In this document: positions 1 to 39,287 of the stretch, one piece after another
How the letters are laid out: every line of letters begins with the position of its first letter
Position numbering within the stretch: the first letter of the stretch is position 1
From: Blautia sp. MSJ-9
GTDB lineage: Bacteria; Bacillota; Clostridia; Lachnospirales; Lachnospiraceae
Length of the DNA stretch: 39,287 nt
NCBI RefSeq assembly: GCF_018919065.1
Contig: NZ_JAHLQG010000002.1
Coordinates: forward strand, 1 to 39,287
Direction: 5' to 3'
Translations under genes and position numbers: made by a program
Notes under the pieces: model-generated
Told to the model about the DNA's origin: nothing
Databases searched by the model: none
What the model saw: only the letters and a program-made list of their open reading frames with translations

Positions 1-90
1 ATATACTTCATTTGCTGTAACATGCCTTTTCATTTCATATACGGCATTTTTCACAAGATCTTTCTGAATTGTATTTCTTCTGTTAGTCAT
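1..90 (-). CDS. perR 5' end, duplicated by the terminal overlap
   Basis: Partial copy of the first 30 codons of the repressor gene whose full copy is 38851-39258. The start codon is the reverse complement of CAT at 88-90, with AGGAGG a few bases upstream. It is not a separate gene. It appears here only because the circle was opened within perR. Confidence 0.9.
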   Translation of the reverse strand, partial: MTNRRNTIQKDLVKNAVYEMKRHVTANEVY

Positions 91-119
91 TCGTCCTCCT
101 TATTAGGATTTATTCTTAA
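1..119. repeat. Terminal overlap, copy 1 (circular molecule)
   Basis: Bases 1-119 are identical to 39169-39287, and base 120 onward continues into sequence absent from the right end. The repeat interrupts the perR gene at an arbitrary codon. An exact overlap of this kind is what assemblers leave at the ends of a closed circle, so I read it as an assembly overlap and not as a biological terminal repeat. The unit length is then 39,168 bp. A true tandem duplication of part of perR is the less likely alternative. Confidence 0.9.
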
Positions 120-176
120 TTAGAAGTATATATTAGAAGTTTTAAAATGTCAACACTAAATTAGTAATGATTACTA
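104..176 (-). promoter_or_regulatory. perR promoter with two Fur/PerR-type operator candidates
   Basis: Reading leftward there is a -35 TTGACA (148-153), a 17-bp spacer and a -10 TATACT (125-130), placing transcription start near 118. A perfect 7-1-7 inverted repeat, TAGTAAT-G-ATTACTA (162-176), lies just upstream of the -35. An imperfect one, TAGGATT-T-ATTCTTA (104-118), sits at the predicted start. The 7-1-7 layout is that of Fur-family operators, so autorepression is a reasonable inference. The gap 91-225 holds nothing else that I recognise. Confidence 0.7.
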
Positions 177-225
177 TTTCTAAAATAATGATAGCACTTT
201 GTAAATATCCCTTTTTCGCACAATC

Positions 226-978
226 TTATTCCATAATTTTTCGTTCAAAAACATATTCCATTTTAGATGATAAATCTCTTCTAAAATTGTATCCAAGTCT
301 GTCAAAAGTTTGTACGTCTGCAGGATTTTCAATTTCTTTTTCCGCCATATATCTGACCATCTCACCACGAGCCATCTTAGCATAGGTACCTTTTGTTACC
401 AGTTTATCCCCTGATTGTTCACAAAACGTAACCGTAATATATTTGTCTTTATCTGACAGATATTTTTCTATACATTTCGAGTATTCTTTTGATGCAAGAT
501 TAATGATAACTCTGCTATCGTCAACCACTGAACGATATAATCTTTCACCCCAGTAATCATATAGATTTTTTGTGTTTTCTATTTCAGCTTTCGCCTGCAT
601 CTCCAGGCGATAAGGCGTCACACCATCCATCGGTTTCAGAACACCATAAAACGCAGACAGTATACGCAAATGATTTTGTATATATTCAAACTGTCGGTTT
701 TCAAACACAGAGGGTGCCATATACTGAAATGCGATCCCCTCATACGCTAAAACAGCCGGTGTAAGCATGTTATAGAGATCCATATTTTCTAACCTGTTGA
801 AATTTTGTTCTGCAATCTTGTCATTACATTTCCAGATAGCTTTCAGTTCCTCTTTTGATTTGCTTTTCATCCAGCTTAATATCTCCACCGTCCTGTCAAT
901 AAATTCCGGCAATCCAACTGGTGCTATACTATCTGTATCAATAATCATTTTTTTTGCAGGTGATAATATAATCTTCAT
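226..978 (-). CDS. yaaA: YaaA family peroxide stress protein
   Basis: A 250-residue protein matching the YaaA/DUF328 family: N-terminal ILSPAKKM, then YRLEMQ, NLAS-EY and the C-terminal KGTYAKMARGEMVR block. In E. coli YaaA limits intracellular free iron and so protects DNA from Fenton chemistry during H2O2 stress; it has a DNA-binding fold. The start is taken as the ATG at 976-978, which overlaps the bcp stop as TGATG. An upstream GTG (979-981) would add one residue. AAGGA lies 9 bases before the ATG. It is the last gene of a three-gene unit with bcp and a small membrane protein, and sits just before perR on the closed circle. Confidence 0.93.
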   Translation of the reverse strand: MKIILSPAKKMIIDTDSIAPVGLPEFIDRTVEILSWMKSKSKEELKAIWKCNDKIAEQNFNRLENMDLYNMLTPAVLAYEGIAFQYMAPSVFENRQFEYIQNHLRILSAFYGVLKPMDGVTPYRLEMQAKAEIENTKNLYDYWGERLYRSVVDDSRVIINLASKEYSKCIEKYLSDKDKYITVTFCEQSGDKLVTKGTYAKMARGEMVRYMAEKEIENPADVQTFDRLGYNFRRDLSSKMEYVFERKIME

Positions 979-1433
979 CACGCCAATTCCTTAAGCATGT
1001 TTTCAGGATCATCCGCCGCTCTGACTTTATCATTTGCCTTTATAATGATTCCACACTCATCAATAAGATATGTAGTTCTTACCACACCCATAGAGATTTT
1101 TCCATAGTTTTTTTTCTCTTTCCAGACATCATAGGCTTCAATAACTTTACGTTCCGGATCCGCTAAAAGTGTAAATGCAAGTCCATATTTTTCTTCAAAT
1201 CTCTTATGAGATGCTATGGAATCTTTACTGACTCCAAGAATGACCGCACCCTTTTCCGTGAATTGAGGGTATCTTTCTGAAAAACCACATGCCTGCTTCG
1301 TACATCCTGCTGTATTGTCCTTTGGATAAAAATATAAAATCACTTTCTTTCCCGCATAATCGGATAATCTATGGATTTTTCCATTCTGATCTGGTAACTC
1401 AAAATCTGGTGCCTTTATTCCTACTTCCAGCAT
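978..1433 (-). CDS. bcp: Bcp/PrxQ-type thiol peroxiredoxin
   Basis: A 151-residue AhpC/TSA-fold peroxiredoxin. The motif YPKDNTAGCTKQAC carries the peroxidatic Cys44 and, five residues on, the PrxQ-type resolving Cys49. It reduces H2O2 and organic hydroperoxides in the cytoplasm using thioredoxin-like donors. Length and the N-terminal GIKAPDFELPDQNG are normal for the family. Its stop is translationally coupled to yaaA by overlap, and it starts 3 bases after the preceding small gene, so the three genes are one operon. Confidence 0.95.
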   Translation of the reverse strand: MLEVGIKAPDFELPDQNGKIHRLSDYAGKKVILYFYPKDNTAGCTKQACGFSERYPQFTEKGAVILGVSKDSIASHKRFEEKYGLAFTLLADPERKVIEAYDVWKEKKNYGKISMGVVRTTYLIDECGIIIKANDKVRAADDPENMLKELA

Positions 1434-1436
1434 TCT

Positions 1437-1649
1437 TTACTCCTCCGTCTTTGCCGCTTTCTCTTTATTAACCTTTACTTTCTTATTCCCGGAAATCATT
1501 TTATGCCCTGTATATATAGCCATTATCATGCACAAAAGAGAACCCACTGCAAAATATTTATGATTTGATTTTGAACCTTTTTGTCCTGTGTAAAAAGTAC
1601 CAAGCATTGTAATCAACGCTCCTAATGACCAGTATTTATGTGCCTTCAT
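1437..1649 (-). CDS. Small two-span membrane protein (DUF6219-like)
   Basis: A 70-residue protein with two hydrophobic segments (roughly 5-22 and 31-51), each ending in a Y-T-G-x-K-type motif (FYTGQKGS and IYTGHKMISG), and a Lys-rich tail. It resembles the short DUF6219 membrane family as I remember it. Function is unknown. Its place at the head of the peroxiredoxin-yaaA operon suggests a link to oxidative stress, but nothing in the sequence shows a catalytic role. Confidence 0.65.
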   Translation of the reverse strand: MKAHKYWSLGALITMLGTFYTGQKGSKSNHKYFAVGSLLCMIMAIYTGHKMISGNKKVKVNKEKAAKTEE

Positions 1650-1687
1650 ACGATACCTCCGTTTTTATATTTTTCAGTGTCTGTAAC

Positions 1688-1719
1688 AGTAATTATACTC
1701 TACAGCAAACCTGTGTCAA
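1688..1719 (-). promoter_or_regulatory. Promoter of the small membrane protein-bcp-yaaA operon
   Basis: Leftward -35 TTGACA (1714-1719), 16-bp spacer and perfect -10 TATAAT (1692-1697). On the top strand, AGTAAT-T-ATACT at 1688-1699 overlaps the -10 and resembles the perR operator AGTAAT-G-ATTACT with one base missing in the right arm. Co-regulation by PerR is an inference. Confidence 0.6.
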
Positions 1720-1735
1720 TTTAATAGCTAAGCAA

Positions 1736-3715
1736 TCACAGACATTTATTATTTTTTATACGATCTATTTTTATTTGTTCACAAATAGTTTTTTTCACTT
1801 TTTCAATATCCAAAGGTTTTGCTAAATGTGCATTCATTCCTACATCTAAACATTTCTGTACATCTTCCTCAAAAGCATTGGCGGTCATTGCAATGATCGG
1901 AACTATGCCTGCATCTGGTCGATTTAATGATCGAATCGCTTTAGTAGCTGCTAGTCCATCCATTACCGGCATCATGATATCCATAAGAATTGCATCGAAT
2001 GTTCCCACTGGATTATTATTGAATAATTCAACAGCCTGCTGCCCATCATTGGCCATTGTAATAATTGCACCTTCATCTTCCAAAAGCATTTCTGCAATCT
2101 CGGCATTCAACTCATTGTCCTCGACTAACATAAGATTCAAACCATGAATATTATTCTTCTTATCCGTCTCTTCCTTCTTAGCTTTTTCTGGTGCAGATGC
2201 TATCTCAAAAGGCAGTTCAATTACAAAGGTTGATCCCTTTCCAATTTCACTGGTAACAGAAATCATACCACCCATTTTATCAACCAGTTTTTTCACAATA
2301 GACATACCAAGTCCGGTTCCATGATAAACGCTGCGGGCATCCGCTTGTTCTTGTGAAAAAGGTTCAAAAATATGTTGCAGAAATTCTTCACTCATGCCAA
2401 TTCCTGTATCAGAAATTGTCCAGCGATAAGTAATCACATTATCCTTTTCCTCTATACATTCCTGTTTTGTTGAAATTTTTCCACCAGGATTTGTAAATTT
2501 AATACTGTTTCCATATATATTCAAGAATATTTGTCGCAAATGCAGCGGACTTGCTATGACATACGGATGTACAAAAGCAACATCTCCTGAAAAATCCCAT
2601 GAAATTTCCTTATCCGAGGCATTTCCTTCTATAATAGCCTGAATATCACAAAAAATATCAGATAAACAGACCAATTCTGATGAGAATTCTTCTCTTCCAT
2701 CCTCCAATTTACTCATCTGTAAAACATCATTAATCAAGGACAATAAGTGATTTGCCGCCTTTTCCATCTTTTTGTAATTTTCACGTACAAGCTTTTCATC
2801 ATCACTATGTGCCACATTGATTTTCAATAGACCAATAATTCCATTGAGTGGTGTGCGAATATCATGACTCATATTAAGAAGAAATGTAGATTTCGCCCGA
2901 TTTGCAGTATCTGCTGCAATCACTGCCTTACGGAGCATTTCTTGCTGTTCAAGTTCTTTTTTCTTTTCTTCATCAATAACTTGATATGTGTAGAGTACTT
3001 GTGTCAAGCTACCTCTGTCATCTCTTGAAACCTCAATAAAACTTCCCCTCACCCAGCCGGAAAAAACACCTCTGTACTCCTTACTTAAATATCGTTGCGA
3101 ATCCATACGCTGTGGCAGCGTATTTAACTCAACAAATTTTAATATATCTTGCTGATTTTTCACATTTGTGGTCTTTTTTATTGCTATGGAAATAGCCTGT
3201 TGAGAAGATGAATAACCATCAAGAATTTTAATAACTGCATCTTCTGCTTTTATAGGTACAAAAGTATCTGTTACAAGGTTAATTAAAAATACCCCTGTAT
3301 AAATATCAGAAAGGGCAACTGTCATCGCATTAAGTTCCCCTATTTTCTCCTGATGCTCTTTCTCTGATTCAAGTTTGGCAATTTTATGCACTGCCTGTCT
3401 ATTTGCCTTTTGCAGATGTCCCACAATAATAATATTAGAAATAACTCCCAATACAATCACGATCAATTTATCACGATTAATCTGAGTATAAAAAATCCAG
3501 CTGTGGTCTGTTGAAAAAAAGAATGCTGAATACAAAACAGCAATAACACCACTTGTTATCCCTGCAAAGTATCCAAATTGTACTACCAATGCTGAAAGCA
3601 ACACAAATAATACAATATTCGGATTTGGAATGTTAAATTTATATACAATAATGCAGGCAAGGATTTGTATTATACCTGCCACTATACTTCCTTTTAGCTT
3701 AAGATTTTTATCCAT
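1736..3715 (-). CDS. Hybrid sensor histidine kinase (membrane N-terminus, HisKA-HATPase-REC)
   Basis: A 659-residue kinase. The N-terminus (about 10-100) holds several hydrophobic membrane segments, followed by a cytoplasmic PAS-like sensor region (about 120-255). Next come HisKA with NMSHDIRTPLN (His284), HATPase_c with DTGIGM and GTGLGM, and a C-terminal receiver (about 527-645) with phospho-acceptor Asp579 in MDIMMPVMDG and conserved Lys in HLAKPLD. I place the start at the ATG 3713-3715 because AAGGAGGG lies 5 bases upstream; an in-frame ATG 10 codons earlier has no such site. There is no HPt or DNA-binding domain, so its partner must be encoded elsewhere. It is separated from the next kinase by a terminator and about 200 bp without a gene; only a possible TATAAT near 3790 is seen there. 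Confidence 0.92.
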   Translation of the reverse strand: MDKNLKLKGSIVAGIIQILACIIVYKFNIPNPNIVLFVLLSALVVQFGYFAGITSGVIAVLYSAFFFSTDHSWIFYTQINRDKLIVIVLGVISNIIIVGHLQKANRQAVHKIAKLESEKEHQEKIGELNAMTVALSDIYTGVFLINLVTDTFVPIKAEDAVIKILDGYSSSQQAISIAIKKTTNVKNQQDILKFVELNTLPQRMDSQRYLSKEYRGVFSGWVRGSFIEVSRDDRGSLTQVLYTYQVIDEEKKKELEQQEMLRKAVIAADTANRAKSTFLLNMSHDIRTPLNGIIGLLKINVAHSDDEKLVRENYKKMEKAANHLLSLINDVLQMSKLEDGREEFSSELVCLSDIFCDIQAIIEGNASDKEISWDFSGDVAFVHPYVIASPLHLRQIFLNIYGNSIKFTNPGGKISTKQECIEEKDNVITYRWTISDTGIGMSEEFLQHIFEPFSQEQADARSVYHGTGLGMSIVKKLVDKMGGMISVTSEIGKGSTFVIELPFEIASAPEKAKKEETDKKNNIHGLNLMLVEDNELNAEIAEMLLEDEGAIITMANDGQQAVELFNNNPVGTFDAILMDIMMPVMDGLAATKAIRSLNRPDAGIVPIIAMTANAFEEDVQKCLDVGMNAHLAKPLDIEKVKKTICEQIKIDRIKNNKCL

Positions 3716-3920
3716 GAAAACCCTCCTTTTCCATCTTTCTTCCAATACTAGAATAGACTTCTAATTTCGACTATTAATTTATTATATCTCGGATTAAGCT
3801 AAACTGTATACCGTTTTTCATTTTCCTTTATTTACAGCATTTTTAAGGCTTCTACATTTGCCTGCTTTTTATTCGTTGCGACTACGAAAATGATACAATG
3901 TAACTGTTCACGTTTCATAA

Positions 3921-3972
3921 AAAAGAGATATCCAGCTTATGAGATTTGGCTCACAAGTTACATATCTCTTTT
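3921..3972 (-). terminator. Intrinsic terminator of the riboswitch-controlled kinase
   Basis: An 11-bp stem (AAAAGAGATAT with ATATCTCTTTT) encloses a second stem (CTTATGAG with CTCACAAG, one mismatch) around an ATTTGG loop. On the lower strand it is followed by a run of six T. It lies 9 bases past the stop of the kinase at 3981. Confidence 0.85.
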
Positions 3973-3980
3973 ATAATTAT

Positions 3981-6839
3981 CTACTTTTCATTTTTTAATA
4001 TGTTACTTAAGGTATCAAATAAATAATCCAGTCTGATTGGTTTTTCTATATGCGCATTCATTCCGGCTTTTTCTGAAGCAATCTTATCTTCATCAAAAGC
4101 ATTTGCAGAAACCGCAATGATCGGGATCCTTGCCAACATTGGATTTTTCAATTTACGAATTTCTCTTGTTGCCTCATATCCATCCATGACAGGCATCTGA
4201 ATGTCCATAAGGATTCCATCATAATAACCATCTTTTGCGTCTTTTACCTTTTCTACTGCTTTCTGTCCATCCACAGCCTCTTCTACAAGGAATCCTGCAT
4301 CTTCCAGAATTGCCACCTCTATCTCACGGTTCAGGTCATTATCCTCAACAATCAGAATGCGTTTTCCATAGAACTGTGTCTTTTCGTCCTCTTTTGCTGC
4401 TTCACTGCTGATTTCTTTTGTTTTTTCAGCTAATTTATGGCATAACCTTACCACAAATTCACTGCCTACATTTTTCTCAGTCTGAACGCTTATCGTTCCA
4501 CCCATAGCATCCACATACCGTTTGATGATTGCAAGCCCAAGCCCTGTACCGTTCAGTCCGCTGACAGTCGCACTCTGCTCCCTCATAAAAGGCTGAAACA
4601 GCTTTTCAACAAAATCCTTCTCCATTCCACAGCCATTATCTTTTACCCTGATTTCCAGATCTGCGTATCCTTCTCTGCCAGCAGGCTGCTGTTTTATCGT
4701 TAGTTCGATTCTGCCCTCCGGCTGGGTATAATTCACTGCATTTTCCAGTAGATTGGACAGTATTTCCTTTACTCTCAGACTATCGCACCAGACATACGGA
4801 TACTTTAATTCAGACAGGTTTACTATGAACTGCTGATTCTTCTTTCTGCTGTTTTCGCCACTTATCAGCACTACAGCATCTATGATATCTTTAATACAGC
4901 ATTCTTTTTCTTCCAGACTGATCGTTCCTGTTTCTACCCTGCTCATTTCCAGCACATCGTTTACAACTTCCAGCAGATGTTCTCCTGATATCTGGATCTT
5001 ATCCAGATAATCCAGTTCCTTCTCATCATCTCCAATAGCCTCTTTTGCCAGATTGGTAAAGCCAAGTACTGCATTTAAGGGTGTCCGGATATCGTGGGAC
5101 ATATTAAACAGAAAACGACTCTTGCTTTCATTTGCACTTTTTGCCAGCTTCGCCAGCACATCTTTTTCCTCTGCACGTTTTCGCTCTACTTTGACCAGCT
5201 TATGATTTTCATGCATCTTTAAGGATACCGATACCAACAGTAATAGTAATGCAATTGCCACAAGCAGTAGTGCTGCACTTTTTACCGGATGGAGCATGAT
5301 AAGCGTAAATAACGTTGTATTTACCAATTTTACTGTCGTATAGTCCGAAATCAAACTTTCCAGCCTGGTTTTAGGGTATGCATAAATACATTTTGTAAGG
5401 ATGCCGCTTAATTCTGCATCTGCAGAAGGCATAATACTGATTCTGTAAGGATAGACCGGTTCATCCAGTACAGTGTATGTCACACTTCCACGGCTGTCCA
5501 GATTTACAAATTTCTGAGCCGTATAAAGATAAACGAAAGTTGCATCCACATCTCCATCACGTACTGCATTCATTGCATCCTCACGGGTATCAAAATATAC
5601 CCGTTCTGCATCAACAGCCAGATCCTCTTCTATTCCTTCTGCTCCCTGATATCTGGCTACACCAAGTTTCCTGATCGTACCATCAAAATCTCTTCTGGTG
5701 ACCATGGCAAGCCCCATATCCATATATGGAGCGGTAATGGCAACTCCATCCTCCTCTGCTGCTGTTTCGTCTGCTATTCTTGCATCCATAAAAATGTCCA
5801 CGCTGCCGTCTTTCTGCCATACTTCATATTCTTCACGGTTTTTCGGGATCACAACTTCATAAGGAAGCCCCGCCTCTTCCATCAGCCCGGCAAACATGTC
5901 CGGAATGATGCCTTTTAACTTGCCATTATCCACATAGGAATAAGGTGAACGGTCAATACTGCAGGATACCCGCAGTTTCTTCTCCCCACTGGCATATTGC
6001 TGAATGATTTCTCTCTCATGTTTGGAAAAAGAAAGATTCCTGGATTCCGTCTGCCCATAGTACTGATAATTGAGAGAATCCTTCCAGTCCCCTTCTGCCA
6101 GATTCATCTGGTCAATTGCATAGTTTATCTCGTTCAACAGATGTGTGTTTCCTTTTTTCACCATAACATAAAAGTCATCCGTAGCAAACTTTTCAATAAT
6201 ATGCTCATTATCAATACTACGCAGGGAACTGGTCAGAGCCGCATCAATTTCTCCCTTCTGAAGCGCCGCCTTTATATCAGACTCCATGTCATAATACACC
6301 ACCTGATAGGAGAACCCTTTTTCTTCTGCCAGTTTTGCAAAATCATCATTTCGGCTGTTTTCCCGGAGCATCCCTACTCTCATATTCTCATAGGTAGAGT
6401 ATTCCTGCTCAATAATAGAGGTATTATCACTTTTTACCGTCAACATGGCACTGCTGGTTCCGATTGGTTTTGAGAAGTCAAACAACTTTTCCCTGTCCTC
6501 CGTTTTCTGCGCTGATGTCAGAAGATCGATTTTTCCATCTTCCAGCATATCCTGCATTTCATCCCAGCTTTTATCATAGCCAACATATTTATACTTCACA
6601 TTCAGATATCTGGCCGCCATACGAAGAAAATCGTATCCGTAACCACTTCGCCTGCCATCTTCATCCATCATATGATAGCCCTCGAAAGCAAAATATCCTA
6701 CACGTACAACCTCCTGTGATGTATTTGTTTCTGCATGAGCTTCCAGTGTCCCTGCATCACTACCATTCACACATGTAAATGTCATCAATATGATTATCAG
6801 GATATTTCTTACTTTCATAAAATAATGTTTCTGTTTCAT
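3981..6839 (-). CDS. Hybrid sensor histidine kinase with two periplasmic-binding-type (SBP_bac_3) domains
   Basis: About 952 residues with an EvgS/BvgS-like layout. There is a signal peptide, then two tandem extracytoplasmic solute-binding domains (about 40-270 and 285-510), one membrane span (about 515-545), HisKA with NMSHDIRTPLN (His582), HATPase_c with DNGCGM and GTGLGLAI, and a receiver with Asp879 in MDIQMPVMDG. It probably senses an amino-acid-like or similar small ligand outside the membrane. The start is uncertain: ATG at 6837-6839 is preferred, but the strong AAGGAGGA is 16 bases upstream and abuts an in-frame TTG at 6854. Upstream lie a c-di-GMP riboswitch and terminator, so expression should depend on the second messenger. 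No HPt domain is present, unlike EvgS and BvgS. Confidence 0.92.
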   Translation of the reverse strand: MKQKHYFMKVRNILIIILMTFTCVNGSDAGTLEAHAETNTSQEVVRVGYFAFEGYHMMDEDGRRSGYGYDFLRMAARYLNVKYKYVGYDKSWDEMQDMLEDGKIDLLTSAQKTEDREKLFDFSKPIGTSSAMLTVKSDNTSIIEQEYSTYENMRVGMLRENSRNDDFAKLAEEKGFSYQVVYYDMESDIKAALQKGEIDAALTSSLRSIDNEHIIEKFATDDFYVMVKKGNTHLLNEINYAIDQMNLAEGDWKDSLNYQYYGQTESRNLSFSKHEREIIQQYASGEKKLRVSCSIDRSPYSYVDNGKLKGIIPDMFAGLMEEAGLPYEVVIPKNREEYEVWQKDGSVDIFMDARIADETAAEEDGVAITAPYMDMGLAMVTRRDFDGTIRKLGVARYQGAEGIEEDLAVDAERVYFDTREDAMNAVRDGDVDATFVYLYTAQKFVNLDSRGSVTYTVLDEPVYPYRISIMPSADAELSGILTKCIYAYPKTRLESLISDYTTVKLVNTTLFTLIMLHPVKSAALLLVAIALLLLLVSVSLKMHENHKLVKVERKRAEEKDVLAKLAKSANESKSRFLFNMSHDIRTPLNAVLGFTNLAKEAIGDDEKELDYLDKIQISGEHLLEVVNDVLEMSRVETGTISLEEKECCIKDIIDAVVLISGENSRKKNQQFIVNLSELKYPYVWCDSLRVKEILSNLLENAVNYTQPEGRIELTIKQQPAGREGYADLEIRVKDNGCGMEKDFVEKLFQPFMREQSATVSGLNGTGLGLAIIKRYVDAMGGTISVQTEKNVGSEFVVRLCHKLAEKTKEISSEAAKEDEKTQFYGKRILIVEDNDLNREIEVAILEDAGFLVEEAVDGQKAVEKVKDAKDGYYDGILMDIQMPVMDGYEATREIRKLKNPMLARIPIIAVSANAFDEDKIASEKAGMNAHIEKPIRLDYLFDTLSNILKNEK

Positions 6840-6862
6840 TTTATCTTCGCCCAATCCTCCTT

Positions 6863-6917
6863 AAAAAAACAAAGCAGGAGATGCCCGTAAAATATAAATA
6901 AGGCATTCTTCTGCTTT
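6863..6917 (-). terminator. Riboswitch expression-platform terminator
   Basis: Lower-strand stem AAAGCAG / CTGCTTT (6911-6917 and 6871-6877) with an inner ATGCC / GGCAT pairing, followed by G and seven T. It lies between the c-di-GMP aptamer and the ribosome binding site (AAGGAGGA, 6855-6862) of the kinase. The position is that of a regulated terminator. Whether c-di-GMP turns it on or off cannot be read safely by eye. Confidence 0.85.
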
Positions 6918-6924
6918 ACTTTCT

Positions 6925-6990
6925 GCAACTGGCTGCCATTTCAGGCCCTATAGCTTTGCGTCACAGTCTTTCGGCTGCTTTGCCCTATTT
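6925..6990 (-). promoter_or_regulatory. Class I cyclic di-GMP riboswitch (GEMM-I)
   Basis: On the lower strand the RNA shows the conserved GEMM-I blocks in order: GGGCAAA, a GAAA tetraloop hairpin, GACGCAAAGC, GGGCCT and then GGCAGCCAGTTGC. The Vibrio Vc2 aptamer has the same run of elements (GGGCAAA...GAAA...GACGCAAAGC...GGCCT). The aptamer starts about 7 bases after the predicted transcription start and is followed directly by a terminator hairpin. It controls the dual-SBP hybrid kinase. A diguanylate cyclase lies in the operon just upstream, so signal maker and signal reader are neighbours. Confidence 0.88.
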
Positions 6991-7004
6991 CTTCTTTTGA
7001 TTTG

Positions 7005-7033
7005 ATTATATACTCACCACAAATTACTGTCCA
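7005..7033 (-). promoter_or_regulatory. Promoter of the riboswitch transcript
   Basis: Leftward -35 TGGACA (7028-7033), 17-bp spacer, -10 TATAAT (7005-7010). Transcription would begin near 6997, just before the aptamer. It lies about 20 bp past the stop of the preceding kinase and no terminator intervenes, so read-through from the cyclase operon into the riboswitch is also possible. Confidence 0.75.
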
Positions 7034-7052
7034 TTCATTTTCTGCTGATTTC

Positions 7053-9848
7053 TCATTCATTTACATATTCTTTTAAAGCCCTTCCAATATCTTTCAAATG
7101 AATTGGCTTTGAAAGATAGCCATCCATTCCAGCTTCCTCACAGATATTTCTGTCTCTTGCCAGGGTATTCGCCGTCATGGCAATAATGCAAATATCATGA
7201 TCGTGCCGTTTCGATGCTCTGATCTGTTTCGTTGCTTCTACACCGTCCATAACCGGCATCTGCATATCCATAAAAATAGCAAAATACTCATTTTGCGCTG
7301 AGTTCTCATATTTCTGAACTGCCTGTTCACCATCTTCTGCAAGTTCAGCTGTAAGTCCGATACTTTGCAATAATTCTACTGCAATTTCCGCATTCAGTGC
7401 ATTATCTTCTGCAAGCAGGACTTTCTTTCCTTTAAATTCAGATGGCAGGAAATTCTGTTCCTCATTTGCATTGATGACCAGTTCACGTTCCTTTATAGAC
7501 GGTTCTCCAAATGGAATCTCTACAATAAATGTAGAGCCTTTTCCCAGTTGGCTCTCCACCTGTAATGTTCCATGCATCAGTTCTGTGAACCCTTTTACCA
7601 CAGACATTCCAAGACCAGTTCCCTCTGTAGCAGAAATCTGTTTGTCATCTGCACGGCTGTATTCTTCGCAAATATGTTTGAGATAATCCTGGCTCATGCC
7701 GATTCCATTGTCCTCACAGGTAAAGCGATAACGATTTCCCAGCACTTCTTCTAACGTAACCTTTATTCTTCCACCAGATTCTGTATATTTAATAGCATTT
7801 GAAACAATATTTACCATAATCTGACTGAAGCGACTGGAATCTCCTACTACTACATGTTCCCTGAAATTGGAGGAGAAAGTCAGATTCTGTTTCTTCCTCT
7901 CTGCCAGAGGCAGCAATATTTTCATACTGTCTCTCATACACTCATCCGGATTGAACGGTTTATAGACCAATTCAACATGTCCATGCGACAGCTGGTTCAC
8001 ATCCAGAATCGAATTGATCATGGTCAGAAGATAATTTCCCTCTGACGTGATATTTTCCAGTGCATTATCCAGTTTCTCCGGCTCATTCTGATACTTTTTT
8101 GCAATCTGAGTCATTCCGAGAACTACATTTAAAGGTGTTCGTATGTCATGGCTCATCTTTGAAAAGAAATTTATTTTTGCATCATTGGCTCTTTTTGCAT
8201 CCATAAGAGCTTCCGATAACTGCTCCGATATCCGCAGCTGTTTGTTTTTTGCCTTTGTCGATTCTATATATAATCCGACAATCATCAGAACAAAAAACAA
8301 CAATCCAGCCAAAACAACCAGATACATTGGATGGTCAAACAAATACGCTCCCAGATTCGGTATGTCGGTCTTATCCAGATACTCCTGAACAAGTTCATCG
8401 CTCTTATTCACTGAAACCTGCTTCAGTGTCTTTTTCCACAGACTGACAAAATTATGGTCAGCCTTATGATTGATTCCCATCTTGACTTCCAGTGTCATTC
8501 CTGGAACAATCTCTACACTGAGCCTGTTCTGAACATCATCCCTAGCAACTTTCTGAGCGGTATAGCTCATCATCAGCGCACCATCTATTTCACCGGAAAT
8601 AATCTTTTGAACACATTGCCCCGTGTTTTCCAATAGAATGAGTTCTGCATTCGGCCAGGACGAATCAATGATTTCTTTCATTGCAAGATTCTCTTCCGTC
8701 ACACCAATCCTGCGCATTTTTCCAGAAGAGCCTCTTCGTTTCAGTACAGATGCCGTTGTTGTCAAATAGGAATCCGTTAGTTTATATTTATAATCCCCCT
8801 CATCCGAATAATAACTGTCCATGTCTATACAGACATCCACATTTCCTGTTTCCAGCAGTTCTTTGTATTCCTGCCTTGAAGACACCGGAATTATTTCATA
8901 ATCCAGCCCCAGTGCTTTTACTGTTTCTGCAAAAAGATCGGCAGTTATTCCATATCCATGATCATCCTCATACCAGGAATATGGATTATTATCTGGATTC
9001 ATGACCGCACGGATCGTTGTATGTTCTGCCTGCATCTTTTTCAGTAAAGCTTTCTCATCGTCAGTAAGTTCCGTATTGGAATCCTGTGAACCATAGTATT
9101 CATTGTACAGATTGACCCGCCAGTTAGGAGATTCTATATTCATTTCATCAATCGCTTTATCCAGTCTGTCAAGCAGTTTCTGGTCTTCTTTTCTTGCCAT
9201 GAAATAATAAGGTGTTTCTCCAAAATCCTCTATGGTTGTCTCATCTTCCGGTGTGCGGATATAACTGTTTACAAGTGCATCCACCTCACCGTTGATCAAT
9301 GCATTAGAAAGATCCGTTGGTGTATCATAATAAACAATAGAACAATCGAAACCTTTTTCTTTTGTGAACTGAATAAATCTGTCATTATAGGTATGCCTTT
9401 TCAGCAAACCAATCTTCAGTCCATTATAAGTAGAATAATCACCTGCGATCACTATTTGATTGCCTCTTTTCACATTCATACAGGTTGTTGATGTGATCGC
9501 CGGATGTTTTGAAAATGCAAATTCCTCTTCTCTTTCCGGTGTGATCTTTGCTGCCGTATAAATATCAACTTCTCCATTCTGCAGCATTTCCTCGCATTCT
9601 TTTGCACTCTTCTCATAGCCTACATAGGAAAAAGTACATTGCAGATACTCTGAAAGATCCTGCATCATATCATAGCCATATCCATATTTTTTTCCATTGC
9701 TGTCCTGCATATGGTAACAGTCATATGCATAAAACGCCACCTTATAATCCGGGGTATCCACCTGGGGTACATAATCTGCGTACACCGGACAGCAACATAG
9801 CACCAGGAGCAGCATTCCGCATAATAGTGCTGTTATTTTTTTCTTCAC
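7053..9848 (-). CDS. Hybrid sensor histidine kinase with two SBP_bac_3-type domains
   Basis: A 931-residue paralogue of the kinase at 3981. It has a signal peptide ending near PVYA (about residue 24), two tandem solute-binding domains (about 30-260 and 275-500), one membrane span (about 510-535), HisKA with KMSHDIRTPLN (His567), HATPase_c with DNGIGM and GTGLGM, and a receiver with Asp861 in MDMQMPVMDG. The start is a GTG (9846-9848) with AAGGG about 11 bases upstream; the next ATG would cut into the signal peptide. It begins 28 bases after the diguanylate cyclase stop, so the two form an operon. The likely role is to sense an extracytoplasmic small molecule. No HPt or output domain is present. 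Confidence 0.92.
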   Translation of the reverse strand: MKKKITALLCGMLLLVLCCCPVYADYVPQVDTPDYKVAFYAYDCYHMQDSNGKKYGYGYDMMQDLSEYLQCTFSYVGYEKSAKECEEMLQNGEVDIYTAAKITPEREEEFAFSKHPAITSTTCMNVKRGNQIVIAGDYSTYNGLKIGLLKRHTYNDRFIQFTKEKGFDCSIVYYDTPTDLSNALINGEVDALVNSYIRTPEDETTIEDFGETPYYFMARKEDQKLLDRLDKAIDEMNIESPNWRVNLYNEYYGSQDSNTELTDDEKALLKKMQAEHTTIRAVMNPDNNPYSWYEDDHGYGITADLFAETVKALGLDYEIIPVSSRQEYKELLETGNVDVCIDMDSYYSDEGDYKYKLTDSYLTTTASVLKRRGSSGKMRRIGVTEENLAMKEIIDSSWPNAELILLENTGQCVQKIISGEIDGALMMSYTAQKVARDDVQNRLSVEIVPGMTLEVKMGINHKADHNFVSLWKKTLKQVSVNKSDELVQEYLDKTDIPNLGAYLFDHPMYLVVLAGLLFFVLMIVGLYIESTKAKNKQLRISEQLSEALMDAKRANDAKINFFSKMSHDIRTPLNVVLGMTQIAKKYQNEPEKLDNALENITSEGNYLLTMINSILDVNQLSHGHVELVYKPFNPDECMRDSMKILLPLAERKKQNLTFSSNFREHVVVGDSSRFSQIMVNIVSNAIKYTESGGRIKVTLEEVLGNRYRFTCEDNGIGMSQDYLKHICEEYSRADDKQISATEGTGLGMSVVKGFTELMHGTLQVESQLGKGSTFIVEIPFGEPSIKERELVINANEEQNFLPSEFKGKKVLLAEDNALNAEIAVELLQSIGLTAELAEDGEQAVQKYENSAQNEYFAIFMDMQMPVMDGVEATKQIRASKRHDHDICIIAMTANTLARDRNICEEAGMDGYLSKPIHLKDIGRALKEYVNE

Positions 9849-9876
9849 TTTTTGTTTTCCCTTCTATCTTTCCTGG

Positions 9877-11547
9877 TTATCGTTTTATCGTTCTTTTTTT
9901 GGAGTACATCAGATTGTCTGCTATGTGATAGATATCTTCTATATCTCTTGATACCCCTTCTGCAATGCCAAATGAGATACCATATCCTTCTATGTTAGCC
10001 TGCAGTGTAGCAGTTTTTTCTTCCATATGTCTGACTCCGGTTTCAAAAACTGTGCGCTCTACATTTTCTGCCAGCACACAAAATTCATCTCCTCCGAGCC
10101 GGAAGCATTTTCCCAGATTCTGGAATGAATCCTGCAATATTTCTGCAGTCTTACAGATAATCTGATCTCCATAAGAATGACCATAGCTGTCATTTGCCTT
10201 TTTTAACCCATTCATATCCGCAATCAAAATAATAATACGTACATTTTCCAGGCTCTCCAGACGACTTTTTTCCTGATCATATGCAAAACGGTTTCCCAGT
10301 TGTGTCATTCCATCTGTATAAGCCATCTTTACCAAAACAGCTCTTTCGATATCTGACCTTTGCATTGCCCTTACTTCACGGATCAGACTTATTCCAGAAT
10401 TTATTACAAATAAACAGATGCCGATAATTAAAATCCTTCCGCTGTTTTTCTTATCGATCAAAAGAAAATATCCAAATTCCAAAACTGTACTTAATACCAG
10501 GATGAATATTCCACTATATAATTTTCTTTCCTCTTTTTCAGCATTTCTTACAGACAGCAATAACACTAATAAGCCAACAACTGTCAGTCCAAGATATATT
10601 CTGTTCAACCCCTGGGATTCAAATTCCGAACAGATTCCTGTCATAGACCAGAACAGCTGGAAAATATTCAAAAATATTCCGCCAAGATACAACAACTGCA
10701 GATATATTTTTTTCTTAAATTCCTCATAGCTAAGTAAAAAGCGTACTAATAAAACTGGCATCATGCCATATGTAAAATAGCTCAGATAAATAACAACTGG
10801 AATATTACGTACAAACATTTCCAGAATATGCGTTTCAATCAGCATCCATAATCCGGTATCTATGGAAAACAATGCCAGAAAAAAGAACTGACTGCTTCTT
10901 TTTTTACGAAGCAGCGGCAGACCATAGAGCATCATCACACATCCCAACACGATCAAAAACACTGTCAGCACCAGATACACAGATACATTTTTCAGGATCA
11001 TGAGCATAAGAGCCGGTTGTGTTCCCCAAAAAATATTCGGAACATAACCGGATACAACCTGCATCTCATACTCTGGCTTTAATTCAATCGTTAATGTTTT
11101 TCCATCATAATCATCACCAAGCTTCACGCTTCTCCAAAACGATCCATATCCCAGCAGAAAAGGATAATCAAATGGATCTCCACTGTCATAGACCAGTTCA
11201 TCATCCAGATAGACCTTTGCACCGCTCTGCCTGCTGCGGAACAAAATGCTGTCTCCTTCTCCCAGTTCACTCTTATGCAGAACTGTTTTTACAGAAATTG
11301 TATCCAGATCAGGATTTTCAATCATACAGGAAAGTGCTGTATCGATTTTTTTATTTCCCCAGCTTACCTCAAATATATTTTCCATTTTCTGACACTTTTC
11401 AATAGAAAAACCATTATAATTCACTGGTCCATATAAACACATTACAATAATTCCGATTATTACAATCACTCCAAGGATTTTCAGGAACCAGTCCAGATAT
11501 TTATTTCTGTCTTTTCTCATAAATTGTGCCAAAGTTTCTTCTTTCAT
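9877..11547 (-). CDS. Membrane diguanylate cyclase (GGDEF)
   Basis: A 556-residue protein. One membrane span (about 22-42) precedes an extracytoplasmic domain (about 45-170), then about seven hydrophobic spans (about 175-385) in a 7TMR-DISM-like layout, then a C-terminal GGDEF domain. Intact signatures are DGMTQLGNR, DMNGLKKANDSYGH and RLGGDEF (GGDEF at 485-489), so cyclase activity (2 GTP to c-di-GMP) is expected. The position of the usual RxxD inhibitory site reads QNLG, so product inhibition through the I-site looks absent. GGAGG lies 6 bases before the ATG. Its promoter contains a run of ten G, described separately. It heads an operon with the kinase at 7053. Confidence 0.93.
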   Translation of the reverse strand: MKEETLAQFMRKDRNKYLDWFLKILGVIVIIGIIVMCLYGPVNYNGFSIEKCQKMENIFEVSWGNKKIDTALSCMIENPDLDTISVKTVLHKSELGEGDSILFRSRQSGAKVYLDDELVYDSGDPFDYPFLLGYGSFWRSVKLGDDYDGKTLTIELKPEYEMQVVSGYVPNIFWGTQPALMLMILKNVSVYLVLTVFLIVLGCVMMLYGLPLLRKKRSSQFFFLALFSIDTGLWMLIETHILEMFVRNIPVVIYLSYFTYGMMPVLLVRFLLSYEEFKKKIYLQLLYLGGIFLNIFQLFWSMTGICSEFESQGLNRIYLGLTVVGLLVLLLSVRNAEKEERKLYSGIFILVLSTVLEFGYFLLIDKKNSGRILIIGICLFVINSGISLIREVRAMQRSDIERAVLVKMAYTDGMTQLGNRFAYDQEKSRLESLENVRIIILIADMNGLKKANDSYGHSYGDQIICKTAEILQDSFQNLGKCFRLGGDEFCVLAENVERTVFETGVRHMEEKTATLQANIEGYGISFGIAEGVSRDIEDIYHIADNLMYSKKRTIKR

Positions 11548-11631
11548 ATTCGGCCTCCGGCTTTAAATTGTACACTTTTAAGCAATAATTATATGTAAGT
11601 GTATTTTCAGATATTATACTAATCCTAGTAT

Positions 11632-11662
11632 ATTATAGCCCCCCCCCCGCAAATTGTGTCAA
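11632..11662 (-). promoter_or_regulatory. Promoter with a G10 tract in the spacer (phase-variable candidate)
   Basis: Reading leftward: perfect -35 TTGACA (11657-11662), a 19-bp spacer that includes ten consecutive G (C on the top strand, 11639-11648), and perfect -10 TATAAT (11632-11637). A spacer of 17 bp is optimal, so eight G would give the strongest promoter and ten G a weaker one. Homopolymeric tracts placed this way are known phase-variation switches through slipped-strand mispairing. It drives the cyclase-kinase operon. Confidence 0.8.
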
Positions 11663-11703
11663 TTTATTATAGTAATCCCCGTAAATAATTCATCTTATAT
11701 TGC

Positions 11704-11740
11704 AAAAACTCTTCACCGAATTGATCAGTGAAGAGTTTTT
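11704..11740 (-). terminator. Intrinsic terminator of the lipoprotein-kinase operon
   Basis: A 13-bp perfect stem, AAAAACTCTTCAC with GTGAAGAGTTTTT, and an 11-base loop, two bases past the kinase stop. The T run on the lower strand is part of the stem. It separates this operon from the G10 promoter of the cyclase. Confidence 0.88.
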
Positions 11741-11742
11741 CT

Positions 11743-14379
11743 TCATTTACTCCGTCTGGCTATCTGCCCCCCGCTTGCAAATCCACGGAGGGTTTTCTCC
11801 AGCACCGCAATATCCAGCGGCTTCGCAATATGTGCATCCATACCAGCACCCATACAGTGCTGCACATCTTCTGAAAATGCATTGGCTGTCATGGCAATGA
11901 TCGGGATTGTCTTTCCTATTGGATTGTTTCCGCTTCTGATGGCTCTGGTTGCTTCCAGGCCATTCATCTTCGGCATCTGCACGTCCATAAGGACTGCATC
12001 ATACTCTCCCGGTTTTACATTTTTAAACGCTTCTACGATTGCTTCTCCATCCGGGTAGATTGTACAGGAAGCGCCATACATCTCCAGAATCTCATTCAGG
12101 ATTTCTGCATTCAATTCATTATCCTCTGCACAAAGGAAATGCATACCATTCAAGATAGAAGTATTCTCTGTTTCTGAAACAGAATCCGTGATCGTTCTGA
12201 ACATTGCTGTCTCCAAATTGGACGCAAAGAACGGACGGGCAATAATTCCATCCACACCACTTTTCAGGATGCTTTCTTCTGCTTCATCCTGCATATAGTC
12301 CACACAAAAGATCAATACTGCATTCCCGGACATGCTTTTCAATAATCCAACGGTTTCTGACAAAGTCATATTTTTAATGCAGCCCGACAGCAGAATCACA
12401 TCTGCCTCTTCCTGAGTCAGCCATCCAGTTGCCTCTTCCTCCGTAGATACACAGGAAAACTCTACCGGTGCCTCACTGAAAGAAGCCTTCATGTTTTTCT
12501 TTAACCTGTCTTCACTGGAAATCAGCAAAATTCGTTTTGCACCAAGCGGATAAGTTCTTTCCTTGTTGATTGGAAGAGTTAAGATGACTTCAAAACGGCT
12601 TCCACGTCCGATTTCACTGTCCACATGGATTTCTCCACCCATAAGATCCACAATATTCTTTGTGATTGCCATTCCAAGTCCGGTTCCCTGTACTTTGTTG
12701 GTCACAGAATTTTCTGCTCTTGTAAATGGCTCAAATATATGTCCCACAAACTCCGGTGCCATTCCATATCCGTTATCAGTTACCGTAATGATAAACTTTG
12801 CATGATCCTTTTTATTGCAACGCACCTCAGTGAGATCAAACGTAATATCGCCGCCATTTGGTGTATATTTTACCGCATTGGATAACAGGTTCAGTGCAAT
12901 CTGCCGCAATCGGACACCATCACAAATCAGATATTCATGTACCACCTCATTCACGCGAATGTGGAAGTTCTGATGATGCTCATTTGTCTGGGCACGAATC
13001 ATGCTGTCAATCTGACCTACCTGTTCTGCAAGACTGACATTCTCCACATTCAGCTTCACCTCTTTTGATTCAATACGGCTCATATCCAAAATATCATTAA
13101 TCAGGCCCAGCAAATGTCTGCTGGAAAGCTGCACTTTATCAATATAAGTGTGCATTTTATCTGAAATTCCAGTTTCATGTTCCATCAGTCCGGTGATTCC
13201 TACGATTGCATTCATTGGAGTACGGATATCGTGAGACATATTTGAAAGGAAATCTGTCTTTGCCCTGCTTGCAGCTTCTGCCGCCTGCGTTGCACGCTCT
13301 GCTTTCTCAGCAGCAAGCTTCAAATCTTCGTTTATTTTCTCAAGGACTTCATTATTTTTCTTTTCGACCGCCAGTGCAAGTTTCTGCTGTTTTTTCATCA
13401 AAAGGAAAATCGTGATCACACTGACCAGCACAAGTACAACTGCAAAAATCATGACAAGCCGGACTGTCACATTGATCAGTTTCACTGTATTCATAGCTAC
13501 ATATTGTGACGGCACAAGAAAAATCAGGACCCATTCGGCATTATCCATCTTATACAGGGAATAATAAATTTCCTCATCATGCAGCAATGCATTGGAATAA
13601 GCAAGACCATTTTTATCCAGCTCAGCTCTTGTATCTTCAAAAGAACTTCCATGAAGATATTTTAAACTATCCAGAGAACTATATACATTGAACCCTTTCA
13701 GCAGATCCCCACTACTACTACTAAACAGCTTTAATCCATCTGAATCTGCGACATACACACTGTTGTTTCCATCATAGGCCTTGCAGTTAAAATACGGATT
13801 TAACTGTTCCATATCCTGTGATATGCCAAAGTACTGTATCTGGATATTTTCATCTTCAAATATCACTGGGTCAGAAAGTTTCTGAAGAAAAACCATTTTG
13901 GATTCATCATACGTCAATGAATTAGAAACGAAACTAACCCGTTCCGGTAAAGACGCAAGGTACTCCCTTTCTGGAAGCATCCCCTGTGTTCCGGATTCTG
14001 TATAATATTTTCCATTCTGGTCCACTGCAATAAAATCTATCTGTCTGCTGTCAAAATCCTCCAGATATGCCTGCTTTTCCATAAACTTCAGGAAGTCATC
14101 CTGATTCTCCGGATTCTGATCAAGCAGCTTCCTGCAGCTGTCGGCTGTTCTTCCCCACTGATTCTCCACTACGTCTTCCAGTCCGGAATAGAGCTGTGTG
14201 GTAACTTCCTTCATCTGATTGAGACGCTCTGCATAAAGTGTTTCGTCTATGTAATAATCGTAAAATTTCAGGAATCCGACAACACCTACAAGTGCAATGA
14301 CAAGCACAACCACAATACTGATCAGAGATTGGCTATATTCTTTTTTTCTGCTCTTTCTTCCACTTACTTTTTTTCCCAT
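11743..14379 (-). CDS. Hybrid sensor histidine kinase with Cache-like sensor and two receiver-type domains
   Basis: An 878-residue protein. There is a membrane span near 20-38, an extracytoplasmic Cache-like sensor (about 40-295), a second span (about 300-330), a coiled linker, HisKA with NMSHDIRTPMN (His383) and HATPase_c with DNGYGM and GTGLGM. A degenerate receiver (about 620-730) has no obvious phospho-acceptor, and a true receiver has Asp799 in MDVQMPKMNG. The start lies 2 bases after the stop of the lipoprotein gene, with GGGAG 5 bases upstream, so the pair is tightly co-translated. The lipoprotein probably delivers or reports the ligand to this kinase. There is no HPt or DNA-binding domain. 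Confidence 0.92.
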   Translation of the reverse strand: MGKKVSGRKSRKKEYSQSLISIVVVLVIALVGVVGFLKFYDYYIDETLYAERLNQMKEVTTQLYSGLEDVVENQWGRTADSCRKLLDQNPENQDDFLKFMEKQAYLEDFDSRQIDFIAVDQNGKYYTESGTQGMLPEREYLASLPERVSFVSNSLTYDESKMVFLQKLSDPVIFEDENIQIQYFGISQDMEQLNPYFNCKAYDGNNSVYVADSDGLKLFSSSSGDLLKGFNVYSSLDSLKYLHGSSFEDTRAELDKNGLAYSNALLHDEEIYYSLYKMDNAEWVLIFLVPSQYVAMNTVKLINVTVRLVMIFAVVLVLVSVITIFLLMKKQQKLALAVEKKNNEVLEKINEDLKLAAEKAERATQAAEAASRAKTDFLSNMSHDIRTPMNAIVGITGLMEHETGISDKMHTYIDKVQLSSRHLLGLINDILDMSRIESKEVKLNVENVSLAEQVGQIDSMIRAQTNEHHQNFHIRVNEVVHEYLICDGVRLRQIALNLLSNAVKYTPNGGDITFDLTEVRCNKKDHAKFIITVTDNGYGMAPEFVGHIFEPFTRAENSVTNKVQGTGLGMAITKNIVDLMGGEIHVDSEIGRGSRFEVILTLPINKERTYPLGAKRILLISSEDRLKKNMKASFSEAPVEFSCVSTEEEATGWLTQEEADVILLSGCIKNMTLSETVGLLKSMSGNAVLIFCVDYMQDEAEESILKSGVDGIIARPFFASNLETAMFRTITDSVSETENTSILNGMHFLCAEDNELNAEILNEILEMYGASCTIYPDGEAIVEAFKNVKPGEYDAVLMDVQMPKMNGLEATRAIRSGNNPIGKTIPIIAMTANAFSEDVQHCMGAGMDAHIAKPLDIAVLEKTLRGFASGGQIARRSK

Positions 14380-14381
14380 TG

Positions 14382-16193
14382 TTACTCCCAGACAATGTCT
14401 TTTGCAGACAATGTTTCAAACTGGCTGAGATACTCTTTCGCCGCATCCAGTCCTAATACACCACTGTCCTGAATATTACCTTCCTCCTGCACTTCATCGG
14501 TTGCACCACAGATGACTATGGTATAGGTAGTATCATCTTTAAATTCCATTCCGTCTTTTGCGGCAAGTACGTACGGGAATGCCACACTGTTTCCACTGCG
14601 TTCATATCCAGTCTGCATCAGCTCCTTGATCCGTTTTCCGGTAAGTGTAACCGTCTGGATATTTTTGCTCCATCCGGTCGGCAGGATGGAAACAATTTCC
14701 TGGTCAGAAACTCCCATAGGGAATAATGCCCCGCTCACACCCTCCTGGTTCATTTCAAAAGCATCTTTATCATACAGCCATGGATTCGTAGAAATCAGAG
14801 CTGCATCTGCATTCACAGCTTTTGCAAAGCAGATACCTACCAGTTTTGCACAGGTATCCATATCCAGGGTTTCTGTTACCGTTGTATAATTATCAACTTC
14901 GTTTTCTGTAATCAGGCTCTGATTATCATCAAATGCCTTAATAATATCATCCACACTTGCATTTCCCTTAATATACTCGATCATCGTCTCTCCCACCGGA
15001 ACAACAATGTTCTCCCAGCCAGAATAAACAAAGGAAGCTGTATGGCCGGAATTTAATTCATCTAATATGTCCGAATAGTAACTATCTTTCTCAATTTTTG
15101 CGTCTTTCAGTGGAATAATCCGTGAATTATTCTGTGATGGGTCCATGGATTCCATTCCCTCAACTGTGGAAAGGACTTCCATCACATGCATGGCATCTTC
15201 CAGCTTCTGTTCATTTCCCTTTTCACCAAGTTCCTTATTCAGTCCAACATAGCGGCTTACATTCAGGATAAATACATTCTGGTCTCCATCTTCGGAAAGA
15301 TACGGCATCAGACGGTATTCATCCGTTGCATCATTCTCTGCTGTAAGGTCATTACTGTTTCCCATCAAAAATAAGGTATTTCCCTTCAACACCTCAGCCT
15401 TGGTATCCGAATCACTGTCCGGCGTGCCATTGGCATTCAGCATTCCCAGATCCCGCCACTTTTCTATACTCTGTACTGCTTTCACCATCTCCGGTGTATC
15501 TGAAACATTGGCATCACCATTCAGAAAATCCTCCTGCCATGTCAGTCCGTCAATCGTACTTAAGAAACCGGTATCTGCAATGTTGCAGAGGAACTGAAAA
15601 CCAAATCCCGGATACTGCAGCTGGTCAAGGCACAAGGTATAACCAGCTTCCTCTACCTTTGGCGCCAGTTCTTCCAATTCTTTAAAGCTTGTAGGCAACT
15701 TCCATCCGTTCTTATCTAATAAAGTTTTATTGTAAGTAATTCCAAGTGCATTATATCCCATTGGCAGCATATAAATACCACCGTCCAGTGTCACTTCGCG
15801 CAGACGGGACTGTACATAATCGCCAGTAAAATCATAACCGGAAAGATCCAAGAAATCTGCTTTGTCATCATAACGGCCAGGGAGATAATACGTGGTAAAA
15901 TAAATGTCCGGCATCTCTCCTGTCTTCCGCATATCCAGCATATAAGTAGAAGTATTTTGTCCATTATATGGAATCACTTCCAGATTGATCTCCGGATATT
16001 TTTCTTTTACTATATCCACAAACGTTGACATATTTCTATAAGGAGCATTCATTGTAATGACCGGATGGTCACTGGAATTATCTGCTGATTTGCTGTCTGT
16101 GTTTTTCTCGTCTCCACTGAAACCACAACCGCTAAGCAATAAAGCTGTACAGGTAACAGCCAGTACTGCTGCAAGTATTTTCCCCTTTCGCAT
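14382..16193 (-). CDS. Lipoprotein: extracellular solute-binding domain joined to a 5'-nucleotidase C-terminal-like domain
   Basis: About 603 residues. The signal peptide ends in the lipobox LLLSGC (Cys23). Residues about 45-420 look like a family-1 ABC-type solute-binding protein (MPDIYFTTYY, MGYNALGITYNK, GNTLFLMGN). The C-terminal third has the pattern of the 5'-nucleotidase C-terminal substrate-binding domain: ADAALISTNP, then SILPTGWSKNIQTVTLTGKR and PYVLAAKDG. No ABC permease or ATPase is nearby, so the protein is more likely a ligand-sensing partner of the kinase that follows 2 bases later than a transporter component. I chose the ATG at 16191-16193 because GGAAGG is 8 bases upstream; an ATG three codons earlier has almost no spacing. 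Its upstream DNA is an invertible-promoter candidate. Confidence 0.8.
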   Translation of the reverse strand: MRKGKILAAVLAVTCTALLLSGCGFSGDEKNTDSKSADNSSDHPVITMNAPYRNMSTFVDIVKEKYPEINLEVIPYNGQNTSTYMLDMRKTGEMPDIYFTTYYLPGRYDDKADFLDLSGYDFTGDYVQSRLREVTLDGGIYMLPMGYNALGITYNKTLLDKNGWKLPTSFKELEELAPKVEEAGYTLCLDQLQYPGFGFQFLCNIADTGFLSTIDGLTWQEDFLNGDANVSDTPEMVKAVQSIEKWRDLGMLNANGTPDSDSDTKAEVLKGNTLFLMGNSNDLTAENDATDEYRLMPYLSEDGDQNVFILNVSRYVGLNKELGEKGNEQKLEDAMHVMEVLSTVEGMESMDPSQNNSRIIPLKDAKIEKDSYYSDILDELNSGHTASFVYSGWENIVVPVGETMIEYIKGNASVDDIIKAFDDNQSLITENEVDNYTTVTETLDMDTCAKLVGICFAKAVNADAALISTNPWLYDKDAFEMNQEGVSGALFPMGVSDQEIVSILPTGWSKNIQTVTLTGKRIKELMQTGYERSGNSVAFPYVLAAKDGMEFKDDTTYTIVICGATDEVQEEGNIQDSGVLGLDAAKEYLSQFETLSAKDIVWE

Positions 16194-16257
16194 ATCTCTC
16201 ATTCCTTCCCTTTTTAATAATTTTCGTATGTGTTTATGCTCAAAATGTCTTTTAACA

Positions 16258-16505
16258 ACATAATATTTGTTCTGTTGTACTTGAGGTACTAAAATAAATT
16301 AAATTTTACTGTAACTGAAACATGAGATGTGTGATTATTTCAACTGAAAGGATTTTTACCTAAAATAGGGTAAAAAATCCCTACTATTTTATGTATAATA
16401 AAGAGAAGTCCTTGAAACTCGACTTTTTTCGGCATATAATTTATTTATATGTATGCTTAAACAATGGTCTTAAATTATTAAAGTACAACAGAACAAATAT
16501 TATGT
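16258..16505. mobile_element. Invertible DNA segment (25-bp inverted repeats around 198 bp)
   Basis: The 25 bases at 16258-16282 (ACATAATATTTG...GTACTT) are the perfect reverse complement of 16481-16505. The right repeat overlaps the last codon and stop of the adjacent tyrosine recombinase gene. The enclosed 198 bp contain no gene but do contain a strong rightward promoter (16412-16440) and a hairpin (16350-16380, GGATTTTTACC with GGGTAAAAAATCC, one bulge). This is the layout of an invertible promoter controlled by a neighbouring recombinase. The 16203-16257 leader holds nothing else visible. Confidence 0.85.
16412..16440 (+). promoter_or_regulatory. Promoter inside the invertible segment (points away from the operon here)
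   Basis: TTGAAA (16412-16417), a 17-bp spacer and perfect TATAAT (16435-16440), reading rightward. In this orientation it would transcribe antisense into the recombinase gene. Inversion would place it on the lower strand with the -10 at about 16323-16328, starting transcription roughly 120 bases before the lipoprotein gene. I found no equally good leftward promoter in the segment, so this assembly shows the OFF state for that operon. Confidence 0.8.
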
Positions 16506-17351
16506 GACAATCAGTCCCAGTCGCTCCATCTGTCTTGCATGAACCGCCCCACTCTCTGCAGTATAAATCCTTGTAGTAGTCAAATTTGTATGCCCCAGAA
16601 TATCCGCCAGTCTGGACAGATCTTTTTCAATAGAATAAAACGTCCTTGCAAACAAATGACGCAGATTATGCGGAAACACCTTCTTCTCAGAAACTCCGGC
16701 GCTCTCGCACAATTTTTTCATATCCCTCCAAATATTGCTCCGGTCAAGCGGCTTTCCCGTCCTTGTCGTAAACACTGCCCCCGCAGTCTTTTTTTGATTC
16801 CGGATATATTTTTTCAACACCTTTCTCAGCTGGTCCGGCAGAAACACAACTCTCCGCTTCCCTTTGTTCGCGATCTCAGCCCTTCCACTCTGTACAGCTT
16901 CCACCGTAATAAATTTCAGTTCCGATACCCGGATGCCAGTTGCACAAATCGTCTGGATTACCAGAGCCAGCCTTTCATTCTCTTTCGCCTGAGCAGCTTT
17001 CACCAGACGGATATACTCTTCCCGTGTAAGTTCCCTTTCTTCTTCCAAAAACAAAGACCGCTGGATTTTTAACGGCTTCACCGTCAGTTCCATCCACCCC
17101 ATAAACCGCAGATATCCGTTCACAGCTGCCAACATGGCATTTACCGAAGCAGGTGCATATCTAGCAATCAGCTCCTGTTTCCAATTTATCAATAGAGATT
17201 TGCTTATAACCCTGTCCTGCAAAAATTCCAACAGTGAATACAGGTCGTGAGCATATTTTTGTATTGTGGCATTGCTGCGTTCCTGTTCTTTCAAGTATAG
17301 CAAGTAATCCTGAATGTATAATTCATTAATAGCTGGCATTTCTGTCTGCAT
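16500..17351 (-). CDS. Tyrosine recombinase (probable invertase for the adjacent switch)
   Basis: A 283-residue integrase/XerCD-fold recombinase. It has an N-terminal SAM-like core-binding domain (about 10-90) and a catalytic domain with all expected residues: Arg141 (ATGIRVSEL), Lys163 (NKGKRR), His228 and Arg231 (HNLR), His254 (LGH) and nucleophile Tyr263 (RIYT). AGGAGG lies 7 bases before the ATG. Its 3' end runs into the right 25-bp inverted repeat; the repeat preserves the stop codon in either orientation. Such neighbouring recombinases usually invert their own local site. I infer it flips the 198-bp promoter segment. Confidence 0.92.
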   Translation of the reverse strand: MQTEMPAINELYIQDYLLYLKEQERSNATIQKYAHDLYSLLEFLQDRVISKSLLINWKQELIARYAPASVNAMLAAVNGYLRFMGWMELTVKPLKIQRSLFLEEERELTREEYIRLVKAAQAKENERLALVIQTICATGIRVSELKFITVEAVQSGRAEIANKGKRRVVFLPDQLRKVLKKYIRNQKKTAGAVFTTRTGKPLDRSNIWRDMKKLCESAGVSEKKVFPHNLRHLFARTFYSIEKDLSRLADILGHTNLTTTRIYTAESGAVHARQMERLGLIVT

Positions 17352-17504
17352 AATAGTTCCTCCTGATCAACACTAAAGTAACCATTATTCTACCAAAAAA
17401 TACAGTTATCTATGCATTCACTACAGTAAAGAACAGGTACCTGAAAATAACCCAGATGCCTGTTTATATCGGATATATTTGTTTATCACAGCCTCTCCGC
17501 GGAC

Positions 17505-17576
17505 AATAAAAAAGCCCCGGAGTCGTGACCTCCGGGGCTTACCCCTAGACAAGAGCTGTTTTGTATCATTTTGCCT
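17505..17576 (-). ncRNA. Small RNA A (antitoxin-RNA-like family)
   Basis: The lower strand has -35 TTGATA (17606-17611), a 17-bp spacer and -10 TATAAT (17583-17588). About 70 bases on is an 11-bp GC-rich stem (AAGCCCCGGAG, loop TCGTGAC, CTCCGGGGCTT; 17512-17540) followed by six T. Promoter, length and hairpin are shared with the RNAs at 22815, 32853 and 33345. No reading frame is seen inside. I found no matching toxin nearby, so this may be an orphan. Confidence 0.6.
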
Positions 17577-17582
17577 GCAAAC

Positions 17583-17611
17583 ATTATAACATACGCAATT
17601 ATTATTATCAA
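17583..17611 (-). promoter_or_regulatory. Promoter of small RNA A
   Basis: TTGATA-17-TATAAT on the lower strand, perfect spacing. The ATTATAACATAC context at the -10 is repeated at the other small-RNA loci. Confidence 0.65.
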
Positions 17612-17695
17612 TGATTTTATTACATATCTTCTACTCTCAAGTACGTTAGATTACTGTTCAGAATTTACTTAGATAACCACCGCAAATAGCAAAAA

Positions 17696-17725
17696 GGCTA
17701 TTCCCTATTGCCGTAGGGGATAGCC
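17696..17725 (-). terminator. Hairpin terminator
   Basis: A 12-bp stem, GGCTATTCCCTA with TAGGGGATAGCC (one G-T pair) and loop TTGCCG, followed on the lower strand by five T. It ends a leftward transcript from the 17.7-17.9 kb region. Confidence 0.75.
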
Positions 17726-17862
17726 CGTGTTGTTTGACTTGTAACTTTTGAAAGACAATTCTCCATTCTAATACCAACCAAGCTGGAGAATTGCCAATGA
17801 TGTATAATTACATACTCAGATTTAATCCATAATCTACTCCCAATAGTGAACGGCTGTTCCAT
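17698..17862 (-). CDS. Possible 54-residue small protein
   Basis: An ATG at 17860-17862 with AAGGA 10 bases upstream opens a 54-codon frame that ends inside the terminator stem (TAG at 17698-17700). A TATAAT lies about 30 bases upstream, without a clear -35. The frame also spans a 10-bp inverted repeat, CAATTCTCCA (17756-17765) with TGGAGAATTG (17784-17793). The product has no recognisable motif, and the region may be a structured RNA instead. Nothing is seen in 17863-18021. Confidence 0.25.
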   Translation of the reverse strand: MEQPFTIGSRLWIKSEYVIIHHWQFSSLVGIRMENCLSKVTSQTTRAIPYGNRE

Positions 17863-18021
17863 GTAACGGATTTCCTTTTTGTATTATACTTTACATTAGC
17901 ATAATAGCATAAAAATACCCGAAATTACAGATAAAAAATCTGCCACCTATACAGGGTAAAAATAACATTTTCTGGGTAAATCGCCTCCGCAGAGACAAAT
18001 TCTCCGCAACCTGTCCGCGGA

Positions 18022-18705
18022 TTACTCCATTTTACCAAGTCTCTGTAGTGGCTCTGTTCGAATTGTAGTGGCCCGCCTGAAGAATGTGAGATTTTTTACG
18101 TTACTCAATTCCTGGATATTTTCGTACAAACCTGTGCATACAAGATATACGGGGTAATTGGCTCTTAGCCATCTTCCATATTCAGCGACAAACCTTACCA
18201 TTTCATCTGTTTTTGCAATTTCATCAATACCAATCAAGATTTTTTTCTGCTTCTTTTGCGCTTCTTGAATCATCTCTTCAACTTCGATTCCAATATCAAA
18301 AAACTTATCGTCGCTATATCCGAAATCGCCACCGTTTTCTTTCTTTTTTGAAAATCCTTCTTTTGAAAGCATTGCTGCAATTTGCATTAAGATATTTCCG
18401 TCCGAATTAACGTCACAGTTAACATCACAAACAAGCCATCCATTCTTTTTCAGCTCATCTTCTACTTTTGCAAGAATAAATTTTTTCCCTAATTCCTCAA
18501 CACCAGTAATTTTGTATACTGACTCAGATGGTCTCTCATAGCTAAAATTATCAAGTATTTCCATTGTTTTTTCTATAAGTTTAATGATATACTCGTTATA
18601 CCTCTCTTCTGCTTCTCTACATCCTTGTTCATATCCCTCTTCAAATCCTTCCCTGTAAGCCGCCTCAAGCACTGATTCTCTATGTATTTCCATATATTTC
18701 TCCAT
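18022..18705 (-). CDS. Degenerate AAA-type ATPase fragment with Rpn-like N-terminus
   Basis: 227 residues. The first ~45 (REGFEEGYEQGCREAEERY) resemble the charged tail of Rpn/PD-(D/E)XK transposase-like proteins. From about 65 the sequence resembles the P-loop AAA family common in Lachnospiraceae: a Walker A-like GVEELGKK in which the usual Thr/Ser is Lys, NGWLVCDVN, Walker B ILIGIDEI (about 167-174), and VYLVCTGLYENI...FFRRA. The protein stops soon after, without the C-terminal half such ATPases normally have. I read it as a fused and truncated remnant, perhaps still expressed. GGAG lies 6 bases before the fifth codon (ATG at 18691-18693), which may be the real start. Confidence 0.5.
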   Translation of the reverse strand: MEKYMEIHRESVLEAAYREGFEEGYEQGCREAEERYNEYIIKLIEKTMEILDNFSYERPSESVYKITGVEELGKKFILAKVEDELKKNGWLVCDVNCDVNSDGNILMQIAAMLSKEGFSKKKENGGDFGYSDDKFFDIGIEVEEMIQEAQKKQKKILIGIDEIAKTDEMVRFVAEYGRWLRANYPVYLVCTGLYENIQELSNVKNLTFFRRATTIRTEPLQRLGKME

Positions 18706-18724
18706 TCATCTTCTAATCCAACTC

Positions 18725-18898
18725 TCAGTCCTGCCGTTCTCCCGTACAGGAGTGATCCCCCCTCGATAAGGTTTCAGATACTTGTGACCTTTCGGGAACT
18801 ATTGAAGCTTCACATGCCTCTCCGTATGCACTTGTTTTTGTATACGGATTTTTTCTCGGACGCAGCTTCATAATATCATATTTTTTGCGCACAATCAT
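18725..18898 (-). pseudogene. Truncated small DNA-binding/antitoxin-like protein
   Basis: From an ATG at 18896-18898 (GGAGG 4 bases upstream) the frame reads IVRKKYDIMKLRPRKNPYTK, which resembles the start of BrnA-type or related antitoxins (KKYD...RKNPY). It then runs into low-complexity sequence with no helix-turn-helix or ribbon-helix-helix part, overlapping a hairpin (CTCC TGTACG GGAG). It is probably a truncated antitoxin gene. The rest of 18899-19065 shows nothing that I recognise. Confidence 0.35.
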
Positions 18899-19065
18899 CT
18901 CACCTCCAAAACGGTTGTTCATATAATTTTGTTGCCTTTCTTGCAGATATGAATTAGTTGTCTCAAAACTTGCGACAATTGATTAACGTCACTATATATG
19001 AATTTTGACTTGAAAAATATCAATAAATGAATTATGCTAATAAAGTGTTAATACTTCAAGAGTTG

Positions 19066-19114
19066 TATGGGATTCAAAAAAGTGAATTCGAATTCACTTT
19101 TTTTGAATCCCATA
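19066..19114. repeat. 49-bp near-perfect palindrome
   Basis: TATGGGATTC-A6-GTGAATTC meets its reverse complement with one extra T and no loop. It lies 33 bp past the end of the 19147 gene. It could act as a terminator hairpin in either direction or as a protein-binding site. It holds an internal EcoRI-like GAATTC pair. Confidence 0.8.
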
Positions 19115-19146
19115 TATCATTCTAATCGAACACCTCAGATACCCTC

Positions 19147-19590
19147 TTATATATTACCCCATCCATTAATCATTTCGTAGCAACTATAGGCTGCACGTTG
19201 TATACTCTCAGACTCACCAAACCAAGGATCAGGCAACAATACTGATACTATCTTCTGGCGTAGCTCTTTCGCAATTGCTATTATATGCAGTTTCTCTTCT
19301 ATACCTTCTGTAGACTTCTGAACATTACGATCATTTTGCGCAAAAATCCCCATCGAATAGATAAGTACATCCAGGAGTGTAATGTTAATATGCATCTGTT
19401 GTTTGGAAAATTCAATGTAACCTTCATTTAATTTTTTCAACTGCCCCATCATCTGTTGCAGCTCATCAGCAACCATCTCCTGATATTCCCTATCAATTCT
19501 AGGTATTGGTTCGCTCTGGAAATATGACAATCTCATTGCTTGTAATTTGTACAGTATCTCTTTTTCGTCTACAGTTAAATTAATCTTCAT
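19147..19590 (-). CDS. Hypothetical protein, 147 residues
   Basis: Starts MKINLTVDEKEILYKLQ. I prefer the ATG at 19588-19590 with AGGG 8 bases upstream; an in-frame GTG three codons earlier has poor spacing. The composition is helical and partly coiled (EYQEMVADELQQMMGQLKKLNEGYIEF), with no membrane span, metal site or catalytic motif that I recognise. It is the third leftward gene after a tyrosine recombinase and a coiled-coil protein, from which it is separated by about 115 bp. Function unknown. Confidence 0.55.
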   Translation of the reverse strand: MKINLTVDEKEILYKLQAMRLSYFQSEPIPRIDREYQEMVADELQQMMGQLKKLNEGYIEFSKQQMHINITLLDVLIYSMGIFAQNDRNVQKSTEGIEEKLHIIAIAKELRQKIVSVLLPDPWFGESESIQRAAYSCYEMINGWGNI

Positions 19591-19704
19591 CGTTTTCACC
19601 CTAACTATGTCTAATCAAAAAATACCAATATATCAACCCTTTATGAGTATTGTAAACACATTAGCATCTGAAAGCAATAGACAAATAAATTGACACAAAA
19701 AAAG

Positions 19705-20457
19705 TTAACGCCTAACAGGTCTATATTCCTCTGGTACATATAGACTCTGCGTATGATACATAGTCATCTCCCATAATCCGCAGACATAATTTGCTTTAAA
19801 ACACCATCTATATAGGCCACATACTTCATGTTCCTTTCCAACATCATCTATGTCTGTCCATTTTTTATAAATTCCATTATCCTTTTTTAGCTGCACATAG
19901 AAAATACCAATAGATTTTAATATTCTCATGCGTAATTCTGCCCATATATCATCTGCAATCTGCTCATATGGCAAACTTGCATCATATGGGGTTTGTAATA
20001 TACTTCGCCATACATACGTGACACCGTTATCATGGTGCACCCTACACTGTACAGATGACAGTACAACATATCCGCTATGTTCCTTCTTGGGCACAAGTCC
20101 TCTTTGGGCGTTAGCCCTCTCTCTCGCAATACGCTTTAGGTTACCATTAAGATTTATCTGCCTTTTTAACAGTTCCTCTAAATAATTTTTTTCTTTAGTG
20201 ACCCTTTCCAGTTGCCGCTCAACATCATCTATTTTGTATTGCATTTCCTTCTCTAGGTTTTTGTATTTTTCTAGCTGCTCTCCACAATATTCAACATTTT
20301 CCTCCGCAGTTAGCTGCGCCTGTTCTGCAGTTTTGATCCTCTTCTGCATGTCTGCATATTCTGCTGCACTCAATCGTACCTCTGTCAATTCCGGATCTGA
20401 TGCACCTGCAGATGTTTCTACCAATATTCCGAGGCTTCCTTTTTTCATGTATTTCAT
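19705..20457 (-). CDS. Coiled-coil protein of unknown function
   Basis: 250 residues. Positions about 30-110 form a strong heptad-type coiled coil (ENVEYCGEQLEKYKNLEKEMQYKIDDVERQLERVTKEK). The C-terminal half (about 120-245) is a Trp/Tyr-rich globular domain with several Cys (HHDNGVTYVW, CGLYRWCFKANYVCGLW). AAGGAG lies 7 bases before the ATG. It follows the tyrosine recombinase by 11 bases, so it is probably co-transcribed and may be an accessory factor. I do not recognise the family. Confidence 0.6.
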   Translation of the reverse strand: MKYMKKGSLGILVETSAGASDPELTEVRLSAAEYADMQKRIKTAEQAQLTAEENVEYCGEQLEKYKNLEKEMQYKIDDVERQLERVTKEKNYLEELLKRQINLNGNLKRIARERANAQRGLVPKKEHSGYVVLSSVQCRVHHDNGVTYVWRSILQTPYDASLPYEQIADDIWAELRMRILKSIGIFYVQLKKDNGIYKKWTDIDDVGKEHEVCGLYRWCFKANYVCGLWEMTMYHTQSLYVPEEYRPVRR

Positions 20458-20468
20458 GTCATCACTCC

Positions 20469-21497
20469 TTACAAATTGCGGATATAATTAGATATCGCCG
20501 TATCCTCACGGTTGTGTCCCAATGCTATACTAATCACACCTATTGCTTTACGATCCAATTTTTTCCCTCTTTCATCGCCACGACATACATAAATTTCCGA
20601 TCGATATTTTCCGTCTGAACATTTGATCTTATTTTCAAAGCTCAATTCTTCCATCGGACGTGCATATTCTTTGTACAGATATGTTGCATAGTCAGACCGG
20701 TATCCATGCACGTCACAATTTGCACTCACATACTGCCAGACCAATTCATCCGATTTTGTATTTCGCATCCGATCTACAATCTTTTCCATATTCGGTCCGA
20801 CAATCGGGCTTATCCGCATCTTTCCACCCTTATCTGAACGATGCAAAACAAAATATTCTTTATCTGGAAACGTTTCTAAAGCATCTTTACAAGCTTTTAT
20901 CATAGGATAATCACCATACATCCTAGCATCTTTCAAAGAAGCTTCAACTTGTCTTCTGTCATATAGATCACTACCCTTTAGCTTTTCCAAAACATTACGT
21001 CGAAAGCCACAGCCTTTACAAAAATTAACCAGTTCCTCATTCTTCGCTTCTGAAAAATGCTTATCTCTTTCTTTCCGTCCACGGCTCCTCACAATGTCCT
21101 CTTTTTTCCTCCGCGGAGGCTGAAAACGCTGCGGATCATCCTTTTTAATTCCATACAGTTTATTTAGGGCTGCAGCCTCAGTCTGTATAGTCCAGGCAGA
21201 CTTTCCCTCATCAACACGAGTCTGCAACCACTCTGCCACATACTTTTGAGCCTTGTCCAGTTTTCTACATTCTGGATAATGATTTTTTACATACCTGAGA
21301 AAATACTTAATGTGTTTCCAGTACGTTTTATAGGTAGAAAATGAATATATCTTACCAGACACCTTATCTGTATCATGTTCCCGATCATATTTCTTATCTT
21401 CCGTCTTAGAATCACCAAAATGCTGCATTCTTTGCAAGCGGTCATAAGCCTGCTGATGCAGGTCTCTATTATCTGAATTTTTCTTTTTATGTCCCAT
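20469..21497 (-). CDS. Tyrosine recombinase/integrase
   Basis: About 342 residues. An N-terminal SAM-like DNA-binding domain (about 50-130, STYKTYWKHIKYFLRYVKNH) precedes a catalytic domain with Arg in GFRRNVLEKL, HGYRS (His-x-x-Arg), LGH and the C-terminal nucleophile in AISNYIRNL, only five residues from the end. It is divergent from the recombinase at 16500. The start is taken as the ATG at 21495-21497 with GGAG 10 bases upstream; a TTG two codons earlier is possible. It follows the large structured non-coding region and precedes two unknown genes. Its target site is not known; integration or plasmid dimer resolution are both possible. Confidence 0.82.
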   Translation of the reverse strand: MGHKKKNSDNRDLHQQAYDRLQRMQHFGDSKTEDKKYDREHDTDKVSGKIYSFSTYKTYWKHIKYFLRYVKNHYPECRKLDKAQKYVAEWLQTRVDEGKSAWTIQTEAAALNKLYGIKKDDPQRFQPPRRKKEDIVRSRGRKERDKHFSEAKNEELVNFCKGCGFRRNVLEKLKGSDLYDRRQVEASLKDARMYGDYPMIKACKDALETFPDKEYFVLHRSDKGGKMRISPIVGPNMEKIVDRMRNTKSDELVWQYVSANCDVHGYRSDYATYLYKEYARPMEELSFENKIKCSDGKYRSEIYVCRGDERGKKLDRKAIGVISIALGHNREDTAISNYIRNL

Positions 21498-21539
21498 ACA
21501 CAATAAGCTCCTTTCTCCCTTTTGTTTTTTGTTCTAATC

Positions 21540-22070
21540 TAACACTTCGTAAGCGGTTAAAACATAATGTCGCTTCGTACCCGTCGTCTTTTGACTGCCG
21601 ATACTAGGCAATACACACTCTTTTTTGATCCCTTCTTTCAGGGAGGTCTTATGCACGACCTCTTGCACTCTTTTTTTACACCTTATGCACGGTGAGCATT
21701 CAACTCTTTCTGTCTGTTTCCTACAGCCTGTTTTATTAGATCAATGATAGAGCCAGGACTCTAACTAATGTCGGATCATCACCCTCCGGTCTTTACAGCT
21801 CCCGGTGCATTCACATTATTAGTTACTAAACCACTTTCCCAGGTTTTTCATTTATGGGATACACGTTTTCTTTTGTCTGGATCGGTATCAGATACTACCA
21901 GAGATCTCAATTTTGTCCGTCAATTCGGTTGCTACCCAGCGTTCAAAAAGATTACTAACTGTCTTGCATGACTCCCTACTATCTCCATTCGCAAGGGCTA
22001 CTCGGTGCATTCGGGTCATCCATGGCTTGATTCCATTTCTTTGCATCTATGTTAACTTATAAATAAGATC
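21540..22070 (-). ncRNA. Candidate large structured non-coding RNA (~0.5 kb)
   Basis: About 530 bp without a credible gene but dense in hairpins. Two hairpins, 21643-21662 (GAGGTC/GACCTC) and 21679-21694 (CACC/GGTG), carry the same 8-base loop (GTGCATAA on the lower strand). Two distant segments, 21801-21812 and 22003-22012, share CGGTGCATTC, whose complement can pair with those loops. Other stems are TAGAG/CTCTA (21748-21763), AAACC/GGTTT (21828-21846) and CTTGC/GCAAG (21963-21995). On the lower strand the linkers between hairpins are A-rich, so that strand is the likelier RNA. Size and repeated loop-target pairs recall the ornate large RNAs (ROOL, GOLLD) of plasmids and phages. No promoter is convincing, and no family assignment is claimed. 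Confidence 0.4.
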
Positions 22071-22128
22071 ACCTATAATATGGAAAAATTTTAAGAACAT
22101 GAAAAAGATATCCGGTGAAATCCTATAG

Positions 22129-22172
22129 ATATCGGTTTACCCGTTCATTGGCATAAGCGGGTAAACCGATAT
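22129..22172. repeat. 15-bp perfect inverted repeat with 14-base loop
   Basis: ATATCGGTTTACCCG (22129-22143) and its exact complement (22158-22172). Neither strand has a T run after it, so it is not a typical terminator. It separates the structured non-coding region from the rightward zinc-ribbon gene and could be an operator or recombination site. Confidence 0.75.
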
Positions 22173-22257
22173 TTCCACAACTACATACATCCATCTTGTG
22201 GTATAATTTTTATAACTAATATAACTAAGATTAAAATTACAAAGGGAGGAAAAAGAC

Positions 22258-22554
22258 ATGGGAAAAATGTATCGTATCCATCCAACCTGCCCACATTGCG
22301 GAGAAGAGCACCTGTCATTGGTAATCCGACTGACGGATGAAGAGCAGGCAGAAATTGACGAATTTAGCAAAAGCCATAAAGATGCAAATTGGTGGGATAA
22401 AATTATGGATGGTCCTGGATTAATAGTCCAACGCCGTGTAATATGTGGATGTTGCAGACAAGAATTCTCGACGCATGCGGGGGTGTGGGAGGAGGATGCA
22501 CTTGATTTTGATGAGCCAAATTATATCCCAATTGGGAAATATCCCGTTTTTTAG
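22258..22554 (+). CDS. Small zinc-ribbon-type protein
   Basis: 98 residues with two Cys pairs, CPHCGEEH near the N-terminus (HPTCPHC) and CGCCRQEF near position 64-70, likely forming a zinc ribbon. The remainder is acidic. GGGAGG lies about 9 bases before the ATG. An extended -10, TGGTATAAT (about 22197-22205), is visible upstream. It is one of the few rightward genes in this part of the plasmid. Function unknown; binding of nucleic acid or a protein partner is plausible. Confidence 0.7.
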   Translation: MGKMYRIHPTCPHCGEEHLSLVIRLTDEEQAEIDEFSKSHKDANWWDKIMDGPGLIVQRRVICGCCRQEFSTHAGVWEEDALDFDEPNYIPIGKYPVF

Positions 22555-22635
22555 ACCTTAAGATAGATAGTAGGGAGAATACCTCTCACACTCTCCCACA
22601 AAAATTATAATATATTAGAATTGTTGCTGAATCTA

Positions 22636-22644
22636 TGATATACT
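22636..22644 (+). promoter_or_regulatory. Extended -10 promoter of the toxin-like peptide gene
   Basis: TGATATACT, an extended -10 without a good -35. Transcription would start near 22651, so the RNA would begin with GTTGC, which pairs with GCAAC at 22669-22673. A 5'-terminal hairpin of this kind just before the ribosome site is common in type I toxin mRNAs. Confidence 0.5.
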
Positions 22645-22690
22645 TATAACGTTGCTGCCCTCAATCTGGCAACAGAAAGGAGGGACGCTT

Positions 22691-22780
22691 ATGTTAGATA
22701 TATTTATTTCGTTCTTAGTTTCCATCGCGGCTGGTATAGCCTGCCACTATATCTGCAAATGGTTAGATGGAGATAATTAA
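22691..22780 (+). CDS. 29-residue hydrophobic peptide, type I toxin-like
   Basis: The peptide begins MLDIFISFLVSIAAGIAC and ends KWLDGDN: one membrane span followed by a short charged tail, the form of Fst/TxpA-type toxins that act at the membrane. AAAGGAGGG lies 7 bases before the ATG, a near-perfect site. The first 30 bases around the start (22687-22716) are repeated downstream at 22857-22884 with two substitutions and a 2-base deletion, on the far side of a hairpin. The second copy lies in a leftward small RNA, which can therefore base-pair with the toxin start region. Toxicity is inferred from architecture. Confidence 0.72.
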   Translation: MLDIFISFLVSIAAGIACHYICKWLDGDN

Positions 22781-22814
22781 CAGCAACTAGCCTCGATCGT
22801 ACATCGTAAAAGTA

Positions 22815-22889
22815 CAAAAAAGAAAGCCCCCAGTATTAGCGGTACCGGGGGCTTTCGCTTACGTTAGACATTTATTTCGTTCTTTGCCT
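22815..22889 (-). ncRNA. Antisense-type antitoxin RNA (small RNA B)
   Basis: A leftward RNA of about 75 bases. Positions 22857-22884 are complementary, in 28 bases with two mismatches and a 2-base bulge, to the translation start region of the 29-residue peptide mRNA. It ends in a 10-bp stem (GAAAGCCCCC/GGGGGCTTTC, 22822-22856) then a T-rich tract on the lower strand. Toxin and RNA converge on this hairpin and act through a direct repeat, the same geometry as the par locus of pAD1 (RNA I/RNA II). Pairing would block toxin translation. Confidence 0.7.
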
Positions 22890-22895
22890 ATTGGC

Positions 22896-22924
22896 ATTAT
22901 AACATATGTAATTTTTGTTTGCAA
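22896..22924 (-). promoter_or_regulatory. Promoter of the antitoxin RNA
   Basis: -35 TTGCAA (22919-22924), 17-bp spacer, -10 TATAAT (22896-22901) on the lower strand. It looks stronger than the toxin promoter, as expected when the RNA must be in excess. Confidence 0.7.
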
Positions 22925-22931
22925 TATTCAC

Positions 22932-23290
22932 TTAACTGTTATCTACTGACCATTCGATCCCATAAAGATCTTGCAGCTAATCATGAATGTCACGTGTACT
23001 CATACCACGTGCATACAAAGAGATCACCTTTTCTTCAATCCCGGAAATATTTCTCTGGTATTTAGGGATAAATTTGGGTTCAAACTCCCCATTACGCTCT
23101 CTGGATATGTCAATTTGAAATTCGCCATATTGACTTTTTAAGTTCTTTGTAGAATGTCCATTTCTTTTATTGTCTGTCTGTAGATTTCCCTTATGGTTTT
23201 TCTCGTAACCAAGGGTTGCATCCAGTTCTGCCTCCATCAACTCCTGCAGGATATTTTTGAAACTGTCTTTCAGAAGAGTGTATATTCCAA
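22932..23290 (-). pseudogene. IS256-family (mutator) transposase fragment
   Basis: The lower strand reads LKDSFKNILQELMEAELDATLGYEK then an arm ending in PKYQRNISGIEEKVISLYARGMSTRDIHD, a typical N-terminal stretch of IS256-family transposases. A TAG (22977-22979) replaces the expected Gln before LQDLYGIE, and the frame stops at 22932. The catalytic DDE part is absent. The upstream end merges, in another frame, with the last codons of the primase-like gene, so an insertion and deletion event bordered that gene. No intact terminal inverted repeats were seen. Confidence 0.85.
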
Positions 23291-25564
23291 TAGCCTTCCC
23301 AAAGCATCAAAATCATATTTGCGCTGATCAAAATTATTAAATTTGTTTGTTACTTTTTTTTGTTCTTGTATCCGATCTGCCTGATCCGCTGCAGCATCCG
23401 GATGTCTGTATTTCCATACAGACTGTAAGACATAGAAAAAAGGCTTTTCTGCACCCCGAATTGTTCCCTGATGCGTTATACGCTCACAGATAACCACAAT
23501 GTCTTTATAGGTAAGAGATTTAAAACACTGTTTAATGTCTGAAGTCGGAATCTGCTTTCTCTCAATCCAAAAATAATCTCGTTTTAGGCGGTCAACCTGC
23601 ATACAGACAGTCTTTACCATTCGGAGCACATCCGGATCCAAGCGTTTCCTATACTCATCAGTGCCCTCAATGACCTTAAATCGCATGTCCATATAGTTTT
23701 TCAAATAACGATCAATCCGAGCCTCACGCTGCTCCGACGTTTCTGTTTTTACATCTACAACCGGGTATGTACACTGTTTCTTTGATTTTCCCTTTCCTGA
23801 ATTTAGAAAAAGCTCCCATACTCCTGGAAGATATACATTGAACATACCAAAAAGATAAGCACACTCTTCCTTATAATATCCAAAAAATTTTTTTACTACA
23901 TTGGTTCGAAGATCTGCTAGACGATCAGGATATTGCATAACCTCTGGCATCTGCTGGTCAAGATATTCTTCTAAGTCAATACCAAAACCTGAAGATTCCC
24001 AATTACTCCACCTAAAAAGAGTAAGGAGCTCCTGTGCGATAGTATTATCAGAAGCGATCGTAGCTAGCCACGCATACCAATCAAGCTCCTCTCCCCCGTC
24101 CCCCCTTACCGAAGGAGTAGAGAGAAGAGCGCGAGAAGTACCCTCAAAAGAGGCACACACAGACCCAGTGGCAGAATTTGCACTTTCAGAAACCTGTCCA
24201 ACATTCTCCCGAACAGAATCGTAAGCAATAATCTCTGCTTTCTGTTTCTGATGATTCTGGCGCTGTGCTGCCTTAGAATACCGCATCAAGTTTTCTTCCT
24301 TAGCAATCGCGCAAATTGTCCTTCTGGATACACCTGTAGCCTCCGCAATTTCATCATACGTCAAATAGTCGGCCTGCATCAGCAGCTCGACAATCTTTTT
24401 CCGTGTCTCTTTTTTCTTGTCTCTAACCGCCTTTCTCTCAGCTGCGCGTTTTAACCCCTGCCCAATTCCAAGCGTCTTAATTTCATCGTCTGTAAGGGCC
24501 AACATATCAATTACATAGGAATTTGACAGCTTATAATATCCTTTGTGATCAATACCAACGCTCTGATCCGTCTCCTGGATAATATGATCCAGTTCTGCTT
24601 GTGGCAATGGATCCACAAAACGCATATTCATCTCCTGCAGACGCAACGCTGCATTAGTCGGATCAAGCTGTTTCAGTGTGGAGTATGCGATAAATAGCAG
24701 TTGTTCCCTGCAACTATCTGTACATTCCTCTCCGCGCATCTCCTGCAGCTTCTCCAGTTGCTCTAAACGTGTCGTCAAAAACGGTAAACGGTACTCCGTA
24801 AATGATACTACCGGTCTGGAAGCGATTTCCTTTTTCTTCTTTTCTTTCTCTTCTTTTACTTTTTTATACTCTTCTTCGGGTTTCCAATCCCAGAGATTAC
24901 AGCCTTGTACCAGTTCCGATAATTCATAGTACGTTCCGGATACACTGATAAGCCGGCAGTATTTCCCGGCTTTCACGTTATATGTACCTGGCAAGCGACA
25001 AACGCGCGAATCATCCAGAACTGCAGCATCCACCTCAATCATTGGGTCTCCGCACAAAGTTTCTTTGTATTTTTCAAAAATAGATTTTCGGACCTTTTTG
25101 AAAAATGCAATCATTGTTTCGGTTCTCCAAGTATTAGCAATCGACTTATTCAAAACATACTGCAGTCCAAACCCTCTTCCCGTATCGGTGATCATAGTCG
25201 GGATAGCAAGGGTTCCGGACGCATATGCTTCCTGCAGAATATCCATGGCTCTTTTTTTTGCAGTCTCAATAGTATCTGGATTATCGGATCTATGGCAATC
25301 TATGTCGATATATATGGATGTGTAATTGAAAATTCGTGAAGATTCTCGTTTGTATCCTTTGAATGTATTCACCGTTACGTAACAACTATCCAGGTCAGTT
25401 CCTGTAGCTGCCAGTTCTTCTATATCACAATAGCTCCTCTGCTCGGAGTCCTTTTCATTTTTTATCCGAAGGTAGATCATCTGTCCGCCTTTTTTGTCAT
25501 GATACAGAACTTGGAGAAATCTTCTTTTTTCTCTTTCCATTGCTTCTTTTTCATATGCTTTCAC
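23270..25564 (-). CDS. Plasmid primase-like replication protein
   Basis: About 764 residues. The N-terminal third looks like an archaeo-eukaryotic-type primase domain: SIYIDIDCH gives the Asp-x-Asp pair (about 87/89), followed by GRGFGLQY and SRVCRLPGTYN. Around 415-440 a helix-turn-helix is visible (YDEIAEATGVSRRTICAIAKEEN). The C-terminal region is basic and of unknown fold; no helicase motif is seen. I place the start at the GTG 25562-25564, preceded at 9 bases by AAAGGAGG; the open frame extends further, across DNA that looks like the origin. The gene lies directly beside the iterons and Rep, so it probably primes plasmid replication. Its last codons abut an IS256 remnant, so the natural C-terminus may have been altered. 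Confidence 0.65.
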   Translation of the reverse strand: MKAYEKEAMEREKRRFLQVLYHDKKGGQMIYLRIKNEKDSEQRSYCDIEELAATGTDLDSCYVTVNTFKGYKRESSRIFNYTSIYIDIDCHRSDNPDTIETAKKRAMDILQEAYASGTLAIPTMITDTGRGFGLQYVLNKSIANTWRTETMIAFFKKVRKSIFEKYKETLCGDPMIEVDAAVLDDSRVCRLPGTYNVKAGKYCRLISVSGTYYELSELVQGCNLWDWKPEEEYKKVKEEKEKKKKEIASRPVVSFTEYRLPFLTTRLEQLEKLQEMRGEECTDSCREQLLFIAYSTLKQLDPTNAALRLQEMNMRFVDPLPQAELDHIIQETDQSVGIDHKGYYKLSNSYVIDMLALTDDEIKTLGIGQGLKRAAERKAVRDKKKETRKKIVELLMQADYLTYDEIAEATGVSRRTICAIAKEENLMRYSKAAQRQNHQKQKAEIIAYDSVRENVGQVSESANSATGSVCASFEGTSRALLSTPSVRGDGGEELDWYAWLATIASDNTIAQELLTLFRWSNWESSGFGIDLEEYLDQQMPEVMQYPDRLADLRTNVVKKFFGYYKEECAYLFGMFNVYLPGVWELFLNSGKGKSKKQCTYPVVDVKTETSEQREARIDRYLKNYMDMRFKVIEGTDEYRKRLDPDVLRMVKTVCMQVDRLKRDYFWIERKQIPTSDIKQCFKSLTYKDIVVICERITHQGTIRGAEKPFFYVLQSVWKYRHPDAAADQADRIQEQKKVTNKFNNFDQRKYDFDALGRLLEYTLF

Positions 25565-25641
25565 AATGATCCACCTCCTTTCCAGTGGATACACAATGTC
25601 AAATTTTATTTTTGGCATTGCCTTATCCACATCTATAACAT

Positions 25642-25677
25642 AAAAAAGGAGACCCGCTAAAACGGATCTCCTTTTTT
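25642..25677. terminator. Bidirectional terminator between rep/ori and primase gene
   Basis: A hairpin with arms AAAAAAGGAGACCCG and CGGATCTCCTTTTTT (one mismatch) and loop CTAAAA, with T runs on both strands. It should insulate the primase-like gene from transcription crossing the origin. Confidence 0.85.
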
Positions 25678-25805
25678 ATCCATCTTGCTATCTATAGTCT
25701 ACCTTAAATGAACTGGAAGCGCTATATATGACAAAACTGAAATTTTTTGATTTTTGAACTAATTTTTTCAAACCCTTATTTTACAAGGGTTTCCGACACA
25801 TTGAT

Positions 25806-25899
25806 GTCGCAAAAGTCGGTGCTTTTTTTTTTCTTTTGTCGCAAAAGTCGGTGCTTTTGTCGCAAAAGTCGGTGCTTGATGTCGCAAAAGTCGGTGCTT
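25806..25899. repeat. Four 19-bp iterons
   Basis: GTCGCAAAAGTCGGTGCTT occurs four times without mismatch at 25806, 25838, 25859 and 25881. Start-to-start distances are 32, 21 and 22 bp; the last three are about two helical turns apart. The last copy ends on the rep stop codon. These are the probable Rep binding sites and copy-number determinants. Confidence 0.92.
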
Positions 25900-26813
25900 T
25901 ACAAATTTATTTCAACTCCAATAATAGAGCGACCTGCAAATAATACATCATATCCTTTAATATATTTTTCAATCTTAAATGATTCTAAAACCTTTGTCAT
26001 CATTTTATGTAATTTAGCTTTCTTATCCCGAATATTTACAAATTCCTCATCATACCATAACTCTGTAAGTACTCCTTTATCGAGTTCCTCATCGTAATAT
26101 ATAATTTCTTTTAATGTAATCTTATTCCTTGCCCGTTTCAACTCTTCAACACGCTGAATTACATACCTTTTTACCAAAATGGCATCGTCTGTATCAGTCA
26201 TACCAGGAACCTTCATAAGGCCAATAGGCACTGCCGCAACACGTCCTATGCGTTCTGCATAGTCATAAAGGACCGGCATTTCTTTTAATGAAAAACCATT
26301 AAGATAAACTTCTCCATTAGCAGACTTTACCTGTACCTCTCTTAACGGAAGAAGGTAATCTGTAAATAACGCCCTATCACCCTTTCTCAGCTTTATCCCA
26401 CGTGCCTCAAATTCATTTGTGCAATCCAGTGTAATACGAATTAAAGCCAATTTCTTCAAACTTCGCGTAACAGCTCCTGCTTTCTGTGGTTTAACATCGC
26501 CCTTTACATTTCCAGACATAATTCTGGAAACCATCTCCGGAGTAAAAGAGCTACAATTATTTTTATATAGCGTATATACTGAATCCATCACAGCTAAATC
26601 ATACATCGTTACATTATTACTCGACAGCTCGACATCCTTATCTTTTTCCAAATCGACCGTCACTATAATGTTCTTCGATGGCATAACTTTCAATTCGGTC
26701 GGATTTTCAGCTGAAACTAAACCGCCTGTTGTCGTAATAAACTTTGCCACTGAAGAAATATTAAAATTTTCATTTTGGGCCTTCGGTAATTTTGCTATTT
26801 TGAGTTCTTCCAT
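25899..26813 (-). CDS. Plasmid replication initiator (Rep)
   Basis: About 304 residues from the ATG at 26811-26813. The long frame extends 45 codons further upstream but would overlap the preceding gene, and GGAGG lies 15 bases before the chosen ATG. The pattern of basic helices (YDLAVMDSVYTLYKNN, VSRIMSGNVKG, AVTRSLKKLALIRI) suggests winged-helix domains as in initiator Rep proteins. Its stop codon touches four perfect iterons, which is the strongest argument for its role. It would bind these repeats and open the origin with host DnaA. Exact Rep family not recognised. Confidence 0.75.
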   Translation of the reverse strand: MEELKIAKLPKAQNENFNISSVAKFITTTGGLVSAENPTELKVMPSKNIIVTVDLEKDKDVELSSNNVTMYDLAVMDSVYTLYKNNCSSFTPEMVSRIMSGNVKGDVKPQKAGAVTRSLKKLALIRITLDCTNEFEARGIKLRKGDRALFTDYLLPLREVQVKSANGEVYLNGFSLKEMPVLYDYAERIGRVAAVPIGLMKVPGMTDTDDAILVKRYVIQRVEELKRARNKITLKEIIYYDEELDKGVLTELWYDEEFVNIRDKKAKLHKMMTKVLESFKIEKYIKGYDVLFAGRSIIGVEINL

Positions 26814-26823
26814 TAATGAAACA

Positions 26824-27195
26824 TCACTCCTCCTTTTTCGACTTCCAATCATTATCTCCAAATAATTTTTCAAGTGGTCGCGGCAAAACTCTACAGACAA
26901 CTTTTCCATCCAGTGTCCCAGTATTAACACCCTCCGGCAACCAATCAATCTGACTCATATAGTTTTGTAATCGTTCTTTTTCGCGCTTTCCAACCGTTTT
27001 CAGATTCTGAACATAGACGTTTACTTCTCCAGCCATACTGAAAGACATCTGTTCTGCATATACCAGTATCTGCCGCCGTTGCTCCTGCGTGAGACGTTTC
27101 TGATCTCCGGCATATTCGATTAGCCACTCTCCTACTTCTTTTTTCTTCTTTGCATAATAAGCATCTATTTCATCTTGGCGTGGGAATCCACTCAT
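26824..27195 (-). CDS. Small hypothetical protein upstream of rep
   Basis: About 123 residues, charged and helical (DEIDAYYAKKKKEVGEWLIEYAGDQKRLTQEQRRQILVYAEQM), with no membrane or catalytic signature. The ATG at 27193-27195 has GGGG 7 bases upstream; another ATG two codons earlier has no spacing. It ends 10 bases before the chosen rep start, and the rep ribosome site lies in its last codons, so the two are coupled. A role in replication control is plausible. Confidence 0.6.
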   Translation of the reverse strand: MSGFPRQDEIDAYYAKKKKEVGEWLIEYAGDQKRLTQEQRRQILVYAEQMSFSMAGEVNVYVQNLKTVGKREKERLQNYMSQIDWLPEGVNTGTLDGKVVCRVLPRPLEKLFGDNDWKSKKEE

Positions 27196-27225
27196 AATCA
27201 TTCCCCTTTTCTATTTCATTTGTTA

Positions 27226-27277
27226 TCTTATGTTTTTCTTGTATCTATCTTGTATCTATCTTATATTTATCTTATAT
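27226..27277. repeat. Centromere-like repeats, array 1 (11-bp period)
   Basis: Five TCTT(G/A)T(A/G)T-type octamers start at 27226, 27237, 27248, 27259 and 27270, exactly 11 bp apart. The array straddles the stop codon of the ribbon-helix-helix gene. Spacing of one helical turn presents all units on one face of the DNA. Confidence 0.88.
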
Positions 27278-27773
27278 TTGATTCTAAAACCATGTTGACG
27301 TATTGTGTTAAAGTCTGGTTATATTTCTCTGCACCAGCTACAATCATATTGTATACATCAGCATCCAACTTTATAAAAATTCTCTGCGCAGCTTGTCCCT
27401 TTTTCCGTGGAATACAATCTTTGGATGGTTTTATCAGCAACTGGTCATAGAATGCTTGGATATGATTCAAATCAGCCTGCCTGATTGCTTCATTGATATA
27501 ATACGCCGCTGCAATACTGAGCTTCTCCGATTCCTCTTTTATAATATCGTACACTCGAGCCGTAAAGGCCATATTGATTTTTTTTGGCTTTGCAGATGTT
27601 CCCCCCTCTTCTGCATGATTTTCCAGATTTTCTTCTGCACGTCTATAAGCCTCATACTTCCCATGAATCTCACGCTTCTTATCTTGTATTTGACTTGTAT
27701 CTATATTGTTTTTATCTTGTATATTACTTGTATCTGTATACATACCAGATAAATCAAGTTTCTTTTTTGCCAT
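27267..27773 (-). CDS. ParB-role protein with ribbon-helix-helix-like domain
   Basis: 168 residues. The N-terminus (about 1-35) contains an 11-residue repeat, NIQDKNNIDTS then QIQDKK, encoded by the internal 11-bp DNA repeats. Then comes a charged linker and two helical blocks (NMAFTARVYDIIKEESEKLSIAAAYYINEAI and FIKLDADVYNMIVAGAEKYNQTLTQYVNMVL) that look like a pair of ribbon-helix-helix folds. It starts immediately after the parA stop, with GAGGTG 8 bases upstream. In such pairs the small protein binds the centromere repeats and stimulates ParA. It would bind the TCTTGTAT arrays around and within its own gene. Confidence 0.72.
   Translation of the reverse strand: MAKKKLDLSGMYTDTSNIQDKNNIDTSQIQDKKREIHGKYEAYRRAEENLENHAEEGGTSAKPKKINMAFTARVYDIIKEESEKLSIAAAYYINEAIRQADLNHIQAFYDQLLIKPSKDCIPRKKGQAAQRIFIKLDADVYNMIVAGAEKYNQTLTQYVNMVLESNIR
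27682..27733. repeat. Centromere-like repeats, array 2, inside the coding region
   Basis: Units at 27682, 27693, 27704, 27715 and 27726, again exactly 11 bp apart: TCTTGTAT, ACTTGTAT, TATTGTTT, TCTTGTAT, ACTTGTAT. Since 11 is not a multiple of 3, the units are read in all three frames and produce an 11-residue repeat in the protein. Confidence 0.88.
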
Positions 27774-28535
27774 TTATACAACACCTCGTTCCAGTTCAGC
27801 AACAAAATCTTTAACGGACCCTGCAGCCCGGCTTCCCGGATCATATTCTGTGATTCCAATATGTGCGGCAACACATTCACTGAGTGATACCGCCTGGGGA
27901 ATTTTTGATTCAAAAATTGTAGTTTCAGCCCCATCAGCCATCCGTTTAGCAACCTCCTGAACCTGTTTCCCTAGGTTGGTTCTATCATTACTGCGATTAA
28001 ACAAAATTCCAGCAATCTGCAGCTTTTCATTTGTTGTTTCTTGAATCTCCGAAATAGATTCCAGTATTCCTGAATTTCCTTCCAAAGAAGCAATGTCCGG
28101 TAACATGATCACAACAGCAAAATCAGAAACAGACAGAGACAAATAGTGTCCCCATCCCGGAGAAGGATTCACATCAATGAATACATAATCATAACTATCT
28201 TTGACCACTTTCAGTTCACTGCGAAATCGGCTAATCTTAGCGTCCATTCCAATTTCTGCCACTGCCATGTTAGCTGGGATAATGTACAGATTTTCCTTAA
28301 CTGCTACAGTTGCATCTTCTAAAGAAATACCACCCTTTAAAACATCCACGATCGTCTTCATTCTGTCCGTTCTTAGGACTCCGGAAAAAAAAGTTAGATT
28401 AGCTTTCTGTCCATCCATGTCAATCATCAGAATCCGTTTTCCCTGACTTGCCAGCTCCCAAGCTGTATTATAACAGACGGAGGTTTTCCCGACGCCGCCC
28501 TTCTCATTGATATATGTAATTACCTTTGCTCCCAT
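27774..28535 (-). CDS. parA: ParA partition ATPase
   Basis: 253 residues. The deviant Walker A is KGGVGKT (12-18), Walker A' is ILMIDMDGQKANLT and Walker B is YVFIDVNPSPG. There is no long N-terminal DNA-binding extension, so it is the short (type Ib-like) ParA. It moves plasmid copies over the nucleoid when stimulated by its partner. GGAG is 4-5 bases before the ATG. The gene is followed without gap by the ribbon-helix-helix gene and preceded by an array of centromere-like repeats that probably also serves as the operator. Confidence 0.93.
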   Translation of the reverse strand: MGAKVITYINEKGGVGKTSVCYNTAWELASQGKRILMIDMDGQKANLTFFSGVLRTDRMKTIVDVLKGGISLEDATVAVKENLYIIPANMAVAEIGMDAKISRFRSELKVVKDSYDYVFIDVNPSPGWGHYLSLSVSDFAVVIMLPDIASLEGNSGILESISEIQETTNEKLQIAGILFNRSNDRTNLGKQVQEVAKRMADGAETTIFESKIPQAVSLSECVAAHIGITEYDPGSRAAGSVKDFVAELERGVV

Positions 28536-28551
28536 GCTTTCTCCTTTCTTA

Positions 28552-28649
28552 TCTTATATTTGTCTTGTATTTATCTTGTTGCTATATTGTATCACCTATC
28601 TTTTTAAAAATCAATCCTATCTTATATCTATATTGTATCTATCTTGTAT
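28552..28649. repeat. Centromere-like repeats, array 3, upstream of parA
   Basis: Two groups: units near 28552, 28563, 28574 and 28585, then 28620, 28631 and 28642, about 11 bp apart, with core TCTT(A/G)TAT or TATTGTAT. They are separated by an AT-rich gap. Their place before parA suggests both a partition site and promoter control. Confidence 0.85.
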
Positions 28650-28731
28650 CTACGTGATTTTCAAAATAGTTTCTGCAGCATAATGTTTTATTTAAATATG
28701 TTAGCATATACAATAACATATTTAACCTCTC

Positions 28732-28756
28732 AAAAAAGAGAGAAGCTTTTCTTCTC
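28732..28756 (-). terminator. Terminator of the KfrA-like gene
   Basis: Lower-strand GAGAAG-AAAAG-CTTCTC followed by TCTTTTTT, 6 bases past the stop of the coiled-coil gene. Confidence 0.75.
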
Positions 28757-28761
28757 ACATT

Positions 28762-29697
28762 CTATATATTATCACTTTTAGCTTTATCTGAAACAACTGT
28801 CAGCTCAGCAATTTTGTCCTGCAGGCTTTCCAGTTGTACCTGCAGACGTGCATTCTCTCTGTCAGCTTCCCGGAGTAAAGCGTTCATTTCACGCTCCTTT
28901 TTTACAACTTCATTGGCGCAAAGGAGAGCAGCATCTTTCTGAGCATCTGAGATTTTACGTTCCATGTCCGTTTTCAATTCTCTGATTTCCGTAGCATGAT
29001 CTTTTTTCAGTTCAGCTAATTCCCTAGCATTCATATCCTGCGCAGCTTTCAACGCCCGTTCCGCTTCTTCCTGACTTGCCTTTAATTTCCGATCAGCTTC
29101 CACTTTCTGGCGCTCCATATCTTTCTGTAATTCAATAATTTTGCCTCTAGCTGTCTCTTCAGATTTTTTCAGATCATCATATTCGACCGCTTTTTCTTCT
29201 ACAATACTCAGCTTATCAAGCATATTGGCAATAGTTTTGTCTTTTTCTTCAGCCAATTTCGATGCTGTTTCAGCCTGCGTCTTCGCTACAGAAGCCTCTT
29301 TTATAGCCTGATCAGCAGTCTGAGAAGCACTGATTGCTGTTTGTTCTGCAATCTTTTTTTCTTCCTGTAGCTGTGCCACCTTCTCCTGTAAAGCTCCGAT
29401 TGTTTTATCTTTGCTGGTCAGCGCTGAAATGAATTCTTCTTTGGCGGATTCATGTGCCGTATTGTAATCTTCGACACTTTTAAGGTATGACTCCATGACT
29501 TTTTTCATGTACATCTCAAAAGTCTCTATATCCTTGGCACTTCCTGGAATCATAGTCTTTGCCCGATTCAGTTCCATGACTTGCATCATATGATCGAAGC
29601 CCTGTGCTTGGTTCATTCCATTCTCTTCACAGAATTTTCTAAACGCATCTGCCGATTCCTGGTCAACTCTAAAATTTGTCTGTTTGATTTCGCCCAT
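28762..29697 (-). CDS. KfrA-like DNA-binding coiled-coil protein
   Basis: About 311 residues from the ATG at 29695-29697 (AAAGG 9 bases upstream; an ATG three codons earlier abuts that site). A short N-terminal region (about 1-60, IKQTNFRVDQESADAFRKFCEENGMNQAQGFDHMM) resembles a ribbon-helix-helix or similar DNA-binding unit. The rest, to about 305, is one long Ala/Glu/Lys-rich coiled coil. Plasmid KfrA proteins have this form, bind repeats in their own promoter and support stable inheritance. It lies beside parA and has tandem TTGTTAT repeats upstream. Confidence 0.65.
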   Translation of the reverse strand: MGEIKQTNFRVDQESADAFRKFCEENGMNQAQGFDHMMQVMELNRAKTMIPGSAKDIETFEMYMKKVMESYLKSVEDYNTAHESAKEEFISALTSKDKTIGALQEKVAQLQEEKKIAEQTAISASQTADQAIKEASVAKTQAETASKLAEEKDKTIANMLDKLSIVEEKAVEYDDLKKSEETARGKIIELQKDMERQKVEADRKLKASQEEAERALKAAQDMNARELAELKKDHATEIRELKTDMERKISDAQKDAALLCANEVVKKEREMNALLREADRENARLQVQLESLQDKIAELTVVSDKAKSDNI

Positions 29698-29780
29698 TTT
29701 ATCCATCCTTTCTCAATCCTGTTGATCGTTCCCTATTCGATAATATCCTTTTATCATACCTCTATATTACTATCAATATT

Positions 29781-29818
29781 TTGTTATACATTTGTTATGT
29801 ATTGTTATTGTTATACAT
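29781..29818. repeat. Tandem TTGTTAT repeats upstream of the KfrA-like gene
   Basis: TTGTTATACAT (29781), TTGTTATGTAT (29792), a short TTGTTAT (29802) and TTGTTATACAT (29808), mostly 11 bp apart, then ATAAC. They are likely binding sites for the adjacent coiled-coil protein. They differ from the parA-region repeats. The remainder of 29698-29880 is AT-rich with no gene. Confidence 0.6.
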
Positions 29819-29880
29819 AACATTATTTACATTATAACATGTTACATCACGAGATGAATTTTCATCCCATTTTTCATTAT

Positions 29881-30690
29881 TTACTTCCAGATTGTGAACT
29901 TATCTTTATACGCAATATAATCAGCATAATTAATTAAAATTGGCTCTACCGTGTTATTAAGATTAACATCATCTTCTGGCTCTAAATAATAGATTTTTCT
30001 TGATATACAGCCGTCTCTATCAGGAATCGATATTTCAATCCTTATAGCGCCCATTCGAAACAGATCTCTGTAAATCATTTCATCCGTATCGCCGTAATTC
30101 TTTAGATCATGCACAGCCATCATGCTCTCCAACCCAAATGACGGCACCGTTACCGAAATTACAGGCGATTTACCTCTCGCATACGGAGATGCCATAGTCT
30201 TCCATAGATTCCGTCCTATATCAGTAGCATATTTTTCCACTGCCTCTTCCATTTTTTCCAATTGAAACTCCTTTCCATCTCGAGCCTCAACATATTCAAT
30301 ACGAAATCTCTCCAATTGATTCGGCTTAATAAAAAATTCTACCGGAATGGATATAGTCTGTCTTGTACACGACGTAATGCTTGACATAATCATATTTTTA
30401 AATTCATTCTCATTAAACCACACGCTGTCTTTTTCTTCGAGTCCCAGTCTTCTTTGTGCTATGGCATAGTAATTTGCTCTACGACCAAAGCGGTTTGTTA
30501 AATAAATGTAATGACAGTTAGGTTTTATATATTTCGAAATCCAGTCACGACTGCATTTTAAAATTCTACAAGCTTTTCGAAATGACAATGTATATTCCGA
30601 GTTCAGAGCTTCCAGACAGGCTTCCCAACGCAATTCTTTCGGCAGTTCTTCGAAACTAACCAGCGTCGGATATCTCTCTAAATCTGGCAT
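29881..30690 (-). CDS. Hypothetical protein with possible N-terminal helix-turn-helix
   Basis: 269 residues. Near 30-60 the sequence YTLSFRKACRILKCSRDWISKYIKP has the spacing of a helix-turn-helix. The middle and C-terminus (VISVTVPSFGLESMMAVHD, AIRIEISIPDRDG) look like mixed alpha/beta folds and show no catalytic motif. GGAGG is 8 bases before the ATG. The gene begins 13 bp after a 52-bp perfect palindrome, which would be a natural binding site for a dimeric regulator. Family not recognised; a plasmid maintenance role is a guess from its place between parA and the resolvase. Confidence 0.55.
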   Translation of the reverse strand: MPDLERYPTLVSFEELPKELRWEACLEALNSEYTLSFRKACRILKCSRDWISKYIKPNCHYIYLTNRFGRRANYYAIAQRRLGLEEKDSVWFNENEFKNMIMSSITSCTRQTISIPVEFFIKPNQLERFRIEYVEARDGKEFQLEKMEEAVEKYATDIGRNLWKTMASPYARGKSPVISVTVPSFGLESMMAVHDLKNYGDTDEMIYRDLFRMGAIRIEISIPDRDGCISRKIYYLEPEDDVNLNNTVEPILINYADYIAYKDKFTIWK

Positions 30691-30703
30691 CCTTTATCCC
30701 TCC

Positions 30704-30755
30704 GTTTCGCACATATATATGTTATAATATATTATAACATATATATGTGCGAAAC
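30704..30755. repeat. 52-bp perfect palindrome
   Basis: GTTTCGCACATATATATG... runs into its exact reverse complement with no loop and no mismatch. The centre is TATAATATATTATA, so a -10-like TATAAT occurs on both strands. It can form a cruciform. It may be an operator or bidirectional promoter element for the 30690 gene. Nothing else is seen in 30756-30895. Confidence 0.95.
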
Positions 30756-30895
30756 ACCAGCACTTCATGCAGTTTTCCTACACTTCCAGATGTTCAAAAG
30801 GTAGGCAGTTCAAGATACCTGAAGTATTAGAAGGAATCTTAAAAGTAATTATAGTAAAAGAATATTTCGTAATTTCCTGCTACTAACATTACATA

Positions 30896-31474
30896 TCACA
30901 ATGCATCACCTCTTATATTTCTTTTTTTCCTTATTAATGTACTCCTACTAATCCCGGTCATCTGACAGACCTGTTTGTAAGAATGATTCTCCAATAGTTC
31001 AAGCGCATGATTAATCTGTTGTCTTGAATATTTCTTCGGTCTACCTTCCGTAAAATCCGGATTCTGTTTCGCAATAGCTTTTCCCTCCTGCGTACGTTCT
31101 ACAATCATATCTCGCTCAAATTCGGCAAAAGAGAATAGTATATTTCTGATCAGTTTTCCCGTAGGTGTATTATCCATAATTCCAATGTTCAATATATGTA
31201 CTACAATATCTTTCTTCAGAAGTGATTCAATTAGTTCCGTTCCTTGAGATGCACTTCTAGCAATTCGATCTAACTTGGTGACGATTAGCGTATCACCTGG
31301 TTTAATTACATCCAGTAACTTATCAAGTTCCGGTCGATGTGATTTAGTGCCCGTAAAAGCATCAGAATATATCTTCTGAACACCTGCAGCTTTCAATGCT
31401 GCTTCCTGAGCTTCCAAACTGTTACCATCCTTCGCCTGGCCCTTGGTGGACACTCTGCTATATCCGTAAATCAT
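30896..31474 (-). CDS. Serine recombinase (resolvase family)
   Basis: 192 residues. The N-terminal catalytic domain starts [10 protein letters not shown] with the catalytic Ser9, then [15 protein letters not shown] and [15 protein letters not shown]-terminal Hin-like helix-turn-helix follows ([37 protein letters not shown]). Length and layout are those of small resolvases/invertases such as Tn3-type and plasmid multimer resolvases. On a plasmid it most likely resolves dimers at a res site in its own promoter region. The alternative is a DNA invertase. Confidence 0.92.
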
Positions 31475-31507
31475 CTGTTTCTTCCTTTCATTAGTGATCC
31501 TAAGTTA

Positions 31508-31556
31508 TGACACCGTTCTATGCCTTGATTTTACGTCATTCCGGAATTGGTGTCAA
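31508..31556 (-). promoter_or_regulatory. Resolvase promoter and candidate res subsite
   Basis: Leftward -35 TTGACA (31551-31556), 17-bp spacer, -10 TAAAAT (31528-31533). The inverted pair TGACACC (31508-31514) and GGTGTCA (31549-31555) brackets the promoter with 34 bp between. Resolvases commonly bind res subsites that overlap their own promoter and so autoregulate. Confidence 0.6.
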
Positions 31557-31589
31557 TACTTTTAAGTTTTGGAACTTCTGAACAAACAA

Positions 31590-31617
31590 AAAGAGCTACC
31601 CATGGCATAGGTAACTC
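31590..31617 (-). terminator. Terminator after the XRE gene
   Basis: Lower-strand stem GAGTTACC/GGTAGCTC (one mismatch) around TATGCCAT, followed by five T. Confidence 0.7.
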
Positions 31618-31664
31618 CTCTGAATTATTATAACTCATATAGAACATGGTTTTAGGATACTGTT

Positions 31665-31871
31665 TTAGTTTTCTGATTCATAGTGAAAAATATCTCCAAT
31701 ATCACATTGTAAAACTCTGCATATCTCACATACAGCTTCTACAGGAATTTGCTTGATATTATTATTTACAATGTTGCTGACTGTTCCGGGGCGAATTCCC
31801 GTCAGCTCTGATAATTTCTTCTGCGTCATATCATTCTCTGCCAAAAGAACTTTTAACCGAGATTTCAGCAT
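31665..31871 (-). CDS. XRE-family transcriptional regulator (Cro/CI-like)
   Basis: 68 residues, almost entirely one helix-turn-helix domain: MLKSRLKVLLAENDMTQKKLSELTG then IRPGTVSNIVNNN, ending in CRVLQCDIGDIFHYES, typical of the short YozG-like XRE family. It is divergent from the 32126 gene. The shared intergenic DNA contains a perfect 7-1-7 palindrome between two back-to-back promoters, so it probably represses both itself and that gene. Confidence 0.88.
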   Translation of the reverse strand: MLKSRLKVLLAENDMTQKKLSELTGIRPGTVSNIVNNNIKQIPVEAVCEICRVLQCDIGDIFHYESEN

Positions 31872-31909
31872 ATCCGAGTATCTCCTTTCTCATGTTTCTT
31901 ATATATTAA

Positions 31910-32016
31910 ATAATACGCTATTAGTAATTTAATGTCAACGCAACGCAATTATAAATACAAATAGCGTAAATTATTTACGATTTTGCATTGACAAATTACG
32001 TTATTCGTAGTATTAT
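31910..32016. promoter_or_regulatory. Divergent promoters with XRE operator
   Basis: Leftward: TTGACA (31933-31938), 17 bp, TATTAT (31910-31915) for the XRE gene. Rightward: TTGACA (31988-31993), 17 bp, TATTAT (32011-32016) for the 32126 gene. Midway is the perfect operator-like CGTAAAT-T-ATTTACG (31965-31979). Related TACG/CGTA half-sites recur at both -10 regions. Confidence 0.8.
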
Positions 32017-32125
32017 ATAACCAGTTCAAGGGACAGAAGCTTGACGAGGCTGTTGCGAATCCCGGTAAAGTATGGATACAACCTATCATTATTATGTTAA
32101 TAAGAAAAAATGGAGGACAAAGAAT

Positions 32126-32485
32126 ATGGAATTTGAAATCGCAAAGGAATACGATAGAAAAATTAATGATGAATTAAAAAAATACGAAACGTTATTGTGG
32201 CAAACATACTACAGTACACTACTCCCAGATCTTGTGCAGATGTACGCTGATAATTATAACGGTGATCCAGCAGATAAGACACAAGCAATCAATGATTACA
32301 GAGCCCACTTAATTGCGAGACATATGTATAGAGTTCAGAAAATGCTCAACAAAAAGCGAGACAAATTAATCAGCAAATACATGGATGAGCTAGCCGAACA
32401 ACTTGAGGCAGCAAAACGCGTCGCTGATCTGATAGATGATTTGGAAGAAGATGGATGGAATCCAGCAGACGAAGACAAATATTAA
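32126..32485 (+). CDS. Hypothetical helical protein
   Basis: 119 residues from the ATG at 32126, which has GGAGG 9 bases upstream; an earlier in-frame ATG (32072) has no such site. Sequence is highly charged and helical (MEFEIAKEYDRKINDELKKYE, ..LNKKRDKLISKYMDELAEQLEAAKRVADLIDDLEEDGWNP). It is driven by a strong promoter under apparent control of the divergent XRE repressor. No family recognised. Repressor and single target gene resemble a small addiction or immunity-type pair, but no toxin feature is visible. Confidence 0.6.
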   Translation: MEFEIAKEYDRKINDELKKYETLLWQTYYSTLLPDLVQMYADNYNGDPADKTQAINDYRAHLIARHMYRVQKMLNKKRDKLISKYMDELAEQLEAAKRVADLIDDLEEDGWNPADEDKY

Positions 32486-32611
32486 TTTAAAGATTAATGC
32501 AGGAAGTTGTACCAGACCAGCGGAGACAACTTCCTTTTTGTTTTCAGTTTACAAGTAACGTCTCAAAGAATATGCCCAAGATATAATGAATGATATCTCC
32601 AAGGATTCAGA

Positions 32612-32842
32612 GACGAACTCGAAGTTGCGCATAGTAATTACAGGAGATTACAATACGTGAATGATCAACTGGAAGAGGATACTGAAGTTCTAAAACAGAG
32701 TGAAGAACAGCATGAAGCAACGATTGAAGCATATTAGTTAATGAGGGAATCCAATAGACGTTATGAGGCAGAGACTGCAGCTTAGCAGAAAAAAATCTGG
32801 GCATTGCAGGACACTCTTGGAACGCTCCGGAAATACAGATAA
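32612..32842 (+). pseudogene. Decayed coiled-coil gene
   Basis: One frame reads DELEVAHSNYRRLQYVNDQLEEDTEVL, stops (TAG), continues LMRESNRRYEAETAA, stops again (TAG), and continues KKIWALQDTLGTLRKYR before a TAA at 32840-32842. The continuous heptad character across two stops indicates a broken coiled-coil gene. It lacks a convincing start. The 32486-32611 gap shows nothing recognisable. Confidence 0.6.
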
Positions 32843-32852
32843 ACATACGAAA

Positions 32853-32923
32853 AATAAAAGAGCCCCGGAGGTCGTATCTCCGGGGCTATCCCTTAGGTAC
32901 AGGATATTTTCATCATCTTGCCC
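32853..32923 (-). ncRNA. Small RNA C
   Basis: Lower strand: -35 TTGTAT (32953-32958), 17 bp, -10 TATAAG (32930-32935). The transcript ends in the stem AGCCCCGGAG, loop GTCGTAT, CTCCGGGGCT (32861-32887) then CTTTTATTTTT. Very similar to small RNA D at 33345; both share CTGTAC and ATATCC upstream of the stem. No target mRNA with matching repeat was found nearby. Confidence 0.6.
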
Positions 32924-33070
32924 ACTGGCCTTATAACATACATGTATACGTTATACAATGTGATACCTTTATTAATCAAAAGTAAAAATTTGTTTTCATA
33001 TGTGTCAAGATAATATATAATTATCTAAAGAACGGAAAAAAACGCTGCGTTATGAAGGGAGTGTTGAGGT

Positions 33071-33289
33071 ATGAACGCAAATCCAATTTTGCTTCAGAAA
33101 AAGTATGCAAGGATAGTAGAACTATTTGCTAAAAGGATGGGAATTTCAATAGACAAGGCATTGGATATTTTCTATCATTCGGAAGTATATCAGCTGATGC
33201 GGGATGGTGTATCAGATTTGCATTGTATGAGTGATGGATACTTGGTTGATGAACTTGAAATGGAATATAAAAATGTTTTATTTGTATAG
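33071..33289 (+). CDS. DUF3791 domain protein
   Basis: 72 residues. NPILLQKKYARIVELFAKRMGIS followed by ALDIFYHSEVYQLMRDGVSDLHCMSDGYLVDEL is the typical DUF3791 sequence. These small proteins are common in gut Clostridia and often neighbour DUF3990 proteins, in modules suspected to be toxin-antitoxin-like. No DUF3990 gene is present here, so the partner has been lost or lies elsewhere. AAGGGAG precedes the ATG by about 9 bases. The gene is bracketed by near-duplicate small-RNA cassettes at 32853 and 33345. Confidence 0.8.
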   Translation: MNANPILLQKKYARIVELFAKRMGISIDKALDIFYHSEVYQLMRDGVSDLHCMSDGYLVDELEMEYKNVLFV

Positions 33290-33344
33290 TAAGATGAAAA
33301 ATAAGTTTAATAATCAGGAGCATAATTAAAAAAGCATTCTACGA

Positions 33345-33414
33345 AAAATAAAAGAGCCCCGGAGACGTGACCTCCGGGGCTATCCCCTAAGTACAGGATA
33401 TTTTTATTTTGCCT
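33345..33414 (-). ncRNA. Small RNA D
   Basis: Lower strand: -35 TTGTAT (33444-33449), 17 bp, -10 TATAAT (33421-33426). It ends in AGCCCCGGAG, loop ACGTGAC, CTCCGGGGCT (33355-33381) then CTCTTTTATTTTT. About 130 bp here are a near copy of the small RNA C cassette, including the promoter. Confidence 0.6.
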
Positions 33415-33489
33415 ACTAATATTATAACATACATGTACACGTTATACAATATGATACCTTTATTAATCAATAATATTTTTAATTATTTA

Positions 33490-33597
33490 TTATTTCTTTC
33501 GCGGTGGAATATATTCTATCAAATCTTCAATCTGACAATCTAAAGCATACTCTATTTGTACATTATTATTCTCTATCCGGGGAATTGCGAACGAACA
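33490..33597 (-). pseudogene. C-terminal remnant of an XRE-type regulator
   Basis: The lower strand reads FAIPRIENNNVQIEYALDC then QIEDLIEYIPPRKK and a TAA at 33490. This resembles the end of an XRE regulator with an internal deletion after NNNVQ. No start or helix-turn-helix core remains. Confidence 0.35.
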
Positions 33598-33627
33598 AAA
33601 TAAATGTTATGATACAAAAGGTAAATA

Positions 33628-33936
33628 ATGAAAAGCATGTACTCTGATCTGGTCGAACTAATCATGCAGATACTGGATTACATATTTGCAACACAAGATA
33701 ATGTGAGAAAGGAGCTGTATGCTATGGATGGAAAAGTTTTGCAATTGGAATCAGAAAAAAATATTGAAAAAGGTCGTAAAGAAGGTATCGAGACAGGACA
33801 ATTGATGTTAGGTACGCTGATTAACCGCCTCATCATGAGTGGTCGAAGTGCTGAGGTTGGACAAGCTGCTACCAACAGCAACTTCCGTGAGAAACTCTAT
33901 AAAGTATACGATATCAAGCCTGAGAATTTCTTATAA
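33628..33936 (+). CDS. Rpn/PD-(D/E)XK transposase-like C-terminal fragment
   Basis: 102 residues, with AAAGG 6 bases before the ATG. The part MEKNIEKGRKEG-type (NIEKGRKEGIETGQLMLGTLINRLIMSGRSAEV) is the charged C-terminal tail typical of Rpn family nuclease-like proteins; the N-terminal nuclease core with its Asp and Glu-x-Lys is missing. Probably a truncated remnant with a fortuitous or retained start. Whether it is expressed is unclear. Confidence 0.5.
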   Translation: MKSMYSDLVELIMQILDYIFATQDNVRKELYAMDGKVLQLESEKNIEKGRKEGIETGQLMLGTLINRLIMSGRSAEVGQAATNSNFREKLYKVYDIKPENFL

Positions 33937-34019
33937 TCAACTAAATATGGAAGGGATGTGGTAAAAAAACACCTCCCTTTAAACTATCCCGAACGAGTTC
34001 AAACATATAGATCCAACAA

Positions 34020-34059
34020 AAAGAAAAGTCTTAGATGTCGCAATCCAAGACTTTTCTTT
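34020..34059. terminator. Hairpin terminator
   Basis: A 13-bp stem, AAAGAAAAGTCTT with AAGACTTTTCTTT, and a 14-base loop. It lies 84 bp past the Rpn-like fragment. The T tract is better on the lower strand. Confidence 0.65.
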
Positions 34060-34179
34060 CTGTGTGTTACCAATGAACTGGTATTATCATTTTGCCGATT
34101 GTTATTATCGGCACATATTTCTCAGTAGTCTATTTCTTCTATCCATATTTCGGGTGAAATGAACGGAACAAAAAAATAA

Positions 34180-34224
34180 AAAACCTGCTATCATCTGCAG
34201 ATTTTGCAGGCAACAACAGGCTTT
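34180..34224 (-). terminator. Terminator downstream of the receiver remnant
   Basis: Lower strand AAAGCCTG ... CAGGTTT with an inner GCAAAATCTGC hairpin, followed by TTTTATTTTTTT. It probably once ended the hybrid kinase gene whose receiver remnant lies at 34253. Confidence 0.6.
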
Positions 34225-34252
34225 CTACTACTCTGATTTCAATTCTGTCCAG

Positions 34253-34497
34253 CTAGTTTATCAGTTCTTCCACCACTGTCAGAAGTTTCACCGTATCCAC
34301 GGGTTTCGCAATATGCGCATTCATACCAGCGTCCAGACTCTTTTGGATATCATCTTCAAACGCATTTGCTGATATTGCTGTGATCGGAACTGTTCTGGCA
34401 TCTTTTCGATTCAGACTTCGTATTGTCCGTGTGGCGGTCAGTTCATCACCTGCATCATAATATCCATGATTATTAGATCATAAAATTCACATTCACA
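34253..34497 (-). pseudogene. Remnant of a hybrid kinase receiver domain
   Basis: The lower strand reads EFYDLIIMDIMM, then after a small deletion that shifts frame continues LTATRTIRSLNRKDARTVPITAISANAFEDD and AGMNAHIAKPVDTVKLL to a TAG at 34253. This is the C-terminal two thirds of a receiver closely like those of the intact kinases. The kinase part is gone. It shows that the sensory island once had at least one more member, or that a copy was deleted. Confidence 0.85.
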
Positions 34498-34568
34498 CCA
34501 CGATCACCTCCGCAATGTAAATCTCTCACCACACTTATTTCATGAGTAAATAAATTCAACCTCTGTAT

Positions 34569-35765
34569 TTAACTGAAGCAATCTCTGATCTTGTTTGAAA
34601 TATCAGAATCAACAAAACCTTTCTGTGCCATGTCATCAAGTATATCACATGCTTTTTCATGTGATAATCCCTTCTTATAAGGTCTGTCTTCCGTAAGAGC
34701 CTGATAAATATCAATACAAGCCATAATGCGCTCTTGTTCATTTAATTCATCAGCAGTTTTTCCAAAAGGATATCCTTTTCCATTTAACTTTTCATGATGA
34801 AGAGCCGCCCAATCTCTTATTTCTTCAAAATCATCTATCCCTGACAAAATATAATAGGTATATACTGCATGATGTTTCATCGTTTTAAATTCTTCATCTG
34901 TTAATTTTTCTGGTTTTTCCAGAATCTCATTTCCGATTGCAACCTTTCCTATGTCATGCAAAGCTCCGGCAAGATACATTTTCTGACAGATATCCTCATC
35001 AAATCCCATAAATCTTGATATTTTTTCCGCACCTTCCGCAACACCAATTGAGTGGTTACTTGTAAAGGGCGATTTATAGTCCACAATATGGGCAAAAAGA
35101 TCTGCAATAGCTTTAATCTGTGTAAAATTAAGTTCCTGCTTTATTCTGGGTACTTTCTTCCACAACATCGTATCCAGGGTTTCATTATCAATCATATGAA
35201 TTTTTTCATCTGAAAAAGCATTAAAAAAAGCTTCCACGCAGAAGGAATCAAACAATTTATCTTTTGACTTTATTACAAATTCTTCTGTTCTTTTCCACTC
35301 ATCCGAATCTGATTTCATAGATCGGCAAAATATATCTATCGTATCACACATATGGATAATCCTTGCAAATAACGGTACTTCATTCCATTGTTTTCCAAAA
35401 GGCCCACTTCCATCAGCGTTTTCATGGTGGTACAGTATGACATTAGATACATCATTATGAAACGGTATATTTTTCAGATTTTTTTCTCCTATGGTACAAT
35501 GCCTTCCCAGCTTCGTCACCCCGTTACGTAAAGCGTCATTTTGAAGCTCTTCCTGAATATATTGTGCCACTGCATTGTCGTGCAGCAATGCACACTCTGC
35601 CAAATCTTGCAGGCTTTGACCCTGTATACCCATTTTTTCAGCAGTACAAACCGCCATATATGCCACACGTTTAGAATGATTGTTTGTTACTTTAATCAGC
35701 TCTGCCTCTACACAGTCCAATGCATATGAGCAGGCTGCTAATAACCCCAGCACATCAAATTTCAT
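34569..35765 (-). CDS. Tandem HD-GYP-type phosphodiesterase
   Basis: 398 residues with two HD-type halves. The first (about 30-170) has ALLHDNAV and HHENADGSGPFG and looks degenerate. The second (about 225-395) has GALHDIGKVAIGNEIL, KHH, HHEKLNGKGYPFG and IDIYQALTEDRPYKKG, a complete HD-GYP signature. HD-GYP proteins hydrolyse c-di-GMP (or related dinucleotides). This makes it the likely counterpart of the cyclase at 9877. GGAGG is about 14 bases before the ATG, a loose fit. It follows the RACo-like gene by 80 bp containing a 12-bp inverted repeat. Confidence 0.9.
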   Translation of the reverse strand: MKFDVLGLLAACSYALDCVEAELIKVTNNHSKRVAYMAVCTAEKMGIQGQSLQDLAECALLHDNAVAQYIQEELQNDALRNGVTKLGRHCTIGEKNLKNIPFHNDVSNVILYHHENADGSGPFGKQWNEVPLFARIIHMCDTIDIFCRSMKSDSDEWKRTEEFVIKSKDKLFDSFCVEAFFNAFSDEKIHMIDNETLDTMLWKKVPRIKQELNFTQIKAIADLFAHIVDYKSPFTSNHSIGVAEGAEKISRFMGFDEDICQKMYLAGALHDIGKVAIGNEILEKPEKLTDEEFKTMKHHAVYTYYILSGIDDFEEIRDWAALHHEKLNGKGYPFGKTADELNEQERIMACIDIYQALTEDRPYKKGLSHEKACDILDDMAQKGFVDSDISNKIRDCFS

Positions 35766-35797
35766 TTTTGATCTTGTCTCCTCCTTTGTTCTGTTTT

Positions 35798-35838
35798 CTG
35801 AGAAATCTGGAATATGCTTACCATGACAGATTTCTCAG
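35798..35838. repeat. 12-bp inverted repeat in the HD-GYP leader
   Basis: CTGAGAAATCTG (35798-35809) and its exact complement (35827-35838) with a 17-base loop. No T run follows on either strand, so it is more likely an operator or leader hairpin than a terminator. Confidence 0.7.
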
Positions 35839-35845
35839 CCTCGGA

Positions 35846-37387
35846 TCAATAAAAGCATATGTTTTGTCTTTTCTTTAATTTTTCCATGACCGTTGGATAT
35901 TTTTTATAATCTGTATGAGGTAATGCCTGGGAAGCTACCATCTGTTCCAGGAAATCATCTACTTCCGCAAATTGTATATACGTCATTTCTTCCAGTATCT
36001 GATCAATATCTGAGAGAAGTTCTCTGTTCAGCAAAAGCTTCTGAGCTCCTTCCAGGGAAGAATTTCCAGCATTGATAATCTTTTCCCGGTCCATGTCAGG
36101 ATACATTCCAATGGTAATAGCCGATTCCACAGATACATGCTTTCCAAAAGAACCAGCTGCATAAAATCGATCTGCCTGATTCAGTTCAAGTCCAGATTCC
36201 CGGAGCATGATCTCAACCATTATATGTGCCGCAGCTTTAGTAAGGATAAATTCGTCGATATCTTTCTGATAAAAATACAGCCCCGGAGCATATTCTATAC
36301 AAGGCTGACCGTCCCGCTTTTGAATAAGATTCGTCTTTTCAGGAGAAAACTTACCACGAATATCTATCCAGCCTTCCAGGAAAAGTTCTGCAATCAAATC
36401 CACAATACCAGAACCACAGATACCCTTAGGGCTAATTTCTCCTGAAGAATTACCAATTACATGAACATGAATTTTTCCGTCTCTTATCCTCACTCTGTCC
36501 ACGGCTCCGGCATCTGCCCTCATCCCGGTATGTACCACACCGCCTTCCAATGCAGGTCCTGCCGCACCAGCGCCGCAAAGAAGAAAATCTTTATTTCCGA
36601 TCACAAGTTCACCGTTGGTTCCGATGTCAAAGAAAACACTGATTCCATCTTTTTTATATAATTCCGTCTCAATCATTCCGCTGATGATGTCACCACCCAG
36701 ATAATTAGACTTCGCCGGATAACAATACACATAACCATTCAACGGAATATCCAGATCTTTTGCCGGCTGGAATCCCGGACGATCGGCATGAACAGCATGT
36801 GGTGTGTAAAAGACACAGAAGGCATCTATTCCCAAAAGAAAGTGGATCATGGTGGTATTACCTGCTACTACCATAGACAGACATTTTCGTGACACCGGAT
36901 GCTTTGCATCCAGCTTATCCATGCATTCTATAATAGACTCAACTGTAGCAAGCCGTATCTCTTCCAATTTTTTCTTATCATCTTTGCAGTAAAAAATACG
37001 TGATAAAATATCGGTTCCCCACTGAATCTGTTTATTAAAGCAGCTCTCTTCCCCCAGTATCTCACCACTGTTACAGTCTAAAAGTTTCACCACTACCGTT
37101 GTACTTCCAAGGTCTACCGCCAGCCCATAATGCTGGCTGACTGTATCTCCGCTCTCTATATCAACCAGCTCCCATTTTTCTCCATTCCATGAAAGTGATA
37201 CTGTTATTTTCCAACCTGCATGATCAAGTAATGGATATAATTGCCTCAAAATGCGAACCGGAATATGGACCTCCTCTTTCACGCCCTTTGCTGATAAACA
37301 TTCCAGAATACGCTGCTGGTCTGAACGTTGATCCTCTTCGGTTGGCGCAGAAAGATCAATGTATAATTTTCGACTAAGACCTCTCAT
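35846..37387 (-). CDS. RACo-like ASKHA ATPase (DUF4445), lacking the [2Fe-2S] domain
   Basis: 513 residues matching the reductive activators of corrinoid proteins: AVDLGSTTVVVKLLD (about 89-103), NKQIQWGTDILSRI, VVAGNTTMIHFLLG, FFDIGTNGELV and GAAGPALEGG, ending in the C-terminal ASKHA fold. Activators of this group use ATP to reduce corrinoid cofactors of methyltransferases. Here the protein begins at the linker (SRKLYIDLSAPTEED); the N-terminal ferredoxin domain of RACo/RamA is absent, and the start is real (AAAGGAGAAGG before the ATG). Electrons would have to come from another protein, possibly the rubredoxins upstream. No corrinoid protein or methyltransferase is encoded here. Confidence 0.85.
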   Translation of the reverse strand: MRGLSRKLYIDLSAPTEEDQRSDQQRILECLSAKGVKEEVHIPVRILRQLYPLLDHAGWKITVSLSWNGEKWELVDIESGDTVSQHYGLAVDLGSTTVVVKLLDCNSGEILGEESCFNKQIQWGTDILSRIFYCKDDKKKLEEIRLATVESIIECMDKLDAKHPVSRKCLSMVVAGNTTMIHFLLGIDAFCVFYTPHAVHADRPGFQPAKDLDIPLNGYVYCYPAKSNYLGGDIISGMIETELYKKDGISVFFDIGTNGELVIGNKDFLLCGAGAAGPALEGGVVHTGMRADAGAVDRVRIRDGKIHVHVIGNSSGEISPKGICGSGIVDLIAELFLEGWIDIRGKFSPEKTNLIQKRDGQPCIEYAPGLYFYQKDIDEFILTKAAAHIMVEIMLRESGLELNQADRFYAAGSFGKHVSVESAITIGMYPDMDREKIINAGNSSLEGAQKLLLNRELLSDIDQILEEMTYIQFAEVDDFLEQMVASQALPHTDYKKYPTVMEKLKKRQNICFY

Positions 37388-37431
37388 AGTGTTCCTTCTC
37401 CTTTACCATATGTACATTTTCTATTCCGCAA

Positions 37432-37478
37432 AAAAGGAAGGACATCGGTTATAACTCATACTTGATATCCTTCCTTTT
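37432..37478 (-). terminator. Terminator of the perR-rubrerythrin-rubredoxin operon
   Basis: An 11-bp stem, AAAAGGAAGGA with TCCTTCCTTTT, and a 25-base loop, extended by T on the lower strand. It lies 12 bp past the rubredoxin stop and separates the operon from the RACo-like gene, for which no good promoter is seen. Confidence 0.85.
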
Positions 37479-37490
37479 CATTATGATTCA

Positions 37491-37646
37491 TTATACTTCA
37501 GAAAACTGATCTTTTCCAACGGAACACAAAGGACATTCAAAATCTTCTGGAACATCTTCCCATTTTGTTCCCGGTGCGATACCGCCTTCTGGATATCCTT
37601 CCTCTTCGTCATATTCCCATCCGCAAACATCACATACGTATTTCAT
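37491..37646 (-). CDS. Rubredoxin
   Basis: 51 residues: MKYVCDVCGWEYDEEEGYPEGG followed by APGTKWEDVPEDFECPLCSVGK. Two CxxC pairs (CDVCG and CPLC) bind one iron; size and the spacing between pairs are those of a classical rubredoxin. GGAGG is 7 bases before the ATG. It carries single electrons in the cytoplasm, here most likely from NAD(P)H-linked reductase to the rubrerythrin fusion 30 bases upstream in the same operon. Confidence 0.96.
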   Translation of the reverse strand: MKYVCDVCGWEYDEEEGYPEGGIAPGTKWEDVPEDFECPLCSVGKDQFSEV

Positions 37647-37676
37647 TCTTGATTCCTCCCTGTATCAGTATTTTAA

Positions 37677-38858
37677 TCAATAGTTTTCTGCGTGTACCTC
37701 AAAATAGCTCTGTGGGTGATTGCATACCGGGCATACTTCCGGTGCTTTTGTTCCCACTACGATATGTCCACAGTTACGGCATTCCCAAACTTTAACTTCA
37801 CTCTTTTCAAATACCTGTGCAGTTTCAATATTCTTAAGAAGTGCACGATATCTTTCTTCATGATGTTTCTCAATTTCTCCTACAGCTCTGAATTTTGCAG
37901 CAAGTTCCGGGAATCCTTCTTCCTCTGCTGTTTTTGCAAATCCTTCATACATATCTGTCCACTCGTAGTTCTCACCCTCTGCAGCAGCAGCCAGATTTTC
38001 TTTTGTGTCACCAATTCCGGCCAGTTCTTTGAACCACATCTTTGCATGTTCTTTCTCGTTATCGGCTGTTTTTAAGAATAATGCTGACATCTGCTCATAG
38101 CCTTCCTTTTTTGCAACAGAAGCAAAATAGGTATATTTATTTCTTGCCTGTGATTCTCCTGCAAATGCCTCCTGTAAATTTTTCTCAGTCTGTGTTCCTG
38201 CATATTTGTTTGCTGCCATTTCCTTTACCTCCGCTTTCTTTATTACTTTTTCAAAATCTGATGCCGGATGTTTACACAAAGGACATACAAAATCATCCGG
38301 TAATTCTTCTCCTACATACTCATATCCGCAAATCCTGCAGCGCCATATCGTCTGACCATCTTCTGTTTTTCCTACTGCCTGTGGCTTAGGTTTTATGTGA
38401 TTCTGATAATACTCGTATGTTACAGAAGGGATATCACTCAGGACTTCCATATCTGTTATTTCACCAATAAACATCGTATGGGAACCTAAATCTTCTGTTT
38501 TATTAACACTTACAGAAATATATGCATTTGTTCCTTCTGTGATATAGTAAATGCCATTTTCGCCCCTTGCACATTTTTCAAATGTTTCAAACTTATTCAT
38601 ATCCCGCCCGGATTGAAAACCAAAATGTTTAAATAATTCAAACTGGGCATTCTGGCTTAATACTGACACTGTGAATTTTCCGGTCCTTTGGATCATTTCA
38701 TGTGTATAATTTGCTTTATTTACACAGATACTTAATTGATTAGGTTCTGATGCCGCCTGGATTGCAGTGTTAATGATACAGCCATTATCCTTTTGGGCTT
38801 CTCTGGCAGTCAGTACAAATAATCCGTAACTCAGCTTATACATCGCTTTTTTATCCAT
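37677..38858 (-). CDS. Flavin reductase-rubredoxin-rubrerythrin fusion
   Basis: 393 residues in three parts. Residues 1-150 are a flavin reductase/flavoredoxin-like FMN domain ([31 protein letters not shown]). About 170-205 is a rubredoxin (CRICGYEY...CPLCKHP). From Met214 it is a complete rubrerythrin: di-iron ferritin-like helices ([34 protein letters not shown]) and a C-terminal rubredoxin (CRNCGH...CPVCNH). The first two parts equal high-molecular-weight rubredoxin (Hrb). The fusion would pass electrons from NAD(P)H-reduced flavin to a peroxide-reducing di-iron site. GGAGG 8 bases before Met214 could allow a separate 180-residue rubrerythrin. It overlaps perR by 8 bases. Confidence 0.93.
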
Positions 38859-39258
38859 TCTGCTCCTCCTTCATCTTCTCCCTGCATCTCGGACAAATGC
38901 CTTTAAAGGAAATATCATATTCCAAAAAATCGATTCCATGTGTATCATGAATTCTTTTCATTAAATCCGGTATTTCCTCCATATCTACATCCGATACCTC
39001 ACCACATTTTATACATCTCACATGATAATGATTTTTCAGTGTGATATCGAACCGATTTGCTCCATCTGGCACTTCAACCTTTCTCAGAACACCTTCTTCT
39101 GACAGTATATCAAGATTTCTATATACTGTTCCTTTTCCAATGGTAGGATATTCTTTTTTTAGAAATTCATATACTTCATTTGCTGTAACATGCCTTTTCA
39201 TTTCATATACGGCATTTTTCACAAGATCTTTCTGAATTGTATTTCTTCTGTTAGTCAT
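38851..39258 (-). CDS. perR: PerR-type Fur-family peroxide-sensing repressor
   Basis: 135 residues. An N-terminal winged helix ([14 protein letters not shown] with [12 protein letters not shown]) precedes a metal-binding half with RFD (Asp71), HYH (His77/His79) and two structural zinc pairs (Cys82/Cys85 and Cys122/Cys125). Asp at the RFD position, rather than the Glu of Fur, and the early His23 favour PerR, whose iron-bound His residues are oxidised by H2O2, releasing DNA. It heads the operon with the rubrerythrin fusion and rubredoxin. The gene crosses the window junction; its promoter and operators are at 104-176. Confidence 0.9.
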
Positions 39259-39287
39259 TCGTCCTCCTTATTAGGATTTATTCTTAA
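39169..39287. repeat. Terminal overlap, copy 2
   Basis: Exact copy of 1-119. It contains the first 30 codons of perR, its ribosome binding site (AGGAGGAC) and 29 bp of upstream DNA. Joining the ends gives perR its upstream promoter region at 91-225. Confidence 0.9.

What the first reader, a model, noticed from the sequence alone, without database searches (positions are those of the whole stretch)
16258..16505. Invertible promoter switch in front of a sensor lipoprotein-kinase operon, caught in the OFF state
Seen: 25-bp perfect inverted repeats (16258-16282, 16481-16505) bound 198 bp that hold a TTGAAA-17-TATAAT promoter pointing away from the operon. A complete tyrosine recombinase abuts the right repeat. 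Known: recombinases adjacent to such repeats invert promoters in gut bacteria (surface polysaccharides, fimbriae). Inference: inversion would place the promoter about 120 bases before the lipoprotein gene and turn on a ligand-sensing two-component pair. In the present orientation the promoter makes RNA antisense to the recombinase, which could stabilise the OFF state. A plasmid-borne switch that toggles a sensor rather than a surface structure is unusual.
Basis: partly seen in the sequence, partly recalled or inferred. Interest (0 to 1): 0.88.

Follow-up and report, generated by a model that had tools for sequence, protein, structure and literature searches.

The report
Flippable promoter guarding a sensor-kinase pair
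On an apparently circular plasmid, perfect 25-base inverted repeats beside a recombinase gene bracket a predicted promoter that points away from a nutrient-sensor/kinase gene pair; flipping it would likely switch the sensor on, and comparison with relatives suggests that the present OFF orientation is likely held by antisense RNA against the recombinase.

Summary
The site occurs four times in the 3.67-Mb assembly: twice here, twice at a paralogous recombinase-switch-sensor cassette. In 83 of 110 related recombinase ORFs a repeat pair lies near the gene's 3' end, and two pairs of relatives carry the bracketed segment in opposite orientations. Of 77 non-redundant loci, 52 promoters point at the recombinase (OFF), 10 away, 15 are unclear. 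Recombinase genes carry terminator-like hairpins on their antisense strand above a synonymous-codon null (28 of 77 versus 8.6), favouring a real antisense RNA; the window's own hairpin (16774-16787) is not exceptional alone. A terminator limits the predicted unit to the lipoprotein and first hybrid kinase. Three distant sensor-kinase copies have a c-di-GMP riboswitch in front instead. Phase-variable c-di-GMP-linked signalling is known in C. difficile (CmrRST, pdcB), and orientation-dependent recombinase expression for fimE, so this is a new variant of a known kind. Inversion and antisense RNA at this locus are untested.

The parts
16258..16282 (+). left inverted repeat (predicted recombination site)
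   Evidence: 25-nt perfect repeat; site found at 4 places in the genome, 2 here and 2 at the paralogue
16481..16505 (-). right inverted repeat; overlaps the recombinase stop codon
16412..16440 (+). predicted sigma-A-type promoter TTGAAA-17-TATAAT inside the segment, now facing the recombinase (OFF)
   Evidence: the C27 paralogue has the same hexamers and spacing in the same orientation
16350..16381 (.). A/T-rich hairpin inside the segment, between promoter and left repeat; possible weak insulator
   Evidence: about -12 kcal/mol on either strand; z -1.5 and -2.1; no good T run, so weak
16500..17351 (-). tyrosine recombinase, 283 aa, predicted to invert the segment
16774..16787 (+). terminator-like hairpin followed by a T run on the strand antisense to the recombinase; predicted 3' end of a roughly 345-nt antisense RNA
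   Evidence: for this gene alone 32% of synonymous shuffles also give such a site
14382..16202 (-). solute-binding lipoprotein (SBP_bac_8/SBP_bac_1), predicted ligand sensor
   Evidence: likely start at the second ATG (16193), from the ribosome-binding-site-like AAGGA seen
11743..14379 (-). hybrid sensor histidine kinase (HisKA, HATPase_c, receiver), predicted partner of the lipoprotein
   Evidence: starts 2 nt after the lipoprotein gene
11704..11740 (-). strong terminator-like hairpin ending the lipoprotein-kinase unit
   Evidence: -22.1 kcal/mol, z -5.9

Best explanation
This is a recombinase-linked segment, its predicted promoter now pointing away from the operon, that would likely invert to bring that promoter in front of a lipoprotein sensor and hybrid kinase pair. 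Shown from sequence: the repeats, the promoter match and its direction, the abutting recombinase whose stop codon sits in a repeat, the paralogous cassette in the same genome, and inverted segments in related cassettes. Inferred: the recombinase pairs the two repeats and flips the 198-bp segment; the ON transcript then reads the lipoprotein and first kinase and stops at the hairpin after the kinase; the lipoprotein presents a solute, perhaps a sugar, to the kinase. Inferred with comparative support: in the OFF state the same promoter makes an antisense RNA of about 345 nt that ends at a terminator inside the recombinase gene and lowers recombinase output, so OFF is long-lived; in the ON state that brake is gone, so ON tends to revert.
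For: Repeats and promoter. Only 4 copies of the site in the genome at up to 3 mismatches, in two recombinase-linked pairs; 0 for the reversed control pattern. Paralogous cassette on C27 with the same order recombinase-switch-lipoprotein-kinase, also OFF. 83 of 110 recombinase ORFs have an inverted-repeat pair of score 13 or more whose first arm starts between 60 nt before and 340 nt after the stop. Natural inversion: L149 versus L153 (same genome) align in the plus direction through the recombinase and through the downstream gene but in minus through the segment (80% over 199 nt); L040 versus L041 align plus on the left and minus over 123 nt of the segment. Orientation: 52 toward the recombinase, 10 away, 15 unclear of 77 non-redundant loci; strong promoters 31 to 5; dinucleotide shuffles 292 to 296. 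Antisense terminators: 28 of 77 versus 8.6 +/- 2.5 under synonymous-codon shuffling; strict criterion 18 versus 1.4, and 257 control genes 19 versus 13.8. In an alignment chosen for the window's hairpin, 3 of 6 stem pairs show double changes that keep the pair.
Against: No reads or RNA of this plasmid; inversion here is not observed. Promoter-like sites are not above chance in the region as a class. 27 of 110 recombinase ORFs had no repeat pair by this test, 7 of them with under 220 nt of downstream sequence. For at least two loci (L034, L131) the top-scoring repeat is not the usual site, so their OFF calls are doubtful. The window's own antisense hairpin is unremarkable alone: 32% of synonymous shuffles of its gene also have one (20% for the paralogue). 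With a laxer T-run rule the excess shrinks to 35 versus 22.4 (null maximum 34). Antisense terminators fade with stricter redundancy removal: at under 60% identity 8 of 35 versus 3.3 expected (null reached 8), at under 55% 4 of 20 versus 1.7. L034, L129, L125 and L130, near the window in the tree, lack the hairpin and were not in the alignment; one of its three double-changed pairs rests only on L166, which lacks the T run. OFF bias could come from selection against ON cells rather than from antisense control.
Confidence: 0.78

Rival explanations
1. Invertible promoter as above, but the OFF excess reflects selection (ON cells are costly or rare under the sampled conditions) and the antisense RNA plays no part.
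For: The commonest downstream class in the family is large surface proteins (23 of 47 loci scanned), which can be costly (recalled). The antisense hairpin is missing from many relatives and is not exceptional for the window's gene alone.
Against: Antisense terminators inside recombinase genes exceed the synonymous null and show double changes that keep pairing; 21 of 52 OFF loci, 0 of 10 ON loci and 7 of 15 unclear loci have one (Fisher p 0.012 for OFF against ON, post hoc).
Confidence: 0.35
2. The recombinase and repeats are a decayed or locked switch on this plasmid; the promoter stays OFF or fires only against the recombinase.
For: Only OFF is seen here and in the paralogue.
Against: The recombinase frame is complete with the expected motifs and the repeats are perfect over 25 nt; a C27 recombinase 83% identical keeps the same architecture.
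Confidence: 0.1
3. The repeats are recombination sites for integration, excision or plasmid dimer resolution, not for promoter inversion.
For: The recombinase is Xer-like by profile, though below the cut-offs, and its best sequence matches among solved structures are XerC-like, XerA and XerD proteins.
Against: Sites are inverted, not direct; each pair lies between a recombinase and a gene pair; no other copy exists in the genome at up to 3 mismatches; relatives show the segment inverted.
Confidence: 0.05

Closest known systems
C. difficile cmr switch / CmrRST
   Same: Invertible promoter in front of a sensor-kinase signalling operon tied to c-di-GMP through a riboswitch (PMC8844915, PMC6837544: passages seen).
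   Different: There the recombinase RecV acts on several switches (passage) and riboswitch and switch precede the same operon; here a recombinase abuts the switch, the target is a solute-binding lipoprotein plus hybrid kinase on a plasmid, and riboswitch and switch front different copies.
C. difficile pdcB switch
   Same: Invertible promoter controlling a c-di-GMP-related gene (PMC9286219: abstract and outline seen).
   Different: The target is a phosphodiesterase, not a ligand sensor.
Inverton group 139 / invertase group 35 of gut Clostridia
   Same: 33 invertons, 32 from class Clostridia, nearly all with a nearby tyrosine-type recombinase; read-based orientation shifts reported for two of them (PMC11892184: passages and section 8 seen).
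   Different: I could not compare sequences, so identity with this family is a lead only. The passages seen do not name the genes that group 139 controls.
E. coli fimS / fimE
   Same: Inverting fimS connects or disconnects fimE from a terminator and affects FimE production (PMC9993118: passage seen). That fimE lies beside the switch is recalled.
   Different: There a Rho-dependent terminator in the invertible segment acts on the fimE transcript; here a predicted intrinsic terminator lies inside the recombinase gene on the antisense strand.

Membership tests
Inverton (recombinase-mediated invertible promoter) | inverted repeats of 10-40 nt flanking the segment (definition as in PMC11892184) | tested here: met
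Inverton (recombinase-mediated invertible promoter) | promoter in the segment able to serve the neighbouring gene when flipped | tested here: met
   by sequence only; activity untested
Inverton (recombinase-mediated invertible promoter) | both orientations observed | tested here: inconclusive
   not at this locus; yes for relatives L149/L153 and L040/L041
Tyrosine recombinase | integrase domain and catalytic motifs | tested here: met
NCBIfam tyrosine-type DNA invertase (PRK09870/PRK09871) | score above the curated cut-off | tested here: not met
   31.8 and 34.2 bits against 221 and 222
XerA/XerC/XerD equivalogs | score above the curated cut-off | tested here: not met
   142.2, 117.8 and 115.2 bits against 220, 335.15 and 329.6
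CmrRST-type phase-variable signalling | switch and c-di-GMP riboswitch upstream of the same operon | tested here: not met
   no riboswitch hit upstream of this lipoprotein gene or of the C27 one
fimE-like orientation control of the recombinase | recombinase output depends on switch orientation | not testable with these tools
   only comparative hints

The most novel reading that the evidence does not exclude
A self-locking DNA switch: in the OFF orientation the promoter transcribes a discrete antisense RNA, ended by a terminator built into the recombinase's own coding sequence, that silences the recombinase; flipping ON removes the brake and invites return. Cassettes of this design have been placed in front of surface proteins and, here, in front of a plasmid-borne sensor-kinase pair whose distant copies are ruled by a c-di-GMP riboswitch instead.
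Probability: 0.42. Interest if true: 0.82.

Novelty: new variant of a known kind. Interest (0 to 1): 0.66.

Why it matters
It links three ways of setting a sensor's expression (DNA inversion, c-di-GMP riboswitch, plasmid carriage) in one module, and it gives a testable explanation of why such switches are more often found OFF: antisense control of the recombinase by the very promoter that it flips. The antisense terminators inside recombinase genes, if they act as predicted, would be a compact design for hysteresis that could be recognised from sequence alone.

Tried and rejected
Exact search for the promoter core in IMG/VR found nothing, and one relative of the recombinase there was found, so no alternative orientation of this plasmid was available. 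Near-match search of 9.6 kb of the window (14382-24000) in the plasmid records: none. The hairpin inside the segment was considered as a terminator that insulates the operon; it lacks a T run and is weak. Dinucleotide shuffles (28 versus 6.4) were judged too weak a null for hairpins in coding sequence and were replaced by synonymous-codon shuffles plus control genes. A hand-placed alignment of the clade B hairpin used wrong coordinates and is discarded; the pattern search made with it found the clade B hairpin in 11 of 185 loci, some of them overlapping fetches of one place. A 12-base inverted pair upstream of the L124 lipoprotein gene was checked and set aside: one arm lies in an upstream reading frame and the likely promoter lies outside the pair. 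No structure predictions or fold searches were run. The downstream-gene labels used in the tree were mine; each label needs 7 changes on it.

Papers: searches that returned none; other searches. For what was seen of each paper, see Closest known systems. PMC8777976 was seen as passages; PMC2845655 only as a reference-list line; PMC5386303 and PMC7446863 in search listings only.

Changed after re-checking: 'mostly surface proteins' became 23 of 47; the weak points of the antisense evidence (the window's own gene alone, the laxer rule, the choice of rows) were added, and the odds of the novel case went from 0.45 to 0.42 for that reason.

Full report
Observation. Thirty dinucleotide shuffles of the window gave perfect inverted repeats of 11-17 nt, against 25. 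The recombinase's stop codon lies inside the right repeat, and turning the element round leaves the recombinase frame and both repeats unchanged.

Replicon. The window is a complete contig of a 57-contig, 3.67-Mb assembly. Its first and last 119 bases are identical, so it is most simply a circular plasmid of about 39.2 kb; ParA and a resolvase fit. A 9.6-kb part of it (14382-24000) has no near match in 72,556 plasmid records (the tool may leave out the window's own record).

What is controlled. The lipoprotein gene (SBP_bac_8) and the first hybrid kinase gene lie 2 nt apart. A strong hairpin follows the kinase (11704-11740, z -5.9), and the next gene, a diguanylate cyclase with an intact GGDEF motif, has its own TTGACA-19-TATAAT promoter match whose spacer holds a run of ten G (11639-11648). 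Further kinase genes follow; the one at 3981-6854 has a c-di-GMP-I riboswitch in front (6921-6994, 61 bits). The switch therefore most likely sets only the lipoprotein-kinase pair.

A second copy. The same genome has a paralogous cassette on contig C27: recombinase (83% identical), 22-nt repeats, a TTGAAA-17-TATAAT promoter match also pointing at the recombinase, then lipoprotein and kinase. The C27 cluster goes on with a riboswitch-led kinase, a riboswitch-led GGDEF gene and more kinases; C27 has no overlapping ends. A third lipoprotein-kinase pair on C28 and its counterparts in two other genomes (G037, G058; 64 genomes searched) carry a c-di-GMP-I riboswitch just upstream of the lipoprotein gene, with no recombinase homologue in the fetched 13-16 kb and no perfect 12-base inverted pair (80-650 nt apart) in the 1.5 kb upstream; a more distant one (G054) has neither riboswitch hit nor recombinase, and its one such pair does not bracket the promoter. 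The front end of this sensor module thus differs between copies: riboswitch, invertible promoter or neither.

The site. At up to 3 mismatches the 22-nt core occurs four times in the genome, two per cassette, and the reversed control pattern none. The two cassettes' sites differ by one central base; if that base lies in the crossover region it would hinder recombination between the two replicons (inference).

The family. From 106 sequence sources (window, 60 loci) a protein search gave 110 recombinase ORFs; 83 have a repeat pair of score 13 or more whose first arm starts between 60 nt before and 340 nt after the stop. Of the 27 without, 7 have under 220 nt of sequence downstream; others include gene fragments and second recombinases. 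Many of the repeats have the form ACATAAT-N-ATTATGT(TGTA) or ACAGAAT-N-ATTCTGT; some do not. Two pairs show inversion: L149/L153 (two cassettes of one genome, called ON and OFF), where both flanks run the same way and the segment runs the opposite way, and L040/L041 (both 'unclear' in the promoter count), where the left flank runs the same way and the segment the opposite way; L041 has only 96 nt of right flank. Of 41 segment alignments, 35 are in the same direction and 6 opposite: these two, a 39-nt one (L057/L073), and three pairs (L058/L059, L131/L132, L137/L138) that align in both directions, so internal symmetry may explain them.

Downstream genes. I scanned 48 downstream proteins from 47 loci, chosen partly for size or oddity: 23 loci have surface-type domains over the cut-off (SLH, LRR_5, SpaA/DUF7601, VWA, Flg_new, CHB_HEX_C_1/Cu_amine_oxidN1), 7 have signalling or regulatory domains (GGDEF-EAL in L033, GGDEF with a PilZ glycosyltransferase beside it in L130, HD in L053, BTAD in L048, Rrf2 in L149, TetR in L044, PP2C in L161), and 17 have other domains or none. 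Among the 106 sources only the window and its paralogue have the lipoprotein-kinase pair beside this recombinase.

OFF bias. After removing recombinases 90% or more identical, 77 loci remain: 52 have the better promoter toward the recombinase, 10 away, 15 within 2 bits. With strong promoters only (11 bits or more), 31 to 5. At under 70% identity (58 loci) 37 to 10, 11 unclear. Shuffled segments give 292 to 296. Binomial p is 5.7e-8, taking loci as independent. At least two OFF calls (L034, L131) rest on a repeat that is not the usual site.

Antisense terminators. On the strand antisense to the recombinase, within 450 nt of its stop, 28 of 77 genes have a hairpin followed by at least 6 T in 8, against 8.6 +/- 2.5 (maximum 15 of 100 rounds) when synonymous codons are shuffled; the sense strand has 5 against 3.0. 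A stricter hairpin gives 18 against 1.4, a laxer T run 35 against 22.4 (maximum 34), and 257 other genes of the same loci 19 against 13.8. They end 130-311 nt inside the gene, 22 of 28 at 208-214 or 287-299. In 12 rows chosen around the window's hairpin (10 distinct), 3 of 6 stem pairs have double changes that keep pairing, covariation score 0.274 against 0.063 in shuffles, 0 of 500 as high; two of the three do not rest on L166 alone, and in frame the changes between window, L040 and L021 leave TAGAVF unchanged. Against it: the window's gene alone gives such a site in 32% of synonymous shuffles; four relatives near the window lack it and were not in that alignment; and the signal fades with stricter redundancy removal (18 of 58 versus 5.5 at 70%, 8 of 35 versus 3.3 at 60%, 4 of 20 versus 1.7 at 55%). 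None of the 10 ON loci has one, against 21 of 52 OFF and 7 of 15 unclear loci (p 0.012 for OFF against ON, post hoc, not corrected for kinship).

Mechanism. The simplest reading is an invertible promoter whose OFF state also represses its own recombinase. The switch part is well supported; the antisense part is a comparative inference.

Known systems. CmrRST and pdcB in C. difficile show that phase-variable signalling linked to c-di-GMP exists. fimS/fimE shows that orientation can affect recombinase production through a terminator. Inverton group 139 is a possible but untested home for this family. Two searches with terms for this combination found no paper, and one for recombinase, antisense and orientation bias listed none whose title or abstract start describes an antisense-terminated recombinase (10 of 19 listed); the library is partial.

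Noticed in passing
window 11632-11662 (-): Run of ten G inside the 19-nt spacer of the diguanylate cyclase gene's promoter match: a possible second, slippage-type phase-variable element in the same cluster.
   Followed up: partly
window 6921-6994 (-): c-di-GMP-I riboswitch followed by a terminator-like hairpin and T run (seen by eye) in front of the hybrid kinase gene 3981-6854; 11 such riboswitches in the genome.
   Followed up: partly
L121 7929-8004, L122 8815-8890, L123 9594-9669: Paralogous lipoprotein-kinase pairs are preceded by a c-di-GMP-I riboswitch where the window has the invertible promoter.
   Followed up: yes
L131, L134, L061, L137 just after the repeats: The first gene after the switch is a second tyrosine recombinase of about 270 aa, followed by a surface-protein-like gene: a two-recombinase arrangement.
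   Followed up: no
window 16268 and L019 9364: The recombination sites of the plasmid and C27 cassettes differ by one central base, which may keep the two replicons from recombining (inference).
   Followed up: no
window 34569-35765 (-): HD-domain protein (HD_5) on the same plasmid as the diguanylate cyclase; its best NCBIfam model is a c-di-GMP phosphodiesterase family, far below the cut-off.
   Followed up: no
L166 1-760: IMG/VR contig with part of a recombinase 75% identical to the window's and an inverted repeat 3' of it (seen by eye); its downstream genes were not searched.
   Followed up: partly
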